DNA of 64,000 nt from an uncultured Sphingomonadaceae bacterium (lineage in GTDB: Bacteria > Pseudomonadota > Alphaproteobacteria > Sphingomonadales > Sphingomonadaceae): contig CANLSQ010000003.1 of NCBI GenBank assembly GCA_947493955.1, forward strand, positions 372,001-436,000, read 5' to 3'. Numbering within the stretch: the stretch's first letter is position 1; each line of letters opens with the position of its first letter. The notes beneath the pieces are model-generated. The model did no database searches. It saw nothing but the letters and a program-made list of their open reading frames with translations, and was not told the DNA's origin. Below, piece after piece: positions 1 through 64,000 of the stretch. Both the position numbers and the translations under genes were made by a program.

Positions 1-617
1 ATGGTATAAAGACTGCGTCGGGTCTGGCCGATCTGCTTGCGCTATCGGCCGCTGATCATCTTCCCTCCCTGCTTTTCCTGCCGATGGTGGAAAGTGCTGC
101 CGATGTTGAAATTGCCCATTGTATCTTGGGCGACCGGGTTGATGGTCTGGTGCCGCTGATCGAAACGGTCAAAGGCTTGCGTGCTGGCGACGAGATTGCC
201 GCCAGCGCTGGCGTTACTGGCATGATGTTTGGTGGCGGAGATTTTTCTGCGGAGCTTGGAACGAAACTGGAATGGGAGCCGCTTCTGGCAGCACGCGGTG
301 CGTTTATCCTCTGCTGCGCTTCGGCGGCGATCGCCGCGATTGATGTTCCCTATATCGATATGGGAAATGAGGCCGGGCTGGAAGAAGAATCCGCCAGGGC
401 AAAAGCAATGGGCTTTCATGCAAAGGCTGCAATCCATCCAAAACAGATTGCTGCCATTGCCAAGGCGATGAAACCGACGGAGGCTGAAGTGGCCGAAGCG
501 ATAGACGCAATAAATGCATTTGATGCAGCAGGCGGCAAAGCGATTAGCCATAATGGGCGTATGCTGGAGGCTCCGGTTATGCAACGATACAGGCATATCG
601 CGGCAGCAGCCGGATAA
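1..617 (+). CDS. HpcH/HpaI aldolase / citrate lyase beta-like CoA-ester lyase (5' partial)
   Basis: The gene is cut by the left edge; the reading frame is open from base 3 and gives about 204 residues of the C-terminal part. The visible protein has the CitE/malyl-CoA lyase pattern: a PLIET-type strand, a GGGDFSAELG segment where the acidic metal ligand of the family sits, and a C-terminal AAIHPKQI motif typical of CoA-ester lyases (citramalyl-, malyl- and methylmalyl-CoA). Members cleave or form a C-C bond in a 3-hydroxyacyl-CoA using Mg2+. It heads a plus-strand run with a MaoC hydratase, an acyl-CoA dehydrogenase and two CoA-transferases, the set used to finish short branched or dicarboxylic acyl-CoA pathways. 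The exact substrate is unknown. Confidence 0.85.
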   Translation, partial: GIKTASGLADLLALSAADHLPSLLFLPMVESAADVEIAHCILGDRVDGLVPLIETVKGLRAGDEIAASAGVTGMMFGGGDFSAELGTKLEWEPLLAARGAFILCCASAAIAAIDVPYIDMGNEAGLEEESARAKAMGFHAKAAIHPKQIAAIAKAMKPTEAEVAEAIDAINAFDAAGGKAISHNGRMLEAPVMQRYRHIAAAAG

Positions 618-656
618 AACAGAAGAACAGAATGTTTAATCAACAAGGACAAATAT

Positions 657-1166
657 ATGCGTGATGGAGTTATAGAAGTCAGCCCGGGCCGTTTCCGCGA
701 AACATTCGGACGCTATTTTGAAGATTTTGAAGTCGGTCATATTTACGAGCATCGTCCCGGCCGGACAATCACCGATACCGACAATGTGCACTTCACCTTG
801 CTGACGATGAACACGCATCCTGCGCATTTCGACTATGAATTTGCCAAGAAAACGGAATTTGAAAAGCCGCTGGTCTGCTCTCCGCTTACCGTTGCGTTGA
901 TGGTCGGGATGAGCGTTTCGGATACCAGCCAGAAAGCGGTGGCCAATCTTGGTTGGGACAAGATCCGCCTGACCCATCCGCTATTTCCTGGCGATACACT
1001 TTATGCAGAGAGCGAAGTGCTGGAAAAGCGCGAATCTTCGTCTCGTCCTGAACAGGGCATTGTGACGATCAAGACGATTGGCAAAAACCAAGACGATAAA
1101 GTCGTGTGCACGTTTGAACGCACCATGCTGATCTGGAAGCGCGGCTTTGGCGGCGCAGACGATTAA
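657..1166 (+). CDS. MaoC-like (R)-specific acyl-CoA dehydratase
   Basis: 169 residues with a single hot-dog domain of the MaoC/mesaconyl-CoA hydratase kind. The segment FEDFEVGHIYEHRPGRTIT followed by TDNVHF matches the N-terminal signature of this subfamily, in which the usual D-x(4)-H dyad is replaced by related polar residues (here NVHFTLLTMNTHPAHFD). The start is ATG, 39 bases after the lyase stop. The family adds or removes water across a 2-enoyl- or mesaconyl-type CoA ester. Next to a CitE-type lyase it fits hydration of an unsaturated C4-C5 acyl-CoA followed by cleavage; this coupling is inferred from gene order. Confidence 0.87.
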   Translation: MRDGVIEVSPGRFRETFGRYFEDFEVGHIYEHRPGRTITDTDNVHFTLLTMNTHPAHFDYEFAKKTEFEKPLVCSPLTVALMVGMSVSDTSQKAVANLGWDKIRLTHPLFPGDTLYAESEVLEKRESSSRPEQGIVTIKTIGKNQDDKVVCTFERTMLIWKRGFGGADD

Positions 1167-1215
1167 ATAAAAGGGGGAGGGGACCCCAGTTTTAAGACAC
1201 TCAGGAGCGACAATA

Positions 1216-2394
1216 ATGGCAACGGCAATTGATAATGCACAGCATATGATTGATCCGGAAGAAGAACAGGCTTTCATGGATGCAATCCAGAAATGGATCG
1301 ACCGTTCGGTGAAACCTGTCGTCATGGAACATGACCACGAAGATAAATGGCCGGAGCAGCTGGTTGGCGAAATGGCCGACATGGGGCTGTTTGGTGCAAC
1401 CATCGGCGAGGAATATGGCGGCCTCGGCCTCCCGGCTACCAGCTATGCGAAAATCGTTGCCGAAATAGCCTCGCACTGGATGGCGATAACCGGGATATTC
1501 AATTCACACTTGATCATGGCCTGTGCGGTTGAGCGTTTTGGTACGGCAGAGCAGAAAGCCAAATGGTTGCCCAAATTTGCCAGCGGTGAAATTCGTGGTG
1601 GACTGGCGCTGACCGAGCCGAATGCCGGAACCGATCTACAGGCGATCCGTACCACGGCGGTCCGCGACGGCGATGAATATGTCATCAACGGGACCAAGAC
1701 CTGGATTTCCAATGGGATTAACGGAAGCTGCTTTGCGCTGCTGGTGAAAACCGATCCCAAGGCAGATCCGCGCTACAAGGGTATGAGTCTGATGATCGCA
1801 CCGAAGGGTGAGGGCTTTACGGTTGGCAAGAAATTCAAAAAACTGGGCTATAACAGCATCGATAGCGCGGAACTGGTATTTGATAATTATCGGATCCCGG
1901 CAGAAAATCTGATTGGCGGTGTTGAAGGGCAAGGATTTTTTCAGGCCACCGGCGGTCTGGAACTGGGCCGCATCAACGTCGCGGCGCGGGGCGTTGGCCT
2001 GGCTGAGGGTTCGCTCCGGCTGGCGACCGAATATGCGCAGCTGCGCGAAACCATGGGCAAGCCAATATCTGAACATCAGGCGATCCAGTTGAAACTGGGT
2101 GAAATGGTGACCCGTGCAAGAGCAGCACGCCTGCTGACCCTCGATGCGGCGGAAGCTTATGACCGAGGGGAGCGTTGTGATCTTGAAGCGGGCATGGCGA
2201 AATATTTCGCCTCCGAAGCTGCGGTGCGTAATTCGGAAGAATCCATGCGCGTCCATGGCGGCTATGCCTATTCCAAGGAATATGAAATTGAGCGCTATTA
2301 TCGCGATTCTTTGCTTATGTGTATTGGTGAGGGGACTAACGAGATGCAGCGGATGATTATTTCCAAACAATGGGTCAAGAGGAACCCTGCGTGA
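1216..2394 (+). CDS. Acyl-CoA dehydrogenase
   Basis: 392 residues, full length for the family, cytosolic FAD enzyme. N-terminal helical domain about 10-125, beta domain about 125-230 with LTEPNAGTDL and the WISNG strand, C-terminal helical domain to the end. The region MRVHGGYAYSKEYEIERYYRD and the catalytic-base motif GEGTNEMQ (the Glu before Gly-Thr) are intact, so it should oxidise an acyl-CoA to the 2-enoyl-CoA. A Shine-Dalgarno-like AGGAG lies at 1202-1206. The next gene begins inside its stop codon (GTGA overlap), indicating translational coupling to the CoA-transferase. Confidence 0.92.
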   Translation: MATAIDNAQHMIDPEEEQAFMDAIQKWIDRSVKPVVMEHDHEDKWPEQLVGEMADMGLFGATIGEEYGGLGLPATSYAKIVAEIASHWMAITGIFNSHLIMACAVERFGTAEQKAKWLPKFASGEIRGGLALTEPNAGTDLQAIRTTAVRDGDEYVINGTKTWISNGINGSCFALLVKTDPKADPRYKGMSLMIAPKGEGFTVGKKFKKLGYNSIDSAELVFDNYRIPAENLIGGVEGQGFFQATGGLELGRINVAARGVGLAEGSLRLATEYAQLRETMGKPISEHQAIQLKLGEMVTRARAARLLTLDAAEAYDRGERCDLEAGMAKYFASEAAVRNSEESMRVHGGYAYSKEYEIERYYRDSLLMCIGEGTNEMQRMIISKQWVKRNPA

Positions 2395-3584
2395 GCGTTA
2401 AGCAGCCGCTAAAGGGCTTTCGTGTCCTGTCCGCTGAGCAATATGGGGCGGGCCCATATGGCACGATGTTCCTCGCGCAGATGGGTGCGGATGTTATCAA
2501 AATCGAACCGCCTAAAGGCGGTGACACAGCGCGCCATGTCGGGCCGCATTGGCTGCGCGAACAGGAAAGTCTCTATTTTCAGAGCTTCAACCTGAACAAG
2601 CGCTCGCTGACCCTCGATCTGCGCACCGAAGAAGGACAGCAGGTGCTTCATACACTCGCCAAAGACGCGCATGTCATGGCGAATAATCTGCGCGGAGATG
2701 TGCCGGACAAGGTCGGTCTCAACTATGATGCGTTGAAAGCGGTCAATCCGGCGATCGTTTGCGCTCATATCTCGGCTTATGGACGAGGTAATGAGCGGTC
2801 GAAATGGCCAGGCTATGATTATCTGATGCAGGCCGAGGCCGGTTTTTGTGCGCTGACCGGTGATCCTGACGGGCCGCCGGTGCGCTTTGGCCTGTCGATG
2901 GTTGATTTCATGACCGGCACAATGGCAGCCGTTGGTTTGCTTGCGGCCTTGCTGGATGCGCAGCGTTCCGGCGAAGGCTGTGATGTCGATGTCGACCTCT
3001 TGTCCGCCGCTGTTCACCAGACCAGCTATCCGGCGCTCTGGTATATGAATGAAGATGATGTCACAGGACGTGCGCCTTTTGGCGCGCACCCGTCCGCGAC
3101 GCCGAGCCAGATGTTCAAGGCCGCCGATGGCTGGATGTTTGTCATGGCGCAGCTGCCAAAATTTTGGGCCATATTATGCGAACGTATTGGTCACGAGGAA
3201 CTAACTACAGATCCGCGCTTTGATACGCCGGCCAATCGTCTGACCAATCGGGAAGCCCTGTCGGACGTTTTGAGCGAGATATTCGCGCCGCAACCGGTCG
3301 CGTACTGGCTCGACCTGCTTCAGGGTCTGATGCCGGTTGCGCCGGTCTATGACCTCGATCAGGCACTGGATAGCCCATGGCTCAAGACCATTGGCATGCG
3401 GGACACAGTCAGCCATCCCGACCGTGCGGACATGAATGTCTTGTCCAGCCCGATCAAGCTGAATGGCGAGCGATTGCCAAACCGGGCAGGGCCTCTGCTT
3501 GGGGCGGATAGTGATGCCGTGCTGGCCGAGGCGGGCTATGATGCTGATGCGATTGCTGATCTGCGCGCAAAGGGGATAGTCTGA
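2391..3584 (+). CDS. CaiB/BaiF family CoA-transferase
   Basis: 397 residues. I chose GTG at 2391 because it overlaps the preceding stop as GTGA and has AAGAGGA six to seven bases upstream; an in-frame ATG at 2370 would lie deeper inside the dehydrogenase gene. The family III fold is clear: GAGPYGTMFLAQMGADVIKIEPP near the N-terminus, NLNKRSLTLDLR, the NLRGDVPDKVGL segment, and the catalytic aspartate in LSMVDFMTG. The enzyme moves CoA between two carboxylic acids via an aspartyl-CoA thioester. The gene sits directly before a second member, so the two may act on different acids or form a heteromer. BaiF in the family name does not show a bile-acid substrate. Confidence 0.92.
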   Translation: MSVKQPLKGFRVLSAEQYGAGPYGTMFLAQMGADVIKIEPPKGGDTARHVGPHWLREQESLYFQSFNLNKRSLTLDLRTEEGQQVLHTLAKDAHVMANNLRGDVPDKVGLNYDALKAVNPAIVCAHISAYGRGNERSKWPGYDYLMQAEAGFCALTGDPDGPPVRFGLSMVDFMTGTMAAVGLLAALLDAQRSGEGCDVDVDLLSAAVHQTSYPALWYMNEDDVTGRAPFGAHPSATPSQMFKAADGWMFVMAQLPKFWAILCERIGHEELTTDPRFDTPANRLTNREALSDVLSEIFAPQPVAYWLDLLQGLMPVAPVYDLDQALDSPWLKTIGMRDTVSHPDRADMNVLSSPIKLNGERLPNRAGPLLGADSDAVLAEAGYDADAIADLRAKGIV

Positions 3585-3591
3585 TACGCTT

Positions 3592-4680
3592 ATGGCCAAA
3601 CTAACCGGCATCAAGGTCGTTGACCTCTCGCTTTTTCTGCCGGGCCCCATGCTCAGTATGATGATGGCTGACCATGGCGCAGAGGTGATCAAGGTCGAAC
3701 CCCCGACCGGAGACCCGGCACGGGAAATGGAACCGATGGAGGCGGGCCAGTCGGTCTGGTTCCGCAATCTCAATCGCGGCAAGCAGGCGATGGCGCTTGA
3801 TCTGAAATCCGACAAAGGGCGGGCGCAGCTTTGGGAGTTGCTGGCCGATGCCGACGTGATGATCGAAGGCTTTCGGCCCGGTGTGATGCAGCGGCTGGGT
3901 TTTGACTATGACACTGTGTCAGGGCGTTTCCCGCGCATCGTCTATTGTTCAATCTCCGCCTTTGGGCAGGAAGGTGAAATGGCGCATCACCCGGCCCATG
4001 ATCTGGCCGTGCAGGCACTGTCGGGTTTTCTGTCTGTCAATGATGGTGCTGACGGGACGCCAGTGGTGCCCGGCGTGCCTTCTGCGGATATGGCCGCGGG
4101 ACTGAACGGATTATCGGCGGTATTGATGGCGTTGATCGGGCGCGATAGTTCGGGCGAGGGCGACTATATCGACATCGCGATGTTTGACTCGATGCTGCCC
4201 TGGAGCGCCCATATTGCAGGGTCTGCCATTGCTGGCGGCGAGTCGCCAAAATCCCAATCGCAACGGTCATTGGGCGGCGCGGCATTTTACAATGTTTATA
4301 AGACCGCAGATGAGCGGCATGTCGTCTTGGGCGCGCGTGAAGTCAAATTTGCGCGCAATCTTTTGACCGCGCTGGACCGGCTGGACCTGCTGCCACTTGC
4401 CGAAGCGGAGCCGGGTGACGGGCAAGCGCCACTGGTTGCGTTCTTGCGGGAAACTTTCGCGACCAAAACGCGTGATCAATGGGTTGAGTGGTTTGCTGAC
4501 AAGGACGTCGCTTTCTCCCCCGTTTTGGATTTCCGCGAAGCGCTGGATCAGGTTTTTTTGCGCGAACGCGGCCTGCTGATCGAGGCGCATGGCAGCCATC
4601 AAATCGGCCCGTCTTTTCGCTTTGCTTCGGAAACTGATTGGCAAGCGAAAGATGCGCCGACCTTGGATGAGCAGCAATGA
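3592..4680 (+). CDS. CaiB/BaiF family CoA-transferase (second copy)
   Basis: 362 residues, somewhat short for the family. It has LPGPMLSMMMADHGAEVIKVEPP, NRGKQAMALDLK, the FRPGVMQRLGFDYD segment and the catalytic aspartate in PSADMAAG. It starts seven bases after the first CoA-transferase and is clearly a divergent paralogue, not a recent duplicate. It is the last gene of the plus-strand run and ends nine bases before the stop of the convergent GntR gene. Role: CoA transfer to an organic acid; donor and acceptor unknown. Confidence 0.9.
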   Translation: MAKLTGIKVVDLSLFLPGPMLSMMMADHGAEVIKVEPPTGDPAREMEPMEAGQSVWFRNLNRGKQAMALDLKSDKGRAQLWELLADADVMIEGFRPGVMQRLGFDYDTVSGRFPRIVYCSISAFGQEGEMAHHPAHDLAVQALSGFLSVNDGADGTPVVPGVPSADMAAGLNGLSAVLMALIGRDSSGEGDYIDIAMFDSMLPWSAHIAGSAIAGGESPKSQSQRSLGGAAFYNVYKTADERHVVLGAREVKFARNLLTALDRLDLLPLAEAEPGDGQAPLVAFLRETFATKTRDQWVEWFADKDVAFSPVLDFREALDQVFLRERGLLIEAHGSHQIGPSFRFASETDWQAKDAPTLDEQQ

Positions 4681-4688
4681 CGCTGGCC

Positions 4689-5468
4689 CTAGTCCACCTC
4701 GATATGCATCGAATAGGCAAAGCGTTCGCCGGGATGATAGCTCGCCGAAATTTCGAACATCCGGTCGCTTTCATCAAAATAGCAGCGCAGGATGCGCAGC
4801 ACCGGATCACCCTTTTCCAGGCCAAGCTCCGAGAGAATGTCTTTGGTGCCCTTGATAGCCTGAATATCCTGCGTCACACGGGCGACACTTACTTCGCCGA
4901 GTGTTTCAATCTGCCCAAACAAGGTGGTAGCGTTGACGTCAATTTGCGCTACCGCATCGGCCAGCTCGGGGTGAACCCAGGCCTCCGTCACCGCAATCGG
5001 CCGCTTGCGTCCCGGCTTCATCCGCTTGCCGCGAAAGGCAAACCAGTCGCCTTCGGCCTTAGCGCCAATTTGCTCGACAACATCTTTGGGAATGGCGCCC
5101 GCTTTTTTCTTTTCAAAAGCAATGGTGGTATCGCGCGCATATTGCAAAATCTCACCAACATTGCTGAGCGGCTGATGCAGCGCACCGGCGCGGGCCGTCG
5201 CCGGTTGAACAACCGTGCCGGAACCCCGCTTGCGCGTAATCAGGCCCTCGGCAGTGAGTTTCCGCAAAGCTTCTCGGACCGTAAAGCGGCTGACATCATA
5301 TTTTTTGCACAGGACAGATTCGGTCGGAAAATCACCGGGATCGGGATAGTCACCGCGCAATACCGCTTCACGCAATTCGTCGGCCAGTTCCAGATAGCGC
5401 GGTTTTTTCTTGGACGAGCTTTTGGATTTAGCGGGTGCTTTCGCGGCCAATTTTTCTCTCCCGGACAT
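4689..5468 (-). CDS. GntR family transcriptional regulator, HutC/UTRA type
   Basis: 259 residues. A lysine/alanine-rich N-terminal tail (1-22) precedes the winged helix-turn-helix (about 24-92), with FPTESVLCKKYDVSRFTVREALRKL and the wing GLITRKRGSGTVV. Residues about 110-255 form a UTRA ligand-binding domain ending in the HPGERFAYSMHIEV strand. UTRA regulators bind small molecules and leave their operators on ligand binding. It is divergent from the MmgE/PrpD operon with only 26 bases between start codons and is convergent to the CoA-transferase gene, so it is the natural candidate regulator of the 5.5-14.7 kb operon. No palindrome could be identified in the short divergent gap. Confidence 0.93.
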   Translation of the reverse strand: MSGREKLAAKAPAKSKSSSKKKPRYLELADELREAVLRGDYPDPGDFPTESVLCKKYDVSRFTVREALRKLTAEGLITRKRGSGTVVQPATARAGALHQPLSNVGEILQYARDTTIAFEKKKAGAIPKDVVEQIGAKAEGDWFAFRGKRMKPGRKRPIAVTEAWVHPELADAVAQIDVNATTLFGQIETLGEVSVARVTQDIQAIKGTKDILSELGLEKGDPVLRILRCYFDESDRMFEISASYHPGERFAYSMHIEVD

Positions 5469-5494
5469 GGGGTCGTCTTAGGACGGGTGCCGCT

Positions 5495-6736
5495 ATGACG
5501 CAAGAGAGCCTGACCGAGAAATTGGCGACTCATTTGATGCGCCCTGTTGATGAGGCGACCCGGCAACGGGCGCGGCTGCATTTGCTCGACTGGTTGGGCT
5601 GTGTGGCCGGTGCGCGGCAGAGTGACATTCTGAAACTGAACCAGAATATCGACGATGAAGTGTCAACTTTTGTGGCAATGCTCGGCAATGTCCTGGAGAT
5701 GGACGATATTCACCGTTCTTCGATCCTACATCCCGGCCCGGTCATCTGGTCTACTTTGATGGTAGGGCAAGACTATCTAATGGAGGAAGTGCTGAATGCC
5801 GCCGTTCGGGGCTACGAGGCGGTGATTGCAGTCGGTGCAACTTTTGATGATAAACACTATGCTTATTATCATAATACATCGACCGCAGGGCAGTTTGGCG
5901 CTGCTGCGGCAGTAGCTGATTTATATGGTGGCGATAAAAAAACTCTGGTTTCTGCTATGGGCTTGGCTGGTTCGACGACCGGTGGCTTATGGCAGATGCG
6001 AAATGAAACATCTGATACGAAGCAATGGCATATTGAGCGATCTATGGCTGCGGGGGGCAGTGCCGGTTTTTATGCAGCCCATGGCTTAACTGGTCCTCGC
6101 TTCATCCTCGAAGGCCCACAGGGCCTATACGCCGCCACCTGCAAAAAACCCAAACCGATGACCTTCCCAGATCAATGGCGGATTCATGAAGTCAGCTTCA
6201 AGCCATGGGGTGCCTGCCGTCATGCCCATCCGGCTATTGATGCAGCGTTGGAACTCAAGGCCAAGCTGGGGTCGCTTGACGGAGATATCCATGTCGAAAC
6301 CTATGCCGATGCTATCAGCTTTTGTGACCGCCCCGATCCGCAAAGCGTCATCGATGCGAAATTTTCGCTTCAGCATGCTGTGGCTGTGGTAGCCGAACGC
6401 GGTGTGCCGCAACTGGTGGATTTTGAACCCGATGCCATCGCAGCTCTGACCGATGCTCGGTCCCGTGTCACGGTTTCGGAAGCCAGCGATATAACCGCCC
6501 GCTATCCCGAACATTATGGTGCACGGGTTACATGTGGCGGAGAAAGTGTGGAGCTGACCGACACGCTAGGTGACCCCGAACGACCATTGCCGAAAGAGGG
6601 CATTATCGACAAAGCGCGGGCGCTCATTGCCTGGGGCGGGCTAGACGAGAAAGAGGCGGATCGGGCGATTGATCTGGCGCTAAACGGCGATGATCCAACC
6701 GCGATCCATGAGATGCTATCAGAGTGGCTGTCATGA
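5495..6736 (+). CDS. MmgE/PrpD family protein (first copy)
   Basis: 413 residues from ATG 5495, chosen because AGGACGG precedes it and the upstream ATG at 5435 would run through the GntR start. The MmgE/PrpD all-helical domain is recognisable: DWLGCVAGARQ, the ILHPGPVIWSTLMV segment, GYEAVIAVGA, AAVADLYGGD, and KPWGACRHAHPAIDAALEL near residue 235. The family includes 2-methylcitrate dehydratase, cis-aconitate decarboxylase and iminodisuccinate epimerase, so it may hydrate, dehydrate, decarboxylate or isomerise a carboxylate. It is first gene of a ten-gene operon and overlaps the next gene by four bases (ATGA). Confidence 0.9.
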   Translation: MTQESLTEKLATHLMRPVDEATRQRARLHLLDWLGCVAGARQSDILKLNQNIDDEVSTFVAMLGNVLEMDDIHRSSILHPGPVIWSTLMVGQDYLMEEVLNAAVRGYEAVIAVGATFDDKHYAYYHNTSTAGQFGAAAAVADLYGGDKKTLVSAMGLAGSTTGGLWQMRNETSDTKQWHIERSMAAGGSAGFYAAHGLTGPRFILEGPQGLYAATCKKPKPMTFPDQWRIHEVSFKPWGACRHAHPAIDAALELKAKLGSLDGDIHVETYADAISFCDRPDPQSVIDAKFSLQHAVAVVAERGVPQLVDFEPDAIAALTDARSRVTVSEASDITARYPEHYGARVTCGGESVELTDTLGDPERPLPKEGIIDKARALIAWGGLDEKEADRAIDLALNGDDPTAIHEMLSEWLS

Positions 6737-8040
6737 GCGCGACCCAGCAAATTCTTGATTTCGCTACTGCCGAACACACCCTGCCTGAAAGACCGAGAGC
6801 GGCTGCACTCCGGTTGCTGGGCGACACACTGGCTGGCGGCGCAGCTGGCGCATCGTCAGGGGAAGCGCAAGTCCTGCTGGCCGCTGTCCGCGCTTGGGGC
6901 GCCGGGGATGAAGCGCGGTTGCTTGGACTCACAGATCGACTGCCGGCCCCATCGGCCGCGTGGTTTAACGGCTTTGCGATCCACTGTCTGGAATGGGACG
7001 CCGTGCATGAACCCGCGGTTGTGCATGCCATGTCGGTCGTGACGGCGGCCTTGCTCGCTAGCGCGGATCGGGTCGGTGGATGCGAAGCTGAGCATTTTTT
7101 AACCGCTTTGGCAGTCGGTGTGGATATCGCCAGCGGTATCGGTGTGGCGGCGACTGGCGCCATGCAGTTTTTCCGTCCGGCGACCGCTGGCATTATCGGT
7201 GCGGCCCTGGCCGTGGCACGACTGCAGGGCGTGCCAGCCGACAAATTTGCCGATGTCATGGGGTTGGCCTACTCCCAAGCCGCAGGCACCATGCAGGCCC
7301 ATGTCGAGGCGTCTATTGCACTGCCCTTACAGATCGCCAACGCTTCCCGCGCGGCAGTCACCGCGGTTGATCTGGCGATGGCCGGTATGGATGGTCCGCA
7401 TGATCCGCTTGAGGGACCATTTGGCTATTTCAAGCTTTTCGAACCGGGTGATCTGACGCGCTATACCGATAGCATTGGTAGCGGCTGGCTGATTGAGGAA
7501 GTCAGCATAAAACCCTTTCCATCCGGTCGGGCCAGTCATGGGATACTGGGCGCTATTGATGATATGATCCGTGACGGATCGCTCGATCCGACGATGGTAG
7601 AGTCGGTTGATGTGGCTGCACCGCCATTGATCCACCGATTGGTCGGGCGTGCTTACAAATCTGACATTACGCCCAGCTATGCGCGGCTTTGCCTGCCGTT
7701 TCTGGTGCCGCTCATGCTGCGTGACCAGATCATCGATCCGGGTTGTTTCCATGAGCAGGAATTTGCCAATCCCGATCTTGTTAAGCTTGGCAAGCAAGTG
7801 ACCGTGCGTATCGACGATAACCCTGATCATAATGCCCTGGCACCGCAAAAGCTCAGCATTGTACTCTCAGATGGCAGCACCATCGAACGCACCGTCACAG
7901 ATAATCTCGGCAGCCCGACGGCGCCTATGTCGGCAGCCCAAACACAATCCAAACGCGATCTCGCCCATTCGCTCGCGAGTAAAAATTGCGACCCCAGAAT
8001 ATTTGATGACCCTCTAGCTTATGCCACGGAGCCCCGATGA
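6733..8040 (+). CDS. MmgE/PrpD family protein (second copy)
   Basis: 435 residues from ATG 6733, which overlaps the preceding stop as ATGA; the GTG at 6724 is less likely. It has the family core: LRLLGDTLAGGAAGASS, GFAIHCLEWDAVHEPAVVHAMS, GVDIASGIGVAATGAMQFFRPATAGIIGAA and KPFPSGRASHG. It is distinct in sequence from the first copy, so the tandem may form a two-subunit enzyme or catalyse two successive steps. Neighbour genes point to a catabolic pathway with CoA activation; the substrate is not shown. Confidence 0.9.
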   Translation: MSATQQILDFATAEHTLPERPRAAALRLLGDTLAGGAAGASSGEAQVLLAAVRAWGAGDEARLLGLTDRLPAPSAAWFNGFAIHCLEWDAVHEPAVVHAMSVVTAALLASADRVGGCEAEHFLTALAVGVDIASGIGVAATGAMQFFRPATAGIIGAALAVARLQGVPADKFADVMGLAYSQAAGTMQAHVEASIALPLQIANASRAAVTAVDLAMAGMDGPHDPLEGPFGYFKLFEPGDLTRYTDSIGSGWLIEEVSIKPFPSGRASHGILGAIDDMIRDGSLDPTMVESVDVAAPPLIHRLVGRAYKSDITPSYARLCLPFLVPLMLRDQIIDPGCFHEQEFANPDLVKLGKQVTVRIDDNPDHNALAPQKLSIVLSDGSTIERTVTDNLGSPTAPMSAAQTQSKRDLAHSLASKNCDPRIFDDPLAYATEPR

Positions 8041-9398
8041 CTTTTCCGACCTATTTCGAAGCCTTTGATGCCAAGCAGATGCTCGCCGACTATCCCGTCG
8101 GTGACGCTTTTACCGAGCGCTATATTGGCATGTCCCGTGACGAGCTTTTTGCGATCCAAAACAAACAGTTTTTGAAGCTGATGCAACGCGGGTGGGAGAT
8201 TCCCTTTTATCAGCGCCTGTGGGGCAATCAGGGTATAGAAGCCGGCGACATAAAGGGCCTGGAAGATATCACCAAGCTGCCGGTTTATGACAAGAGCGAC
8301 CTGATGGCCTCGGTCAATGACTATCCGCCTTATGGTGATTTTGACGGGCGCGGAGACACGCCAGTGGTGTTCCACACGACATCGGGAACAACGGGCCGTC
8401 CGCAACCGCTGATGTTTGGGCCAAAGGGGCGGGAGATCACTAATTTGCTGGTCGGCCGGATGTATCGCTGGATGGGTCTGGGGCGCGATGATGTGGTGCA
8501 GTCCGTCTATGGGCACGGCATGATCAATGGCGGGCATTATATTCGCGAGGCGGTGACGCATTTCACCAATGCCTTGTTCCTTAGCGCTGGCACTGGAATT
8601 GAAACCCGGTCGATCAATCAGGTCAATCTGATGGCGGATTTCAATGTCAGCTGCATGGTCGGCTTTGTCGATTATATCCGCAAGCTAGCTGATGTCGCTG
8701 CTGCAGAGGAACTGTTTGACCGGATCAATCTGAATATGATTATCGGTCATCTGGGGACCGAAGATCGCGCCTCGACCGAAGCGGCCTGGCAGGGGGCCAA
8801 GGCCTATGACTGGTATGGTGTCGGCGATACCGGCAGCATTGCGGGCGAAGGCCCCGAACGTGACGGCATGTATGTGTGGGAAGATGCACAATATTTGGAA
8901 TTGCTTGATGTCGATAGCGGTGCGCCCGTGGCGGCTGGTGAGACTGGAGACATGGTCGTGACCTGCCTGTTCAAGGACGATATCGCGCCCTGTATCCGGT
9001 TCAACACCCATGATATTACCGAGGAACGCACCGACAGCAACGCCACCGGTATGGTGTTCAAGCGGATTACCGGTTTCAAGGGGCGCAGCGACAATATGGT
9101 CAAACTGCGCGGTATCAACATATTCCCGCATGCCATTGGTGCCATCATCGAAGGACGCAATGACCTGACCGGTGAATATGTCTGCCGCGTCACGCGCGAT
9201 GATACAGGGCGAGACGAGATGCATGTGACGCTGGAAAGCAAAGGCAGCAGCAGCCAGGCGGAGCTGGCGGAACTGCTGCGCAAGGGCATTGGTATTGAAG
9301 TCGGCGTGGCATTGGTCGATGCCGGAGGGACTGCAAAGGATACGCAAATTGATACGCGCCAGAAGCCCATTCGCCTGATTGATGAGCGAGCTTTGTGA
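8037..9398 (+). CDS. PaaK-like (phenylacetate-CoA ligase family) AMP-forming acid-CoA ligase
   Basis: 453 residues, normal length for the PaaK branch of adenylate-forming enzymes, which is shorter than typical acyl-CoA synthetases. The phosphate-binding loop HTTSGTTGRPQPL is at about residue 118, the adenylate-binding region YDWYGVGDTGSIAGE near 262, and the hinge region FKGRSDNMVKLRGINIFP near 347. Its reaction would be acid + ATP + CoA to acyl-CoA + AMP + PPi. Start ATG overlaps the upstream stop (ATGA). PaaK relatives favour aromatic or polycyclic carboxylic acids, which suits an organism degrading a ring compound; the acid used here is unknown. Confidence 0.9.
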   Translation: MTFPTYFEAFDAKQMLADYPVGDAFTERYIGMSRDELFAIQNKQFLKLMQRGWEIPFYQRLWGNQGIEAGDIKGLEDITKLPVYDKSDLMASVNDYPPYGDFDGRGDTPVVFHTTSGTTGRPQPLMFGPKGREITNLLVGRMYRWMGLGRDDVVQSVYGHGMINGGHYIREAVTHFTNALFLSAGTGIETRSINQVNLMADFNVSCMVGFVDYIRKLADVAAAEELFDRINLNMIIGHLGTEDRASTEAAWQGAKAYDWYGVGDTGSIAGEGPERDGMYVWEDAQYLELLDVDSGAPVAAGETGDMVVTCLFKDDIAPCIRFNTHDITEERTDSNATGMVFKRITGFKGRSDNMVKLRGINIFPHAIGAIIEGRNDLTGEYVCRVTRDDTGRDEMHVTLESKGSSSQAELAELLRKGIGIEVGVALVDAGGTAKDTQIDTRQKPIRLIDERAL

Positions 9399-10588
9399 TC
9401 GACTGGGATGCCTTGGAAACGGCCAACAGGCCGCTAAACGCCTTTACCGATCTTGATCGGAACGCGACGGGTAGTGCCGGACCTCTGGCCGGGGTCACCA
9501 TCGGAGTGAAGGGCAATATCGCGGTTAGAGGCATGCCCTGGACCGCCGGCTGCGAACTCTATCGTGATCGCGTTGCCAGCGAAGATGCTGCGGTGGTTGC
9601 AGCGCTACGAGCGGCTGGCGGGACCATGATCGGAATGCTGAACATGGAGGAGGCCGCGCTTGGCGCTAAGACTGATAATCCATGGTTCGGCAAAACATAT
9701 AATCCGCACAAGGAAGGTTATACGCCCGGCGGCTCATCTGGCGGAAGCGGGGCAGCGGTTGCGGCTGGTTTATGCGATGTCGCGTTGGGCACGGACACAA
9801 TGGGGTCTGTGCGGATACCGGCTGCTTACTGCGGGGTGTACGGATTTAAACCCGCACAATCGGCGATTAGTCAGGATGGTTTGGAGCTGGCGGAACAATC
9901 GTTGGACTGCATCGGACCGCTAGCTCGGAACTTAGACCTGTTGGAAAAGACCGCACGGGTCATTAGCGATTTCGGTGAGGACAAGGCGGCAACCGGGTCG
10001 TTGGCGACGCTGGTCGAAACAGGGGTTGATTGCGAACTGGAAGTTATCGAAAATTTCCGCGATATCATGCGCTGGGCAGGGGAAACCATTGCCGTGGCGC
10101 AGCTCAAACATCCCTTGTCGCGCATTCGGTTTGCCGGGTTTATAAAAACATCGAAAGCCATGGCGGCCCATTTTGCGGACGAAGATCAGAGCAAGCTTTC
10201 TGATGGTTTGAAAAAACTGCTCGCCTATGGGCCGAAACGCAGCACTGCTGACTGGAAAGAGGATCAGGCGATTCTCGAACAGACCTCTGAAACAATGCAG
10301 ATTCTGGTTTCAAAACACGGTTTTTGCATCTTGCCGACCGCCCCGCAAGGTGCCTTTCCGCATAGCGAAGATGCACCGGCCAATCAGGCTGATTATACCT
10401 GTCTTGCCAATATTGCAGACCTTCCCGCGATTACCATTCCGTCCGGTTTTAACGACAATGGCATGCCTTTGGGGCTTCAGATTTTAGCGTCAAAAGGATG
10501 CGAGGCGGATCTATTTGCTCTGGCGCGAAAGCTGGACGAGAAGTTACGCGGTTACCGTCGCCCCGAAACCTATTTGGAAACCACATAA
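9395..10588 (+). CDS. Amidase signature family hydrolase
   Basis: 397 residues, at the short end for amidases (usually 430-500). The Ser-cisSer-Lys triad is visible: the lysine in GVKGNIAV, the middle serine in GGSSGGSGAAVA, and the nucleophile serine in TMGSVRIPAAYCGVYGFKP. The C-terminal part PAITIPSGF and GLQILASKG is intact, so the shortness comes from the middle, not from truncation. It starts at GTG overlapping the ligase stop (GTGA). The family hydrolyses linear amides. In this operon it could release a carboxylate from an amide-linked group before or after CoA activation. Confidence 0.9.
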   Translation: MIDWDALETANRPLNAFTDLDRNATGSAGPLAGVTIGVKGNIAVRGMPWTAGCELYRDRVASEDAAVVAALRAAGGTMIGMLNMEEAALGAKTDNPWFGKTYNPHKEGYTPGGSSGGSGAAVAAGLCDVALGTDTMGSVRIPAAYCGVYGFKPAQSAISQDGLELAEQSLDCIGPLARNLDLLEKTARVISDFGEDKAATGSLATLVETGVDCELEVIENFRDIMRWAGETIAVAQLKHPLSRIRFAGFIKTSKAMAAHFADEDQSKLSDGLKKLLAYGPKRSTADWKEDQAILEQTSETMQILVSKHGFCILPTAPQGAFPHSEDAPANQADYTCLANIADLPAITIPSGFNDNGMPLGLQILASKGCEADLFALARKLDEKLRGYRRPETYLETT

Positions 10589-10601
10589 GAGGAGAGAAGC
10601 C

Positions 10602-10907
10602 ATGCGCATCATTGTATTGTTCAATCTGAAAGAAGGCGTTGATATTGCTGAATATGAAGAATGGGCGAAGACGCGTGACATTCCGACCGCCAGCGCGCTG
10701 AGTTCAGTCACTTCCTTCACCGTCCACAAGGCCACCGGCCTGTTCGGTTCGGATGATCCGTCGCCTTACGAATATTTCGAGATTATCGACATTACCGGCA
10801 TGGATGAATTTGTCGCCGATGTATCTGATCCCGAATTTCAGGCGATGGCCGCACCGTTTCAGGATTATGCCGATGGTCCACAATTCATACTGACAGAAGA
10901 CCTCTGA
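10602..10907 (+). CDS. RedY/HapK-like small dimeric alpha-beta barrel protein
   Basis: 101 residues. The start ATG follows a good AGGAGAG site. The MRIIVLFNLKEGVD opening and FEVHKATGLFGSD-like segment (here FTVHKATGLFGSDDPSPYEYFEIIDI) match the small RedY/HapK proteins known from prodigiosin-type gene clusters, which have an EthD-like ferredoxin fold. Biochemical function in the family is poorly defined. Here it lies in a degradative operon, with the following SDR beginning in its stop codon. It might be a cyclase, decarboxylase-like or chaperone-like partner acting on a reactive intermediate; that is a guess. Confidence 0.75.
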   Translation: MRIIVLFNLKEGVDIAEYEEWAKTRDIPTASALSSVTSFTVHKATGLFGSDDPSPYEYFEIIDITGMDEFVADVSDPEFQAMAAPFQDYADGPQFILTEDL

Positions 10908-11710
10908 TGTCTGGCCGGTTTGCAGGAAAAACCATTGTCGTCACCGGTTCCGGCAAGGAAAAAGGGCTGGGGCAGGGCATATTGCAGCGCTTCGCCGATG
11001 AAGGCGCCAATTGTGTGGTTTCGGACCTCACAATCGGTGATCAGGAAGAAGGCGTGGCCGAAGAGTTGCGCGGGCGTGGTGCCAAAGTGGCGACCATCGC
11101 CTGTGATGTCAGTGACGCGGCGCAATGCCAGGCTCTAGTCAATCAAAGCGTGGAAGCCTTTGGTGCAGTCGATATTTTCGTCAACAATGCCGGTATCGGG
11201 TTTATGATGAAACCACTTCTGGAAGTCGATACAGCGAAGGAATGGGATCAAGTGCTTGCGGTCAATCTGTCAGGTGCCTTTTACTGCACGCAGGCTGCTG
11301 CCAAAGCGATGGTGGCCGCTGGTAATGGCGGACGGATTATCAATATCGCTTCGCAGGCCGCGAAAACCGGTTTCCCTCATCTGCCGGCCTATGTCAGTTC
11401 GAAGCACGGCATGGTCGGTCTGACCCGGGCGAGCGCGGTGGAACTGGGCGCGCATGGCATAACGGTGAACGCGGTCTGCCCCAATCATGTGACCACCGGT
11501 CTGGGCGCGCAGCAGAATGAGTATTTTTCAAAGCTGCTCGGCTTTGACAGTGTCGAAGCCTATCTGGCCAATATGAGCAAGAGCAATCCGATGGGGAGGC
11601 CCGGCCTGCCATCAGACACGGCCGCTGCCTGTGCGTGGCTGGCGAGCGAGGATGCCTTTTATGTGACGGGAGAGGCGCTCAACGTCTCTGGCGGAGAGGA
11701 AATGCACTGA
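10907..11710 (+). CDS. Short-chain dehydrogenase/reductase
   Basis: 267 residues, a classical SDR. The N-terminal nucleotide-binding glycines are in VVTGSGKEKGLGQGI, the structural NNAG motif is present, and the catalytic set is seen in INIASQAAKTG and YVSSKHG. The start overlaps the stop of the HapK-like gene (TGATG), and its own stop overlaps the start of the GFA gene. It would reduce or oxidise an alcohol/ketone with NAD(P). The insertion with lysines in the glycine loop (GKEKGLG) resembles the family variant that also includes some enoyl reductases, but the YxxxK motif argues for a normal SDR. Confidence 0.9.
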   Translation: MSGRFAGKTIVVTGSGKEKGLGQGILQRFADEGANCVVSDLTIGDQEEGVAEELRGRGAKVATIACDVSDAAQCQALVNQSVEAFGAVDIFVNNAGIGFMMKPLLEVDTAKEWDQVLAVNLSGAFYCTQAAAKAMVAAGNGGRIINIASQAAKTGFPHLPAYVSSKHGMVGLTRASAVELGAHGITVNAVCPNHVTTGLGAQQNEYFSKLLGFDSVEAYLANMSKSNPMGRPGLPSDTAAACAWLASEDAFYVTGEALNVSGGEEMH

Positions 11711-12129
11711 TGCACTATGCCGGGGCCTGTCATTGCGGTGCACTCACGCTGGATTTTCGCAGCGAAAAATCGCCGGCGGAACTTGGCGCAAGAACTTGCC
11801 AATGTTCGTTTTGCCAAGCGCATGGTGCTTCATGGACATCCGATCCTGAAGGCAATGTCGATATCACATTGGACGGCCCGGTTTCCCGATACCGCTTCGG
11901 AACGAAAACCGCTGACTTTCTGGTTTGCGCCAACTGTGGTGTTGTCCCGGTAGTCGTCAGTGAAATTGAAGGACAGTTGCGCGGCGTAGTCAGGGTAAAC
12001 TGCCTAGAAGAAAGCGCAGTCTTTCTCGCGCAGGCTGCCCCGATGGACCTCGATGGAGAAATATTGGATTCACGCCTGGACCGACGGGCGAAGGGCTGGA
12101 CACCGGCCACGATCAAGGACAAAAACTGA
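11710..12129 (+). CDS. GFA / CENP-V family zinc-binding protein
   Basis: 139 residues from ATG 11710, which overlaps the SDR stop. The GFA fold is shown by zinc-ligand cysteines in order: CHCGAL near residue 8, CQCSFC near residue 31, and CANCG near residue 72. Family members bind zinc; a few react with S-hydroxymethyl-glutathione, while most have no known reaction. The close coupling to SDR and deacetylase genes suggests a step with a small thiol or aldehyde intermediate, but this cannot be decided from sequence. Confidence 0.87.
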   Translation: MHYAGACHCGALTLDFRSEKSPAELGARTCQCSFCQAHGASWTSDPEGNVDITLDGPVSRYRFGTKTADFLVCANCGVVPVVVSEIEGQLRGVVRVNCLEESAVFLAQAAPMDLDGEILDSRLDRRAKGWTPATIKDKN

Positions 12130-12130
12130 T

Positions 12131-12997
12131 ATGCAGGAAGAACGAATGGATTGGCCAGACGGCGCGAAGATGGCGCTGAGCATTGTCGTCAATGTCGAGG
12201 AAGGCAGCGAGATGACCGTTGCCCGCGGCGACCGCGGGATGGAGCCGGTAGACGAACTCGGCATCCATATAAAATCGCCAATCCGCAATTATGGCAATGA
12301 AAGCAATTATCTTTACGGCATCAAGGCAGGCGCGCCGCGTATCGTGAAGCTGCTCAAGGAATATGAGATCATGGCAAGCTGGACCGTGGCCGCCATGAGC
12401 CTTGAAAACCATCCCGAAATCGGCGCGGCGATAGCGGACATGGGTCATGAGCCGGTGAGCCATGGCTATCGCTGGGTGCATCAGTTCAAGATGGACGAGG
12501 AAAAAGAGCGCGAGTTTATTCGCAAGGCTGTCACGTCGATTGAAAAGACAACCGGTACGCGCCCCTATGGCTGGCTGTCGCGCTATTTCCATACCGATAA
12601 CACCCGGCGTCTGCTGATCGAAGAGGGCTTTGCTTATCATATGGACGACTATTCCGGTGACATTCCGTTCTGGGACAAGGAAACGGTGCCGGAAAAACCG
12701 ATTGCGATTGTACCCTATCAGCTTGATAGCAACGATATGAAAATGTGGACTGACCCGGCGATGACGCCCCAGCAATGGTTGGACTATGCCAAGCATAATT
12801 TTGACCAAGTCTACCGCGAAGGCGAAGAGGGTAACCCGAAAATGATGTCCCTTGGCCTGCATTTGCGGATCATCGGCCGACCAGGCCGGATTTGGGCATT
12901 TGAAGAATTTCTAAAGCATGTACGGTCGAAGAAAGATGTCTGGGTAACCACCCGCCATCAGATTGCCCAGCATCTGGCGAAAGTTGATCCTCTATGA
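12131..12997 (+). CDS. NodB-fold polysaccharide deacetylase family protein, PuuE/allantoinase-like
   Basis: 288 residues from ATG 12131; a second ATG at 12146 has a better ribosome site (AGGAAG) and may be the real start, giving 283 residues. The NVEEGSE segment stands where the first NodB metal motif lies, and SHGYRWVH carries the paired metal histidines (H-x5-H). RPYGWLSRYFHTDNT matches the third motif region. There is no signal peptide, so it acts in the cytoplasm, unlike true polysaccharide deacetylases. PuuE-type members open ureide or amide rings. Together with the amidase in the same operon it hints at a nitrogen-containing or amide-linked intermediate. Confidence 0.85.
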   Translation: MQEERMDWPDGAKMALSIVVNVEEGSEMTVARGDRGMEPVDELGIHIKSPIRNYGNESNYLYGIKAGAPRIVKLLKEYEIMASWTVAAMSLENHPEIGAAIADMGHEPVSHGYRWVHQFKMDEEKEREFIRKAVTSIEKTTGTRPYGWLSRYFHTDNTRRLLIEEGFAYHMDDYSGDIPFWDKETVPEKPIAIVPYQLDSNDMKMWTDPAMTPQQWLDYAKHNFDQVYREGEEGNPKMMSLGLHLRIIGRPGRIWAFEEFLKHVRSKKDVWVTTRHQIAQHLAKVDPL

Positions 12998-13758
12998 CCC
13001 TGCGGCTTGAGAAAGAGGGCAAGGTCGCGCATCTGCTTATTGACCGGCCAGACAAGCGCAACGCGTTTAATCAGGCGATGTGGGAACTGCTGCCCGAATT
13101 GCTGGCCGATGCGATGATGGACGATGCGATCCGTGTTTTGATGCTGCATGCCAGCCGCAAGGACAGCGCCTTTTGTGCAGGCGCAGATATTGGCGAATTT
13201 GCGACCGGTTCCACTGATTCGGAATGGCGCGCACGCAATCAGGCAGCGATAGGCCGGGTCCAGCATGAGCTGGCGCAGGCACCAAAGCCAACCATTGCGA
13301 TTGTTGATGGCGATTGCGTGGGTGGCGGCTGCGGTATCGCGCTGGCCTGTGACATGCGGGTGGCCGGACCGAAAGCCCGTTTCGGGATTACGCCTTCGAA
13401 ACTGGGGCTGGTCTATCCGCTGCACGACACCAAATTGCTGGTTGACCTGGTAGGGCCTTCGCAAGCCAAGCGGATATTGTTTACCGGCCAATTGCTGTCG
13501 GCGCAGCAAGCGCTGGATATCGGTTTGATCACCCTGTTGGCTGATGATCCCTATGCCGAGGCGGACGCGCTGGCGGCCACGATGGCATCGGTCTCTTTGC
13601 ACAGCCAGACGATGAGCAAGGCGATCATAAAGCGTATATTGGACGGGCAAGCCGATGATGATGCGGAGACATCTGCTTTGTTCGACGCTGCCTTTGAAAG
13701 CGATGATTTCAAGGAAGGTGTCAGTGCGTTCATGGAAAAGAGAAAGCCGGAATTTTGA
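12994..13758 (+). CDS. Enoyl-CoA hydratase/isomerase family protein
   Basis: 254 residues of the crotonase fold. Visible are RPDKRNAFNQAMW, FCAGADIGEF (oxyanion loop) and VDGDCVGGGCGIALACDMRVAG with the second oxyanion glycine. The glutamate normally found after the GG-loop region is not obvious at one of the two catalytic positions (SKLGLVYP), so isomerase, hydrolase or hydratase activity are all possible. The start overlaps the deacetylase stop by four bases. It is the only crotonase in this operon and would act on the product of the PaaK-like ligase. Confidence 0.87.
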   Translation: MTLRLEKEGKVAHLLIDRPDKRNAFNQAMWELLPELLADAMMDDAIRVLMLHASRKDSAFCAGADIGEFATGSTDSEWRARNQAAIGRVQHELAQAPKPTIAIVDGDCVGGGCGIALACDMRVAGPKARFGITPSKLGLVYPLHDTKLLVDLVGPSQAKRILFTGQLLSAQQALDIGLITLLADDPYAEADALAATMASVSLHSQTMSKAIIKRILDGQADDDAETSALFDAAFESDDFKEGVSAFMEKRKPEF

Positions 13759-13759
13759 T

Positions 13760-14662
13760 ATGACACATGCCTTGCAACATGGTTCGATATTGGGCGGTGT
13801 CGCGACGGTTCCTGATCTGGAAGCGGCGCTGAAAGACTATCGTGATGTATTGGGCATGGAAGTTGTTGAAACAGGGCCGCTGAGCGATGATCTGGCGCAG
13901 GGGTGGAATTGTCCAGGCAGCGCTGGGGCTCCGATGGCGGTGCTGCAACCGACCAGCGGAGCCGATTGTTTCATTCGTTTGGTTGAACAGCCCGATCATC
14001 CGGATTTCAAGCCGACCACCACTTATGGATGGGCGGCTTATGAACTGACAGTCGAGGATGTATTTGGCTGGCCTGACCGACTGAAAGGCAGCGGCTTTGA
14101 TATTATCGGGCCGCCGAAAGAGCTGGAGGGGTTACCCTTTTTCGTGCCGATGCAAGTTCTCGGAACCGGCCGGGAAATGGTCTATCTCAACGAAGTGCGC
14201 GAAGATACGCCTTCGACCGATTTGCCCAAGGCCCGGTCGCTGACCGACCATATTTTCATAGTGATATTGGCGACGCCGGATCGTTCGGGAACCGTGGATT
14301 GGTATCGCGACCAGCTGCATTTGACGGTGGGCGATACCTATACGCTGGAATATAGTATGATCAACGACGCGTTCGGGAAGCCTGCGGGCACGGTATCTGA
14401 TCTCACCATGGTCCAGAATGACCGATTGCCGATTGTCGAGGTGGATGATTATCCGGAAGAGGCGATGTCGCGGCCGAGACACGGCGGCATGTTGCCGCCG
14501 GGCAATGCGCTGGTGACACTGGCTGTCGACAATCTGGATAAGATCACAATTGACTGGATCGCACCGCCAAAGGTGCGGGCAGGGCCGCTATATCGGGAAC
14601 GCCGGACCGCGACGGCACTTGGTCCGGCTGGGGAATTGCTGGAACTGATCGAGATCGGTTAA
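13760..14662 (+). CDS. Two-domain VOC (glyoxalase/extradiol dioxygenase-like) protein
   Basis: 300 residues, starting at ATG 13760 just after the hydratase stop. Two VOC modules are seen: about 5-130 (LQHGSILGGVATVPDLEAAL) and about 150-300 (LTDHIFIVILATPDRSGTVDWYRDQL, ending in GELLELIEIG). The His at the start of each domain and the late Glu are compatible with a metal site. The two-domain layout matches extradiol dioxygenases and some isomerases. It is the last gene of the operon and ends 15 bases before the stop of the convergent AhpD-like gene. No hairpin terminator was found there. Confidence 0.8.
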   Translation: MTHALQHGSILGGVATVPDLEAALKDYRDVLGMEVVETGPLSDDLAQGWNCPGSAGAPMAVLQPTSGADCFIRLVEQPDHPDFKPTTTYGWAAYELTVEDVFGWPDRLKGSGFDIIGPPKELEGLPFFVPMQVLGTGREMVYLNEVREDTPSTDLPKARSLTDHIFIVILATPDRSGTVDWYRDQLHLTVGDTYTLEYSMINDAFGKPAGTVSDLTMVQNDRLPIVEVDDYPEEAMSRPRHGGMLPPGNALVTLAVDNLDKITIDWIAPPKVRAGPLYRERRTATALGPAGELLELIEIG

Positions 14663-14677
14663 CTGCTGACCGATGGT

Positions 14678-15271
14678 TTAGCGGCGATGCTGTCCCGCCT
14701 GCCATTGATCAGGCGAATAGAGCGTGCTCGCAGAATCAAACGGCTTGTCCTCAAGCTCCGTTGCAAGGCTGTCATTCCACCGGTTGAGAAAGCCGAACAT
14801 GCTAATCACGGCCATAATCTCGGTTTTCTGGCGTTCGTCATAATAGGTGTCAAGCGCGGCGAAATGCGCGTCGGTTGCCGCATTGGGCACCTGTCCGGCG
14901 GCAAAGGCTAGGTCCAGCGCCGCCTGTTCGGCTGCGCTGAACAGGTCGCTGGATTGATAGTCCCAGACCGCTTTCACCTTCTCCTCATCCACGCCGACAT
15001 CCCGGGCGCCCAATGTTGTATGCGCCTTGCAATATTGGCACCCGGCCGCCGCGCTGACCACCGCTCCGATCAGGCGTTTCAAGCCATTATCGATTGCGCT
15101 GTCGCCATAGATCACGCTTACCAGCCCCCGAAATGCACCTAGCAATTCCGGCCAGTGCGCCATGGTCATCACCGAATTGGGAACATAGCCCATCAGGTTT
15201 TCAGAAAATTTGAGAGCGGCCTGCGTCTCATCAGGCAATTCATCCATGGTTAGCGGCGTGATGCGGGTCAT
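14678..15271 (-). CDS. Carboxymuconolactone decarboxylase / AhpD-like family protein
   Basis: 197 residues, all-helical. The AhpD-type redox motif is visible in AAGCQYCKAHTTLGARD: the CxxC pair plus the following histidine. Family members are alkylhydroperoxidases or lactone decarboxylases; with the CxxC present the peroxidase branch is favoured. It is the last gene of the eight-gene minus-strand operon that starts near 20078, 29 bases behind the YCII gene. In a pathway with oxygenases it could remove organic peroxides. Confidence 0.87.
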   Translation of the reverse strand: MTRITPLTMDELPDETQAALKFSENLMGYVPNSVMTMAHWPELLGAFRGLVSVIYGDSAIDNGLKRLIGAVVSAAAGCQYCKAHTTLGARDVGVDEEKVKAVWDYQSSDLFSAAEQAALDLAFAAGQVPNAATDAHFAALDTYYDERQKTEIMAVISMFGFLNRWNDSLATELEDKPFDSASTLYSPDQWQAGQHRR

Positions 15272-15300
15272 TTTCGGATCTCCTCAGGGATTATGAAGGC

Positions 15301-15603
15301 CTACCATATCTTGCCGCCAATCCAGTCGCCAGCGGCGGCGGTAAATTCCGTAATGCGAATATCGGCCCAGATATCTGCGTGAAAATAAGGATCGGCTTCC
15401 AGCTGCGCACGGGCATCTTCTGCTGTCTCGGCCTTGACGATCAACAACGATCCTACGGTATCGCCCTGCGCGTTTTTAAGAGGTCCTGCGACAAACAGAT
15501 TATCAATGGTCTTTTCGATATGGTCAAAATGCGCGCCGCGTGTGTCGAGGCGCTTTTGTTCGGTGCCCGGTTTGTCGGTGCAATAGATGGCAAAGGCCTT
15601 CAT
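15301..15603 (-). CDS. YCII-related small protein
   Basis: 100 residues with a ferredoxin-like YCII fold: MKAFAIYCTDKPG, the R-x-x-H-x-x-H segment TRGAHFDHIEK, and DPYFHADIWADIRITEF. YCII proteins contain a putative His/Asp active site and occur as muconolactone-isomerase-like or dehalogenase-associated proteins. The start codon overlaps the alpha/beta-hydrolase stop by four bases, so they are translationally coupled. Function here is unknown, probably isomerisation or handling of a pathway intermediate. Confidence 0.85.
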   Translation of the reverse strand: MKAFAIYCTDKPGTEQKRLDTRGAHFDHIEKTIDNLFVAGPLKNAQGDTVGSLLIVKAETAEDARAQLEADPYFHADIWADIRITEFTAAAGDWIGGKIW

Positions 15604-16406
15604 GGTCTCGTCCTGTCCAGAAATTTCAATATTTCCGTTGCCGTTTTTTCTGCTGCTTCGTCAAGGACAGCGCACTTGATATCCAGCCGCTCAATGATTG
15701 TAACGCCAGGCATGATGTCGGCCGCATGACGGGTTGCGTCCAGCAGTCCCGATTGCGAGGCCAATATCATCGTCTCGTGCGTGATCGTCGGTAATTTTGC
15801 GTCAACATCATAGCTGAACGCCGCATGGAAGGCCTTGTTCATCAATCTTCCGGGGCGCAATTGCTCGGTGAACATCTCAAAGCTGCGCTCCAGCGTCTGG
15901 CTCTCGATCCGTTTGGTCATTCCGCGCTCCCATGGTCCTTCAAGGCAAGAGAGTTCGGGTGTGATTGCGAACGTCTTGGCGCTGGCGTTGAGAAATTTGG
16001 CGCTCGTTTCGGCATCAAAGGCGGGCACGTCTACCAGTGCCAGACGCCGGACTTTTTCGGGCGCGGTCAGCGCCATTTCAGCCGCAACAAGATTGCCGGT
16101 GTGAAAGCCCATCAGGTCGACCCGTCCGCTACCCGACTGTTCCTCGACCACCGCCATCATCGCCGCGGCATATTCCTCTATGACCGGTTCTTCCTTGAAA
16201 GCGTCGGAGCCACCATGGCCGGGAAAATCCGGCGCAAAGACACGGCGATCCTGCGCGAGATGCGGCATGATGGTGGTAAAGGCGAGCCCGCTAAACGGGG
16301 CCGGATGGAGGCAATACAGGTCCGGTTTTATTGGCGTGCCTTCCGGTGCAAGCATCCGCCAGTGTATTTGACCGAACGGGCCATCACTATAGCCCTTGCG
16401 GATCAT
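15600..16406 (-). CDS. Alpha/beta-hydrolase-fold protein with His at the nucleophile position
   Basis: 268 residues, cytoplasmic, with the full alpha/beta-hydrolase order: HPAPFSG loop about residue 34 (where HG-x-P is usual), the FPGHGGSD turn near 61, and the nucleophile elbow DLMGFHTGN. The elbow has histidine 102 (codon CAC) in place of the usual serine, and the C-terminal region (LDIKCAVLDEAAEK) has no histidine where the catalytic His is expected. It therefore should not work as a standard serine hydrolase. A paralogue with the same changes is at 21315-22268. It overlaps both neighbours by four bases within the operon led by the palindrome at 20099. Confidence 0.85.
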   Translation of the reverse strand: MIRKGYSDGPFGQIHWRMLAPEGTPIKPDLYCLHPAPFSGLAFTTIMPHLAQDRRVFAPDFPGHGGSDAFKEEPVIEEYAAAMMAVVEEQSGSGRVDLMGFHTGNLVAAEMALTAPEKVRRLALVDVPAFDAETSAKFLNASAKTFAITPELSCLEGPWERGMTKRIESQTLERSFEMFTEQLRPGRLMNKAFHAAFSYDVDAKLPTITHETMILASQSGLLDATRHAADIMPGVTIIERLDIKCAVLDEAAEKTATEILKFLDRTRP

Positions 16407-17746
16407 TCGCTGGCCGCGCCCAAACGCACCATTTGCTCGCGGTATAGCCGCCGCGTCAAAGGCATCATCAAAAACGGCACGAGGCCAAAGATGAGCGGTA
16501 CGGTTGCCACAGCATAGCGGAGATTATCTTCGCCAAATACACTGCTCGACAGTTCGCCAACTGCAATCGGGCCCAGCGAACCGAACCAGCTGATCGCCAG
16601 ATAATAGAGCGCGACCACCTGTCCACGGATTTGCGCAGGCGTGATGACGAGCAAGGATGTCACGCCGATGGCAGACACAATCCCAATACCGACCGTATTG
16701 ATACACAATATTGCAAAGGCCAATTCTGCGCTAGGCATGAACAAAGGAATGGCGGCGGTCGGCACCATGATGAAAAAGCCGATATAAAGGATGCGCAAGG
16801 ACGCATCCTGCACGCCTTTCTTTGTCCACCAATCGGAAATCGTGCCCATGATCATCATGTTGGCCGGGCCGATGATCAAGAGTGCGACGCCGTTGACAAA
16901 CGCATATTTCTGCGCCGACCATCCCCAGGTCCGTTCAAAGGTCGGTGCCAGAAAGCCCTGACTATAGGCGATGGTCGTCATGGTGCAGATAATCAGCACG
17001 AAGCCGATATAGAGGGTCTTGTTGCGCCAGATATATTTGAGGGCGTCGAAAAAACCGCTGCCGCTGATCACCTCTTCCGATGCGGCTACCGGACGCCGTG
17101 CCGGTTCTTTCATGAACAGGAAGAAGAGCGCAAAGATCATCCCGGGAAGGCCCACAATAATCAGCGTGAAACGCCATGGTGACAGCTCACCAAAAAAGGG
17201 TAGGGACTGACTGCCGCTCGCCGCGGTCCAGGCGATGATCGCACCACTCAGCAAGGAAGCGAGGCCGGCACCAATGGGAAGTGCCGAGGAATAAAAGGCA
17301 ATAGGTTTGCCGCGCTTCTCGGTCGGGAAACTGTCGCCAATCATGGAAAATGTCGCCGGGCTAAGCGTCGCTTCGCCGACACCAACACCCATGCGGGCAG
17401 CGAAAAGTTGAAAGAAATTTTTGGCCATGCCGGTCGCGACAGTCGCCGCAGACCACAAGGCAACCCCAATAGACACAATCCAGATGCGCTTGCCGCGGTC
17501 AATCAGCCAGCCCATGAAGATGCCGACAAAGCCATAGACCAATGTGAATGCGCTGAGCAGCCAGCCAATTTGCCGGTCGGACAGATCGAACTCCGCCTTG
17601 ATCGGTTCGATCAACAGACCGAGGATGTAGCGATCCACAAAGCTGAAAATATACGCGATGGTCAACATGACAACCAGAAACCAGCCTGCTGCGGCGCTGG
17701 GATAGGGTTTGGATGGAGCAGCGACCGCTTCGGTTTGACTGGCCAT
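16403..17746 (-). CDS. MFS transporter, spinster-like subfamily
   Basis: 447 residues with twelve predicted membrane segments. The first helix (GWFLVVMLTIAYIFSFVDRYIL) carries the FxDRY motif common in this branch, and the loop 2-3 motif is GWLIDRGKR, with MIGDSFPTEKRGKPIAFYSSALPIGAGLA following. Such inner-membrane carriers move organic anions or lipids. It is embedded between VOC and hydrolase genes with one- to four-base overlaps, so it probably imports the pathway substrate or a partly processed product. The operon promoter has the GTCCGGAC palindrome. Confidence 0.92.
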   Translation of the reverse strand: MASQTEAVAAPSKPYPSAAAGWFLVVMLTIAYIFSFVDRYILGLLIEPIKAEFDLSDRQIGWLLSAFTLVYGFVGIFMGWLIDRGKRIWIVSIGVALWSAATVATGMAKNFFQLFAARMGVGVGEATLSPATFSMIGDSFPTEKRGKPIAFYSSALPIGAGLASLLSGAIIAWTAASGSQSLPFFGELSPWRFTLIIVGLPGMIFALFFLFMKEPARRPVAASEEVISGSGFFDALKYIWRNKTLYIGFVLIICTMTTIAYSQGFLAPTFERTWGWSAQKYAFVNGVALLIIGPANMMIMGTISDWWTKKGVQDASLRILYIGFFIMVPTAAIPLFMPSAELAFAILCINTVGIGIVSAIGVTSLLVITPAQIRGQVVALYYLAISWFGSLGPIAVGELSSSVFGEDNLRYAVATVPLIFGLVPFLMMPLTRRLYREQMVRLGAASE

Positions 17747-18198
17747 TATTGCGCGTCCGGGATGAGATAGATGACCACCAGATTATCATCGAAATCGACA
17801 ATACCAATCTCGCGCCCGATGCGCCCGTCATGGGTTTCAAGCCGTCCTTCTTCATACACTTTCAGGCCCAGTTTTCGCGCGCCTTCCATCACCGCATCGG
17901 GATCCGCGACATCCAGCACGATCGCACCGCGCCGAGGATGGGGGACAGGTTCCAGAGGAACGTTCTTGACCTCGGACAGAGCCATGACCCGCGGCTGGCC
18001 GGGGAGCGAAAGGATCGAAAAGCCGATTTCTGCTTCCTTTGGTATTTCAAATACCGGAAAGGAATAGCTGTCGGGATTATGGCCTTTGCGAAAGGTCTCT
18101 TCGAACCCCAGCACATCGCGGTAAAAAGTCAGCGCCCGGTCGATATCGGCCACGACAAAATTGCCGCGCTGAAATCGCGTCTGTTGTTTCTCACCCAC
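17746..18198 (-). CDS. VOC family protein (glyoxalase-like)
   Basis: 150 residues, one VOC unit with two beta-alpha-beta3 modules: QRGNFVVADIDRALTFYRDVLGFE at the N-terminus and RRGAIVLDVADPDAVMEGARKLG in the second half, ending in NLVVIYLIPD. Metal ligands are not all evident (the first position is N rather than H), so it may be a binding protein, isomerase or dioxygenase. Its last base is shared with the MFS gene start region, and it follows the MDR gene by 12 bases in the same operon. Confidence 0.85.
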   Translation of the reverse strand: MGEKQQTRFQRGNFVVADIDRALTFYRDVLGFEETFRKGHNPDSYSFPVFEIPKEAEIGFSILSLPGQPRVMALSEVKNVPLEPVPHPRRGAIVLDVADPDAVMEGARKLGLKVYEEGRLETHDGRIGREIGIVDFDDNLVVIYLIPDAQ

Positions 18199-18210
18199 TA
18201 ATATTCTCCC

Positions 18211-19305
18211 TCAATTCCACGTCTCTGGCTCACCGCGAACCGAGCAGCATTGCACCCCGACATTCTGGCCATAATAGAGGTTTGCCAGCGCCCGGGGCAT
18301 ATGTTGAAAACCCTTTTCGACATCCTGCACGGGCTTCAGCTTGCCGTCATGAATCCATCCCGCCAGATCATCCATCACCGCATCCCAGCGGTCCAGATGA
18401 TTATAGACAAAAAAGCCCTGCATTCGCGTTTCGGTGGCGCGCAGTCGGGTATAGTTGGACAGCTTGAACGGCTTGTTTCGCGTATATTCACTGATCGATC
18501 CGCACAGCACGACCCGGCTGTGAAGCCTCAAGCGTTCGAGACAGGCCTCCAGTGTTTCGCCGCCGACGTTGTCAAAATACAGGTCGATGCCATCAGGCCG
18601 CAGCTCGTCCAGTCTCGCTTCGATATTCTCGGATTTATAGTCAATCGCGTGGGAACAGCCATGTTCGAGAATGAAGGTGCATTTTTCGGGGCCACCCGCC
18701 ATACCGATAACATCACAGCCAACTACACTTGCGGCCATTTGACTGACCATCGATCCAACACCGCCAGCGGCTCCGGATAACACCATGCGGTCACCTTCTC
18801 TGGGATCGCCGCAGGCAAAGAGCCCGGCATGAGCCGAGAGGCCCGTCATACCCAATACGCCGGAACCGAGAGCCGCGGGCAAGCCGTTGGCCGGCATCCG
18901 GAAGAATTTTTCCTGCGGCGTCATTTTGGAGACCTTGTAAGTCTGCCAGCCCATCTGGCCCTGTACCATTTCGCCCTCACGCCAGTCGGGGTGGCGGGAC
19001 TTGACGACTTGCGCGACGCCGCGGCCATGGATGACATCACCGGGCTCCAGCACCCGCTCGCCGGCAGCGCCCGTGCCTTGCATATAGAAGCGCATGACAG
19101 GAGCGAGGCCGAGATAGTGGGTCTTGAGCAGTACTTCGCCTTCGCCGGGTTCCGGTATGTCCGTGACCGCCCATTCAAAATCTGACGGGACAACATTACC
19201 AACGGGCCGAGCCGCAACGCGCCATTGATAATTGGCGTCGTCGTCAATCTGCTTGCCCGCAGACAGGCCATCAAAGTCGGAAAGAGAGGAACCGGCGCCG
19301 GTCAC
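18211..19305 (-). CDS. NADP-dependent MDR-family oxidoreductase (enone/prostaglandin-reductase-like)
   Basis: 364 residues. GTG at 19305 is the only reasonable start; it lies directly behind the stop of the upstream VOC gene. The zinc-free MDR fold is evident: WRVAARPVGN, the GRGVAQVVKSRHPD segment, cofactor motif SGAAGGVGSMVSQMA near residue 190, FDNVGGETLEACL and LCGSISEYT. This branch reduces the C=C bond of enones and enals with NADPH. The first 28 residues before QWRVAARP are not normal for the family and may not all be translated. Two other members are at 45905 and 53584. Confidence 0.88.
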   Translation of the reverse strand: MTGAGSSLSDFDGLSAGKQIDDDANYQWRVAARPVGNVVPSDFEWAVTDIPEPGEGEVLLKTHYLGLAPVMRFYMQGTGAAGERVLEPGDVIHGRGVAQVVKSRHPDWREGEMVQGQMGWQTYKVSKMTPQEKFFRMPANGLPAALGSGVLGMTGLSAHAGLFACGDPREGDRMVLSGAAGGVGSMVSQMAASVVGCDVIGMAGGPEKCTFILEHGCSHAIDYKSENIEARLDELRPDGIDLYFDNVGGETLEACLERLRLHSRVVLCGSISEYTRNKPFKLSNYTRLRATETRMQGFFVYNHLDRWDAVMDDLAGWIHDGKLKPVQDVEKGFQHMPRALANLYYGQNVGVQCCSVRGEPETWN

Positions 19306-19779
19306 TCAGTCATGAACCTTCACGACCTGGTTCACTTCAAAGAAATAGCCATCCAGATCCCAGAAGGAGCAGCCGATCATATCCTTTTGCTTGCCATCAG
19401 CACCGGTCACGCTCCATTCGCGTGGTTCGCTATGGATGGTGGAACCGAGCGAACGGGCCCGTTCTACCGCGCCTTTTGCATCTTCCGATGCGACGACGAA
19501 AACCGGTGCGCCAAACTGGATTTCGGTGGGCAGCTCTTCCGGTGCATCCTGCTTGGGATCGAGCCATTCGAGCAGGCCGATCATGCCGATCATGTCATGT
19601 TCGCATTTCAGGATGATCAGGCGGGTTTTGTCACCCTTTTTACCGGCGGCGAGCTGCGTCCCGGACAGGGTGAAGGGCGTGTCCATCCACTTGGTCATGC
19701 CAAAGACGGTTTCATACCAGTTCGACGCGGCATCCCCGTCACGAACCATCAACGTCGTGCGTTTGATAATATCAGTCAT
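19306..19779 (-). CDS. VOC family protein
   Basis: 157 residues from ATG 19779, which overlaps the DUF1330 stop as ATGA. N-terminal module: KRTTLMVRDGDAASNWYETVFGM; second module: GAPVFVVASEDAKGAVERARSLG with DLDGYFFEVNQV at the end, where the final glutamate ligand belongs. It resembles glyoxalase or bleomycin-resistance type proteins. It is the second gene of the eight-gene operon. Reaction unknown. Confidence 0.85.
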   Translation of the reverse strand: MTDIIKRTTLMVRDGDAASNWYETVFGMTKWMDTPFTLSGTQLAAGKKGDKTRLIILKCEHDMIGMIGLLEWLDPKQDAPEELPTEIQFGAPVFVVASEDAKGAVERARSLGSTIHSEPREWSVTGADGKQKDMIGCSFWDLDGYFFEVNQVVKVHD

Positions 19780-20078
19780 GCGATTTTCGGGCTTTCTATG
19801 ACGAGGACCTGGCAATCGGCGATATCAGCGCGCAGCTTCTTGGCTTCCTGATATTCCGGACTGTTCCAGAATTTATGAACGGCGGCTTTGTCGGGCCATT
19901 CTGAAATCACCATCGACGCGCCGTCGCCAAAACCGCCTTCCAGAAGCTCTGCTCCCGGGCCGCGCAAGATATAGCGTCCGCCGAACTTCTCAACCAGAGC
20001 ACCGGCAGCAGCGCCATAGCCCTTGATGAATTTGTCGCGATCTGAAATTTTCGCAGTAACGATCATATAGGCCGGCAT
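19776..20078 (-). CDS. DUF1330 domain protein
   Basis: 100 residues, dimeric alpha-beta barrel fold of the DUF1330 family: MPAYMIVTAKISDRDKFIKGYG, GGRYILRGPG and EWPDKAAVHKFWNSPEYQEAKKLR. No reaction is established for the family. It is the leading gene of the minus-strand operon to 14678; the palindrome TTGTCCGGACAA lies only 20 bases upstream of its start codon, overlapping the likely promoter. Confidence 0.88.
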   Translation of the reverse strand: MPAYMIVTAKISDRDKFIKGYGAAAGALVEKFGGRYILRGPGAELLEGGFGDGASMVISEWPDKAAVHKFWNSPEYQEAKKLRADIADCQVLVIESPKIA

Positions 20079-20098
20079 GGGCGAGTCCCCTTCAAAAG

Positions 20099-20110
20099 TT
20101 GTCCGGACAA
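20099..20110. promoter_or_regulatory. Palindromic operator, copy 1 (TTGTCCGGACAA)
   Basis: Perfect 12-base palindrome in a 71-base gap, 20 bases upstream of the DUF1330 start. One of seven copies in this window, all intergenic. The position between promoter and start suggests repression by a dimeric regulator. Confidence 0.8.
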
Positions 20111-20149
20111 ATTACGCAAGAGACAGCTGATTGCAACCGCTATTTTACA

Positions 20150-21301
20150 CTATTTCGGCCACCTTGCCTTGTCGCGCAAATAGCGCCCGGAATCCCGTGT
20201 GTCCTTGGGTTGATATTCGGCAAAAAGATTGGGACCATAGCGGGATCGATACTGCTCGAACACCGGCAGGAACAGCTCGCTATGAACAATCGGCTGGCGG
20301 TTACGCGCCCTGAAATTGGCGATCGGGATGCGCGCAGAAACCAGTGTTTCAAAAGCGGTCTCGGCGATATTCATGACATCACCATCGGGCGCGTAAATGG
20401 CCGACCCACCACCGCCAGCATCAGCAAAATAATAGGGGTTTTCCGGCGATGCGGCATTGTTCGCTACCGCTGTATAGACGCCATTATAGAGGCTGGTCGC
20501 CTGCATATCGATGGGGTTAAAACCGCCCGTCGCGGTGCGCAGGATAATCTCCGCGCCTTTCATCGCAAAGGCCCGGAAGAGTTCCGGTTCGCGCTGTACC
20601 GAGCTAGTCGCAATATTACCGATTGGCGTACGTGTGACAGGGAGAACCGCGTCGGCTCCGTACATTTCGACATAGCGGTCCAGCACATCATAAATGGTGG
20701 TGGTAAACAGTTCGAAATCGCCCCCGAAAAAGCCCTTTATGTTGCGGGCCTTCCAGTGCTTGTCGACAATCTCACCTTTGCTATTCATGATTGTGGTGAT
20801 GGACAGCAGGCTTTCCGGCCAGTCCGGATCGCGCACATAGGAGCCGAAAACGAGCCAGCAACCATATTCGCGGGCCTTGCTGGCGAGCATCTCCGTCTCT
20901 TCACCAGGTATCTCGATGGCCGCCTTTCGCGCGTCCTGGATATTCCACTTATGATAATAGCCGGTAATCGGAAATTCGTGAAAGAAGATCAGATCTTTCG
21001 GACCGGAAAAACCATTTGCAGCGTCGATCAGGTCCATCATATGCTGCACATTGGCGCGGCGGGTCTGCTTCAGGTTACTGAGCTCGACCGGTACGACCCG
21101 CGCCTGGGCGACACCTAGCGAAATGATATCTCTGGCCAATGGCACCGTTTCATAACGGCCATCTGGCGTGATGCTGATCTTGTCCGGTCCGCCTTTCTTG
21201 GCGGCATGGGCGAAATCAGTCCAGCTTAATGCAGCTCCAGCCGCCAGACCCGCGCCCGCTGAAAAGAGGCTGCGCCGTGAAACACCGTCCTTTTGGTCCA
21301 T
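20150..21301 (-). CDS. Tat-exported nitrilase-fold (carbon-nitrogen hydrolase) protein lacking the catalytic Cys
   Basis: 383 residues. The N-terminus has a twin-arginine signal (SRRSLF followed by a hydrophobic alanine-rich stretch to about residue 33), so the protein is periplasmic. The nitrilase fold is recognisable: Glu109 in FFHEFPITGYY, Lys184 in DKHWKARN, and the strand before PELFRAFAMKGAEIIL. At the place of the catalytic cysteine the sequence reads IATSSVQREPEL: aligned on the PEL motif, Ser233 replaces Cys. It may be a non-hydrolytic relative or use serine. It follows the alpha/beta-hydrolase gene at 21315 by 13 bases in one operon. Confidence 0.82.
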   Translation of the reverse strand: MDQKDGVSRRSLFSAGAGLAAGAALSWTDFAHAAKKGGPDKISITPDGRYETVPLARDIISLGVAQARVVPVELSNLKQTRRANVQHMMDLIDAANGFSGPKDLIFFHEFPITGYYHKWNIQDARKAAIEIPGEETEMLASKAREYGCWLVFGSYVRDPDWPESLLSITTIMNSKGEIVDKHWKARNIKGFFGGDFELFTTTIYDVLDRYVEMYGADAVLPVTRTPIGNIATSSVQREPELFRAFAMKGAEIILRTATGGFNPIDMQATSLYNGVYTAVANNAASPENPYYFADAGGGGSAIYAPDGDVMNIAETAFETLVSARIPIANFRARNRQPIVHSELFLPVFEQYRSRYGPNLFAEYQPKDTRDSGRYLRDKARWPK

Positions 21302-21314
21302 GATAAAATTCCTC

Positions 21315-22268
21315 TCATTTCTCGCTCATATTGGGGGGATCATTGTCCAGGAACGGACGGATGACCGTGACATATTTTTCCGGAGCGAGATCGAAGCCGC
21401 CCAGCGTGATACCATTGATATGTATTAGCGTGGCTTGCGGGAACAAGGGCAAGGCTGCCTCTGTCTCTTGTTTGAGGCTACCGTCATTGGTGATCAGCAG
21501 GACAGGCTGCTCGACGTTCGGGAAACGCTCTTCGGCAGGATAGGTAAAGACGCCGTGATAGGCTTCCCAACAATGCGGATAACATTGCATCATGTCACCA
21601 AAATGCTCCTGCGCGCGCTCCAGGGACAGACCAGCTGTGGTCGCTGCTTTGGCAAAATCCCATTTTTTGGCGAGATGAGAGCCGTCTGACGCAACTTGTT
21701 CAGGCTTGGCGTTGGCTTGATAGGCCTTTTTGCGCTCAGCGCCGGTGAAGAAGGGTAGGCCGGGTAGGACCAGCCTGCGGACGAGGCCAGGATGCTGGAT
21801 GGCAAGCTCTGTCGCGATCAGGGTGCCTGTGTGATAACCGAGTAGATCAACCGGCTGTCCCTTTTTGCCGCCATATCCCATCGCCTTGAGGACGGTCGCT
21901 GCAGATTCGGCATAGCCATTAATGGATTGCAACTCCTTTGGCCGATCCGAATCGCCATAGCCGGGTGTATCAATGGCGATGACTGTCCGATCGCTTGCCA
22001 TGCGCCGCATGAACTTGAGGAAATAATCACTGGAATAAGGTGTGGGGTGGAATAGTACTAGCGGGGGTTTTGGGGATTCTGTCTCGGGGCGTGCGATGCG
22101 CACATGGACCTGGCCCAACGGTCCAGCGATAAAGTCGCGTTCTATTCTGATGGCAGGCGTTTCAACCGGAAAGGATATGCCGGATTTTGCCGAATCTACA
22201 TTGGCGGCGGAGAAAAGCGCGATAAACGACACATAGGTCAAAAAAATACAGTTCCGATAAATCCGCAT
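21315..22268 (-). CDS. Exported alpha/beta-hydrolase-fold protein with His at the nucleophile position
   Basis: 317 residues. The first 26 residues are a hydrophobic leader (IFLTYVSFIALFSAANVDSA), so it is probably periplasmic or membrane-anchored. The core matches the protein at 15600-16406: FHPTPYSSD loop, DTPGYGDSD turn and the elbow LLGYHTGTL, with His146 (codon CAC) where serine is expected. No C-terminal catalytic histidine is seen (GITLGGFDLAPEKY). It is first gene of a two-gene unit with the nitrilase-fold protein, and a copy of the operator lies 50 bases upstream. Probably not a serine hydrolase. Confidence 0.83.
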   Translation of the reverse strand: MRIYRNCIFLTYVSFIALFSAANVDSAKSGISFPVETPAIRIERDFIAGPLGQVHVRIARPETESPKPPLVLFHPTPYSSDYFLKFMRRMASDRTVIAIDTPGYGDSDRPKELQSINGYAESAATVLKAMGYGGKKGQPVDLLGYHTGTLIATELAIQHPGLVRRLVLPGLPFFTGAERKKAYQANAKPEQVASDGSHLAKKWDFAKAATTAGLSLERAQEHFGDMMQCYPHCWEAYHGVFTYPAEERFPNVEQPVLLITNDGSLKQETEAALPLFPQATLIHINGITLGGFDLAPEKYVTVIRPFLDNDPPNMSEK

Positions 22269-22318
22269 CCAACGTCCCTCGATCCCAATTTCGCATTGCG
22301 TATCAGAATATCTAGGAA

Positions 22319-22330
22319 ATGTCCGGACAA
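22319..22330. promoter_or_regulatory. Palindromic operator, copy 2 (ATGTCCGGACAA)
   Basis: Core TGTCCGGACA is perfect, with one mismatch in the outer base. It lies 50 bases upstream of the minus-strand hydrolase gene at 22268, on the left side of the divergent promoter region. Confidence 0.75.
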
Positions 22331-22433
22331 ATTATCGGATAGGATTAATCTGATCTGCTATGCTTTCTTTCCGCGTTGCACGTAAGCGTTGTATTTTTGT
22401 GACAGTCTTTGCGTTCAAATAGCAGTGATCAAT

Positions 22434-22451
22434 AATTTGTCTGGACAAATT
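22434..22451. promoter_or_regulatory. Palindromic operator, copy 3 (AATTTGTCTGGACAAATT)
   Basis: 18-base palindrome, perfect except for the central T/G pair. It lies 69 bases upstream of the first TonB receptor start, 103 bases from copy 2, so the two divergent units of this 252-base region each have their own site. Confidence 0.8.
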
Positions 22452-22520
22452 ATCTTGATAGTGAAAGTTTAATCCTGAGGAAGAGAGTAAGCTGGCAACC
22501 GCTGGTATCAGGGAGGAAAA

Positions 22521-25022
22521 ATGAAAAATATCTTTAAAGCTGCGCTTCTGGCAGCAACTGCCGCTGTTCCGGTTTCGGCATATGCGCAAAATTTGCCCGC
22601 AGATGATGTGTCGGTTGAGGATGATTCGAATGTCATCATTGTCACGGCACGAAAAGTGTCGGAAAACTTACAGGAAGTACCGTCAACCATCGCCGTCGTG
22701 ACGTCTGACTCCATTGATAATCTGGCGCTGGACAGCGTTGCCGACATTTCCCGTGTGACCGCGGGACTGACATTTGATGATAGCTTTGGACGCGACTCCA
22801 ATCGGCCGGTTATTCGCGGCCAGGCCAATATTCTGGGCGATTCCGGTGTCGCCGTATTCATTGACGGTATCTATTTTAGCGGCTCGATTGGTGACTATAA
22901 TGTCGACAATATTGAACGGATAGAGGTCGTCAAAGGACCGCAAAGCGCACTCTATGGTCGTAACACCTATTCTGGTGCGATAAATATCATCTCCAAGGGA
23001 CCAGCTGATCAGCTGGAAGGTAATATCACCCTCGATGTTTCAGAGAATGACCGGTACGAAATCACCGGCGGTATTAGAGGGCCAATAACTGACTCGATCA
23101 GCGCCGCAGTGTCCGCTCGTTTTTATGATTTTGGCGGAGAGTTTACCAATTTGTTTGATGGCGAGAAAGTTGGCGATCAGTCATCTTACTCTTTCTCCGG
23201 TGCATTCCAGTTCGACAATGACGGGCCCTTTACCGCTTCGCTTCGGACTTACTACAACCGCACCGATGACGGTCAGCCTGCGATTTTCGCTCAGGATACC
23301 AGTGCCAATAACTGTTTCACCGACAATGGTGCGCTATATGGCGGTGGTGGCCGTTATTTCTGCGGCACCATCAGACCGCAAGCGATAAACACAGATTATA
23401 CACGACAATTTGCCGACCCGGATGATGTTGGACTGGAAGCCAAGACGTTCAACGCCGCCTTCCGCATGGATTATGAATTTAGCGATCAGGTCACTTTAAC
23501 CTCATTGACCGGGTATAATTATCGCCGGGAAATTTTGAACACCGACGGTGACTATTCGCCGACCAGTTTCGAAACCGCTATATTCGCGCGTTTTCCAGGA
23601 GGTGCTCCAATTGGTTTCGGCCCGGCCGGTCCGATTTTTCCATTTAATTTTGTCGGTTCGTCGGTTGACTTTTCATTCTCTAACAACACGCTAACTGAAG
23701 ACTGGTCGCAAGAATTGCGCCTGGCTTATGATGGCGATCGCTTTGATTTCCTGATTGGCGGTTATTATTTCGACCAGGATAGTGACAGCCAAGATATTCG
23801 GGTAGTGCCTGCAGATGCTGCAGCCCTTGCTGCTGCAAGTTATAACGCTGCTCTGGCGAATGAGCAGGCGATTTGTGTAGCCAATCCCAATTGCGATTCG
23901 TTGGTGGATGCGGATCAACTTTTGTTCCCCGGGCCATCCACACCTAACTCCCGCGATCTCAACAGCCAGAATATTCGCAACTGGGCAATTTTCGGATCCG
24001 CCAGTTTTGATATCACGGATCGACTGACCTTGGGTGTTGAAGGCCGTTACGCGTCAGAGCGCGTGCGGCAGTCGACCATTGATCGTGATGAAGGAGATCC
24101 CTTTCCGGCGCCCGTTATGGTTCGCGAGACTTTCAAGAAATTTTCTCCACGGATCACGCTGGACTATAAGATTACCCCGGACAATCTGATCTATGCAGAT
24201 TTCGGACAGGGTCAAAAGCCCGGAGGCTTTAATGGTGTGACCGCAATTAATGCAGGCGTGCCTTCTTATGAGGAAGAAGAGGTCGATGCTTTTGAAATCG
24301 GTACTAAAAATACGTTCGCCGACGGAAAACTTATCTTCAACGCGGCGGCTTTTTACAATGACATAACCGGTTACCAGTTGACCCAGAATGTCCAGTCGGC
24401 GGCCAATGCGGTCTCCGCGATCGTAAATGCTGGTGATGCCCGGGTACTGGGTCTGGAAGTTGAGCTGCTCGCGCGGCCTAATCCAAACTGGACGTTCACC
24501 GCAAACTATGCGCTGGCGGACAGCAAATTTACTTCCGGGTTTGACGAAAACCAAGGCGTCCTCAATGACGTGGCAGATGACGGTTTGAATAATTGCTCAA
24601 CCGGCTTTCAGTTCCCCGAGCTTGGTGGTTGTACGGATGCCAAAGCGGTGTTCGGTTCCATTGACGGAAAGCGGATACCGCGGGCACCTGTGCATCAGTT
24701 TTTCGTGGATGCCGATTACCGCACACCGATTGGCAGTGGCGATTGGGAATTTTTTGCGGGCGCTAATATAACCGTTGTTTCCAGCAGTTTTGCACAAGTC
24801 CACAATCTAGCCAAAACCGGCGGCTCCGCCGTAGCCGATGCACGATTGGGATTTGAGAATGATAATTTCAAAATCCAGGCCTATGTGAAGAACTTTACGG
24901 ATGAAGATGCTGTGGCGCAAATTATCCGGTACGCGGATTCCAGTGACAATTTCCGGCGGAGTTTCATCGCTGGCCTACGTCCTGGTCGTCGCTTCGGGCT
25001 AATCCTCTCGGCGAAATACTAG
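22521..25022 (+). CDS. TonB-dependent outer-membrane receptor 1
   Basis: 833 residues. Signal peptide about 1-22 (FKAALLAATAAVPVSAYAQ), TonB box DSNVIIVTARK at about 35-45, plug domain with VPSTIAVVTSD, VIRGQANILGDSGVAVFIDGI and GPQSALYGRNTYSGAINI, then a 22-strand barrel ending in RRFGLILSAKY. GGAGGAAAA precedes the ATG. It carries a large ligand across the outer membrane using TonB energy. Sphingomonad genomes have many such receptors for plant or xenobiotic molecules, so the ligand cannot be inferred. Its promoter has the GTCTGGAC palindrome, and a clear terminator follows. Confidence 0.95.
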   Translation: MKNIFKAALLAATAAVPVSAYAQNLPADDVSVEDDSNVIIVTARKVSENLQEVPSTIAVVTSDSIDNLALDSVADISRVTAGLTFDDSFGRDSNRPVIRGQANILGDSGVAVFIDGIYFSGSIGDYNVDNIERIEVVKGPQSALYGRNTYSGAINIISKGPADQLEGNITLDVSENDRYEITGGIRGPITDSISAAVSARFYDFGGEFTNLFDGEKVGDQSSYSFSGAFQFDNDGPFTASLRTYYNRTDDGQPAIFAQDTSANNCFTDNGALYGGGGRYFCGTIRPQAINTDYTRQFADPDDVGLEAKTFNAAFRMDYEFSDQVTLTSLTGYNYRREILNTDGDYSPTSFETAIFARFPGGAPIGFGPAGPIFPFNFVGSSVDFSFSNNTLTEDWSQELRLAYDGDRFDFLIGGYYFDQDSDSQDIRVVPADAAALAAASYNAALANEQAICVANPNCDSLVDADQLLFPGPSTPNSRDLNSQNIRNWAIFGSASFDITDRLTLGVEGRYASERVRQSTIDRDEGDPFPAPVMVRETFKKFSPRITLDYKITPDNLIYADFGQGQKPGGFNGVTAINAGVPSYEEEEVDAFEIGTKNTFADGKLIFNAAAFYNDITGYQLTQNVQSAANAVSAIVNAGDARVLGLEVELLARPNPNWTFTANYALADSKFTSGFDENQGVLNDVADDGLNNCSTGFQFPELGGCTDAKAVFGSIDGKRIPRAPVHQFFVDADYRTPIGSGDWEFFAGANITVVSSSFAQVHNLAKTGGSAVADARLGFENDNFKIQAYVKNFTDEDAVAQIIRYADSSDNFRRSFIAGLRPGRRFGLILSAKY

Positions 25023-25039
25023 TCGGCTTTCTCCCCTTA

Positions 25040-25075
25040 AAAACCCGCTGCCCATGTTCTGGCGGCGGGTTTTTT
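25040..25075 (+). terminator. Rho-independent terminator after TonB receptor 1
   Basis: Stem AACCCGC-TGCC / GGCG-GCGGGTT with an eight-base loop, followed by TTTTTTC. It begins 17 bases after the receptor stop codon and separates the two receptor genes. Confidence 0.85.
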
Positions 25076-25108
25076 CTGATTTGCGATGCAAACTAGGCAC
25101 AAATATCG

Positions 25109-25131
25109 CGCCAAAGCGGAAAACTTTGGCG
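25109..25131. promoter_or_regulatory. Inverted repeat CGCCAAAG-N7-CTTTGGCG
   Basis: Perfect 8-base arms with a 7-base spacer, nine bases before operator copy 4. It could be a second weak terminator (GTTTTC follows) or a binding site for another regulator in the receptor 2 promoter. Confidence 0.45.
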
Positions 25132-25139
25132 GTTTTCAA

Positions 25140-25157
25140 AATTTGTCTGGACAAATT
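25140..25157. promoter_or_regulatory. Palindromic operator, copy 4 (AATTTGTCTGGACAAATT)
   Basis: Identical over 18 bases to copy 3. It lies 67 bases upstream of the second TonB receptor start, with copy 5 centred 47 bases downstream of its centre. Confidence 0.8.
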
Positions 25158-25189
25158 AGTCGATCGGTGGAATCTGGATTATAACAAAA

Positions 25190-25201
25190 TTGTCCGGACA
25201 A
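25190..25201. promoter_or_regulatory. Palindromic operator, copy 5 (TTGTCCGGACAA)
   Basis: Perfect 12-base palindrome 23 bases upstream of the receptor 2 ATG. Together with copy 4 it gives two sites in one promoter, spaced 47 bases centre to centre (about four and a half helical turns). Confidence 0.8.
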
Positions 25202-25224
25202 ATAAATCAAGGGGAGATGTGGGG

Positions 25225-27714
25225 ATGCGATTAATATTGAAGGCTGCGCTGTTATCGGCGACGATTCTAAGCAGTTCGCCCGTTTACGCACAAGATGCGG
25301 CTGAAGAAGGTGTTGATGACAATTCCGATGTCATCATAGTTACCGCTCGTAAGAAAGAAGAGACACTGTTGGACGCGCCTTTGGCGGTTACCGTCATTGG
25401 CGAAACGGAGCTTGAAGGCGCTGGTTTCCAGGATATTACAGAGGTTACCAAGGCGGCACCGGGTGCTTTTGTTGAACCCTTTGGCGATAATACTAATGGC
25501 ACGGCGCGCATTAACTCAACGCCACGGTTTCGCGGCATTACGTTGATCAGCGGCAACCGCTTGCAGCAGACAGCAACGGTATTTCTGGATGGCGTATTCC
25601 TCAGCGGCGGCGCGCAGACCATTGGTATTAATGAATTGCAACGGGTGGAAATTATCAAAGGTCCGCAATCGGCTTTGTTTGGCCGCAACACTTTTGCTGG
25701 TGCGATCAACTATGTGACCAAGGATCCCAGCGACGAGTTCCAGGTTGATCTGAGCGTCACGGCGGCCACCCGGGATGAATATAATTTCGCGGCAGGGGTA
25801 GAAGGACCGATTACAGACGGTCTGTCTTTTCGCTTGAGCGGTAATTATGATACGAAAGACGGCCATTTTGACAATGTTGCTGTCCCTGGGCAGCGGCTTG
25901 GCGATGAATCGCAATGGTCGATCGCGGGCACGTTGCTGATCGAACCAAGCGACGGCATCCGCCTCAAATTGAGAGGGTCTTATCAGGAAATTGATGACGG
26001 TCCGGCCGCTTCCGTTTTGTACTTTGGTACCAGCCAGCACAATTTCGGGGGCTTTCAGTTCGTAAACGGAATTGCCGATCAAACGGATTCGGTGGTGCCT
26101 TCGCCGGGTGGTGGCCGCGGGGAATCGGTTTTCCGCGGACGGATCACGGAGCCTCCTGCCGATCGCATCGGGCTGAACACAGCTCCGGAAAACCTTCAGG
26201 CATTTCTCGGCTTTTTGAATGATGGGCGTTCCGATCCAAGTGACGCGATATTTGATTTCAAATATAATCCGACGACGGTGGATGATTTCGGTTTGAACCT
26301 TGATTCATTGCGTCTGAGCGCAGTTGGATCTGCGGACCTGACTGACAATATCGAGTTCAGTTTTCTGGCGGGATATAACAAGGAAAGATTTGGTTTTTAC
26401 ACAGACTTTGATTCAACTCCCGACAATAGTTTCACGAGCTTTACCGCACGTGAAACAGAAGATGTGACGGTTGAAGGGCGCCTGTCGGCATCTTTGTTTG
26501 ATGATAGCTTGAATCTCTCTGCCGGAGCGAGCTACGTCAAAATTGATATTGATGAACTGGGCGGAACGGCAAGTTTTTTTGGTCCGCCGATCTTCTTTGG
26601 TGACATTTTCCGGTCTGATCCCTTTGTGTCGGGTGCTGAAACTCTGGGCTTTTTTGGTTCGCTGGATTACCAAATTACGGACCAGATATCGATCACGCTC
26701 GAGGGCCGTTTCCAGAAAGACGAATTCAGCAATCCCGAGGTAAATGACGGTCTAGCGACGCCGATCTCGCCAGGTGAAATTAACAGCTTCCTGCCACGCG
26801 GAACGTTGCGGTATCAGCCGTCAAATTACACGACATTCTATGCAACCTACAGCGAAGGCAACTTGCCAGGCGGCTTCAATCCACAGATCGCTGGACTGGA
26901 TGCACAGCAACTGGCCGAACTGGCCGCTTTGGCACCCGATGCCAGAGTGCTTTTTGGCGAAGAACAGCTGACCAACTATGAATTCGGATGGAAGCAACAA
27001 CATCCTAGCGGTATCTTTGCTTTCAACCTCGCCGCCTTTTACATGAAACGGAGCGACGAAATTTTCAGCTCCATTGAGGTGATAACCGACACGGATCCAG
27101 GAGCGCCCAATCCGGTTCGTACGGTCAACTTCACGTCGAACGGGGCGAGTACCAATATCTACGGTGTCGAGTTCGATGCGACAGTGAACGTCAGTGAAAA
27201 CCTGTCCATGCAGGGCTCTTTTGCCTATATTGATGCGAAGATTTCATCCTTTCCTGCCGACGGTGGAACGGGAGATTTTGGCGATATCTTTGGCCCCAAT
27301 GCAGATATTTCCGGACAACGGGCACCGCGCTTCCCACCTTTGACGCTCTCATTGGGCGCAACCTATGAGGATGATTTCAATGGTTTTGGCGGCTTTTTCG
27401 ATAGCTGGTATTTGCGCAGCGACCTTTATTTTACGGGCGACTATTTCGACAGCAATGCCAATGTCGCCGAGGTCGAGGAAGCAACGGATGTCAATCTTCG
27501 CCTGGGCCTGACGGGCCAGAATGCGGGTATCGAATTTTTCGTCACCAATCTTCTGAACGAAGACGCCCCGACAACGGCCTTCAACTTTGCGGATACAAGC
27601 TTTGGTACCCGTGCACTTCCCGGCGGGTTCTTCAACTTTGGCCGCGAAGGCGACCGTGTTGGCCTGCGTGACAAGCGGCAATTTGGCATCAAGTTGAAAT
27701 ATAGGTTCAACTAG
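25225..27714 (+). CDS. TonB-dependent outer-membrane receptor 2
   Basis: 829 residues from ATG 25225, which follows GGGGAG and begins a good signal peptide (LKAALLSATILSSSPVYAQ). An earlier in-frame start would run through the operators and is unlikely. TonB box NSDVIIVTARKKEE, plug motifs RFRGITLI, TATVFLDGVFLSGG and GPQSALFGRNTFAGAINYVTKDP, then the barrel with a C-terminal YRFN. It is the paralogue of receptor 1 and shares its operator, so both are made under the same signal. Ligand unknown. Confidence 0.95.
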   Translation: MRLILKAALLSATILSSSPVYAQDAAEEGVDDNSDVIIVTARKKEETLLDAPLAVTVIGETELEGAGFQDITEVTKAAPGAFVEPFGDNTNGTARINSTPRFRGITLISGNRLQQTATVFLDGVFLSGGAQTIGINELQRVEIIKGPQSALFGRNTFAGAINYVTKDPSDEFQVDLSVTAATRDEYNFAAGVEGPITDGLSFRLSGNYDTKDGHFDNVAVPGQRLGDESQWSIAGTLLIEPSDGIRLKLRGSYQEIDDGPAASVLYFGTSQHNFGGFQFVNGIADQTDSVVPSPGGGRGESVFRGRITEPPADRIGLNTAPENLQAFLGFLNDGRSDPSDAIFDFKYNPTTVDDFGLNLDSLRLSAVGSADLTDNIEFSFLAGYNKERFGFYTDFDSTPDNSFTSFTARETEDVTVEGRLSASLFDDSLNLSAGASYVKIDIDELGGTASFFGPPIFFGDIFRSDPFVSGAETLGFFGSLDYQITDQISITLEGRFQKDEFSNPEVNDGLATPISPGEINSFLPRGTLRYQPSNYTTFYATYSEGNLPGGFNPQIAGLDAQQLAELAALAPDARVLFGEEQLTNYEFGWKQQHPSGIFAFNLAAFYMKRSDEIFSSIEVITDTDPGAPNPVRTVNFTSNGASTNIYGVEFDATVNVSENLSMQGSFAYIDAKISSFPADGGTGDFGDIFGPNADISGQRAPRFPPLTLSLGATYEDDFNGFGGFFDSWYLRSDLYFTGDYFDSNANVAEVEEATDVNLRLGLTGQNAGIEFFVTNLLNEDAPTTAFNFADTSFGTRALPGGFFNFGREGDRVGLRDKRQFGIKLKYRFN

Positions 27715-27733
27715 ACTGGCAATGCCCATAGAT

Positions 27734-27765
27734 AAAAAGGCGTCTCTCAGGAGGCGCCTTTTTTT
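27734..27765 (+). terminator. Rho-independent terminator after TonB receptor 2
   Basis: Imperfect stem AAAAAGGCG-T-CTC / GGAG-G-CGCCTTTTTTT with a short loop and a run of seven T. It starts 19 bases after the receptor stop and may also serve the minus-strand hydrolase gene ending at 27803. Confidence 0.85.
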
Positions 27766-27802
27766 GATATTTGCGGTGCGGATAGAATATAGTGCGCTTC
27801 CC

Positions 27803-28663
27803 TTACCCGGTTAAAATTGCCACGAGTTCGCCGGGTGCCGTGATCATAGCGTCATGGCCAGTGGCCAGCGCATGATAGGTCCAGCTTGGGTCTGTTTGGA
27901 CCTGCGCGGCATGATAGGGAAAGCTGCTATTGGTCAGGACCGGCGCGGTGCAATGGATGTAACTGCGCTTCAAGTCCAGCGATCCACCATTTTCAAGTTG
28001 GATCGGGTCCAACCATGTCTTCAGCGGATGGGGTGTCAGTTTCTGTGCGACCCATTCATAGCCGGGATGATCTTTCGGAATGCCGAGAATATCAGGCGGG
28101 AAGGCGGCCATGGCAATACCGTCGGGCGCCAAGCTTTCCAATGTTTTGCGGGTTTGTTCGACGACTGCCGGGCTGCGTTCTGGTCCTTGCGTGATCATTG
28201 TTTCGCCAGCATTCGGCATGGCGGCATCGAGATAGATAATCTCGCTGATCCGATCCTTCATTGCGTCAGCAACACCTGTAATCACCATCCCGCCATAGCT
28301 GTGACCGACTAGCACTATGTCATTCAAATCATAATAGCCGATCAGCGACGTGATGTCCGTGATATGCGTATCGAGCCCGATATCCGCCGACAACAGATGC
28401 GCACGCTCCGCGAGGCCGGTCAGCGTCGGCGTGAATACCCGGTGACCTTGTGCTTCCAGTTGCGACCGGACATCGCGCCAGCACCAGCCGCCATGCCAGG
28501 CACCATGGACCAGAACGAAAGTCTGGGCGGTGTTCGTGGACCTTGGCTCTTGATGACCGGAACGTGACATGGCGTTGCCTGCCACTGAAGTCGCAAGACC
28601 TGTTGCTGTTACCGCAGTAATAAATGCGCGGCGACTGGTTAGCGTTTTTGGACTGTCACCCAT
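27803..28663 (-). CDS. Tat-exported alpha/beta hydrolase, methylesterase/hydroxynitrile-lyase-like
   Basis: 286 residues. A twin-arginine leader (TSRRAFITAV plus hydrophobic stretch to about residue 29) directs it to the periplasm. The mature part has FVLVHGAWHGGWCW, the nucleophile elbow LVGHSYGGMVI with normal serine, a DAAMPNAGE segment and a C-terminal GHDAMITAP with the catalytic histidine. This matches plant-type salicylate methylesterases and related small esterases, so it should hydrolyse a small ester. It is 17 bases behind the flavin oxidoreductase gene and is likely co-transcribed from the promoter with operator copy 6. Confidence 0.9.
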   Translation of the reverse strand: MGDSPKTLTSRRAFITAVTATGLATSVAGNAMSRSGHQEPRSTNTAQTFVLVHGAWHGGWCWRDVRSQLEAQGHRVFTPTLTGLAERAHLLSADIGLDTHITDITSLIGYYDLNDIVLVGHSYGGMVITGVADAMKDRISEIIYLDAAMPNAGETMITQGPERSPAVVEQTRKTLESLAPDGIAMAAFPPDILGIPKDHPGYEWVAQKLTPHPLKTWLDPIQLENGGSLDLKRSYIHCTAPVLTNSSFPYHAAQVQTDPSWTYHALATGHDAMITAPGELVAILTG

Positions 28664-28680
28664 GGCTTCCCAATTCTCTG

Positions 28681-30126
28681 CTAGACAAGGGCCAGCACTC
28701 TCGCTGCTGCTCTTTCAGCGGTTTCGAGCGCACCTTCCATACCAGGCCAGTTTTGTGTCATATGTTCGCCGGCAAAATGAAGCCGCTCGCCCTGATGCTG
28801 GACGGTGCTGGCAAGGGCGGCGCCGAGGCCCGTTCCAATATGGTGATAGATACCGCGTGCAAAAGGCTCCTTTTGCCAGCTGAACGTGTCGAGATAGGAC
28901 AATTTCCCTTTTGCCGATGGCCTGATCTTCTCAATGCGTGTGATTATTTCGGCGGCAGCCTGTTGCGGTTCCATCTTGTCGAGAGCTTCTGCAGCGGGGC
29001 CGTTGACCCATATCTTGAGCAATGGCGGGTCGCTGTTCAGCGTGAAGACCCGGCCGATTAGCGGGTCATCACTCCAGATATATTCCGGTAGGTCATCATC
29101 TTTCCAGAAGGCATCGGACGCGCGCAGGAAAACAAAACTGGCCTTTGTATAGGGCAGTTGCCGGATGGTATCGCGCAGGTCTGGCGATAGGGCGGCGTCG
29201 ATTTTCATATTTCTGACGGTGCTGAAAGGGGCTGTGCAAATTACCTGACGCGCTCCATATTTGCGTCCGTCGGTCAGGCTGACTTCCACGCCATCACCCT
29301 TGTCCTCGATTGCCGACACCGGGGCGTTTAATATGATATCCGAATTTATGGCATTGGTCATGGCATCAGTCATACGCTGAGACCCGCCGCGGATAAATTT
29401 GGTCGGTCCGGGATTTGCCTTGCGCGCAGTGCTGAACATGGAAAGCGTCCGCTGCATGTGGAGCATCGACATTTCTTCTAGCGTACGACCGTTCAGATTG
29501 GCGTTCATGAAACGCATCGCTTCACCTGATGCACCTTGCGCCTTTAACCAGCTGGCAAGGGAGATATCCTTCGCGGTGATTGTCGGAGACATCCAGTCGG
29601 TGGTCGTTTCGAGCGCCGGCAGTTTGCGCATATAGGAGAAAAAAAGTGCATCCGGGCTCGTCTCCTTCTCATCATCCGCCAGCATATTTTGCGGCAGGTC
29701 CGGCCACTGATCCTTCAGGAAATTCTGCCCCCGGACATTATAAAGATAACCGCCTTGACCGCTTTCGGGCAGATAGCGCTCGACGCTCAATCGATCGGCA
29801 ATGGTGTTGAAGCGCTTATAGGCGGCGCCAATCTGGACACCGCCGGCGTCGGGCGTTCCGGGCAGGTTGTCCAGCGTATATAGCCGTCCGCCAGTCCGAT
29901 TATTGCCTTCCAGCAACATGACTTTCAATCCGGCCTGTTCCAGCTGCCAGGTTGCGTGCAATCCCGCCAGTCCGGCGCCGATCACAATCACATCTGCGGT
30001 AGTTTTGCCCCATGCCATGCGCGGTGCGGCACAGGCGACAAGAGACGCGCTGGCACCACCGATAAAAGCGCGCCTACTGATTGCCCGCCCATTTATCGCA
30101 TATCTACCGTCTTGTTTCATGTTCAT
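28681..30126 (-). CDS. Tat-exported flavin monoamine-oxidase-like oxidoreductase, possible lipoprotein
   Basis: 481 residues from ATG 30126; ATG 30120 is also possible and neither has a clear ribosome site. The leader ISRRAFIGGASASLVACAAP has the twin-arginine motif and a lipobox-like LVAC (Cys32), so it may be a Tat lipoprotein. The FAD motif VIVIGAGLAGLHATWQLE follows, with GGRLYTLDN and the C-terminal HFAGEHMTQNWPGMEGAL typical of the amine oxidase family. It would oxidise an amine or another C-H/C-N bond with O2 in the periplasm. Operator copy 6 lies 37 bases upstream, shared with the divergent gene. Confidence 0.9.
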   Translation of the reverse strand: MNMKQDGRYAINGRAISRRAFIGGASASLVACAAPRMAWGKTTADVIVIGAGLAGLHATWQLEQAGLKVMLLEGNNRTGGRLYTLDNLPGTPDAGGVQIGAAYKRFNTIADRLSVERYLPESGQGGYLYNVRGQNFLKDQWPDLPQNMLADDEKETSPDALFFSYMRKLPALETTTDWMSPTITAKDISLASWLKAQGASGEAMRFMNANLNGRTLEEMSMLHMQRTLSMFSTARKANPGPTKFIRGGSQRMTDAMTNAINSDIILNAPVSAIEDKGDGVEVSLTDGRKYGARQVICTAPFSTVRNMKIDAALSPDLRDTIRQLPYTKASFVFLRASDAFWKDDDLPEYIWSDDPLIGRVFTLNSDPPLLKIWVNGPAAEALDKMEPQQAAAEIITRIEKIRPSAKGKLSYLDTFSWQKEPFARGIYHHIGTGLGAALASTVQHQGERLHFAGEHMTQNWPGMEGALETAERAAARVLALV

Positions 30127-30163
30127 ATGTTGACAGAAACCACCGGTACAAGGCAAGGTAAAT

Positions 30164-30175
30164 TTGTCCGGACAA
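30164..30175. promoter_or_regulatory. Palindromic operator, copy 6 (TTGTCCGGACAA)
   Basis: Perfect 12-base palindrome inside AATTTGTCCGGACAAAT. It sits in a 67-base divergent gap, 37 bases from the flavin oxidoreductase start and 18 bases from the start of the plus-strand gene, so one site can control both. Confidence 0.8.
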
Positions 30176-30193
30176 ATAAGAAAAGGCGGTCAG

Positions 30194-30955
30194 GTGAACA
30201 GATATCTAAACTATTTGATAGTGACGGTCTTAGCGATAATGGCGGTTCCCGTGGGAGCGGCGGATGAGCCGCTGGAGGGTGCTGCGATATTGGCAATGGC
30301 CCGGGGAGCGGCGGGTGGTGATGATTGGGCCAATGCCCGGACTTTGACCTTGTCCGGTCACGCCGTTTTCTATGGACCCAAAGGCCACGAACCGCGCACC
30401 AGAGCCAGCAGTTACCGAATGTGGCGCGTCTTTGATCCCGATCGTACTGTTGCCCATGGCGCCGATGGCAAGGTCCGTATCATCGCTAAAGATACGGACA
30501 AGCTGATCTTCGAAGTGGGCTATGATGGAGAAACCACTTGGACGGAACGCGGGATCACGCCCAAGGCAGACGCGGACAAGTTCTGGGCGAGCAATTTTGG
30601 TTTCGGGATTATCCGTCAGGCTAACAAGCCCGGCTTTGTCGCCACCCGCTTGCCAGATGACGACGTCGGCGGCCATGCGCTCTACATGGTCGAGCTAACC
30701 GATCCAAAGGGCGGCAAAACCCTTTTCGGCATTGACCAGCAAAGCTATGCTATCCGCACCATGGGCTTTCGCACGCCAAGGGGTTGGCATTTGCGGGTTT
30801 ATGATGATTTCGTGCGTCTCGAAGATCCGCGTTGGCTACAGGCGCGTCATGTCACGCTCTATTATGATGGGCGCAAATCCAATGAGGTTTTCTGGACAGA
30901 GACCAAGGTGAATGCGGAAATTGATCCGGCGCTGTTTGCACCACCGTCCCAATGA
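30194..30955 (+). CDS. Exported protein of unknown function
   Basis: 253 residues from GTG 30194 (AAAGGCGG upstream); an earlier TTG start would lie inside the operator. Residues 1-23 form a signal peptide (LIVTVLAIMAVPVGAA). The mature part is rich in predicted beta strands and has repeated aromatic and charged positions (SGHAVFYGPKGHEPRTRASSYRMW, GYDGETTWTERG), a pattern like LolA-type or outer-membrane lipid-sorting domains. I do not recognise a named family. Its stop codon directly abuts the stop of the convergent gene (TGATCA). Confidence 0.8.
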   Translation: MNRYLNYLIVTVLAIMAVPVGAADEPLEGAAILAMARGAAGGDDWANARTLTLSGHAVFYGPKGHEPRTRASSYRMWRVFDPDRTVAHGADGKVRIIAKDTDKLIFEVGYDGETTWTERGITPKADADKFWASNFGFGIIRQANKPGFVATRLPDDDVGGHALYMVELTDPKGGKTLFGIDQQSYAIRTMGFRTPRGWHLRVYDDFVRLEDPRWLQARHVTLYYDGRKSNEVFWTETKVNAEIDPALFAPPSQ

Positions 30956-31762
30956 TCAGCCGCGGAAATTTTGGCTCGTCACATCCGAAGCTCTCTCGGC
31001 ACCTTTGATCGTGCAACTGGCCTGCATCCAACGCAGGTTTAGGCCAACCCGACTGGCATTGATATCGGCCCAGCTATAGCTGACGGCGCTGTCGGGATTG
31101 TCGGGTTTGTGGACATAAAGAACCATGCTCGGGCGGTTAGTGCTGGGTTTCGGCCAATAGACCGCTCGCATGCGCAGGATTAACGGTTCCGCTCCGCTCT
31201 CTCCCCCTCCGATCATGACCCGTCCGCCTTGATCATGCAGGCTCAGTTTTTGGACGAACAACCAGTCCGGGCTGCCATCTGCCTTGGGTTCGATCTTCTT
31301 CGCTGCGGCCCAGCATTCGACAGGGCGGGCGCGTTTCAATTGGGTTTCGGTGCCATCGGCAAAGCGCAGTTTCAATCCGTCCTTTTTTACACCAATGATT
31401 TGATAATCCTGCAGACAGGCTTTCCTGTTTTGCAGCTTGCTATAGGTCCAGCCGGTATCCGAACGATCAAAATAGCGCGTGCATCCACCCAGTGTCAGGC
31501 TGTCGCGTTCCACGCCTTCGGCAGCATGTCCTTTCAACGGGGTTGCAACCGCTTTGCCGAATGCATCTGTGCGTGTGACGATCAGTCCATCGTCTTGCTT
31601 TTCGATTTTTAGCGAAATCCACGGTGGTGGAGTCCGGCCCGCATCCTTTTCAAAATAGGCTTGCTCTTCATTTGTATAAACACCAAGCAATTGCTGATCC
31701 AGCATTGCGCCATGTTGCGATCCGACGGCGAGCGTCAAGGCAGAGAGGCCGGTGAAAAACAT
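30956..31762 (-). CDS. Exported protein of unknown function
   Basis: 268 residues from ATG 31762, chosen because AAAGGA precedes it and the operator lies 21 bases upstream; a longer frame would cross the operator. A weak leader (MFFTGLSALTLAVGSQ) suggests export. The body has paired cysteines (GGCTRYF, KACLQDY, VECWAA, ASCTIKG), consistent with disulfides in the periplasm. No known domain recognised. It is convergent with the other unknown exported protein, each having its own copy of the operator. Confidence 0.75.
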   Translation of the reverse strand: MFFTGLSALTLAVGSQHGAMLDQQLLGVYTNEEQAYFEKDAGRTPPPWISLKIEKQDDGLIVTRTDAFGKAVATPLKGHAAEGVERDSLTLGGCTRYFDRSDTGWTYSKLQNRKACLQDYQIIGVKKDGLKLRFADGTETQLKRARPVECWAAAKKIEPKADGSPDWLFVQKLSLHDQGGRVMIGGGESGAEPLILRMRAVYWPKPSTNRPSMVLYVHKPDNPDSAVSYSWADINASRVGLNLRWMQASCTIKGAERASDVTSQNFRG

Positions 31763-31780
31763 GGTGTTATTCCTTTGTAT

Positions 31781-31798
31781 AATTTGTCCGGACAACTT
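31781..31798. promoter_or_regulatory. Palindromic operator, copy 7 (AATTTGTCCGGACAACTT)
   Basis: The inner 12 bases TTGTCCGGACAA (31784-31795) are perfect; the outer right arm has one change. It lies 18 bases upstream of the start of the minus-strand exported protein and is the last copy found on this side. Confidence 0.8.
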
Positions 31799-31826
31799 AG
31801 CATTAAATGCGTAAGACGCAACCGCA

Positions 31827-32303
31827 TTAGACCATCGCAGCTGCCCCTCGTTTGGCAGCCAGTTCGAACAGAACGCGATCACCCATTTCCCATGTCACGT
31901 TGAGCTGGGTTTTGTGGATCAACCAACCGTCATCCTCTCGTTCCAGTTCATGCACATAATAACCGCCGATGGATTGCATCTGTCGATCGCCATCGATGAC
32001 GAGATGATGGTGCGCTGCCATATAGCAAGTGCATGTGGCACGATCGCCGTCGACAGTGATGACGAAATTTGTCAGCACATGCTGGGTGGCGTCAAACGGT
32101 TCCAGCGTTGCCCGCACACCGGCGACCCAGTCATCAGCTGGCATCGTGCTGGCTGGATCACCGGACCAGCTTGAAAAGTCGAGAGTGATTTCATCTGCGA
32201 AGATCGAACGATACAGATCCCATTGGTGTCGATCGATGCCGGTGGCATATTTCAGCACATGGTCGGTAATGGTTGCCCGGTCGATCAGTTTATCATGTGT
32301 CAT
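31827..32303 (-). CDS. SnoaL/NTF2-like polyketide-cyclase-type protein
   Basis: 158 residues from ATG 32303, with GGAG upstream; the in-frame TTG at 32315 would overlap this site. The cone-shaped NTF2 fold is suggested by the helix ATITDHVLKYATGIDRHQWDLYRSIFADEITLDF and the strands VLTNFVITVDGDRATCTCYMAAHHH. The family includes isomerases, dehydratases and scytalone-dehydratase-like enzymes as well as subunits without activity. It follows the TIM-barrel isomerase gene by 12 bases in the same direction. Reaction unknown. Confidence 0.85.
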   Translation of the reverse strand: MTHDKLIDRATITDHVLKYATGIDRHQWDLYRSIFADEITLDFSSWSGDPASTMPADDWVAGVRATLEPFDATQHVLTNFVITVDGDRATCTCYMAAHHHLVIDGDRQMQSIGGYYVHELEREDDGWLIHKTQLNVTWEMGDRVLFELAAKRGAAAMV

Positions 32304-32315
32304 TATCGTCTCCAA

Positions 32316-33113
32316 TCACTCCAGTAACTCTTTGCTTGCCGCTATTGCCTCAAGGGCCCAGCCTTCTGCATCAAAATGCGGCCCAGGGGCAAAATGTGGC
32401 ACCTCGATGTCCAGATCGACATGATCTCCCAGAAGATCAATCAGACCGCGCAGCGGAAACATACCCTCACCAGGAATCATCCGATTCATCGCTTCCTCAA
32501 CATAGTCATCGGATTGTCGAAAATGCGGACCATCGCATATCTGGGCATAGCCGATGATCCGGGGATCAACGGCCTTGAGTTGTTCTAACGTTCCACCTGT
32601 CCGGAACAAATGAAGGGCGTCGATGGCGATTCTCAGATTGGCTAGGTTCATCGCCTCATGCAGTTTCACTGCTTTTTCAAGACTGTCGCAGCCTTTCGCA
32701 AAACCGGTAAACTCCAAACCAATTTCCAATCCCAAACCGCGCACCGTTTCGCAAAGCGCGCCCAGTTGATCAGCGATGCGGGTGGTATCTGTTTCATGGA
32801 TATGTGTGATGGCACGTTTGGCGCCCAATTCCGCAGCCAGCTCCAACGCGCCGGTATATTCGATGACATCAATCTCTGGCATGACCGGGAAATATTCGGC
32901 GTTGACGATAGAAACACCATGATCGGTGAGCAGGGATTGAAATTCTTCTCGATCACCGGCTGCCACAACCGGAAACATATTCTCACCGGCCTCTGTTTTA
33001 GGAGAGCTGGTAAACAGACAGATTTTCTTCAGACCCGCTTTTGCCGCGAACAGTACAAGCCCCGCCGGGCCACCTTGTGTCATTGTAATTTGATGGAGAG
33101 CCAAGTCGCGCAT
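32316..33113 (-). CDS. Xylose-isomerase-like TIM-barrel sugar phosphate isomerase/epimerase
   Basis: 265 residues of the AP-endonuclease-2 / IolE-type TIM barrel. Visible metal-site features are THIHETDTTRIADQLG, GLEIGLEFTGFAKG, LRIAIDALHLFRTGG (Asp and His ligands) and a late DIEVPHF glutamate. It would isomerise or epimerise a hydroxy-carbonyl compound with a divalent metal. The start lies opposite the CoA ligase gene with 159 bases between; the interval holds the promoter region and a weak inverted repeat (TGCACC-N9-GGTGCA, 33143-33163). Confidence 0.85.
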   Translation of the reverse strand: MRDLALHQITMTQGGPAGLVLFAAKAGLKKICLFTSSPKTEAGENMFPVVAAGDREEFQSLLTDHGVSIVNAEYFPVMPEIDVIEYTGALELAAELGAKRAITHIHETDTTRIADQLGALCETVRGLGLEIGLEFTGFAKGCDSLEKAVKLHEAMNLANLRIAIDALHLFRTGGTLEQLKAVDPRIIGYAQICDGPHFRQSDDYVEEAMNRMIPGEGMFPLRGLIDLLGDHVDLDIEVPHFAPGPHFDAEGWALEAIAASKELLE

Positions 33114-33142
33114 TGCTCAAATTTAGCCCAATCCACCATTAT

Positions 33143-33163
33143 TGCACCTATGAATTTGGTGCA
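33143..33163. promoter_or_regulatory. Weak inverted repeat TGCACC-N9-GGTGCA
   Basis: Six-base arms in the divergent promoter between the isomerase and the acyl-CoA synthetase. It may be an operator for a regulator outside the window; short arms make chance possible. Confidence 0.3.
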
Positions 33164-33272
33164 CGGTCACTCATCGGGCTAGTCAATATGCTAGGCTGTC
33201 TCCACGGCTGTCGCGATTAGATAGAGAGAGAAGAATCGACCATAAGAAGGTCGCTAGAGACAGGACAGGACT

Positions 33273-34853
33273 ATGCTGAAAGAAGATATTGTCACTATCG
33301 CGGACGTGATCCGGCAACAGGCCAAGGATCAGGGCGACGGGCTGGTGTTCACCTTTGAAGGGGACGAGATGACCTATGTCCAACTGGACGCAGGTAGCAG
33401 CCGGGCTGCCAACGGGCTCGCTTCACTGGGCGTCAAGAAGGGCGACCGGATCGCCTATATGGGCAAAAACTCGCATCTCTATTTCGAGATTCTTCTGGGT
33501 GCGGCCAAGATCGGTGCGGTGATGACGCCGGTCAACTGGCGGCTGGCTGGCCCGGAAGTCACCTATATTGTCAACAATTGTCAGGCCAAAATCTTGTTCA
33601 TTGGCCCGGAATTTGTCGATCTTGTGAAGCAGATCAGACCGCAGTTTGAATATGTTGAGACCATCTTCTGCTCTGAAGAGACGACTGAAGAATTTGCCGG
33701 CTATCCGGAATGGCGTGACGGGTTTTCGGATGTCGACCCGATGGTGCCTTGCGCGCCAGATGACGACGCGCTGCAGCTTTATACATCGGGAACAACCGGC
33801 CACCCCAAGGGGGCGATCATGACCGGCTATTCTATTTTCGGGGCGCGCTCCAAACTGACGGACGATGATCTGGCTGACTGGCAGAAATCGCAACCGGGTG
33901 AGACCATGCTGCTTGCCATGCCCTGTTTTCACATCGGCGGTACCGGGTCCGGGCTCGGCAATATGTATAGCGGCGGTCATGCCATTGTAGTGCGGGAATA
34001 TGATCCGGCGCAGGCGCTCGATTTCATAGAGCAATATGGGATCAGCAAGATATTCATGGTGCCAGCCGCCATCCAGATATTGCTCAATCATCCCCGCGTG
34101 GGAGAAGTGGATTTCTCAAAACTCAAATATATCACCTATGGCGCTTCGCCGATTCCGCTCGAAATGATGAAGCAGAGCATAGATATGTTCGGCTGCGAAT
34201 TTGTGCAGATGTATGGAATGACAGAGACATCGGGAACAATTGTCGCTCTGCCGCCAGAGGATCATGACCCGAATGGCAATGACAAGATGCGTTCGGTCGG
34301 CAAGCCGCTTCAGGGCGTAGAAGTGAAGATCATCGATGATGACGGCAACACGGTGGCGGCACGCGAAGTGGGTGAGATTGCCACACGATCTTCGTTCAAC
34401 ATGAAAGGCTATTGGAACATGGCCGAAGCGACTGCAGCGACTATCGACAGTGACGGCTGGCTGCGTACTGGTGATGCAGGCTATTTTGACGAGGACGGCT
34501 ATCTCTACATCCACGACCGGGTGAAGGACATGATCATCTCCGGCGGTGAGAATATCTATCCAGCCGAGGTTGAAAATGCGATCTATGGTCACCCCGCCAT
34601 TGCCGATGTGGCGGTGATCGGCGTGCCTGACGAGAAGTGGGGCGAGGCGGTCAAGGCCTGTGTCGTGTTGAAAGGCGGTGCAGAGATGGATGAAGCAGAT
34701 CTGATTGCACATGCCCGCACAAATATTGCCGGTTTCAAATGCCCCAAGTCCGTGGACTTCATCCCGGAGCTACCGCGCAACCCATCGGGTAAGATCCTGC
34801 GCCGTGAGTTGCGCGCACCCTATTGGGATGGCAAAGACCGGGCGGTTAACTAG
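33273..34853 (+). CDS. Fatty-acid-CoA ligase family (AMP-forming acyl-CoA synthetase)
   Basis: 526 residues, full length. The AMP-binding loop LYTSGTTGHPKGA is near residue 170, the YGMTETSGTI motif near 310, and the C-terminal domain carries TGDAGYFDEDGYLYIHDR and the catalytic lysine in PRNPSGKILRREL. It activates a carboxylic acid to its CoA ester. It is followed after 26 bases by an enoyl-CoA hydratase, so the two probably form a short beta-oxidation unit. Chain length or ring system cannot be told. Confidence 0.93.
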   Translation: MLKEDIVTIADVIRQQAKDQGDGLVFTFEGDEMTYVQLDAGSSRAANGLASLGVKKGDRIAYMGKNSHLYFEILLGAAKIGAVMTPVNWRLAGPEVTYIVNNCQAKILFIGPEFVDLVKQIRPQFEYVETIFCSEETTEEFAGYPEWRDGFSDVDPMVPCAPDDDALQLYTSGTTGHPKGAIMTGYSIFGARSKLTDDDLADWQKSQPGETMLLAMPCFHIGGTGSGLGNMYSGGHAIVVREYDPAQALDFIEQYGISKIFMVPAAIQILLNHPRVGEVDFSKLKYITYGASPIPLEMMKQSIDMFGCEFVQMYGMTETSGTIVALPPEDHDPNGNDKMRSVGKPLQGVEVKIIDDDGNTVAAREVGEIATRSSFNMKGYWNMAEATAATIDSDGWLRTGDAGYFDEDGYLYIHDRVKDMIISGGENIYPAEVENAIYGHPAIADVAVIGVPDEKWGEAVKACVVLKGGAEMDEADLIAHARTNIAGFKCPKSVDFIPELPRNPSGKILRRELRAPYWDGKDRAVN

Positions 34854-34879
34854 ATACTGACGGCCGAGGAGGATTTGCT

Positions 34880-35617
34880 TTGACGGATTGCGTATTACGG
34901 GAAGACCATGACGGATGGTCGATGCTGACGCTTAACCGGCCTGACAAGCTTAATGCGCTCACTGTAGAGATGTTTCGCGAATTGCGAAGCCACGTTGCGG
35001 ACCTGCGCAAGGACGATGCGATTGGCTGTGTTGTCGTTCGCGGAGCTGGCAAGTGTTTTTCCGCCGGACATGATCTGAGCGATATCGCGGAGGGTGAAGA
35101 AGTGCCTTCGCGCGGCTGGCATTCCGAAACCCTTCGTTTGCTGGAAAAGCTTCCCAAACCGGTGATCGCGGCGGTGCATGGTCATTGCTATACTGGTGCA
35201 CTGGAAGTGGCGTTGGCGGCAGATTTCATTCTGGCCGCTGATAGCGCGCGCTTTGGCGACACCCATGCGAAATGGGCATTGACTCCGGTCTGGGGCATGA
35301 GCCAGCGCCTGCCGCGCCGTGTCGGTATCGCAACGGCCAAGCGCCTGATGTTTACGGCGGATATGATAGATGCTGAGGAGGCTGTGCGGATTGGTCTGGC
35401 GGAATATACCGTGCCAATCGCGCAATTTGATGACGAGATTGCACAGCTGGCCGAGAAAATTGTCTCTAACTCCGGCTTCTCTCATGCCGCAAATAAACGG
35501 CTTTTAGAGGCAACCGATGGCGATCCGCTCGATGCGGGCTTGCAGTGGGAAGTGATGGAATCGGAAGGCCATGGTCCCGATATGCATGACCGGATTTCGG
35601 CTTTTACAAAGAAATAG
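34880..35617 (+). CDS. Enoyl-CoA hydratase/isomerase family protein
   Basis: 245 residues from a TTG start at 34880, preceded by GAGGAGGAT at the right distance. The crotonase fold is shown by RPDKLNALTVEMF, CFSAGHDLSD (oxyanion loop) and AAVHGHCYTGALEVALAADFILA. The usual second catalytic glutamate is replaced in the KWALTPVWGM segment, so a plain hydratase is not certain. It lies 26 bases behind the CoA ligase and is the last gene of that unit; a run of hairpin repeats follows. Confidence 0.88.
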   Translation: MTDCVLREDHDGWSMLTLNRPDKLNALTVEMFRELRSHVADLRKDDAIGCVVVRGAGKCFSAGHDLSDIAEGEEVPSRGWHSETLRLLEKLPKPVIAAVHGHCYTGALEVALAADFILAADSARFGDTHAKWALTPVWGMSQRLPRRVGIATAKRLMFTADMIDAEEAVRIGLAEYTVPIAQFDDEIAQLAEKIVSNSGFSHAANKRLLEATDGDPLDAGLQWEVMESEGHGPDMHDRISAFTKK

Positions 35618-35620
35618 TGG

Positions 35621-35722
35621 TTGGGGAGGGGGTGAGAGGTCCTAACAAACCTCTACCCCTCTCCAACTCGACTAGGGCAGCAAGCTGCCAGGTCTCCGTT
35701 TCCTCTCCCTCAAGGGGAGAGG
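35621..35722. repeat. Intergenic cluster of three hairpins
   Basis: Between two convergent genes there are an imperfect long hairpin (35621-35640 with 35649-35666), the palindrome GGCAGCAAGCTGCC (35676-35689) and the hairpin CCTCTCCC-N5-GGGAGAGG (35702-35722). The pattern is like a mosaic palindromic repeat and may also stop transcription from both sides. Confidence 0.6.
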
Positions 35723-35730
35723 AGTGTAGC

Positions 35731-36489
35731 TTAGAATTGAACGCGCTTGGTAAAGCCGCCATCGATAACGAGATGCGCACCGGTGGTGTAGCTCGATGCC
35801 GGGCTCGCGAGGAATACCACGCTGCGTGCGACATCATCGGCGCCGCCAAAGTCACCAAGAGCAAAGCCTGCTTTGGTCATCTCGTAAAATTCCGGCATGC
35901 CTGCCTCGATCTGAGACCAGTTGCCGCCCGGGAATTTGATTGGGCCCGGAGACACCATGTTCACGCGAATGCCTTTTGGACCAAGCGCCTGGCTAAGCTG
36001 GCTGCCATAAGTGATCAGCGCTGCTTTCATCGCGTTAAAGGCCTGAGGCGCAACGAATGTTTCAAACGCAGCGGTTGATGACATGAAGATCACCGAGCCA
36101 TCGTCCGATTTTTCAAGATGCGGTTCCAGCACTTCGAGAGCCTTCACGGCGCCGATAATATCGGTCTGGAAGGTCACTTCCCAATTGCCGGTAGCGCCGG
36201 CACCGGAAGAACTCACATTGTGGATGAAGATATCGCAGCCACCCAGTTCTCCGGCCGCCTTTTCCAGCCATTTGGGATAGCCTTCGGCATCGGTCATATC
36301 GAAAGCTTCGGCGAAAACCTTGCCGCCATGTGCTTCCAGCTCGCTCTTGGCTGCGGCCACCTGTTCGGCATTGCGAGAGAAAAACGCCACGTCTGCGCCT
36401 TCTTTGGCGAAATGCTCCAAAGCTGCGCGACCTAGTCCGCGGCTACCGCCGGTGAGAATAACTTTTTTGCCCTTCAGTCCTAAATCCAT
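35731..36489 (-). CDS. Short-chain dehydrogenase/reductase
   Basis: 252 residues, classical SDR with VILTGGSRGLGRAALEHF at the N-terminus, then an IFIHNVSSSGAGATG segment where NNAG usually stands. The active-site Tyr is not in a plain YxxxK motif: the helix reads FMSSTAAFETFVAPQAFNAMKAAL, with phenylalanine at the tyrosine place. It may thus be weakly active or specialised. It heads no clear operon; ThuA, VOC and GST genes on the same strand lie upstream. Confidence 0.85.
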   Translation of the reverse strand: MDLGLKGKKVILTGGSRGLGRAALEHFAKEGADVAFFSRNAEQVAAAKSELEAHGGKVFAEAFDMTDAEGYPKWLEKAAGELGGCDIFIHNVSSSGAGATGNWEVTFQTDIIGAVKALEVLEPHLEKSDDGSVIFMSSTAAFETFVAPQAFNAMKAALITYGSQLSQALGPKGIRVNMVSPGPIKFPGGNWSQIEAGMPEFYEMTKAGFALGDFGGADDVARSVVFLASPASSYTTGAHLVIDGGFTKRVQF

Positions 36490-36539
36490 TTTGCTCTCCT
36501 TTTAAAAATTGGGGTTTGCTTTGCTTCTAAGTCTTGCGT

Positions 36540-37328
36540 CTAGAATTTCGCTATTGCTGGCTGACAACACCATTTGATGCCGCGGCGTAGCAGATCATAG
36601 ATAATCGGTTGCTGCCAACCGGAACGGTCCACTTCGGGCCACCAATCGAGGACCGGATCCATGTCATAATGACCACGGCAATGCCCCATGGTCAGATAGA
36701 GCACGGCGCCTTCACCCATCTTGCGAATGTAGAAGACCGGGTGGCGGCTCTTTTTGATGTCGCTGTGCACAAAGCCGCTTATATCGTCTTCGCCATTATA
36801 TTCCGTGTCCAGCAACACGTCGATCTCGGCGCGGGTTTCAACCAGATACTGCTCGTCAATGGTCTCAAAACTCGGAATGCCCTTGACCAGTGGATGGTCC
36901 GGTTGCGCGTTGTCGACGGTGAACGGGATGATCGGTGGATGCGATAGAAACCGGCTGCCCAATGTATCGACAAATGTCGGCATATCGTCCGGTGCATCGA
37001 CCCGGCCATCTTCCAGGAACTTCAACACGCTGTTGGTTCCGTGCAGCGCAAAATACTGGCCGCCGCCATTCACGAAATCCTGAATGTTTTTCTGCGCCGC
37101 TTCGCTGGGGAGCAGATCGCAAGTGTAACTGATCAGGATATCGGTATTTTTGATTGCCTCGATACTTTCATAATCTTCAAAGACCCTCACACGGATGCGG
37201 TCATCCTCGGCGAGCAGCTTCAATATTTCGAGCCGGGCAAAATCGATATCATGATATTTGCCGGCGGCAACCAATACGCATTTGATCGGTTTCTGGTCGG
37301 GCCGGCGCTCGGGTGGAGTTTCACTCAT
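36540..37328 (-). CDS. ThuA-like domain protein
   Basis: 262 residues with the ThuA glutamine-amidotransferase-like fold: CVLVAAGKYHDIDFARLEIL, the FVNGGGQYFALHGTNS strand-turn and the C-terminal VLYLTMGHCRGHYDMDP. ThuA was found in trehalose utilisation, and relatives act on sugars or glycosides, often with unknown chemistry. The nucleophile cysteine of true glutamine amidotransferases is not present at the HGTNS turn. It is three bases behind the VOC gene and probably co-transcribed with it and the GST. Confidence 0.85.
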   Translation of the reverse strand: MSETPPERRPDQKPIKCVLVAAGKYHDIDFARLEILKLLAEDDRIRVRVFEDYESIEAIKNTDILISYTCDLLPSEAAQKNIQDFVNGGGQYFALHGTNSVLKFLEDGRVDAPDDMPTFVDTLGSRFLSHPPIIPFTVDNAQPDHPLVKGIPSFETIDEQYLVETRAEIDVLLDTEYNGEDDISGFVHSDIKKSRHPVFYIRKMGEGAVLYLTMGHCRGHYDMDPVLDWWPEVDRSGWQQPIIYDLLRRGIKWCCQPAIAKF

Positions 37329-37331
37329 ATT

Positions 37332-37892
37332 CTATTCTTTTCCTATTATCGGATTGGTTGCGCCATCCCAATCGAGATGCGCTTGCCGCATTGCAGCAAA
37401 ACCGTCGAAGCCCGCTTGCGGGATTTGCAAATATTCGATGACCGTGCCGGGGCCGCCGCCATAGTCCGCATAGAAAGCACCGCCCACCCCGCCGGGCAGG
37501 CTGACTTCCTGAATGACCTCGCCACCCTTGCTCTCGGTGATCTGCCGGGCTTCAGCCAGATCATCAACTATGATACACAGATGCTGAACCCCTTGCAGAC
37601 CCTTTGCGCGCCAGTCCTTGAACATCGAGGGCGCATCATTGTCGGGCCGGATCAATTCAACTTGCACATCGCCCCAATAGCCAATGGCCATGGAAAACTG
37701 AATGTCTGACGGCTCACCGCGATATTTGACATTCTCGACCTGCACGCCCTCGGTATGGAAAAAGGGGCCCGCACCCATTTTCTGGGTCCAGTAATCGAGC
37801 GCAGCGTCATAATCATCCGGCACATAGCTGATCTGCATGATCGTGCCGAGCTTGGCGAGAGTTGCCGGAGAAGAAGAGGCGTTTCCGGTCAT
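37332..37892 (-). CDS. VOC family protein
   Basis: 186 residues. First module TIMQISYVPDDYDAALDYWTQKMGAGPFF; second module GVQHLCIIVDDLAEARQITESKGG ending in GTVIEYLQIP with the glutamate expected as metal ligand. Histidine in VQHLCI could be a second ligand. The pattern resembles glyoxalase-I/methylmalonyl-CoA epimerase type proteins. It overlaps the GST gene by four bases. Confidence 0.85.
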   Translation of the reverse strand: MTGNASSSPATLAKLGTIMQISYVPDDYDAALDYWTQKMGAGPFFHTEGVQVENVKYRGEPSDIQFSMAIGYWGDVQVELIRPDNDAPSMFKDWRAKGLQGVQHLCIIVDDLAEARQITESKGGEVIQEVSLPGGVGGAFYADYGGGPGTVIEYLQIPQAGFDGFAAMRQAHLDWDGATNPIIGKE

Positions 37893-38518
37893 TCTTCGCC
37901 GCGCCAGATCTCAGCTGAGGGCCGTTCTTCCATCTTGGCCGCAAAACGTGCCAGATTGTCGGTGCCTTCCGGCAATGTCCATCCCACCGTACCGCCAAAT
38001 TTGATGAAGCAGAATGCAACAAGGTCGGCCAGTGTCAGCTTGCCGTGGCAGATATGATCTTTGTCACCCAATTGACCATCCAGCCAGATCCAGTGTTTGT
38101 CGGACATGGCCGACAATTCGGCTGCGGCTTCGGTGCTGACCACGTTCATCCGCGGTTCGAACATCGGGCGCCCGCCGCCACCGCGAAAGCCTAGTGTCAT
38201 CGGAACCGCAATTTCCTGATCGATACGCCGTGCCCAGCGCCGAGTTTCTGCGCGCTCTTCGGGGGTCGATCCGATCAACACCGGATCCGGTTTGATCTCT
38301 TCCAGATATTCGCAAATTACCGTTGATTCTGTCAGCAGCGTGCCGTCATCCAGTTCGAGTGTAGGCGTTGTCTGCATGACATTCTTTGCCGCATATTCTT
38401 CGCTGCGGTTTTCGCCGGTGATGATGTCGAGATGGATTCGTTCCACCTCAATGTCCTTTTCCACCAGGAACATTCGGGCTAGCCGCGGATTGGGACCAAG
38501 GCTGGAATAGAGTTTCAC
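37889..38518 (-). CDS. Glutathione S-transferase
   Basis: 209 residues from GTG 38518, which follows AAGGAGAG at the right distance; a longer frame to 38578 adds an unlikely leader. The thioredoxin-like domain has KLYSSLGPNPRLARMFLVEK, with the serine/asparagine region for glutathione activation, and TTPTLELDDGTLLTESTVICEYL for glutathione binding. The C-terminal helical domain extends from about 90. It could conjugate or isomerise a pathway intermediate. It is first gene of the GST-VOC-ThuA unit; the palindrome GGACCGAACGGTCC lies 68 bases upstream. Confidence 0.9.
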   Translation of the reverse strand: MKLYSSLGPNPRLARMFLVEKDIEVERIHLDIITGENRSEEYAAKNVMQTTPTLELDDGTLLTESTVICEYLEEIKPDPVLIGSTPEERAETRRWARRIDQEIAVPMTLGFRGGGGRPMFEPRMNVVSTEAAAELSAMSDKHWIWLDGQLGDKDHICHGKLTLADLVAFCFIKFGGTVGWTLPEGTDNLARFAAKMEERPSAEIWRGEE

Positions 38519-38586
38519 GGGTTTGCTCTCCTTTTTTTCGGCAGACTCAAAACCTGCTTCTTGTGAAATAAGATACACAGGTAAGC

Positions 38587-38600
38587 GGACCGAACGGTCC
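38587..38600. promoter_or_regulatory. Palindrome GGACCGAACGGTCC in the GST / Rieske divergent promoter
   Basis: Perfect 6-base arms with a two-base centre, in a 226-base divergent region. The form suits a TetR-type operator. It lies 68 bases from the GST start and 144 bases from the Rieske oxygenase start, so its link to the latter is less certain. Confidence 0.5.
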
Positions 38601-38744
38601 TCTCAAAAGCACTAGGTTATATTGTCGGTTTCGCCTTGCAGAAAATTCAACTGAACAAGCATGAGGCTGCCAGATTCACTAGTGGAGTTTGCCAGCTCTT
38701 GCGGTAGTCTGATCGCAAATAAGTTTAGTTTTCAGGAGAAGATA

Positions 38745-40325
38745 ATGGTCGAGACGTTAACGGGTCACAATCGGTCAAACGGTATTTCCTACACGGAGTT
38801 GCTGGAAGGCGACAAAGTGCGTGCTCCCGAAGTATATTTTGAAGAATCTCCGATGGAGCCCGGCCTGACAGAAGTGGAGGTCAGCCGGTACTGGACGAAA
38901 GAAGAGCATGACCGCGAGGTGGAAATGCTCTGGAAACGCGTCTGGCAAATGGCTTGCCACAAGGATGATATCAAGGATGTCGGCGACACCCATGTCTACG
39001 ATATTGCAGGACTGTCGTTCATCGTCGTGCGTGTGTCTGAAGACGAAATCAAAGCCTATCCCAACAGTTGCATGCATCGCGGCCGGGCGATTTGCGACAA
39101 TCACAAAAAGGGCCAGAAGGCCTTGCGTTGTCCGTTCCATGGCTGGTCATGGGAATTGGATGGCAAGCTGAAAGAAGTCCCCTGCCAATGGGATTTCCCG
39201 ACGGTCAGCGAAGAAACCCACAGTCTGAAAGAAGTGCGCGTTGGCGAATGGGGTGGATTTGTCTTTATCAATCCCGATCCCAATTGCGAGCCATTGGAGG
39301 ACTTTCTGGGCGATCTCGATCGGCATTTCCAGATCCCGTTTGAGCGTCGGTATAAAGCGGCGCATATGATCAAGCGGCTTCCGTGCAACTGGAAAATTGC
39401 GCAGGAAGCTTTCATGGAATCCTACCATGTGGTCGGTACGCATCCCGAATTGATGCCGGCCTTTGCCGATGCAAACAGCAAATATGACGTTTGGAACAAT
39501 GTGTCGCGCGCAATGTCCGCGCACGGTGCACCAAGCCCGCATACGGATCTTGAAAACCCTGATCCGACAGCTTTTCCGGATCAGAAGGCGTTTCAAAGCT
39601 TTATCCATCCGATCAGCAAGCACACATTCAAGCGGCTGGAAGAAAACCGTGTCGAGGTGTCTTTGCCGAATGGCAAAAGCGGTATTTTCGACATGGAAGC
39701 CAACTATATCGAAGGCGATTTGAAATCGGCTGATCCTCATATGTGCAATTGGATTGGCGGAAAGATCGCACCGGAAGAGGAAGATATGCCGATGGTGTTC
39801 ACTGACGTCTCTGCACATATGATGCGGGACGAGGCAGCGCAGGCTCGGCGCGAAGAAATGCGTCCGACCTGGGGTGATGACGTCGACAAGATCAGTGACG
39901 CCGATCTCACAGACGCCATTTTCTACAGTGTGTTTCCGAATATGAGCCCTTGGGCGGATTTCAATCCGATCTTTTATCGCTTCCGCCCCGATGGTGATAA
40001 TCCTGAGCAATCATTGCATGAGGTCATGTTCATGGTGGCCTTGCCCGAAGGCGCTGAACGCCCTGAGCCGGCAAAATGCACGTTCCTTGATTTGCACGAT
40101 GATTATACGGAAGCGACCGAGTTTGGCAGCTATTTGAACAAGGTATTCAATCAGGATTATATCAATCACAAGGCCATGCAGAAGGGCGTAAAAAATCAGC
40201 CGCACGGCGTTTCTATCTTTGCCCAATATCAGGAAAGCAAGATCCGTCACTTCCATGAAACACTGGAAAAATGGCTGACGAGCAAGGAACCGCCAAAAAG
40301 TCCCAAGCTCGAGGCGGCTGAATAG
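38745..40325 (+). CDS. Rieske-type ring-hydroxylating oxygenase, alpha subunit
   Basis: 526 residues from ATG 38745 (CAGGAGAAG upstream). The Rieske [2Fe-2S] ligands are Cys109, His111, Cys129 and His132 (CMHRG ... CPFHGW), and the mononuclear iron ligands are in FMESYHVVGTH: His228 and His233, with Glu225 in place of the more usual bridging Asp. The C-terminal third is longer than in most single-component relatives (about 380-450). It would hydroxylate or demethylate an aromatic or polycyclic substrate. No ferredoxin or reductase gene is nearby, so it must borrow an electron chain. Confidence 0.92.
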   Translation: MVETLTGHNRSNGISYTELLEGDKVRAPEVYFEESPMEPGLTEVEVSRYWTKEEHDREVEMLWKRVWQMACHKDDIKDVGDTHVYDIAGLSFIVVRVSEDEIKAYPNSCMHRGRAICDNHKKGQKALRCPFHGWSWELDGKLKEVPCQWDFPTVSEETHSLKEVRVGEWGGFVFINPDPNCEPLEDFLGDLDRHFQIPFERRYKAAHMIKRLPCNWKIAQEAFMESYHVVGTHPELMPAFADANSKYDVWNNVSRAMSAHGAPSPHTDLENPDPTAFPDQKAFQSFIHPISKHTFKRLEENRVEVSLPNGKSGIFDMEANYIEGDLKSADPHMCNWIGGKIAPEEEDMPMVFTDVSAHMMRDEAAQARREEMRPTWGDDVDKISDADLTDAIFYSVFPNMSPWADFNPIFYRFRPDGDNPEQSLHEVMFMVALPEGAERPEPAKCTFLDLHDDYTEATEFGSYLNKVFNQDYINHKAMQKGVKNQPHGVSIFAQYQESKIRHFHETLEKWLTSKEPPKSPKLEAAE

Positions 40326-40329
40326 CGCC

Positions 40330-40737
40330 TTGGAATCTGTACCGGAAGGATTTGTGCCGGCGACATTTTCCAGCGGTTTTCTGGATGTTGCCGGTCCATA
40401 TTTCACCCGCAAAGAGGCAGATCATATCGCCGTTGGTATCCGGATATCGGAAGGGCATTTGAACGGTATCCAGGTTGCGCATGGCGGTGTCCTGACCACG
40501 CTGGCCGACGTGGCGCTTAGCTATCAGCTTTTTGTCAGCGAAAATCCGCGATTGCCCATCGCCACAATCAACCTCAACACAAATTTTCTGAGCGGCGCAA
40601 AGCTGGACGATTGGGTCGTGGCCCATGCGCATATCGATCGCAAGGGCAAGCGAACCGCCTATTGCCACGGCGAAATCATCGCCGGTGACCGGTTGCTGAT
40701 GACAATGACGGGAGTATTTGCGTTGTTGCGCAAATAA
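40330..40737 (+). CDS. PaaI-type hot-dog acyl-CoA thioesterase
   Basis: 135 residues from TTG 40330, four bases after the Rieske stop; GTG 40351 is an alternative. The hot-dog thioesterase motif is NGIQVAHGGVLTTLADVAL (Asn/His-Gly-Gly and the later Asp), followed by TINLNTNFLSGAKLDDWVVAHAHIDRKGKR. It hydrolyses acyl-CoA esters, perhaps to release a product or unclog CoA. It is coupled with the Rieske oxygenase. Confidence 0.88.
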   Translation: MESVPEGFVPATFSSGFLDVAGPYFTRKEADHIAVGIRISEGHLNGIQVAHGGVLTTLADVALSYQLFVSENPRLPIATINLNTNFLSGAKLDDWVVAHAHIDRKGKRTAYCHGEIIAGDRLLMTMTGVFALLRK

Positions 40738-40743
40738 CCGGCG

Positions 40744-41556
40744 CTAGTCGGTCGCTCCGAGATAGCCGAGCTGTCCAGCTTTGAAAATCGTCTGGCCCCG
40801 ATTGACGCTGTTCAATTTCTGCCCGGCACGATTGACGTGATAGCGGATCGTTGCATGGCTGAGCGACAGGATCATGCTGATCTCTTTGTCGGTTTTACCG
40901 ATGGCGGCCCAATGCAGGCATTCCGCCTCGCGTTTGGATAGGATGCAATTGGTTGGCATCCTGTGTTTCTTGCGCATCGCCAGCACATAGCCGGTGACAA
41001 AGCGGCTGGTGACGATGGATAGAAAGTCCGAGTATATTCGATAAGGTTCACTCAGATCAGTGACGCTATAATCTATTGGTGTAAAGCTGACCGCAGCGAT
41101 CTGACCGAATGGAAGGTGAACCGGAATCAGGATAGCGGATTTGGCAGTCGCACCGGTTTCGTAAAAATCCTTAAGGTCAATCTCGTCCAGATATTCGTTT
41201 TGCCAATGGCCATGAAAGCCATCGGCATTGCACCAGATTGGCTCGCTTTCATAACGGCAGGCGCGGGGCAGGGGCGAACTGAGTGCCAGCCTGGTATCTT
41301 CCCACCAGCGCTCGCCTTCGGCGACCCAGCCAAAAATATCCTTGTTGATAAGTTCGCCTTCGGCATCGACCAAATGGGCTTTTGACGAGATGTCCGCACT
41401 CACGGCAATGCGAAAGCCATAGGATTGTGCAATTTTGTGGATTGCTTCTGCAGCAGACCGGATTTCTGCCGCGCTGGTGATAGTAACACTGTCCACATTC
41501 CGGCGAAATGTAGCCTTTGAAACATCAGGTATTTCTGCGACGAAATTCTCAGCCAT
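40744..41556 (-). CDS. LuxR-family transcriptional regulator (autoinducer-binding-like sensor)
   Basis: 270 residues. The N-terminal part (about 30-180) is compatible with an Autoind_bind-type alpha-beta-alpha sensor (CRYESEPIWCNADGF and SAILIPVHLPFGQIAAVSF). The C-terminal helix-turn-helix (about 207-265) has LSKREAECLHWAAIGKTDKEISMILSLSHATIRYHV. No acyl-homoserine-lactone synthase gene is in the window, so it would be a LuxR solo if it senses signals at all. It is three genes away from a lactonase-like MBL protein. A strong inverted repeat lies 62 bases upstream. Confidence 0.88.
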   Translation of the reverse strand: MAENFVAEIPDVSKATFRRNVDSVTITSAAEIRSAAEAIHKIAQSYGFRIAVSADISSKAHLVDAEGELINKDIFGWVAEGERWWEDTRLALSSPLPRACRYESEPIWCNADGFHGHWQNEYLDEIDLKDFYETGATAKSAILIPVHLPFGQIAAVSFTPIDYSVTDLSEPYRIYSDFLSIVTSRFVTGYVLAMRKKHRMPTNCILSKREAECLHWAAIGKTDKEISMILSLSHATIRYHVNRAGQKLNSVNRGQTIFKAGQLGYLGATD

Positions 41557-41617
41557 AGTAACGCTCGTCCTCCCAGGAGCCCTTATTTGGACTCTCGATT
41601 TGCGTCACTTGTCGCGT

Positions 41618-41643
41618 TGTTTGGTTTTGCAGTCAACCAAACA
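41618..41643. promoter_or_regulatory. Inverted repeat TGTTTGGTT-N8-AACCAAACA
   Basis: Perfect 9-base arms with an 8-base spacer. It is 61 bases upstream of the LuxR-type regulator and 47 bases after the lipoyl gene stop. There is no T-run on either side, so an operator fits better than a terminator. Confidence 0.5.
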
Positions 41644-41690
41644 TTACTATTAATATTGGTAGGGCTTTTGCCAGCCGTCTTCGCGGATGC

Positions 41691-41924
41691 TTATTCAATC
41701 GTACCGATTAACTCGCCGACCGGATATTCTTCTCCCGTCGTATCGATCAGGATTTTGAGTTTTCCGGTGGCAGGAGATTCGACTTCTTGCGTCGATTTAT
41801 CATTTTCCAGGGCATAGATTTCCTGCCCTTCGGTCACGTCAGAACCATCAGGTACAAGCCATTCTGCCAGCGTGCCGACTTCCATGCTGAATCCCAATTT
41901 TGGTATGCGTATTTCAGTAGCCAT
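41691..41924 (-). CDS. Stand-alone lipoyl (biotinyl/lipoyl-attachment) domain protein
   Basis: 77 residues, only the flattened beta-barrel carrier domain. The lipoylation lysine lies in ENDKSTQEVESPATG, and the opening MATEIRIPKLGFSMEVGTLAEWLV is typical of the N-terminal domain of dihydrolipoamide acyltransferases. The E2 catalytic domain is absent. It follows the E1 beta gene by two bases. It may accept the acyl group from the E1 proteins and work with an E2 or E3 encoded elsewhere. Confidence 0.9.
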   Translation of the reverse strand: MATEIRIPKLGFSMEVGTLAEWLVPDGSDVTEGQEIYALENDKSTQEVESPATGKLKILIDTTGEEYPVGELIGTIE

Positions 41925-41926
41925 TT

Positions 41927-42919
41927 TTACCCCAATATTTTGCGAATTTCGCGTTCGATATCATCTTCGCTGAACATCCATGCTTTCTCGATGGCGGGAG
42001 AGAAAGGCACTGGCGCATAGCCTGATCCGACCCGGCCGACAGGCGCTTTGAGTTCAGAGAATAATTCTTCGTGAATGCGTGAAGAGATTTCCGCGCCGGT
42101 GCCGAAATTCTTCACGGCTTCATGGACGACCACGGCAGCCTTGGTCTTGGCGACACTTTTCAGCACCGTTTCTTCGTCAAATGGTGCGATAGTGCGTAAG
42201 TCGACGATTTCACAGGAAATTCCTTCGCCTGCGAGCTTTTCGGCCACCGCGTGAGATGCGCCGACACCGCGGCCATAGGTGATCAGGCTGATGTCGGTTC
42301 CTTCGCGCGGAACAGACGCCTTGCCCAATGGGACAACATGGTCGGGTGCAGGAGCGGGCCCCTTGGTGAAATATGTCGGTGTATTCTCGATAAAGATTAC
42401 CGGATTGGGGTCCATGATCGACGAATAGAGCAAACCATAGGCATCTGCCGGATTGGAGGCCGCAACCACCTTCAGGCCGGGTACGTGAGCTAACCAGGCT
42501 TCGAGCATATCGCTATGCTGGCCGCCCAGGCCTGTACCTGCGCCGGTCGTGGTCCGAATGGTCAGCGGCACGCTGGTCTGGCCGCCAGACATGAAGCGCA
42601 ATTTTGCGGCGTGATTGACAATCTGATCCATCGCCACAGTGATGAAGTTCATCAGCATGATTTCCGCGACCGGTTTGTAACCTACCAATGCCGAACCAAC
42701 GGCGGCACCGACAATCGCCTGCTCTGAAATCGGGGTCGAGCGGACACGGTCAGTTCCGAATTGGGCCGAAAGCCCTGCAGTCACCTTGAACACACCGCCG
42801 CCCTGTTCGTCGGCAATATCTTCGCCCATCAGGATGACTTTCGGATCATCCGCCATCGCCTTGGCCATCGCCATGTTACAGGCCTGGGCGAACATGATTT
42901 CTGCTGGTTTCTCACTCAT
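41927..42919 (-). CDS. Thiamine-pyrophosphate 2-oxo acid/acetoin dehydrogenase E1 beta subunit
   Basis: 330 residues, AcoB/PdhB type. Visible: VILMGEDIADEQGGGVFKVTAGL, RSTPISEQAIVGAAVGSALVG, the GGQHSDMLEAWLAHVPGLKVV segment and the C-terminal transketolase domain with EIVDLRTIAPFDEETVL. The subunit pairs with E1 alpha to bind TPP and decarboxylate a 2-oxo acid or cleave acetoin, giving an acyl group on the lipoyl carrier. It overlaps the E1 alpha stop by four bases. Confidence 0.93.
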   Translation of the reverse strand: MSEKPAEIMFAQACNMAMAKAMADDPKVILMGEDIADEQGGGVFKVTAGLSAQFGTDRVRSTPISEQAIVGAAVGSALVGYKPVAEIMLMNFITVAMDQIVNHAAKLRFMSGGQTSVPLTIRTTTGAGTGLGGQHSDMLEAWLAHVPGLKVVAASNPADAYGLLYSSIMDPNPVIFIENTPTYFTKGPAPAPDHVVPLGKASVPREGTDISLITYGRGVGASHAVAEKLAGEGISCEIVDLRTIAPFDEETVLKSVAKTKAAVVVHEAVKNFGTGAEISSRIHEELFSELKAPVGRVGSGYAPVPFSPAIEKAWMFSEDDIEREIRKILG

Positions 42920-43899
42920 GCTGCAATCTCCACATCCAGAACATCGATGCGATATTCATCGCCTGGAGGATATGGCGCGTCGAGCGCAAATTGGGCAGCT
43001 TCTTCAATCGTTGCCGCATTTTTCGCTTCAATAGCTGCGATGTCTGTCTCACTAATCTGCATATCGAGCAGCTGCTGGCGCAAGATCGGCATTGGATCGT
43101 CTTTCAGTGCCTGCTCCATTTCTTCTTCAGGAATATAGTGGCTGGTATCGCCCAGCAGGTGCCCGTGAAAGCGGAATGTCATTGCCTCGATCAATGTCGG
43201 TCCGTTTCCGGCACGCGCATATTCGACCGCCTCTTTCGCTGCCGCATACATTTCGCTGGCGTCATTGCCATTGACCCGCACCGAGCGCATGCCGAGCCCA
43301 TCACCGCGTTGCTTGATCGTTTCGGAACTGGTGGCAAAGGCCATCGGGGTATGTTCGGAATAAAGGTTGTTCTGGCAGAGGAAAATCACTGGCAATTTCC
43401 AGACCTGCGCCATGTTCAGGCCTTCGTGGAATGCACCAATATTGGAGGCGCCATCACCAAAGCAGCAGACCGTCACCTTGTCATCTTTTTCCAGCTGGCT
43501 GGCCAGACCCAGACCATTGGCAATTGGAATGCCCGATCCGACAATGCCGGTCGTCACCATCACTCCGGTTTCGGGATGAGTAATATGCATTGGGCCGCCC
43601 TTGCCCTTGCAGGTTCCTGCCATCTTGCCAGCAAATTCGGCCCAGAGGTCTTTCGAAGGAATGCCCTTGGCGAGCTGGTCGTGCAGACCGCGATAGATGG
43701 TAACCAGATAATCTTCCTGATTGACCGCCGCCATCATTGCGGCAGAGACTACTTCCTGTCCGCGGACAGGATAATAGACGATCTGCAATTGTCCGGCGCC
43801 GATCATTTTGCGGAATTTGATATCCGACTGCATGATCAGGTCGGCTCGGGTAAAGATGTCAATCAGTACATCTTTGTCTGCCATCTGTGTATCGCTCAA
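42916..43899 (-). CDS. Thiamine-pyrophosphate 2-oxo acid/acetoin dehydrogenase E1 alpha subunit
   Basis: 327 residues, AcoA/PdhA type. The TPP motif is GDGASNIGAFHEGLNMAQVW ... QNN (GDG to NN about 26 residues), and the conserved histidine region is KGGPMHITHPETGVMVTTGIVGSG. It is first gene of an E1 alpha - E1 beta - lipoyl unit on the minus strand. Sequence alone cannot separate acetoin, pyruvate and branched-chain oxo acid specificity. I assign no symbol. Confidence 0.93.
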   Translation of the reverse strand: MSDTQMADKDVLIDIFTRADLIMQSDIKFRKMIGAGQLQIVYYPVRGQEVVSAAMMAAVNQEDYLVTIYRGLHDQLAKGIPSKDLWAEFAGKMAGTCKGKGGPMHITHPETGVMVTTGIVGSGIPIANGLGLASQLEKDDKVTVCCFGDGASNIGAFHEGLNMAQVWKLPVIFLCQNNLYSEHTPMAFATSSETIKQRGDGLGMRSVRVNGNDASEMYAAAKEAVEYARAGNGPTLIEAMTFRFHGHLLGDTSHYIPEEEMEQALKDDPMPILRQQLLDMQISETDIAAIEAKNAATIEEAAQFALDAPYPPGDEYRIDVLDVEIAA

Positions 43900-44005
43900 G
43901 GCTTCGCTCCTTTAATGATTACCCTCTGCCGGGGAATTTGCTCTCAATTCTTCATAGCGCAGGCAGGGGCGCTCGCCACTATTGTTATAGGGAGTAGGGC
44001 CTTTT

Positions 44006-44776
44006 TCAGATTGCTTCAGGGCCGCCCAGATCGAGAGCTTGCGCCTGCGGAATAGTGGCCCAGAAATCCGGGTCATGCCCATAGAAAATTCGCGCCCCGC
44101 CTCTTCGTAACTGCGATAGTTTTTCCAGTGACCCGCGATACTGATCCACATTATAGCAATGATCGGGCAGGTGCATCTCATCGAGGGATCGCCGCATGTT
44201 GCAGCAATCGGCAGCAAGCACGGCTTCGCCGGTTGCAGTCTTCACCCGAACCGATTGATGGCCGGGTGTGTGGCCTGCCGTTGGGAAAATAACGACAGTG
44301 CCGTCACTAAACAGGTCATGTTCACCGGCAATGCGTTTGACCGGTTGGCCGGTGTCAAAGTCCTGCAGGTCATAGGCCGTGTCTTCACCGGTCATGCCAA
44401 AATCCCATTCCGGACCCTGTACGATGATGGTGGCGTCGGGAATCAGCGCGTTGCCGCCGGCGTGATCGATATGGAGATGCGAATTGATGACATAGTCGAT
44501 CTTTGCCGGATCAATGTCCAGCGCGCGCAATCGATCGGCAACGCTTTCTCCCCGCGGCATATCAACAATCTTGCCGAGTCCTTTTTCCATCCCGACGAAC
44601 CGGTCGCTGAAGCCGGTATCGAAGAGCACCAGACCGCCGGGATGATTGATCAGGAAGACGCAGGCCGGGACTTTGGCCTTGCCCGGTTCGCCGTCCAGAA
44701 AGAAGCTCATCGGTAGAGTGATATAGCCGCAGGTAAAGGCGTAGAGCAGGACTCCTTCGTCATTACTGGCCCTCAT
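44006..44776 (-). CDS. Metallo-beta-lactamase-fold N-acyl homoserine lactonase-like enzyme
   Basis: 256 residues. The dinuclear zinc site is complete: NSHLHIDHAGG (H-x-H-x-D-H), the His of TAGHTPGHQS, the bridging Asp in VLAADCCN and the final His in FYGHDP. The N-terminal ACVFLINHPGGLVLFDTGFSD is the lactonase-family opening. This branch includes AHL lactonases and other lactone hydrolases (for example pyridoxolactonase), so a lactone formed in the pathway is equally possible. It is separated from the E1 genes by about 107 bases. Confidence 0.88.
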   Translation of the reverse strand: MRASNDEGVLLYAFTCGYITLPMSFFLDGEPGKAKVPACVFLINHPGGLVLFDTGFSDRFVGMEKGLGKIVDMPRGESVADRLRALDIDPAKIDYVINSHLHIDHAGGNALIPDATIIVQGPEWDFGMTGEDTAYDLQDFDTGQPVKRIAGEHDLFSDGTVVIFPTAGHTPGHQSVRVKTATGEAVLAADCCNMRRSLDEMHLPDHCYNVDQYRGSLEKLSQLRRGGARIFYGHDPDFWATIPQAQALDLGGPEAI

Positions 44777-44810
44777 ATTCGTTCTCCTCCCCCTGAATAA
44801 TATCAGATTC

Positions 44811-45782
44811 TTATGCTTCTGGTTTTATCGCCAGTGTCTGAGCCGTGCCGGTTACGGAATAGATGGTTTCCAATCCCGGTCGCGCACCGCCGCCAACGAT
44901 TGTAATACCACCCGATATTTCGCGATCGCTGACCGCGAAGCCATGGCGGGGCTGACCAAGAGGCTCTCCAGAAGACCATCGCATGGTTTCAAGATTCAAT
45001 ATGTGATGATCAGCAAGGACCTTTCCGGCGCTGAGCGACTCGCCGCCAAATATATGAAGTCGGTTGCCATCGATAAAGGCGCCATGGCCGCCGCGCCCGA
45101 TGGGCATGTCTGGCAAACTCTCCCAACGGTCTTCGGTTAAATGATAGACGTCGACCTGCGTCATCTCGGTGCCAAATTCGGCGCTGCGTCCGCCGGTGAT
45201 ATATAGCAGCGGCCCGGAACGGGCGATGGCATGGGAATGGCGCGCCATCGGCATCGGCTGCATGGCTGACCATGTGTCGGCCGCAATGTCGTAGCGCCAC
45301 ATGGCGTCGAGATCTTTCCCGTCATCCTGCCCGCCAACCAGATAGAGCGCGCCGTCAAAGTGGGTCATTGCATGTTGGCCGATTGGATGCGGCAGCTTGC
45401 TGATTTCGGTCCAGGTACCAGTCACAGGATCATGGCGAAAAAGACCAGCCTCTTGATCCGCCTCAAACGGCAACGCGACATACCCTCCCGAAGCATAAAC
45501 ATGCTTGTCATCGGCCGCCATCGCCACATGATGCAGCGCCCGTGGAAGTTTGCCGCAGGCCGACCAGCCGCCCAATTTCAAGTCCAGCGCTTCGCAGCTG
45601 TCGAGCACGCGGAACATTCCGATACCGCCAGCGACATAGAGTTGACCGCCGAGCGTTGTTGCGTGAATTTCGGAACGCGCTTCGTTCATTCCGTCGTTCC
45701 AGCCGAGCGAGGTTCGAGCCAGAAAACCGGCTCCAATGACCAGAAGGATCAGCAAGACCGTGGAGACGAGAAATTTCTTCAT
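44811..45782 (-). CDS. Kelch-repeat beta-propeller protein, exported
   Basis: 323 residues from ATG 45782, chosen because it begins a signal/anchor segment (KKFLVSTVLLILLVIGAGFLA). Five to six Kelch repeats follow (GG pairs with downstream Tyr/Trp: LYVAGGIG, HVYASGGYV, LYLVGGQDD, LYITGGRS, LHIFGGESL, ITIVGGGA). It should be a periplasmic binding or scaffold propeller; related proteins can be N-acetylneuraminate epimerases or galactose-oxidase-like, but copper ligands are not visible. The gene follows the lactonase start by 34 bases on the same strand. Confidence 0.87.
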   Translation of the reverse strand: MKKFLVSTVLLILLVIGAGFLARTSLGWNDGMNEARSEIHATTLGGQLYVAGGIGMFRVLDSCEALDLKLGGWSACGKLPRALHHVAMAADDKHVYASGGYVALPFEADQEAGLFRHDPVTGTWTEISKLPHPIGQHAMTHFDGALYLVGGQDDGKDLDAMWRYDIAADTWSAMQPMPMARHSHAIARSGPLLYITGGRSAEFGTEMTQVDVYHLTEDRWESLPDMPIGRGGHGAFIDGNRLHIFGGESLSAGKVLADHHILNLETMRWSSGEPLGQPRHGFAVSDREISGGITIVGGGARPGLETIYSVTGTAQTLAIKPEA

Positions 45783-45904
45783 GGAAGCGATATGCCATAG
45801 TATCGGGAAATCGCCACCCCCTCGGCTGCTATCAAAGCTGCCAGTTATACCATGGACCATAGGTGATCTATCAGACTGCAAATATTGCGTAACGGGAGAA
45901 GATA

Positions 45905-46906
45905 ATGACCGACAACAGACAGTGGCTGATCAACGGACGTCCCAAAGGCCGCGGGCTGGTAGACGATGATTTCAAGAAAGTCGTGACACCTGTTCCGGAA
46001 GTTGCCGAAGGTCATGTGCTGGTCAAGAACGAGATTCTCGGGTTCGATCCCGCGCAAAAAGGCTGGATGGAAAATATCGGCGGCTATGTCGCGCCGACTG
46101 AAATTGGCGAAGTCATGCGCGGTAGCGGTGTTGGCACCGTGGTCGAATCACGCGATCCGAAATTTGCGGCTGGTGACAAGGTCATGGGTATGTTGCGATG
46201 GCAGGATTATGCCATGGTTCCGGGTAGTGAATTGAACAAGGTGCCTGACGATGAATTGCTGGGCGCGAATCTCGGCGCGCTGGGAACAACCGGTATGACT
46301 GCCTATTTCGGCCTGCTCAAACACGGCCGGCCACAACCGGGCGACACATTGGTGGTCTCAGGTGCAGCGGGTGCAACCGGCTCGATGGTCGGACAGATTG
46401 GCAAAATTGCCGGATGTCGCACCATTGGTATCGCAGGCGGCAAGGAAAAATGTGACTGGCTGACTCAGGATGTCGGCTATGATCATGCGATTGATTATAA
46501 AAATGACGATGTTCGCGCGAAGTTGAAAGAGCTGTGCAACCAGTCGATCAATGTCTTTTATGACAATGTCGGAGGCAGCATATTGAACGACGCGTTATCC
46601 CACATTGCCATGCACGCCCGGGTTGTGATTTGCGGTGGTATTTCCCGCTATGAAAAAGGCGATATGCCGGCCGGTCCGGAAAATTATTTCAACCTGATCT
46701 TCAAGCGCGGGACGATGTCCGGCTTTATCGTGCTCGATTATATGAGCGAATATCCCGAAGCGCAAAAACGGATGCGTCAGTGGATCAAGGAAGGAAAAAT
46801 CACCTTCAAAGAAGACATTCAGGAAGGTTTCGACAATATTCCCAATACGCTGAAGCGGCTGTTTGCGGGCCAGAATTTCGGTAAGCAAATGTTGCGGCTC
46901 GACTAA
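45905..46906 (+). CDS. NADP-dependent MDR-family oxidoreductase (curcumin/enone-reductase-like)
   Basis: 333 residues. RQWLINGRPKGRGLVDDDF at the N-terminus, the cofactor motif SGAAGATGSMVGQIGKIAG near 155, and FYDNVGGSILNDALSHIAM with VICGGISRYEKG are typical of the zinc-free prostaglandin-reductase/YncB branch. It reduces an alpha,beta-unsaturated ketone with NADPH. GGGAGAA lies before the ATG. It opens a plus-strand run with two acyl-CoA dehydrogenases. Confidence 0.92.
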   Translation: MTDNRQWLINGRPKGRGLVDDDFKKVVTPVPEVAEGHVLVKNEILGFDPAQKGWMENIGGYVAPTEIGEVMRGSGVGTVVESRDPKFAAGDKVMGMLRWQDYAMVPGSELNKVPDDELLGANLGALGTTGMTAYFGLLKHGRPQPGDTLVVSGAAGATGSMVGQIGKIAGCRTIGIAGGKEKCDWLTQDVGYDHAIDYKNDDVRAKLKELCNQSINVFYDNVGGSILNDALSHIAMHARVVICGGISRYEKGDMPAGPENYFNLIFKRGTMSGFIVLDYMSEYPEAQKRMRQWIKEGKITFKEDIQEGFDNIPNTLKRLFAGQNFGKQMLRLD

Positions 46907-47003
46907 CGCGCTACTGGGCTGGTTCTTCCTTCGGGCTAACTATTTGCGCAGTGCCAGCCTTTCGCAGTCTGCAATATGACGGTTTGATTACGAGAGGGAA
47001 ATT

Positions 47004-48215
47004 ATGAGCGATTTGGAACAGTTCCGCGCGGAAACACGGGCTTGGCTGGCAGAAAACTGCCCGGAAGAAATGCGCGATGGTGACATTACAGCAGAGAATC
47101 AATGCTGGGGTGGTCGTCAATGGGAGTTCCAGTCCGATGCCCAGAAACGCTGGTTCGAGGCCGCTTTGGCCATGGGCTATACAGTTCCGACCTGGCCCGA
47201 GGAATATGGCGGCGCCGGATTGTCAGCGGACGAAGCAAAGATTCTTACCGAAGAGCGCGACCGGATCAACGCGCGCAAGCCGCTCAGCAACTTTGGCATA
47301 TCCATGCTCGGCCCCGCTTTGCTGGCCTTTGGCACGCACGAACAGAAACTGATGCACCTGGGAGCGATTGCGCGCGGTGAAATCCGCTGGTGTCAGGGCT
47401 ATTCGGAGCCGGGTGCGGGTTCTGATCTCGCTTCGCTAAAAACCAAATGTGAGGACAAGGGCGATCACTGGCTGATCAACGGCCAGAAAATCTGGACGTC
47501 CAATGCCGATATTTCTGACTGGATATTCTGCCTGGTCCGTACCGATTTTGACGCACCGAAACATAAGGGTATTACTTTCATCCTGATGGATATGGCCAGT
47601 GAGGGGATTAGCGTGAAGCCGATCATCCTGATCTCTGGTCATTCGCCCTTTTGCGAAACTTTCTTTGATGATGTGAAAGTTCCGAAAGCCTATGGCGACG
47701 ATAACTTATCGGTCGTTGGCGAGGTCAATCGTGGTTGGGATGTCGCGAAAAACCTGCTGGTGCACGAACGCGGCATGCTGGGTACGATGTCTCCCTTGCG
47801 CGGTGCTACCGGGCCTGAAAATCTTGGTGGCTATGCCGCAGGAGAAATCGGCGTGGACGCGACCGGGCGGCTGGATGATCCATCTCTGCGCCAAAAAATT
47901 GCCCAGGCCGAAATTGATGACTGGGCCTATAACCTGACGGTTGAGCGGATGAATGACGAAGCGAATGCCGGAAATGGACTGGGCGCAAAATCGTCCATGC
48001 TGAAATATGCAGCATCCGAACTGACCAAGAAAGGCAGCCAGCTGCGCATGGACATTGGCGGAACCGGTGCTGCGACCATTGGTCCGGACGGAATTGAATA
48101 TGGCAGCCTGGCCAACACGTGGCTCTACAATCGCGCTTATTCCATCCTTGGCGGCACGACCGAGGTTCAACTCAACATCATTTCCAAGCGGGTCTTGGAA
48201 TTGCCCAGCGCGTAA
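47004..48215 (+). CDS. Acyl-CoA dehydrogenase, first subunit of a tandem pair
   Basis: 403 residues. EEYGGAGLSADE, QGYSEPGAGSDLASL, the WTSNA strand and GGTTEVQLNIISKRVLELP are intact. The catalytic base of canonical dehydrogenases (Glu before Gly-Thr) is missing in ILGGTTEV, but LVHERGMLG carries the Glu used by the IVD/FadE26-like branch. The following gene is a second, distinct dehydrogenase 15 bases away. Such pairs form heteromeric steroid-side-chain dehydrogenases (ChsE type) in actinobacteria and proteobacteria; this is an inference from pairing and neighbours. Confidence 0.92.
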   Translation: MSDLEQFRAETRAWLAENCPEEMRDGDITAENQCWGGRQWEFQSDAQKRWFEAALAMGYTVPTWPEEYGGAGLSADEAKILTEERDRINARKPLSNFGISMLGPALLAFGTHEQKLMHLGAIARGEIRWCQGYSEPGAGSDLASLKTKCEDKGDHWLINGQKIWTSNADISDWIFCLVRTDFDAPKHKGITFILMDMASEGISVKPIILISGHSPFCETFFDDVKVPKAYGDDNLSVVGEVNRGWDVAKNLLVHERGMLGTMSPLRGATGPENLGGYAAGEIGVDATGRLDDPSLRQKIAQAEIDDWAYNLTVERMNDEANAGNGLGAKSSMLKYAASELTKKGSQLRMDIGGTGAATIGPDGIEYGSLANTWLYNRAYSILGGTTEVQLNIISKRVLELPSA

Positions 48216-48230
48216 GAAGGCGAGATAGCT

Positions 48231-49370
48231 ATGTCCCTAATTCTCACCGAAGAACAGGAAATGCTGCAAGATGCAGCCAATGGTTTTTTGACCGAAAACG
48301 CGCCTGTTGCTGCGTTTCGTGAGGTTAGGGATAGCAAGAATCCGGACGGTTTTTGCCGGGACTTGTGGAAAGAAATGGCCGACATGGGCTGGGCCGGAAT
48401 CATCGTGGACGAGGAATTTGGCGGCAGCGAATTCGGCTATGTTGGCGCCGGTGTTCTGGCCGAACAAATGGGCCGAAACCTTACCGCTTCTCCGTTTTTC
48501 TCGACTTCTGTCTTGGGTGCAACCGCTGTGCAGCGTTACGGCACGGCCAAGCAGAAAGAGCAGCATCTGGGCTCGATTTGTGATGGTTCGACCCTGTTCG
48601 CGCTGGCCGTTGATGAAGGACCGCGGCACCGCCCGGAACATGTCGAGTTTGCCGCTACGCCGCATGGCAATGGCTATAAACTATCTGGCGCAAAGACCTT
48701 TGTCGCGGATGGCCATGTTGCCGACAAATTGATTATCGCGGCCCGCACTTCGGGCGAAGCCAATGATCCATCGGGCATCACATTGTTTCTGGTTGATGCG
48801 GATGCAGAAGAGATTGATCGCGCGCACACGCCGATGATCGACAGTCGCAATGCAGCGAATATCAAGGTCGATGGCCTTGAGGTTACGGGCGATGATATAT
48901 TGGGTGAAGTCGACAAGGGTTATGAAGCCCTGGAAGGTATTTTGTCCGCCGGCCGCGCCGTATTGGGTGCGGAAATGTCGGGATCGTCGCAGCAGGCCTT
49001 CGCGATTACCACCGATTATCTGAAAGAACGTGAGCAATTTGGTCAGAAAATCGGTTCATTCCAAGGATTGCAGCACCGCGCCGCGCATCTCGCGACCGAG
49101 ATAGAGATGACCAAATCAGCAGTGCTCAAATCCCTGCAATTGCTTGACGATGATTTTGAAAGCGCATCCGCTACCTGTTCCATGGCGAAAGCCAAATCGG
49201 GCATGACCGCGCAACTATCCACCCAGGAAGCAATCCAGATGCATGGCGGCATTGGAGTGACCGACGAATATGATGTCGGCCTTTATTTCAAACGAGTCCA
49301 TGTCGCCCAGCAGATGTTCGGCGATGCCGGCTTCCATGCAGATCGGTTGGCGAAGCGCTCCGGCTATTGA
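48231..49370 (+). CDS. Acyl-CoA dehydrogenase, second subunit of a tandem pair
   Basis: 379 residues. The N-terminal domain has EEQEMLQDAANGFL, DEEFGGSEFGYVGAGVLAEQMGRNL; the C-terminal domain has KEREQFGQKIGSFQGLQHRAAHLATE and EAIQMHGGIGVTDEYDVGLYFKR. In this branch the beta-domain motifs are degenerate (ALAVDEGPRHRPEH), typical for the partner subunit of heteromeric enzymes. It is coupled to the first subunit. The protein ends 16 bases before the stop of the convergent ketosteroid isomerase gene. Confidence 0.92.
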   Translation: MSLILTEEQEMLQDAANGFLTENAPVAAFREVRDSKNPDGFCRDLWKEMADMGWAGIIVDEEFGGSEFGYVGAGVLAEQMGRNLTASPFFSTSVLGATAVQRYGTAKQKEQHLGSICDGSTLFALAVDEGPRHRPEHVEFAATPHGNGYKLSGAKTFVADGHVADKLIIAARTSGEANDPSGITLFLVDADAEEIDRAHTPMIDSRNAANIKVDGLEVTGDDILGEVDKGYEALEGILSAGRAVLGAEMSGSSQQAFAITTDYLKEREQFGQKIGSFQGLQHRAAHLATEIEMTKSAVLKSLQLLDDDFESASATCSMAKAKSGMTAQLSTQEAIQMHGGIGVTDEYDVGLYFKRVHVAQQMFGDAGFHADRLAKRSGY

Positions 49371-49386
49371 CCCTTTGAAAGACGGC

Positions 49387-49767
49387 TTAACCTTCGCTCA
49401 TCGTAATGTTGGCAGGGCCGAAATGCGCCGTCATTTTCTCAACTTTACCGGCCTCGTCAAATTCAAAAATATCGATCACTTCGACGATCAAGACTTTGCC
49501 GTCCCCCTGGCCGATCTCCGCGCGGAACGGGAAGGCTGCGGCCTTCGTGCTAATCCTGATGCTGTCAGTCAACTCGACTTTCGCGCCGCCGGAAAAGGCA
49601 TTTTGATAAAATGTCAGAATCTCAGAACCCGTTTTTGGTTCCGTGCCAGCAGGATCTTCGACAGCGGCATTGTCGGCATAAATATCCATCACCGCATGCA
49701 TGTCACCGGCATTAATCGCGGCCAGATAGCTATTGACGATCTCGGTCATATGTTCGGGCGTTGGCAT
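49387..49767 (-). CDS. ksi: Steroid delta5-4 isomerase (ketosteroid isomerase)
   Basis: 126 residues, practically the length of the characterised Comamonas enzyme. The start (MPTPEHMTEIV) aligns without gaps with its N-terminus, and all three active-site residues fall at the same numbers: Tyr14 in SYLAAINAGD, Asp38 in AAVEDPAGTEP and Asp99 in EVIDIFEFDEAGK. The reaction moves the double bond of 3-oxo-delta5-steroids to delta4. AAAGGAAG precedes the ATG. The gene lies alone on the minus strand between plus-strand steroid-like genes. Activity on another ring ketone remains possible. Confidence 0.9.
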   Translation of the reverse strand: MPTPEHMTEIVNSYLAAINAGDMHAVMDIYADNAAVEDPAGTEPKTGSEILTFYQNAFSGGAKVELTDSIRISTKAAAFPFRAEIGQGDGKVLIVEVIDIFEFDEAGKVEKMTAHFGPANITMSEG

Positions 49768-49860
49768 AAGGCTTCCTTTCTGAAGAACGGCATGAATAAT
49801 AGAGGCGCACGGTACAAACCGGCGTCTCCCTAAATTGATAGGGAATTGAGGAGAGATGAT

Positions 49861-50631
49861 ATGACAGGGCGATTGCAAGGAAAAGCGGCGATTATTACCG
49901 GCGGTGCATCTGGCATAGGCGCCGCGATGGTGAAACGCTTTGCCGAGGAGGGCGCACAGGTGATTTCCACTGATGTCCAAGCAGAACTCGGCCAAAAGGT
50001 CGCCGATGAAGCCGGTGCGCTTTTCATGGAACAGGATGTTTCAGGCGAGGAGGGCTGGCAGGCGGTGGTAGACAAAGCGCAATCGGAATTTGCCCGCCTC
50101 GATATTCTCGTCAACAATGCCGGGATCGTTGCAGCCAAATCGATTGAGGACATTGATCTGGAAAGCTGGCACCATTTGCTCGGCATCAATCTGACCGGTG
50201 TGATGCTCGGGTGTCAGAATGCGATTAAGGCGATGAAGCAGAATCCCGGCGGATCATCCGGTGCGATTATCAATATCGCCTCGACATCGGCTTTTGCTGC
50301 ACTTCCCGGAGACGTGACCTACACCGCTTCCAAAAGCGCCGTGCGGATGCTGACCCGGTCTGTCGCGGTGCATTGCGCGCAATCCGGCTTCAACATTCGC
50401 TGCAACAATATCGTGCCGGGCGGCACCCATACCGGCATTATCGATGCGGCCAAACAGGTCGTGCCTGATATTTATGACCGGGTCGCCGCCATGTCACCTA
50501 TGAACCGCATGGGCGAGGGCGCAGACATGGCCGGGGCAGCAGTCTATCTGGCCAGCGATGATGCGGCTTTCGTGACCGGCAGCGACCTGTTGGTTGACGG
50601 CGGGATGCTCGCCGTTCATCCCGGTTACTGA
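49861..50631 (+). CDS. SDR, 3beta/17beta-hydroxysteroid-dehydrogenase-like
   Basis: 256 residues from ATG 49861, with GAGGAGAG upstream; an in-frame TTG at 49846 is less likely. The glycine motif TGGASGIGAAMV, LDILVNNAGI, the catalytic YTASK and HCAQSGFNIRCNNIVPGG resemble 3beta/17beta-HSDs of Comamonas, with the same GVMLGCQNAIKAMK helix. It would oxidise a ring hydroxyl with NAD+. The location next to a ketosteroid isomerase supports a steroid or steroid-like substrate; other alcohols cannot be excluded. Confidence 0.85.
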   Translation: MTGRLQGKAAIITGGASGIGAAMVKRFAEEGAQVISTDVQAELGQKVADEAGALFMEQDVSGEEGWQAVVDKAQSEFARLDILVNNAGIVAAKSIEDIDLESWHHLLGINLTGVMLGCQNAIKAMKQNPGGSSGAIINIASTSAFAALPGDVTYTASKSAVRMLTRSVAVHCAQSGFNIRCNNIVPGGTHTGIIDAAKQVVPDIYDRVAAMSPMNRMGEGADMAGAAVYLASDDAAFVTGSDLLVDGGMLAVHPGY

Positions 50632-50709
50632 AGGCTTAGCCTAGCCGTTTTGGCAGTTATTGGGCATCATGCTTTGCCCTAATGTCCCCAGCAATAAAGG
50701 AGAGGGCGA

Positions 50710-51117
50710 ATGAACGCGCAGCCAATTGCAGACAATCTGTTCACCGACGACAATATGACCGCTCTGGTCGGCGCGCGAAACAAGCAGACGGGCCATATAT
50801 CCTTCCCGCTGCCACTGACGCCCAATGACGATATCGAGCCGATAGCGCTGGCTTCGCGGGGTACCGTGTGGACTTATACGGTGCAGCGCTTTCCGCCCAA
50901 AACGCCTTATGCCGGCCCGGCTGATCCTGAAAATTTCAAACCTTATGTCGTTGCCTATGTCTCGCTACCGGGTCAGACGATGGTGGAATCGCGGCTTACG
51001 GGAATAGAGCCTGAAGATGTTAAAATCGGAATGGAAGTGGAACTGACCGCAATCCCGCTGGATCCGGATGCTCCGGCCAGCGAGCAAAAGATGATCCACG
51101 CTTTCCAGCCTGTTTGA
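50710..51117 (+). CDS. DUF35 (OB-fold) protein, partner of the thiolase-like protein
   Basis: 135 residues. C-terminal OB fold is recognisable: ASRGTVWTYTVQRFPP, PYVVAYVSLPGQTMVESRLTG and VKIGMEVELTAIPLD. The N-terminal zinc-ribbon typical of DUF35 has lost all its cysteines (there is no Cys in the protein). DUF35 proteins pair with thiolase-like proteins; in steroid degradation the ChsH2-DUF35 domain with Ltp2 cleaves the side chain by a retro-aldol reaction. The thiolase-like gene follows after 12 bases. Confidence 0.87.
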   Translation: MNAQPIADNLFTDDNMTALVGARNKQTGHISFPLPLTPNDDIEPIALASRGTVWTYTVQRFPPKTPYAGPADPENFKPYVVAYVSLPGQTMVESRLTGIEPEDVKIGMEVELTAIPLDPDAPASEQKMIHAFQPV

Positions 51118-51129
51118 GGAGAAATTGCA

Positions 51130-52275
51130 ATGAGCGACGTATGCATAGTAGGCGCGGGTATCCATCCCTTTGGCCGGACCGAAGGCCGTGATGGCATGGA
51201 TCAGGGCGTCTATGCGGTTAGGCAGGCATTGGCAGATACTGGGATAGCCTGGGAAGATGTCGAATTTGCCTTTGGCGGCTCGGCTGCCTCTGGTGCTGCT
51301 GATACCATGGTCTCGAAACTAGGACTGACCGGTATTCAGTTTATCAATGTTTCCAACGGTTGCGCCACCGGCGGCTCGGCACTGAATGCGGCGGCGAGTG
51401 CGATCAAATCGGGTGAATATGAGATCGGCATGGCCGTCGGTTTCGACAAGCACCCCCGAGGCGCGTTTAACGCGGACCCGGGTGCTTATGGCCTGCCCAA
51501 CTGGTATGGTGAAGCGGGCTATATGCTGACCACACAGTTTTTCGGCGCGAAGATCATGCGTTATCTGCATGAGAATGGTTTGAGCCGGGAAGCGCTGGGG
51601 CGGGTTTCGGAAAAAGCCTTCCGCAATGGCGCGAAGACGGACCATGCGTGGCGGCGTAGTGAAGTCGATCTCGAAACGATCATGAACGCGCCGATGATCA
51701 GTGATCCGCTCAACAAATATATGTTCTGTTCACCAGCGGAAGGTGCAGTCGCACTTATCTTGGCGAGTGAGAAAAAGGCGAAGGAACTGGGCGGGCCGAT
51801 GATCTGTCTGAAGACTTCCGTCATGCGGACACGGCCACCGGGATCGTTCGAGGTATTTGCAGCCTCCATCGACAATGAGCGCGGCGGCACGGCGACCGAA
51901 ATAGCCGCCAAGGCAGCCTTTGAGCAGGCAGGCATGGGACCGGAAGATATTGATGTCGCACAGCTTCAGGATACCGAATCCGGCGCCGAAATCATGCACA
52001 TGGCGGAAAACGGCTTCTGTCCCCATGGCGATCAGGAAAAATGGCTGATCGAGGGGCGGACCGAGATAAACGGAGCCTTGCCTGTGAACACCGATGGTGG
52101 CTGCCTGGCCTGCGGTGAGCCAATTGGTGCTTCCGGCTTGCGGCAGGTTTACGAAAATGTCGTGCAGCTGCGTGGGACGGCCGGGGACCGGCAGGTGCCG
52201 GGCGATCCGAAGACCGCCTATACACAGGTCTATGGCGCGCCGGGTGTTTCGGCTGTGACGATATTGCAGCGTTGA
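51130..52275 (+). CDS. Thiolase-like (SCP-x/Ltp2-type) protein
   Basis: 381 residues. It has the thiolase fold with Cys78 in NVSNGCATGGSALNAA and VNTDGGCLACGEPIGASG in the C-terminal part. The last motif is normally GHP; here Glu330 replaces the catalytic His. This argues against ordinary beta-ketothiolysis and for an Ltp2-like aldolase or other function. RQVYENVVQLRG at the end is typical for this group. With the DUF35 partner upstream it may cleave a side chain from a beta-hydroxyacyl-CoA (inference). ATG start follows GGAG. Confidence 0.88.
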   Translation: MSDVCIVGAGIHPFGRTEGRDGMDQGVYAVRQALADTGIAWEDVEFAFGGSAASGAADTMVSKLGLTGIQFINVSNGCATGGSALNAAASAIKSGEYEIGMAVGFDKHPRGAFNADPGAYGLPNWYGEAGYMLTTQFFGAKIMRYLHENGLSREALGRVSEKAFRNGAKTDHAWRRSEVDLETIMNAPMISDPLNKYMFCSPAEGAVALILASEKKAKELGGPMICLKTSVMRTRPPGSFEVFAASIDNERGGTATEIAAKAAFEQAGMGPEDIDVAQLQDTESGAEIMHMAENGFCPHGDQEKWLIEGRTEINGALPVNTDGGCLACGEPIGASGLRQVYENVVQLRGTAGDRQVPGDPKTAYTQVYGAPGVSAVTILQR

Positions 52276-52301
52276 GGTTTTGCTGTATTCCTGAAGAGCT
52301 T

Positions 52302-52376
52302 GTGCTCCGCACTTGATGCGGAGCACAGGTGAGGTGGGCGTAACAGCCATCCTAGGCTCCGCATCAAGTGCGGAGC
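52302..52376. repeat. Inverted pair of REP-like hairpins
   Basis: GTGCTCCGCA-N5-TGCGGAGCAC (52302-52326) forms a 10-base stem hairpin. Its inverted near-copy with GCTCCGCA-N5-TGCGGAGC lies at 52356-52376, with a 29-base spacer. It fits a repetitive extragenic palindrome, or a transcription attenuator between the thiolase-like and dehydrogenase genes. Confidence 0.7.
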
Positions 52377-52405
52377 ACGTTGCTAGAATATTTAAGGAAC
52401 AATAA

Positions 52406-53569
52406 TTGAACCACGAAATCAGCGCCGAAGCCCGGGCCATTGCCGACAAGGTCGAAACTTTCGTCCGCGATAAAATTTTCACCTATGAAAAAGACCCGCG
52501 CTGCGAGGATCACGGACCAACCGATGAACTGGTTCAGGAAATGCGTGCTCTTGCCAGAGAAGCCGGTATTCTCACCCCGCATATCCGCGAAGACGGCAGC
52601 CATTTGACTCATCTCGAAACGGCTCTGGTATTGCGCAAATCCGGCCTTTCCCCACTCGGCCCGCTGGCCGTCAACACCTTCGCGCCGGATGAAGGCAACA
52701 TGTATCTGCTCGGCAAATGTGCATCGCCAGAGCAAAAAGAGCATTTCCTAAAGCCGTTGGTGGAAGGCAAGACGCGCTCCGCCTTTTTCATGACCGAACC
52801 GGCCAGTGAAAATGGCGCTGGTTCCGACCCGATGATGATGCAGACGACCGCCAAGCCGGATGGCAATCATTGGGTCATTAACGGCCGCAAGACCTTTATC
52901 ACCGGGGCCAAGGGTGCGACCGTGGGTATTGTGATGGCAAAGTCCGATGACGGTGCCTGCATGTTCCTTGTCGATCTGCCCGATCCGGCAATCACCATCG
53001 AGCGCGTGCTCGACACAATCGACAGTTCCATGCCCGGTAGCCATTCGGTGGTGAACATCGATAATTTGCGGGTGCCTGCTGACCAGATGCTCGGCGAAAG
53101 TGGTGAGGGTTTCAAATATGCGCAGGTCCGGCTGGCCCCGGCGCGGCTCACCCATTGCATGCGCTGGCTTGGCTGCTGTGACCGGGCGCAGGAAATTGCC
53201 ACCGACTATGCCTGCAAGCGGATGGCCTTTGGCAAACCGCTGGTGGATCATGAAGGCGTCGGTTTCATGCTGGCGGAAAACCAGATTGACCTGAAACAGG
53301 CGGAATTGATGATCGACTGGTGTGCGAAAGTTCTCGACACCGGCGATATTGGCACGACCGAAAGCTCAATGGCCAAGGTCGCGGTTTCCGAAGCCTTGTT
53401 CCGCATCGCTGACAAATGCGTCCAAGTCATGGGCGGTACCGGTCTCAGCCAGGATACGGTTGTCGAACAGGTCTTCCGCGAAGTGCGTGCGTTCCGTGTT
53501 TATGATGGCCCGACCGAAGTGCATAAATGGTCGCTCGCCAAGAAAATCAAGAAATCCCAAAAGATCTGA
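52406..53569 (+). CDS. Acyl-CoA dehydrogenase
   Basis: 387 residues from TTG 52406, with AAGGAAC just upstream; no earlier ATG is available. FMTEPASENGAGSDP, VINGRKTFITGAKGA and QVMGGTGLSQDTVVEQVFREVRAFRVYDGPTEVHKWSLAKKI show a complete dehydrogenase. The usual Glu position reads YDGPTEVHKW, where Asp-Gly-Pro replaces Glu-Gly-Thr; this variant is common in the FadE/DmdC-like CaiA branch. It is coupled to an MDR gene 14 bases downstream. Confidence 0.92.
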   Translation: MNHEISAEARAIADKVETFVRDKIFTYEKDPRCEDHGPTDELVQEMRALAREAGILTPHIREDGSHLTHLETALVLRKSGLSPLGPLAVNTFAPDEGNMYLLGKCASPEQKEHFLKPLVEGKTRSAFFMTEPASENGAGSDPMMMQTTAKPDGNHWVINGRKTFITGAKGATVGIVMAKSDDGACMFLVDLPDPAITIERVLDTIDSSMPGSHSVVNIDNLRVPADQMLGESGEGFKYAQVRLAPARLTHCMRWLGCCDRAQEIATDYACKRMAFGKPLVDHEGVGFMLAENQIDLKQAELMIDWCAKVLDTGDIGTTESSMAKVAVSEALFRIADKCVQVMGGTGLSQDTVVEQVFREVRAFRVYDGPTEVHKWSLAKKIKKSQKI

Positions 53570-53583
53570 GCAGAGGAAATTCC

Positions 53584-54606
53584 ATGACCAAGAACCGCAA
53601 ATTCACCCTTGTCAGTCGCCCTGATGGCGAACCCAAGCCGAGCGATTTCGCCTTGGTCGAGGAAGACCTGCCGGAATTGCAGGATGGTGCGTTTCTGGTT
53701 CGCAATCACTATATCTCGCTCGATCCGGCACAGCGGGGATGGATGAGCGATGCAGAAAGCTATATGCCGCCAATAGCTTTGGGCGCTGCGGTGACGGCGA
53801 GCGCCGTGGGCCGCGTCCACGCATCGAAAAATCCCGATTTTCCGGAAGGGCAATGGGTTGTCGGCCTTGCCGCTATGGAGGAATATTCGGTGGTTCAGGC
53901 GGGTGGCTTTACCGCACCTGTTGATGCATCGCTGGTTCCTTCGCCGACCAATTTCCTGTCGGTCTTGGGCGCTGTCGGCATGACGGCCTATTTCGGTATG
54001 ATCGATGACGGCAAACCCAAGGAAGGCGAGACATTGCTTGTCACCGGCGCGGCTGGTGCTGTCGGATCGCTGGTTGGACAGATTGGCAAGATAAAGGGCT
54101 GCCGAGTCGTTGGTATCGCTGGCGGTGCCGACAAATGCGCAAAGCTGGTGGATGACTATGGTTTTGATGCAGCGATTGATTATCGCGGCAAAAGCCAGGC
54201 TGAACTGGAAGCTGAAATTGCAGCGGCCGCGCCCGATGGGGTCGATATCATCTGGGAGAATGTCGGCGGCATCATCATGGATGCGGGCATTGCCTCGATC
54301 AACGAATATGGCCGGATGGTGCTCTGCGGCCTGATCAGCGAATATAACAGCCCGGAGCCCGTGGGCACGCGTAACCTGTGGTATCTGATCTCGCGTCAGG
54401 CGACGATCAAGGGCTTTCTTGTCCGCGATTATCCGCCGCGCTTTCCTGAGGGCATTGCGCAGATGGGGCAATGGCTGGCCGAGGGCAAAATCAAGCATGA
54501 CGAGGATATCGAAAAAGGTATCGAGAACAGCTATGACGCTTTCATGAAGCTGTTCTCCGGCGGCAATCAGGGCAAGATGATTCTGGACGTTTCACCCGAG
54601 GAATAA
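53584..54606 (+). CDS. NADP-dependent MDR-family oxidoreductase
   Basis: 340 residues from ATG 53584 (GAGGAAA upstream). RKFTLVSRPDGEPKPSDF, cofactor motif TGAAGAVGSLVGQIGKIKG, IIWENVGGIIMDAGIASI and LCGLISEYNSP mark the same zinc-free enone-reductase branch as the genes at 18211 and 45905. Three divergent copies in one catabolic region suggest reductions of different enone intermediates. It is followed by an epoxide-hydrolase-fold gene after 11 bases. Confidence 0.92.
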   Translation: MTKNRKFTLVSRPDGEPKPSDFALVEEDLPELQDGAFLVRNHYISLDPAQRGWMSDAESYMPPIALGAAVTASAVGRVHASKNPDFPEGQWVVGLAAMEEYSVVQAGGFTAPVDASLVPSPTNFLSVLGAVGMTAYFGMIDDGKPKEGETLLVTGAAGAVGSLVGQIGKIKGCRVVGIAGGADKCAKLVDDYGFDAAIDYRGKSQAELEAEIAAAAPDGVDIIWENVGGIIMDAGIASINEYGRMVLCGLISEYNSPEPVGTRNLWYLISRQATIKGFLVRDYPPRFPEGIAQMGQWLAEGKIKHDEDIEKGIENSYDAFMKLFSGGNQGKMILDVSPEE

Positions 54607-54617
54607 GGAGTATCACC

Positions 54618-55073
54618 ATGTCAAATGCTGCTGAACAGGTCGTCCTCGACTTTATCGAAAGCTGGAACCGGATGGACTATGACTCCATCTACGCGGCGAT
54701 GGCGGATGATATTTTCTACCACAATATCCCGATGGAACCCTGTGAAGGGATTGGAGCCGTACGGGCCTTTTTTGAAGGCTCCGGCATGGGATCGGACGGT
54801 GCGGAATGGATAACCCACCATATCGCGACCAACGGGAATGTCGTGTTGACCGAACGGACCGACAAGTTCCGGATCAATGGCGAATGGATCGCCATCCGCG
54901 TGATGGGCACGTTTGAGATTACAGATGGCAAGATCGCCAAATGGCGGGATTATTTCGATCTCGGCCAGTTTCAGGGCGAGATGGCGCGCGTCATGGGCGG
55001 GGGCACCGCCCGACCGCTTAGCTCGGCTGATAAAGCGTCCCGTTGTCTACCGGATATTCACCCGCAGTCATAA
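54618..55073 (+). CDS. Limonene-1,2-epoxide-hydrolase-like protein
   Basis: 151 residues with an AAGGAG-like site before ATG. The active-site set of Rhodococcus limonene-epoxide hydrolase is preserved: Tyr34 and Asn36 in FYHNIP, Arg80 and Asp82 in TERTDKF, and Asp111 in KWRDYFDL. It should add water to an epoxide in one step. A mycobacterial relative (EphG) accepts a cholesterol epoxide, which fits the neighbouring steroid-like genes. About 25 extra residues at the C-terminus overlap the end of the convergent SDR gene by 56 bases; this tail is not part of the family. Confidence 0.88.
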   Translation: MSNAAEQVVLDFIESWNRMDYDSIYAAMADDIFYHNIPMEPCEGIGAVRAFFEGSGMGSDGAEWITHHIATNGNVVLTERTDKFRINGEWIAIRVMGTFEITDGKIAKWRDYFDLGQFQGEMARVMGGGTARPLSSADKASRCLPDIHPQS

Positions 55074-55779
55074 ATCGCGAAGCGTCACTAGCTAGATAGA
55101 CGCATAGCTCCGCCACATCATTGGGATGGCCCAATCCGCCGAGTGGGATCATCCCGGTTTCCGGTGTCGGATCCCCTTCCGCGCCGACAGCGGCCTGCCG
55201 GACCATTGGGGTGTCAATGCCAGCAGGGTGCAGGCTGTTGCAGCGGATGGGGTAGTTCTGCTCCTTGCAATGCAGCGCGACAGATTTGGTTAGCGAGCGC
55301 ACACCGCCCTTGGCTGCGGCATAGGCCAGAAACGGGGAGTAGCCCTGCAGTGCTGCCATCGAACTCAGGTTGATGATCGAGCTTGGTTGATCATTGTCTT
55401 TCATCGCCCGAACAGCCGTCTGACAGCCAAGGAACACACCTTCCAGCATGACCGAATTTGTGAGGCGAAACTGTTCCAGGGTACAGTCTTCAATAGTGGC
55501 GGGGATAACCAAACCGGCATTGTTGACCAATATATGGGGCGTTCCGAAGGCTTTGCCGGTCTCTTCAAATATCTCCGCCCAACGCGCTTGATCCACAACA
55601 TCCTGATGCAAGGCAAGCGCATCTGGGCCAATACTTTCAGCGACTGCTTCCACATTTTCCATATTTATATCAGTGACGACGACCATGGCGCCTTCATGAA
55701 CAAACGTTTCGCTAATAGCTTTGCCAAGCCCCGAACCGGCACCTGTGACAATCGCGATTTTACCTTCCAAACGACCCAT
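55018..55779 (-). CDS. SDR, hydroxysteroid-dehydrogenase-like
   Basis: 253 residues from ATG 55779 (GAGAGG upstream); a longer frame to 55884 would add a hydrophobic leader not usual in SDRs. The glycine motif is VTGAGSGLGKAIS, NNAGL is present, the active site is SSMAALQGYSPFLAYAAAKGG and SVALHCKEQNYPIRCNSLHPAGIDTPM follows, a signature near 3beta/17beta-HSDs. It would oxidise or reduce a ring hydroxyl. Its last 56 bases overlap the epoxide hydrolase gene on the other strand. Confidence 0.88.
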   Translation of the reverse strand: MGRLEGKIAIVTGAGSGLGKAISETFVHEGAMVVVTDINMENVEAVAESIGPDALALHQDVVDQARWAEIFEETGKAFGTPHILVNNAGLVIPATIEDCTLEQFRLTNSVMLEGVFLGCQTAVRAMKDNDQPSSIINLSSMAALQGYSPFLAYAAAKGGVRSLTKSVALHCKEQNYPIRCNSLHPAGIDTPMVRQAAVGAEGDPTPETGMIPLGGLGHPNDVAELCVYLASDASRFMTAGEYPVDNGTLYQPS

Positions 55780-56051
55780 ATTAACCTCTCCCAAACCTGT
55801 ATTTTGGATAGTATAGGCGGTGATGATCCCAATCATGGCAATACCCATTATCGCTAGTATCCGTAGCGGATTCCGGATGGGCATTGCTCATAATGTTGCG
55901 CGAATATCACAGTTTGGCATATTTGCTATCAAATTGGCTAGCAGAGCGTCTGCAAACTCCTGCTTAAGATGAACCCATAATTAGCGCGGAAAAACCGCCA
56001 GTTATTTTGGATGAGACTCTGGTCCGCGACCGGGGAATTTGGGAGAGAGCG

Positions 56052-58568
56052 ATGACTAAATTATCACAACACCACAAAACTATCTTTTCAGGCAAATCAG
56101 TACGGGGATTGCTGATGGGTTCTGCAGCTAGTCTGGCCTTTGCCGGCGTTGCTGCCCCGGCCCATGCACAGGATGAGGTTGCGGAAGATGACAGCAACGT
56201 CATTACGGTCATCGCCCGTAAGCAGACTGAAACACTGCAGGAAGTGCCGGTAACGGTGACGGCCATTGGTGGTGATACGCTGGAGAAATTCCAGGTCGAC
56301 CAGATTGCCGACGTGGTTAGCCGCGTTCCGGCGCTGAACGTTCAAGTAGGCGGATCTGGTTCGGGTGGTCAGATTTCATTGCGCGGCGTGGGTTCGTCCA
56401 ACATTTCGGCATCTTTTGACTCTGCCGTCGCGTTCGATTTTGATGGTGTTCAGGTTAGCACCATGCGGATTGTTCAGGCCGGTTTCTTTGATGTCGAACA
56501 AATTGATGTTCTGAAGGGTCCGCAATCGCTGTTCTTTGGTAAAAGTGCATCAGCCGGCGTATTCGCCATCCGGTCGGCCAATCCGACACCTGATTGGGAA
56601 ATCGGCGGCAAGGCTTCTTATGAATTTGAAGAAGAAGGTTATGTTGTAGGCGGCTACATTTCCGGCCCGATAAGCGACACCCTCGGTGTAAGGCTGGCTG
56701 CGCAATATACGGATATCGACAAATATGTCGAGCTGACGCCGGAAACACCGGCCTTCAACCGCAATCGCGGGCTCAAAGACTTTGTTGGGCGACTGACCTT
56801 GCAGTGGGATCCGGCCGACAATTTCAGTGCGAACTTCAAACTAAATTACGTTCGCAACGAAAATGACGGAGCGATCGCCCATTCCGATATTGACTGTGGA
56901 CCCAATGGCAGGGCCGACGAAGTTGTATTGCTTGGAAACGCGGATGACCCGTTCACCGTCGCAATCCCAAGTAACGCAGATTGTAACATTAACGACAACC
57001 TCTATCCCACGGCCGACCCCGCAGCAGCACTCGTCGGTCGTGTCCCCGACGGGAGTGGTGCAGGAGCAAATTTCAACGGTCGCCCCTTTGGCGAAACGGA
57101 TATTATTTTCGGCCGCCTCCGCTGGGATCTTGATCTTTCGGATAGCCTGACACTGACTTCTGTTTCCGGCTATCTCAGCCTTGATGCGGTTGATTTTGAT
57201 TCCTACAGCTATGTTGGTGTCGGCCCTGCTGTTCCATTCTCCAGCACTGGACCAGCTGCTTTGCCTCCCGCATTGGCAGCCATTAACGGAACCGGCGTGC
57301 CTTTAGGAGTAGGTAACAGCGATCCGCGCAACAAGACGGAACAGTTCACACAAGAACTTCGCCTGGCCAGTGACTTTGACGGCATGTTCAACTTCATGGT
57401 GGGGGCATTTTACGAAACCCGCGATATTGATTTCGACACATCGCAACAGGCGGTCAATATTTCTCTGATCGCTCCGGATCCCGTCACCGGGAATACTTTT
57501 GACTGGTTCAAGCAGCAAAATACGGAAACAGAGGCCTTCTCTCTGTTCGGAAGTGTAACGTTAGATTTGACAGAGCAGCTGCAGCTGTCCGGTGGCCTGC
57601 GTTGGACGGATGAGAGTAAGACCAGCAGAATTAGCTTGCCTTATTCACATGCTTTCTTGTCCGGTGGTGGTGCCTTCCTGACCAGCGGATTCTTCTCTGG
57701 ACCGATTGACTTTTCTGACAGTAATTTCTCTCCAGAAGTGTCTATCCGGTATCAGGCGACGCCAGATATCAATATTTATGGTGCCTTCAAGACCGGTTTC
57801 AAATCTGGTGGTATCGACAACAGTGCCTTGCCATCCTTTGGTCTGGGTCTCGCGGCGGCAGCCAATGATTTTAGCGGCCTGATCTTTGAATCAGAAACCG
57901 GTCTTGGCGGCGAAGTCGGTGTCAAAGCACAATTTGCAGATCGTTCAGTTACATTGAACACCTCGCTCTTCTACTATGTGTTCGACGACCTGCAGGTTCA
58001 GAACTTTGATGCGACGATCATTCAGTTCCAGACTTTCAACGCCAGTCAGCTGACGAGTAAGGGTGTTGATGTCGAATTTGCCTGGCAGACGCCGGTTGAT
58101 GGCCTGAATTTCTCGGGCGCTCTCGCTTATACAGACGCCAAGTTTAGCGATACTTTCATTACGACATCTGGTGAAGATCTGGATGGTCGCCGAGCTGCAC
58201 GGGCACCGGAATTTGCCGGAAATATTGCGTTTGACTGGACAATTCCGATGAGCGATTCGCTGGAGTTTGGATTGAGCGGTAACGCCCAATATACCGGTTC
58301 GTATTTCACCAATGAAGATTCCATCAATGACATCAAACAGGACAGCTATGTCACGCTCGATGGTTCCGTCTCGGTTGGTGATCCGGACGGCAAATGGAAA
58401 TTGTCGCTGGTTGGTGTGAACCTGACCGATGAAATCTGGATCAACACCAGTGGCGGCCGGCCATTCCTGGCACCAGCCAATAATTTTGGCATTCCGGTGG
58501 GCGATGACTCGGTCGTCACCCAAAACCGTGGCCGCCAGGTCTTTGTGGAGGCTAGCTTCAAGTTCTGA
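56052..58568 (+). CDS. TonB-dependent outer-membrane receptor 3
   Basis: 838 residues from ATG 56052 (GGGAGAG upstream). A rather long N-terminal leader ends in AAPAHAQ; the TonB box is DSNVITVIARKQTE, followed by plug motifs LQEVPVTVTAIGG, SLRGVGSSNISASFDSAVAFDFDGV and GPQSLFFGKSASAGVFAIRS, and a barrel ending in VFVEASFKF. Its 272-base upstream region shows no copy of the GTCCGGAC operator, so it is regulated separately from receptors 1 and 2. A strong terminator follows. It probably imports another ligand or is always made. Confidence 0.95.
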   Translation: MTKLSQHHKTIFSGKSVRGLLMGSAASLAFAGVAAPAHAQDEVAEDDSNVITVIARKQTETLQEVPVTVTAIGGDTLEKFQVDQIADVVSRVPALNVQVGGSGSGGQISLRGVGSSNISASFDSAVAFDFDGVQVSTMRIVQAGFFDVEQIDVLKGPQSLFFGKSASAGVFAIRSANPTPDWEIGGKASYEFEEEGYVVGGYISGPISDTLGVRLAAQYTDIDKYVELTPETPAFNRNRGLKDFVGRLTLQWDPADNFSANFKLNYVRNENDGAIAHSDIDCGPNGRADEVVLLGNADDPFTVAIPSNADCNINDNLYPTADPAAALVGRVPDGSGAGANFNGRPFGETDIIFGRLRWDLDLSDSLTLTSVSGYLSLDAVDFDSYSYVGVGPAVPFSSTGPAALPPALAAINGTGVPLGVGNSDPRNKTEQFTQELRLASDFDGMFNFMVGAFYETRDIDFDTSQQAVNISLIAPDPVTGNTFDWFKQQNTETEAFSLFGSVTLDLTEQLQLSGGLRWTDESKTSRISLPYSHAFLSGGGAFLTSGFFSGPIDFSDSNFSPEVSIRYQATPDINIYGAFKTGFKSGGIDNSALPSFGLGLAAAANDFSGLIFESETGLGGEVGVKAQFADRSVTLNTSLFYYVFDDLQVQNFDATIIQFQTFNASQLTSKGVDVEFAWQTPVDGLNFSGALAYTDAKFSDTFITTSGEDLDGRRAARAPEFAGNIAFDWTIPMSDSLEFGLSGNAQYTGSYFTNEDSINDIKQDSYVTLDGSVSVGDPDGKWKLSLVGVNLTDEIWINTSGGRPFLAPANNFGIPVGDDSVVTQNRGRQVFVEASFKF

Positions 58569-58591
58569 TCAACTCTCCCGTTGATCAAAGC

Positions 58592-58629
58592 GGGCCGGGA
58601 CAGCGGGGGGCTGTTCCCGGCCCTTTTTT
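58592..58629 (+). terminator. Rho-independent terminator after TonB receptor 3
   Basis: Stem GGGCCGGGACAG / CTGTTCCCGGCCC with one bulge and a seven-base loop, then TTTTTTG. It is 23 bases after the receptor stop codon. Confidence 0.93.
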
Positions 58630-58726
58630 GTGCATCACAAAGGTTGGGCGATAGCCATATTGAGAGTGGTTTCCAGCGGGTGATCATCTAGTTTGAAAGA
58701 CATATTCAGGAATCGAGGAGCAGATT

Positions 58727-59521
58727 ATGGGACGTCTTGAAGGTAAAAAGGCTGTTGTGCTGGGTGCAGCTGGCCCGGGCAATATGGGGCAGGTGATTGC
58801 TAAGCGCTTGCGAGATGAGGGTGCGGATGTTCTGGTCGCGGGCCGCAAGGAAGACGAGCTGAAGCGTTTTGCCGAAGAATTGGGCGGCCATTATGCGCTA
58901 TGTGATCTGACGAACGAAGCTGAAATCAATGCCCTCGCGGAAACGGCTACCAGCAAAATGGGCGGTTTGGATATTGCAGTAAACGCCACTGGTCTGGGTT
59001 TTCTGAAACCGTTTCTGGAGAATACCAAGGAAGAATTAGAGATGATGTCGGCGCTACAGCTGGTCGGCCCATTTCAATTTTATCAGGCAATGATCAAGGC
59101 AATGAAAGATGGCGGTTCGATTATCCAGATCAGCTCGGCGACCGCAACGATCATGCTCAACGACCATGCGGCCTACATGGGTACCAAGGCAGCGACCGAT
59201 CACATCATCCGCTGTATTGCACATGAATTTGGTGATCGCGGCATCAGAGCCAACAGCATTTCGCCGGGGCTCACCCGCACACCGATGACGGCTGGCGTCG
59301 ATCAGGTTCCGGGATTGGTGGAATCGTTCGAAGCGCGCTATCCACTGGGCCGTATTGGCACCAGTGAGGATATAGCCGCTGCCGCCGTTTTCCTCGCCAG
59401 TGACGAATGTTTCATGACCGGCGAGAATCTACAGGTCAACGGCGGACTATGCCTGCGCGGAAATCCGACCCGAAAGGATCAAGAGCTGATGATGGGGGCT
59501 GTCGCTGCCGCAAACAACTAA
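58727..59521 (+). CDS. Short-chain dehydrogenase/reductase
   Basis: 264 residues, ATG after GAGGAG. VLGAAGPGNMGQVIAKRL is a variant glycine loop, the NNAG motif reads VNATGL, and catalytic residues are SSATATIMLNDHAAYMGTKAA with YxxxK intact. C-terminal NGGLCLRGNPTRKD is longer than usual. It is alone between receptor 3 and the nucleoside transporter. Substrate unknown. Confidence 0.9.
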   Translation: MGRLEGKKAVVLGAAGPGNMGQVIAKRLRDEGADVLVAGRKEDELKRFAEELGGHYALCDLTNEAEINALAETATSKMGGLDIAVNATGLGFLKPFLENTKEELEMMSALQLVGPFQFYQAMIKAMKDGGSIIQISSATATIMLNDHAAYMGTKAATDHIIRCIAHEFGDRGIRANSISPGLTRTPMTAGVDQVPGLVESFEARYPLGRIGTSEDIAAAAVFLASDECFMTGENLQVNGGLCLRGNPTRKDQELMMGAVAAANN

Positions 59522-59599
59522 AGGCTAAATCCCTGTTGGCGATGTGATAATTTTCCGCCATGGTGACGCACTATTGCTTCGTCACGGGAAATTTAGTCA

Positions 59600-60868
59600 T
59601 TGCTTGATATAGTGAGCCAGTTTCAGGGCTTGATCGGGATTGCCTTCATCCTGACGCTTGCCTGGGCATTGTCGGAGAATCGTGACGACAGGCCAAGCTG
59701 GCGCTGGATTGCCGGAGCCATTGCGGTTCAGTTCATTCTTGCCGTCTCAATTGTCCGTATCCCGTTTATCTGGGATATTACAAGCCTTGCCAATCAAGGG
59801 GTGCAGGCGATTGAACAGGCGACCCTGGCCGGTTCCAGCTATATGTTTGGCTATGTTGGCGGTGCGGAATTGCCTTTTGTACTCAAGGAAGGCGCGGCCC
59901 CGCCTTTAATCATTGCTTTTCAGATATTGCCGCTTGTGATTGTTTTCTCGGCGCTAGCGGCCTTGCTATGGCATTGGCGGGTTTTGCAGATGATTGTCAG
60001 AGGTCTGTCCTGGGCCTTGCAAAAAACACTGGGCGTCAGCGGTGTTGTCGGTCTGAGCGGCGGCGCCAATATCTTCCTCGGCGTCGTGGAATCGCCGCTG
60101 GTGGTGCGCGCCTATTTTGAAAAGATGAGCCGGGCCGAGTTGTTCGCGATCATGGTGCTGGCCATGTCGACCATTTCCGGTGCGATATTGGTGCTCTATG
60201 CAACCACGCTGGAAAAGACGGTGCCGAATGCGGTGGGGCATATGATCTCGGCTTCGCTAATATCTCTGCCAGCAGCCATTCTGCTCGCAAGGCTGATGGT
60301 GCCGGGGCTGTCGGATACCAAGGTAAACCGCGAAGAACCGGGCCTGAAATATGAGGGCAGCTTTGACGCGATCATCAAGGGCACGATGGACGGCGTGCAG
60401 CTGTTCCTGGCCGTGATTGCGGTGATCATCGTGATCTTCGCCTTTGTTGCGCTGATTGACCAGATATTGTCGGTCCTGCCTTTGATTGGCGGCGAGGCGT
60501 TGACGCTCAAGCGCATATTCGGGTGGATATTCGCACCGCTCATGTGGATGATCGGGGTGCCGTGGGAGGAGGCCGCAGCGGCGGGATCGTTGATGGGGAC
60601 CAAAGCGGTCCTCAATGAATACGTCGCCTATCTGGAACTCGCGGCGCTGCCCATCGATACATTTAGCGCGAAGGGGCAATTGATTGTCACCTATGCGCTA
60701 TGCGGTGTGGCAAATCTTGCCAGTGTCGGCCTGATCATCTCGACCATAGGTACGCTATGCCCGCAGCGCCGCGGCGAAGTCGCGGGACTGGGTATGAAAA
60801 GCTGGTTCGCCGGCAATTGTGCGACCGCGATGACCGGCGCGGTAATCGGTATTATCACATGGGGTTGA
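59600..60868 (+). CDS. NupC-type concentrative nucleoside transporter
   Basis: 422 residues from TTG 59600 (GTG 59612 is an alternative). About ten membrane segments, with the nucleoside-transporter core seen in GGANIFLGVVESPLVVRAYFEKM, and the late GSLMGTKAVLNEYVAYLEL motif where nucleoside and Na+ ligands lie. It imports nucleosides with Na+ or H+. It belongs to ordinary housekeeping genes rather than to the catabolic region, and the phosphatidyltransferase gene follows after 12 bases. Confidence 0.93.
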   Translation: MLDIVSQFQGLIGIAFILTLAWALSENRDDRPSWRWIAGAIAVQFILAVSIVRIPFIWDITSLANQGVQAIEQATLAGSSYMFGYVGGAELPFVLKEGAAPPLIIAFQILPLVIVFSALAALLWHWRVLQMIVRGLSWALQKTLGVSGVVGLSGGANIFLGVVESPLVVRAYFEKMSRAELFAIMVLAMSTISGAILVLYATTLEKTVPNAVGHMISASLISLPAAILLARLMVPGLSDTKVNREEPGLKYEGSFDAIIKGTMDGVQLFLAVIAVIIVIFAFVALIDQILSVLPLIGGEALTLKRIFGWIFAPLMWMIGVPWEEAAAAGSLMGTKAVLNEYVAYLELAALPIDTFSAKGQLIVTYALCGVANLASVGLIISTIGTLCPQRRGEVAGLGMKSWFAGNCATAMTGAVIGIITWG

Positions 60869-60880
60869 GGGCTTTTCGCA

Positions 60881-61486
60881 ATGTTTGACGCAAAGATCCG
60901 GCCACTGATCGATCCGCCGCTCAATGCGGTTGGTCGAGGCCTGGCGCGGATCGGCTTCACCGCCAACAGCATCACATTGCTGGGTCTCTGCTTCGGTCTG
61001 GGCGGGGCCTATGCCGTGTCACAGGAGCATTATGGCTGGGCGCTGGCGCTGGTCGTCGTCAGCCGAATATTGGACGGTCTTGATGGCGCTGTTGCAAGAG
61101 CAACGGAGAAGACAGCCTTTGGCGGCTATCTCGATATCGTCTGCGATTTCATCTTTTATGTTTCGATCCCGTTGGCGTTCGGGATCGTAGATCCCGCCAA
61201 TTTGCTACCTGCATTGGCATTGGTCGCCGCGTTTACAATTACCGGGATCAGTTTCCTAGCCTTTGCGGTCACCGCCGCTGAGCAGGGAGCCGAAACCAGC
61301 GCCCATGGTGAGAAGAGCTTTTTCTACAGCACCGGAATTGCGGAAGGCGGCGAGACGATCGCCTTCTTCCTGATCATGTGTCTGTTGCCGATGCATTTTT
61401 CCACGCTGGCCTATGTTTTTGCCGGATTATGTGTGGTGACGGTGCTCCAGCGCACGGTGCTGGCATGGCTTAGCTTTCGCAGCTGA
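60881..61486 (+). CDS. CDP-alcohol phosphatidyltransferase family protein
   Basis: 201 residues, six predicted membrane helices. The family motif D-G-x2-A-R-x8-G-x3-D-x3-D is complete in DGAVARATEKTAFGGYLDIVCD. Such enzymes replace CMP of a CDP-alcohol by an alcohol to build phospholipids; substrate could be glycerol phosphate, inositol or choline. The protein ends two bases before the stop of the convergent fusion gene. Confidence 0.93.
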   Translation: MFDAKIRPLIDPPLNAVGRGLARIGFTANSITLLGLCFGLGGAYAVSQEHYGWALALVVVSRILDGLDGAVARATEKTAFGGYLDIVCDFIFYVSIPLAFGIVDPANLLPALALVAAFTITGISFLAFAVTAAEQGAETSAHGEKSFFYSTGIAEGGETIAFFLIMCLLPMHFSTLAYVFAGLCVVTVLQRTVLAWLSFRS

Positions 61487-61488
61487 GC

Positions 61489-63642
61489 CTAGCTCCGCGC
61501 CCAGTTGAAATAGCGTTCCAGCCATTTTAGTGCCCATTCCGGCTTGTGTTTCTTGCGCCATTCGCCCGCAGCAAATTTATTGGCCTCCGCCATGGTGGGA
61601 TAGGTGTGGATTGTACCGAGAATCTTGCCGAGGCCAAGGCCATGTTTCATCGCCAGCACATATTCGGTGAGCAGTTCACCGGCATTCTGACCCACTATGG
61701 TCACACCCAAAATCCTGTCCTTGCCCGGCGGTGTCAGCACTTTGACAAAGCCTTCGGTCGCGCTTTCGGCAATGGCGCGGTCGAGATCATCAAGGCCATA
61801 TTTGGTGACCTCATATTCGATGCCCTCTTTTTCAGCCTCTTGCTCATTGAGGCCAACATGCGCGATTTCGGGATCGAGGAACGTCGTCCACGGAAGAAAT
61901 TCATAACTTGGCTTGAACTTCTTATACCGCCCGAACAGCGCATTTACCGTGGCGAACCATGCCTGATGAGAGGCATTATGGGTCAGTTGATAGGGACCGG
62001 CAACATCGCCCGCGGCGTAAATATGCGGGAAAGTCGCCTGAAGATGGTCATTGGTGACCAGCGTCCGGTCGGTTTCTACGCCAAGCTCTTCAAGACCGAA
62101 TCCTTCAAGCCGCGCCGCGCGGCCAACAGCGATCAGCAGGTCGTCAAAGGGCAGGGCCTGTTCGCCGCTATCATTCTCGACAATGATCATTTTGGTACCG
62201 TTCTGTACCTCTGTGCGTAGAGCCTTGTGATTGCAGAGCAACGTAACACCCGAATCTTTCAGTGCCTTGGCTGCGATCTCGGAAACATCCTCATCCTCGA
62301 TACCCATCACCCGATCGGCCATTTCGATCAGTGTGACATTGCTGCCGAGGCGCGCAAAGGACTGCGACAGTTCACAACCAATCGGGCCGCCGCCCAGAAC
62401 CACCATTTTTTGCGGTACAGTATCGCGTTTGGCCATTTCCTCCCACAACGTATCGCTGGTCAGATATCCGGTCTCATCGAGGCCGGGCAGGGGTGGAACG
62501 AACGGTCGTGCACCAGTGGCGAGCACAATCGCCTTGCCGGTCAGCGTCTGGGTGCCGCCGTCATTGCGTTCAATCTCGACCGTCCAGGGATCGGTCAGCC
62601 TGGCATAGCCCTGCACCACATCCACGCCAAGGCCTTCAAACCGTTCGACGCTGTCATGCGGTTCAATGGTCTTGATGATGTCTTCGACCCGGGTAATCAC
62701 ATTTTTGAAATTAATGGTCGGCTTGGTGGCGGTCAGGCCATAGCGATCGGCATGCTGCATCTGATCGGCAATTTTGGCACTCTTGATGAGCGCTTTTGAA
62801 GGCACACAGCCATAGTTGAGGCAGTCACCACCCATTTTGCCGGACTCGATGAGTGTGACCTTGGCATTGATCGTCGCAGCGATCAGTGAGGATACGAGCC
62901 CGCCGGAACCCGCGCCAATGACGATAAGGTTACGGTCAAATTTCTTCGGCCTGTTCCAGCCTTTGTAGATTTTCCGGTTGTTGATAATGCCGATAATACC
63001 TTTGGCGATCCAGGGGAATATCGCCAGCAGGACAAAGGAGCCGATGACCGAGAGGGAGAAGACCCCGCCAACAGAGTCGACTTGCGACAGCTGCGTACCC
63101 GCGTTCACATAGACGATCGTGCCAGCAAGCATGCCAATCTGGCTGGCGATAAAATATTTCCACACCCGCATTTTGGTGAGACCCATGAGCAGGTTCACGA
63201 CAAAAAACGGAAAGGCCGGGACCAGCCTGATCGAGATCAGGTAGAAAACGCCGTCGCGCTTGATGCCTTCGTTGATGTTTTTGAGTCGCTGGCCGAATTT
63301 ATTCTCGACCCAGTCGCCGAGCAGGTAGCGTGAGGTGAGGAAAGCAATGGTCGCACCGATGGTAGACGCAAAGGACACGACGATAGTACCGACGACAACG
63401 CCAAATAATGCACCGGCGGCCAGTGTCATCACCGCGGCACCAGGAATCGACAGGGCAGTGACGGCAACATAGATCAGGAAAAACACGCCGATGATGATGA
63501 GCGGATTGGCTCTGTACTGCGCATCAATCGCGTCTTGCTGTGACTTCAGGTTTTCTAGCGTGAGCTGCGAACCGAGGTCATAGTGAAAAAATGCAAAAAT
63601 CGCCGCGACGATAACGGCCAGGACCAGTAATTTCTTCCACAT
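61489..63642 (-). CDS. TVP38/DedA-like membrane domain fused to a dihydrolipoyl-dehydrogenase/mercuric-reductase-like flavoenzyme
   Basis: 717 residues from ATG 63642 (GGGGAAA upstream). Residues about 1-225 hold a signal-like helix and a VTT/TVP38 domain with GALFGVVVG and SIRLVPAFPFFVVNLLMGL. From about 235 begins a pyridine-nucleotide disulfide oxidoreductase: FAD motif VIGAGSGGLV (243-248), redox cysteines 274 and 279 in GGDCLNYGCVPSK, NADH motif VLGGGPIGCELSQSF, and the C-terminal HTYPTMAEA with the catalytic His. The fused enzyme probably transfers electrons from NAD(P)H to a membrane-near disulfide or quinone. Some other bacteria have such fusions. Confidence 0.93.
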   Translation of the reverse strand: MWKKLLVLAVIVAAIFAFFHYDLGSQLTLENLKSQQDAIDAQYRANPLIIIGVFFLIYVAVTALSIPGAAVMTLAAGALFGVVVGTIVVSFASTIGATIAFLTSRYLLGDWVENKFGQRLKNINEGIKRDGVFYLISIRLVPAFPFFVVNLLMGLTKMRVWKYFIASQIGMLAGTIVYVNAGTQLSQVDSVGGVFSLSVIGSFVLLAIFPWIAKGIIGIINNRKIYKGWNRPKKFDRNLIVIGAGSGGLVSSLIAATINAKVTLIESGKMGGDCLNYGCVPSKALIKSAKIADQMQHADRYGLTATKPTINFKNVITRVEDIIKTIEPHDSVERFEGLGVDVVQGYARLTDPWTVEIERNDGGTQTLTGKAIVLATGARPFVPPLPGLDETGYLTSDTLWEEMAKRDTVPQKMVVLGGGPIGCELSQSFARLGSNVTLIEMADRVMGIEDEDVSEIAAKALKDSGVTLLCNHKALRTEVQNGTKMIIVENDSGEQALPFDDLLIAVGRAARLEGFGLEELGVETDRTLVTNDHLQATFPHIYAAGDVAGPYQLTHNASHQAWFATVNALFGRYKKFKPSYEFLPWTTFLDPEIAHVGLNEQEAEKEGIEYEVTKYGLDDLDRAIAESATEGFVKVLTPPGKDRILGVTIVGQNAGELLTEYVLAMKHGLGLGKILGTIHTYPTMAEANKFAAGEWRKKHKPEWALKWLERYFNWARS

Positions 63643-63933
63643 GCGATTTTCCCCTAAACTTTGAACAGGACGCTTTTCATAGTTCCCCTTGGTTCGTTCC
63701 AAGGCCTTAACGGGTTACAGGAACGTCGTCGATCTCGTTTTTTGCTATAAAAGCGTTGGAATTTCAGCAAAAAACAGAAAATTCTCCACCAATTGCCAAA
63801 TCGCAACAAGCGAAAAAGCGAATCGGCATAACAAGGGGATGTCGCATGAAGCGGCACATAACAGGGCCTCTTTACCCCCTTCCTTGTTCGTTCAGGGAAA
63901 GATGAGAAGCCTTAGACCCTAAGGAGAATACCG
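63643..63933. other. Divergent intergenic region
   Basis: About 290 bases between the fusion gene and the exported protein at the right end. Only an AT-rich stretch (63730-63770) that may contain promoters for both sides was noticed; no hairpin or palindrome of note. Confidence 0.5.
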
Positions 63934-64000
63934 ATGAAAATGACTAAAGTATTGGCGGCATCCGCTGCAGCAGCTGCTTTGGCCGTTGGCGCACCTGCCA
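63934..64000 (+). CDS. Exported protein (3' cut by window edge)
   Basis: Only 22 codons are visible: MKMTKVLAASAAAAALAVGAPA, a typical Sec signal peptide with the hydrophobic core and a cleavage region just at the edge. AAGGAG lies eight bases upstream. Function cannot be told. Confidence 0.85.
   Translation, partial: MKMTKVLAASAAAAALAVGAPA

Follow-up and report, generated by a model that had tools for sequence, protein, structure and literature searches.

The window, a stretch of 64,000 nucleotides (C3:372001-436000), holds part of an island whose contents include at least three TonB receptors, MFS transporters, amidohydrolases and itaconate-type CoA enzymes (Table 1). The core catabolic operon encodes an HpcH/RipC-like lyase (which starts left of the window), a MaoC/RipB-like hydratase, an acyl-CoA dehydrogenase, two CoA-transferases III, two MmgE/PrpD proteins, a PaaK-like ligase, an amidase, HapK-like, SDR and PuuE-like proteins, an enoyl-CoA hydratase and a glyoxalase. 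It resembles a RipABC-type itaconate module in its RipC-like lyase (228 bits), RipB/Ich-like hydratase (240 bits) and mesaconate-type CoA-transferase (222 bits), but all three scores fall under the curated cut-offs (375, 340 and 700, respectively) and the operon adds PuuE-like, amidase and MmgE/PrpD genes. The eight-gene operon comprises DUF1330, glyoxalase, zinc dehydrogenase, a further glyoxalase, MFS, alpha/beta hydrolase, YCII and CMD genes. Codon-position G+C favours two opposing frames that are false, namely a (+) frame over R1 (window 4677-5498) and a (-) frame over a 228-aa (+) gene. The 228-aa protein gives a poor structure model (pLDDT 61.5), and a fold search returned no match for it at E<=0.001.

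Table 1. Features of the island within the window (window coordinates).
Feature	Position	Strand	Remarks
Core catabolic operon around and antisense to R1	1..14662	+	Probable extent, from strand and spacing
R1, GntR/HutC-subfamily regulator (wHTH + UTRA), 259 aa	4689..5468	-	Pfam, co-occurrence
Eight-gene operon	14678..20078	-	Probable extent
Operator AGTTGTCCGGACAAAT	20097..20112		5' of eight-gene (-) operon
Alpha/beta hydrolase + carbon-nitrogen hydrolase pair	20150..22268	-	
Operator AAATGTCCGGACAAAT	22317..22332		5' of alpha/beta-hydrolase + CN-hydrolase pair (-)
Operator ATTTGTCTGGACAAAT	22435..22450		5' of TonB receptor 1 (+)
TonB-dependent receptor 1	22521..25022	+	
Operator ATTTGTCTGGACAAAT	25141..25156		Distal site, TonB receptor 2 (+)
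Operator AATTGTCCGGACAAAT	25188..25203		Proximal site, TonB receptor 2 (+); 47 bases from distal site
TonB-dependent receptor 2	25225..27714	+	Probable ATG 3' of both operators
Alpha/beta hydrolase + flavin amine-oxidase-like protein	27803..30126	-	
Operator ATTTGTCCGGACAAAT	30162..30177		Between divergent amine-oxidase-like (-) and unknown (+) genes
Uncharacterised protein, exported by look of N-terminus	30194..30955	+	No Pfam family
Uncharacterised protein, possibly exported	30956..31762	-	No Pfam family
Operator ATTTGTCCGGACAACT	31782..31797		5' of second unknown gene (-)

Seven copies of a palindrome had been picked out in an earlier, sequence-only reading. All of them exist, but two positions (22434 and 25140) were each 3 bases off; the 12-base cores lie at 20099, 22319 (ATGTCCGGACAA), 22437, 25143, 25190, 30164 and 31784. 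With up to two mismatches the window contains 24 matches, against 7.98 expected and a largest count of 17 in 100 shuffles. The likely start codons, chosen by visual inspection of spacing and Shine-Dalgarno-like sequence, are 17 to 72 bases away from the sites, in keeping with the position close 5' of genes reported before (18 to 69 bases). Whether every copy is intergenic, as had also been claimed, hinges on the choice of start, because some copies sit in longest frames: the claim holds with the likely starts and fails with the longest frames. The copies at 25143, 25190 and 31784 fall within the longest ATG/GTG frame, as does that at 30164 once TTG starts are permitted, yet all four remain 5' of the likely start.

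These seven palindromes make up roughly half of the full set. A refined 16-base operator, ANWTGTCYRGACAWNT, occurs at 13 places in the 3.4-Mb genome, all within C3:352038-403797 (52 kb), six to the left of the window and seven inside it. The exact TTGTCYGGACAA is found at 10 places genome-wide, every one within C3:352040-403795. The motif is therefore absent elsewhere, as first stated, only as regards the remaining window, which cuts a cluster that continues leftward; nor does the regulon span 12 kb, since the operators extend over about 52 kb and include that of the operon enclosing R1 (C3:371749, some 250 bases before the window begins). When one mismatch is permitted the genome scan yields 66 match lines and the reversed control 44, and one-mismatch matches outside the cluster are thus mostly background. 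All 14 sites used for a matrix carry an A at -8 and a T at +8 relative to the centre. This set includes C3:352054 (TTGTCTCGACAA), which lies 14 bases from C3:352040 and departs from the 16-base pattern; a further place with one mismatch (C3:361845), the fifteenth, falls within a coding sequence and was omitted. The 52-kb stretch that holds all 13 sites also contains R1, and the idea of a single regulon is supported.

The motif had been read as a GntR/FadR-type operator with no such regulator nearby; such a regulator does lie in the window, in the form of R1. Its gene is about 15 kb from the seven palindromes. The N-terminal winged helix of R1 matches PF00392 (GntR) at 60.9 bits (cut-off 27), the top GntR HTH match of the genome, and the C-terminal effector domain matches PF07702 (UTRA) at 55.7 bits (cut-off 23.8). 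Because the UTRA domain is present, R1 is HutC-like and not FadR-like. A structure model (pLDDT 74.9) matches NagR, DasR and PhnF. The top NCBIfam match is HutC, the histidine utilisation repressor (TIGR02018), but its 91.6 bits are far under the cut-off of 220, and the scanned island proteins include no histidine-utilisation gene. A plasmid search with R1 returned matches all below 60% identity, those listed being at 30-35% and outside sphingomonads (14 records).

The HutC-subfamily consensus is NyGTMTAKACNy, with a usual spacing of 4 bases between GT and AC, and FadR-subfamily sites mostly have 3 bases and in some groups 2 (PMC4494728, in excerpt). The 13 genome-wide sites, which R1 probably binds, share GTCYRGAC, a GT-N4-AC palindrome with A/T-rich flanks. 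The TA centre of GTMTAKAC, which is typical of HutC sites and not strictly defining, is replaced by CG in 126 of 143 extended sites, by TG in 9 and by CA in 8. The GntR assignment of the motif is borne out, with a probable reader of the HutC kind; the FadR assignment is not, as GT and AC are 4 and not the usual 3 bases apart and R1 is HutC-like.

The operator and R1 occur together. Among 32 same-genus genomes the operator is present in 21 (3-13 places each), exactly those with an R1 orthologue (at least 73% identity), and the 11 without an orthologue have 0 operators; the reversed control gives 1 place in all 32. Two other regulators can be weighed by the same comparison. A LysR-type regulator of the island (C3:368359-369375, -), whose gene lies between the sites at C3:368257 and C3:369968, is very unlikely to read them: its orthologue (E<=1e-60) is found in just 14 of the 32 genomes and not in G003, G008, G010, G011, G014, G020 or G026, each of which has at least three operators. 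It is also unusual for a LysR protein to read an even palindrome that lacks T-N11-A symmetry, and this counts against the present one as the reader. It is scarcely credible that the sites are read by an FCD-type (FadR-subfamily) GntR (C3:338379-339035), as the FadR assignment would suggest. Its gene lies 13 kb left of the first site, but it occurs (E<=1e-40) in 31 of the 32 genomes, including all 11 operator-free ones, and is not found in G014 (97% complete), which carries 8 operators; the 4-base spacing, against mostly 3 in the FadR subfamily (PMC4494728, in excerpt), is a further point against it.

Across 296 genomes of the order, at least two sites are present in 25 of 28 genomes with an R1 homologue (E<=1e-40) and in 2 of 268 without; the reversed control gives 1 place in each of 9 genomes. 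With the exact 12-mer the counts are 26 of 28 and 2 of 268, respectively. The genomes are related, and Fisher values for this co-occurrence overstate independence. The exceptions with a homologue are G323 and G045, which have no 16-base site, and G274, which has just one; those without an R1 match above the cut are G041 and G048, with two sites each, and 17 further genomes with one. G016 (67% complete) has a single 12-mer and lacks both the 16-mer and an R1 orthologue. G007 was considered as a counter-example and rejected, having five exact 12-mers without R1 but 0 of the 16-base operator. Four of these five lie within open frames of at least 150 aa, and five stretches of 14-18 kb around them match only three island proteins, two of them TonB receptors (31% and 23%) and the third at 55%. 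On these grounds we discount the G007 12-mers and take them as chance or as the site of another protein. R1 sits in the core operon, and the core enzymes share its co-occurrence with the sites; R1 is favoured over them because it is the only DNA-binding protein among them in Pfam scans.

In 71 loci around R1 homologues (named records, 49-100% identity) there are 138 exact 12-mers against 0 in the reversed control, with at least one exact site in 63; the eight loci without one all cover less than the full 20 kb (4-16 kb). The sites proved to be conserved upstream of orthologous genes, the condition on which the sequence-only reading had staked its regulon. A site or near-site lies within 250 bases upstream of the homologue's own gene in 14 of the 71, and the R1 gene of this strain has no operator upstream. 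The inverted repeat of the core is perfect or nearly so, which would suit a repeat element or an RNA hairpin; the probability that the palindromes are such elements, or chance, is nevertheless practically negligible, given that only about 16 bases are common to the island's sites, that a site recurs near 15.6 kb in most oriented R1 loci, and that the site count tracks R1 and the reversed palindrome hardly occurs.

NagR/YvoA of Bacillus subtilis (GntR/HutC; dre operators; 4wwc/2wv0) is the best solved-structure match of R1 by sequence (E 1.2e-15, residues 22-254) and its best fold match (E 2.2e-13), with a TM-score of just 0.42 as the model sets the domains differently. The NagR operator, GTGGTCTAGACCAC (PMC4333415, in excerpt), and that of the R1 island share GTC..GAC and a 4-base gap from GT to AC. 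In an alignment of all 71 R1 homologues, the equivalents of NagR Arg48 and Gly69 are retained in 71/71. By contrast, Arg38, which in NagR reads one G of its operator (PMC4333415, in excerpt), is replaced by Ser, Thr, Asn or Ala in 71/71 and is never Arg, and a T stands in the present operator where NagR has that G. Further differences from NagR are the centre, CG (or TG/CA) and not TA, the A-8/T+8 pair, kept in 143 of 167 sites, and the lack of amino-sugar genes among the scanned island genes. PheR of Sphingobium is IclR-type and has a different motif (PMC13273656, in excerpt).

On the computed sites, their confinement in the genome, the domains of R1, the co-occurrence and the conservation of sites and DNA-reading residues, we conclude, with a probability of about 0.92, that the palindromes are operators of R1, a HutC-subfamily GntR repressor of a catabolic island of about 50 kb. 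The regulon is new, the kind of regulator already known. By analogy with the family, an R1 dimer would read the half-sites TTGTC/GACAA shortly 5' of start codons and silence the island, that is the TonB receptors, MFS carriers, amidase, PuuE-like and CN hydrolases and CoA-dependent C-C cleavage enzymes. A substrate-derived effector would then bind the UTRA domain and R1 would leave the DNA, so that uptake and breakdown genes may be switched on together. Repression rather than activation is suggested by family custom. R1 might instead bind the sites and activate, or both activate and repress depending on effector, and the two site pairs in the window, 47 and 118 bases apart, could allow looping or activation; this seems unlikely, since the operators are near start codons and NagR, the nearest characterised relative, blocks transcription (PMC4333415, in excerpt).

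As to the substrate, a speculative and rather improbable proposal would have R1 control the whole of an undescribed sphingomonad route for alkyl-substituted maleimides, fed by tetrapyrrole pigments (chlorophyll, bilins, heme). The PuuE-like and amidase enzymes would open the imide, LeuCD/HMG-lyase-like and RipBC-like enzymes would cleave alkyl-maleate or itaconate-type acids, and the TonB receptors would import pigment fragments. Among the matches listed from open-access literature, nothing on substrate or regulon points to the island, and the operator string occurs solely in an unrelated fly study.

An uncharacterised regulator family is hereby paired with its likely operator across Sphingomonadales and two Steroidobacter-type genomes, and this pairing therefore marks out a single coherent catabolic island of about 50 kb. 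Counting operators offers a genome-only test for carriers of the pathway, and the GntR recognition code is put to a natural test by the joint loss of the Arg38 equivalent and its G. The effector of R1 would reveal which substrate this conserved and unexplained pathway handles.

The seven palindromes that the sequence-only reading reported in the window are present, well above chance expectation. Its claim that they occur nowhere else holds in part: all 10 exact genome-wide copies of the 12-base core (TTGTCYGGACAA) fall within C3:352040-403795 (C3 being a contig of the source genome), but the cluster extends to the left of the window, which covers C3:372001-436000 and whose boundary splits it in two. 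In a matrix of 14 sites, from which a coding-region match at C3:361845 was excluded, every site carries A at -8 and T at +8, one on each side, which defines a refined 16-base operator, ANWTGTCYRGACAWNT. It is found at 13 places across the 3.4-Mb genome, all 13 in a catabolic island of ~50 kb. These operators precede the likely start codons (picked by eye) by ~12 to 72 bases, and operon membership of the target genes was assigned from spacing and strand.

Proposed operators with their predicted target genes, and other features of contig C3
Feature	Position	Strand	Genes or products
Island	C3:352038-403797		catabolic genes with operators
Operator	C3:352038		operon with alpha/beta hydrolase, LeuC/LeuD-like, HMG-lyase-like, CoA-transferase; divergent operon with isochorismatase, two PuuE-like, aldehyde dehydrogenase, methyltransferase
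Operator	C3:359296		two unknown genes, divergent
Operator	C3:365806		MFS, FAD oxidase, CN hydrolase, methyltransferase
Operator	C3:368257		TonB receptor
Operator	C3:369968		228-aa protein, apparently membrane
Operator	C3:371749		DUF1838; divergent core operon
Operator, window			DUF1330-glyoxalase-dehydrogenase-MFS operon
Operator, window			hydrolase pair
Operator, window			TonB receptor 1
Two operators, window			TonB receptor 2
Operator, window			amine-oxidase-like and unknown gene
Operator, window			second unknown gene
Core operon	window 1-14662, starting further left	+	
R1	window 4689-5468	-	GntR and UTRA domains
FCD-type GntR gene	C3:338379-339035	-	
Fourth TonB receptor	C3:340725		
Hydrophobic protein	C3:359351-360043	+	
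Hydrophobic protein	C3:370025-370711	+	
Operator-free stretch	window 38661-44776		Rieske oxygenase-like protein, LuxR-type regulator, E1 dehydrogenase pair
Operator-free stretch	window 50710-51117		ChsH2-like OB-fold protein

The same reading saw no suitable regulator nearby, having overlooked R1, the proposed reader of the palindromes, whose gene lies within the core operon on the opposite strand. Five GntR helix-turn-helix (HTH) matches are found in the genome, four of them above the Pfam cut-off, and R1 is the best. Its domain composition places R1, as judged from sequence, in the HutC subfamily, and its closest solved relative is NagR/YvoA, both by sequence and by the fold of the predicted R1 model. 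The protein is identical to R1 of Sphingorhabdus sp. EL138, and the window's genus was assigned from matches of this kind to named genomes, among which records of the source genome itself may be missing.

Within the genus, R1 orthologues (73-100% identity) are found in 21 of the 32 genomes compared. The refined 16-mer occurs in exactly these 21, with 3 to 13 places per genome, and is absent from the 11 others; its reversed control has one place across all 32. The exact 12-mer TTGTCYRGACAA is present in 23 genomes, including two that lack R1 (G007, with five places, and G016, with one).

Two other candidate readers were rejected. At E<=1e-60 the LysR regulator of the island was found in 14/32 genomes, and seven genomes with sites gave no match to it. 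The FCD-type GntR was found at E<=1e-40 in 31/32, among them all 11 site-free genomes; the one genome in which it was not found, G014, has eight sites. The FCD-type gene, left of the window, adjoins an Asp/Glu/hydantoin racemase-like gene and another TonB receptor gene, and the three perhaps form a separate control unit.

Across the order Sphingomonadales, at least 28 of 296 genomes hold an R1 homologue at E<=1e-40, a search in which at most eight candidates were scored per genome and some homologues may be missed. Two or more refined sites occur in 25 of these 28, one in G274 and none in G323 and G045; among the 268 genomes without an R1 match, 19 have at least one and two have two. The reversed 16-mer has one place in each of 9/296 genomes. 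Two or more exact 12-mers (TTGTCCGGACAA) are found in 26/28 genomes with an R1 homologue versus 2/268 without; in G101, one of the latter two, control places are equally many. Because the genomes share ancestry, Fisher values for these co-occurrences are not probabilities of independent events. G136, from another genus of the same family, has an R1 homologue (48%) and, in a 3.4-Mb genome, 36 exact 12-mers and 15 refined operators; among the few matches listed, its sites are scattered along contig C1, and its R1 regulon may be widened. Four genomes of one other family (G041, G048, G034, and G054) contain one or two refined operators and no R1 match above the cut, and may hold a more distant R1.

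Named genomes scanned with 13 aligned R1 orthologues as query yielded 72 loci, of which one in Latilactobacillus (L149) was dropped as it matched the HTH only (29%). The 71 kept, 15 of the window's genus group and 56 more distant, carry labels that include Sphingorhabdus, Parasphingorhabdus, Sphingomonas, Sphingobium, Novosphingobium, Erythrobacter, Altererythrobacter, and Blastomonas; Steroidobacter agaridevorans and Peristeroidobacter agariperforans, which lie outside the order, are also among them. Up to 10 kb on each side of these R1 genes (1.34 Mb in total) contain 138 exact 12-mers versus 0 reversed ones, 43 versus 12 with one mismatch, and no reversed 16-mer. At least one exact site is found in 63/71 loci, the eight without being all on short pieces (4-16 kb). 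A-8 and T+8 are kept in 143/167 sites; the centre of these 143 is CG in 126, TG in nine and CA in eight.

The gene arrangement is also conserved. R1 is antisense between CoA-transferase and MmgE/PrpD genes in 65/71 loci (in the remaining six, one or the other was not found), and beyond the genus the core genes are found in 46 to 53 of 56 loci, with median identities of 53-84%. In 13/15 genus loci the operator before the core operon is embedded in conserved DNA, with much of the neighbourhood variable; the other two have no site in the compared range. The TonB receptor 1 promoter has DNA matches at 15 places in 13/32 genus genomes; of these places, 10 foreign loci were inspected: seven have the same site pair, and the other three have two or three sites that resemble it in sequence.

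HutC sites usually have four bases between GT and AC, and FadR sites mostly three (PMC4494728). The proposed R1 operator has the four-base gap; its centre is CG rather than the TA of the HutC consensus. In the NagR-DNA complex, Arg38 and Arg48 read two adjacent guanines and Gly69 of the wing contacts the minor groove (PMC4333415). The equivalents of Arg48 and Gly69 (R61 and G82) are kept in 71/71 R1 homologues, whereas Arg38 is replaced by Ser (47), Thr (19), Asn (3), or Ala (2). From the NagR contacts, this pattern predicts an operator with one G kept and its neighbor changed, as is seen: the G read by Arg48 is retained and the adjacent G is replaced by T.

R1 is most likely a repressor, since the sites lie near start codons, double sites occur, and members of the HutC subfamily, such as NagR, typically work by effector release. 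With a slightly loose pattern, 14/71 homologues have a site no more than 250 bases ahead of the regulator's own gene (five exact 12-mers, six with ATGTC at one end and three with GTACAA), which suggests autoregulation in these 14; R1 of this strain has no site upstream of its own gene. As R1 is antisense within the operon proposed to be under its control, operon readthrough could affect its expression.

The core operon encodes a lyase like RipC, a hydratase like RipB/Ich, and a CoA-transferase of the mesaconate type, all under the NCBIfam cut-offs. A PuuE-like product matches PuuE allantoinase at E 1.6e-63 and is also under its NCBIfam cut-off. The operon further encodes an amidase and several MmgE/PrpD enzymes, of which one has a match to cis-aconitate decarboxylase (E 6.5e-23). 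In the left arm, the LeuC-like protein, which has a LeuD-like partner, and the HMG-CoA-lyase-like protein score above subfamily cut-offs, and matches of the isochorismatase-family protein include N-carbamoylsarcosine amidohydrolase. These enzyme families suggest that a ring imide or ureide is opened, nitrogen is removed, and an itaconate- or alkylmaleate-like acid is cleaved in a CoA-dependent step; on the boldest reading, the substrate would be a tetrapyrrole-derived maleimide. Operators stand directly upstream of three TonB receptors, and a fourth lies outside the operator stretch. The two hydrophobic proteins, each with an operator upstream, are related (26% identity) and lack a Pfam family; relatives of the one nearer the window occur in 44/71 R1 loci. 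The two operator-free stretches are perhaps a second catabolic cluster.

Among the matches listed, this regulon was not found in the open-access literature, and R1 is filed here as an addition to the HutC subfamily, with an altered operator centre and an altered DNA-reading residue.
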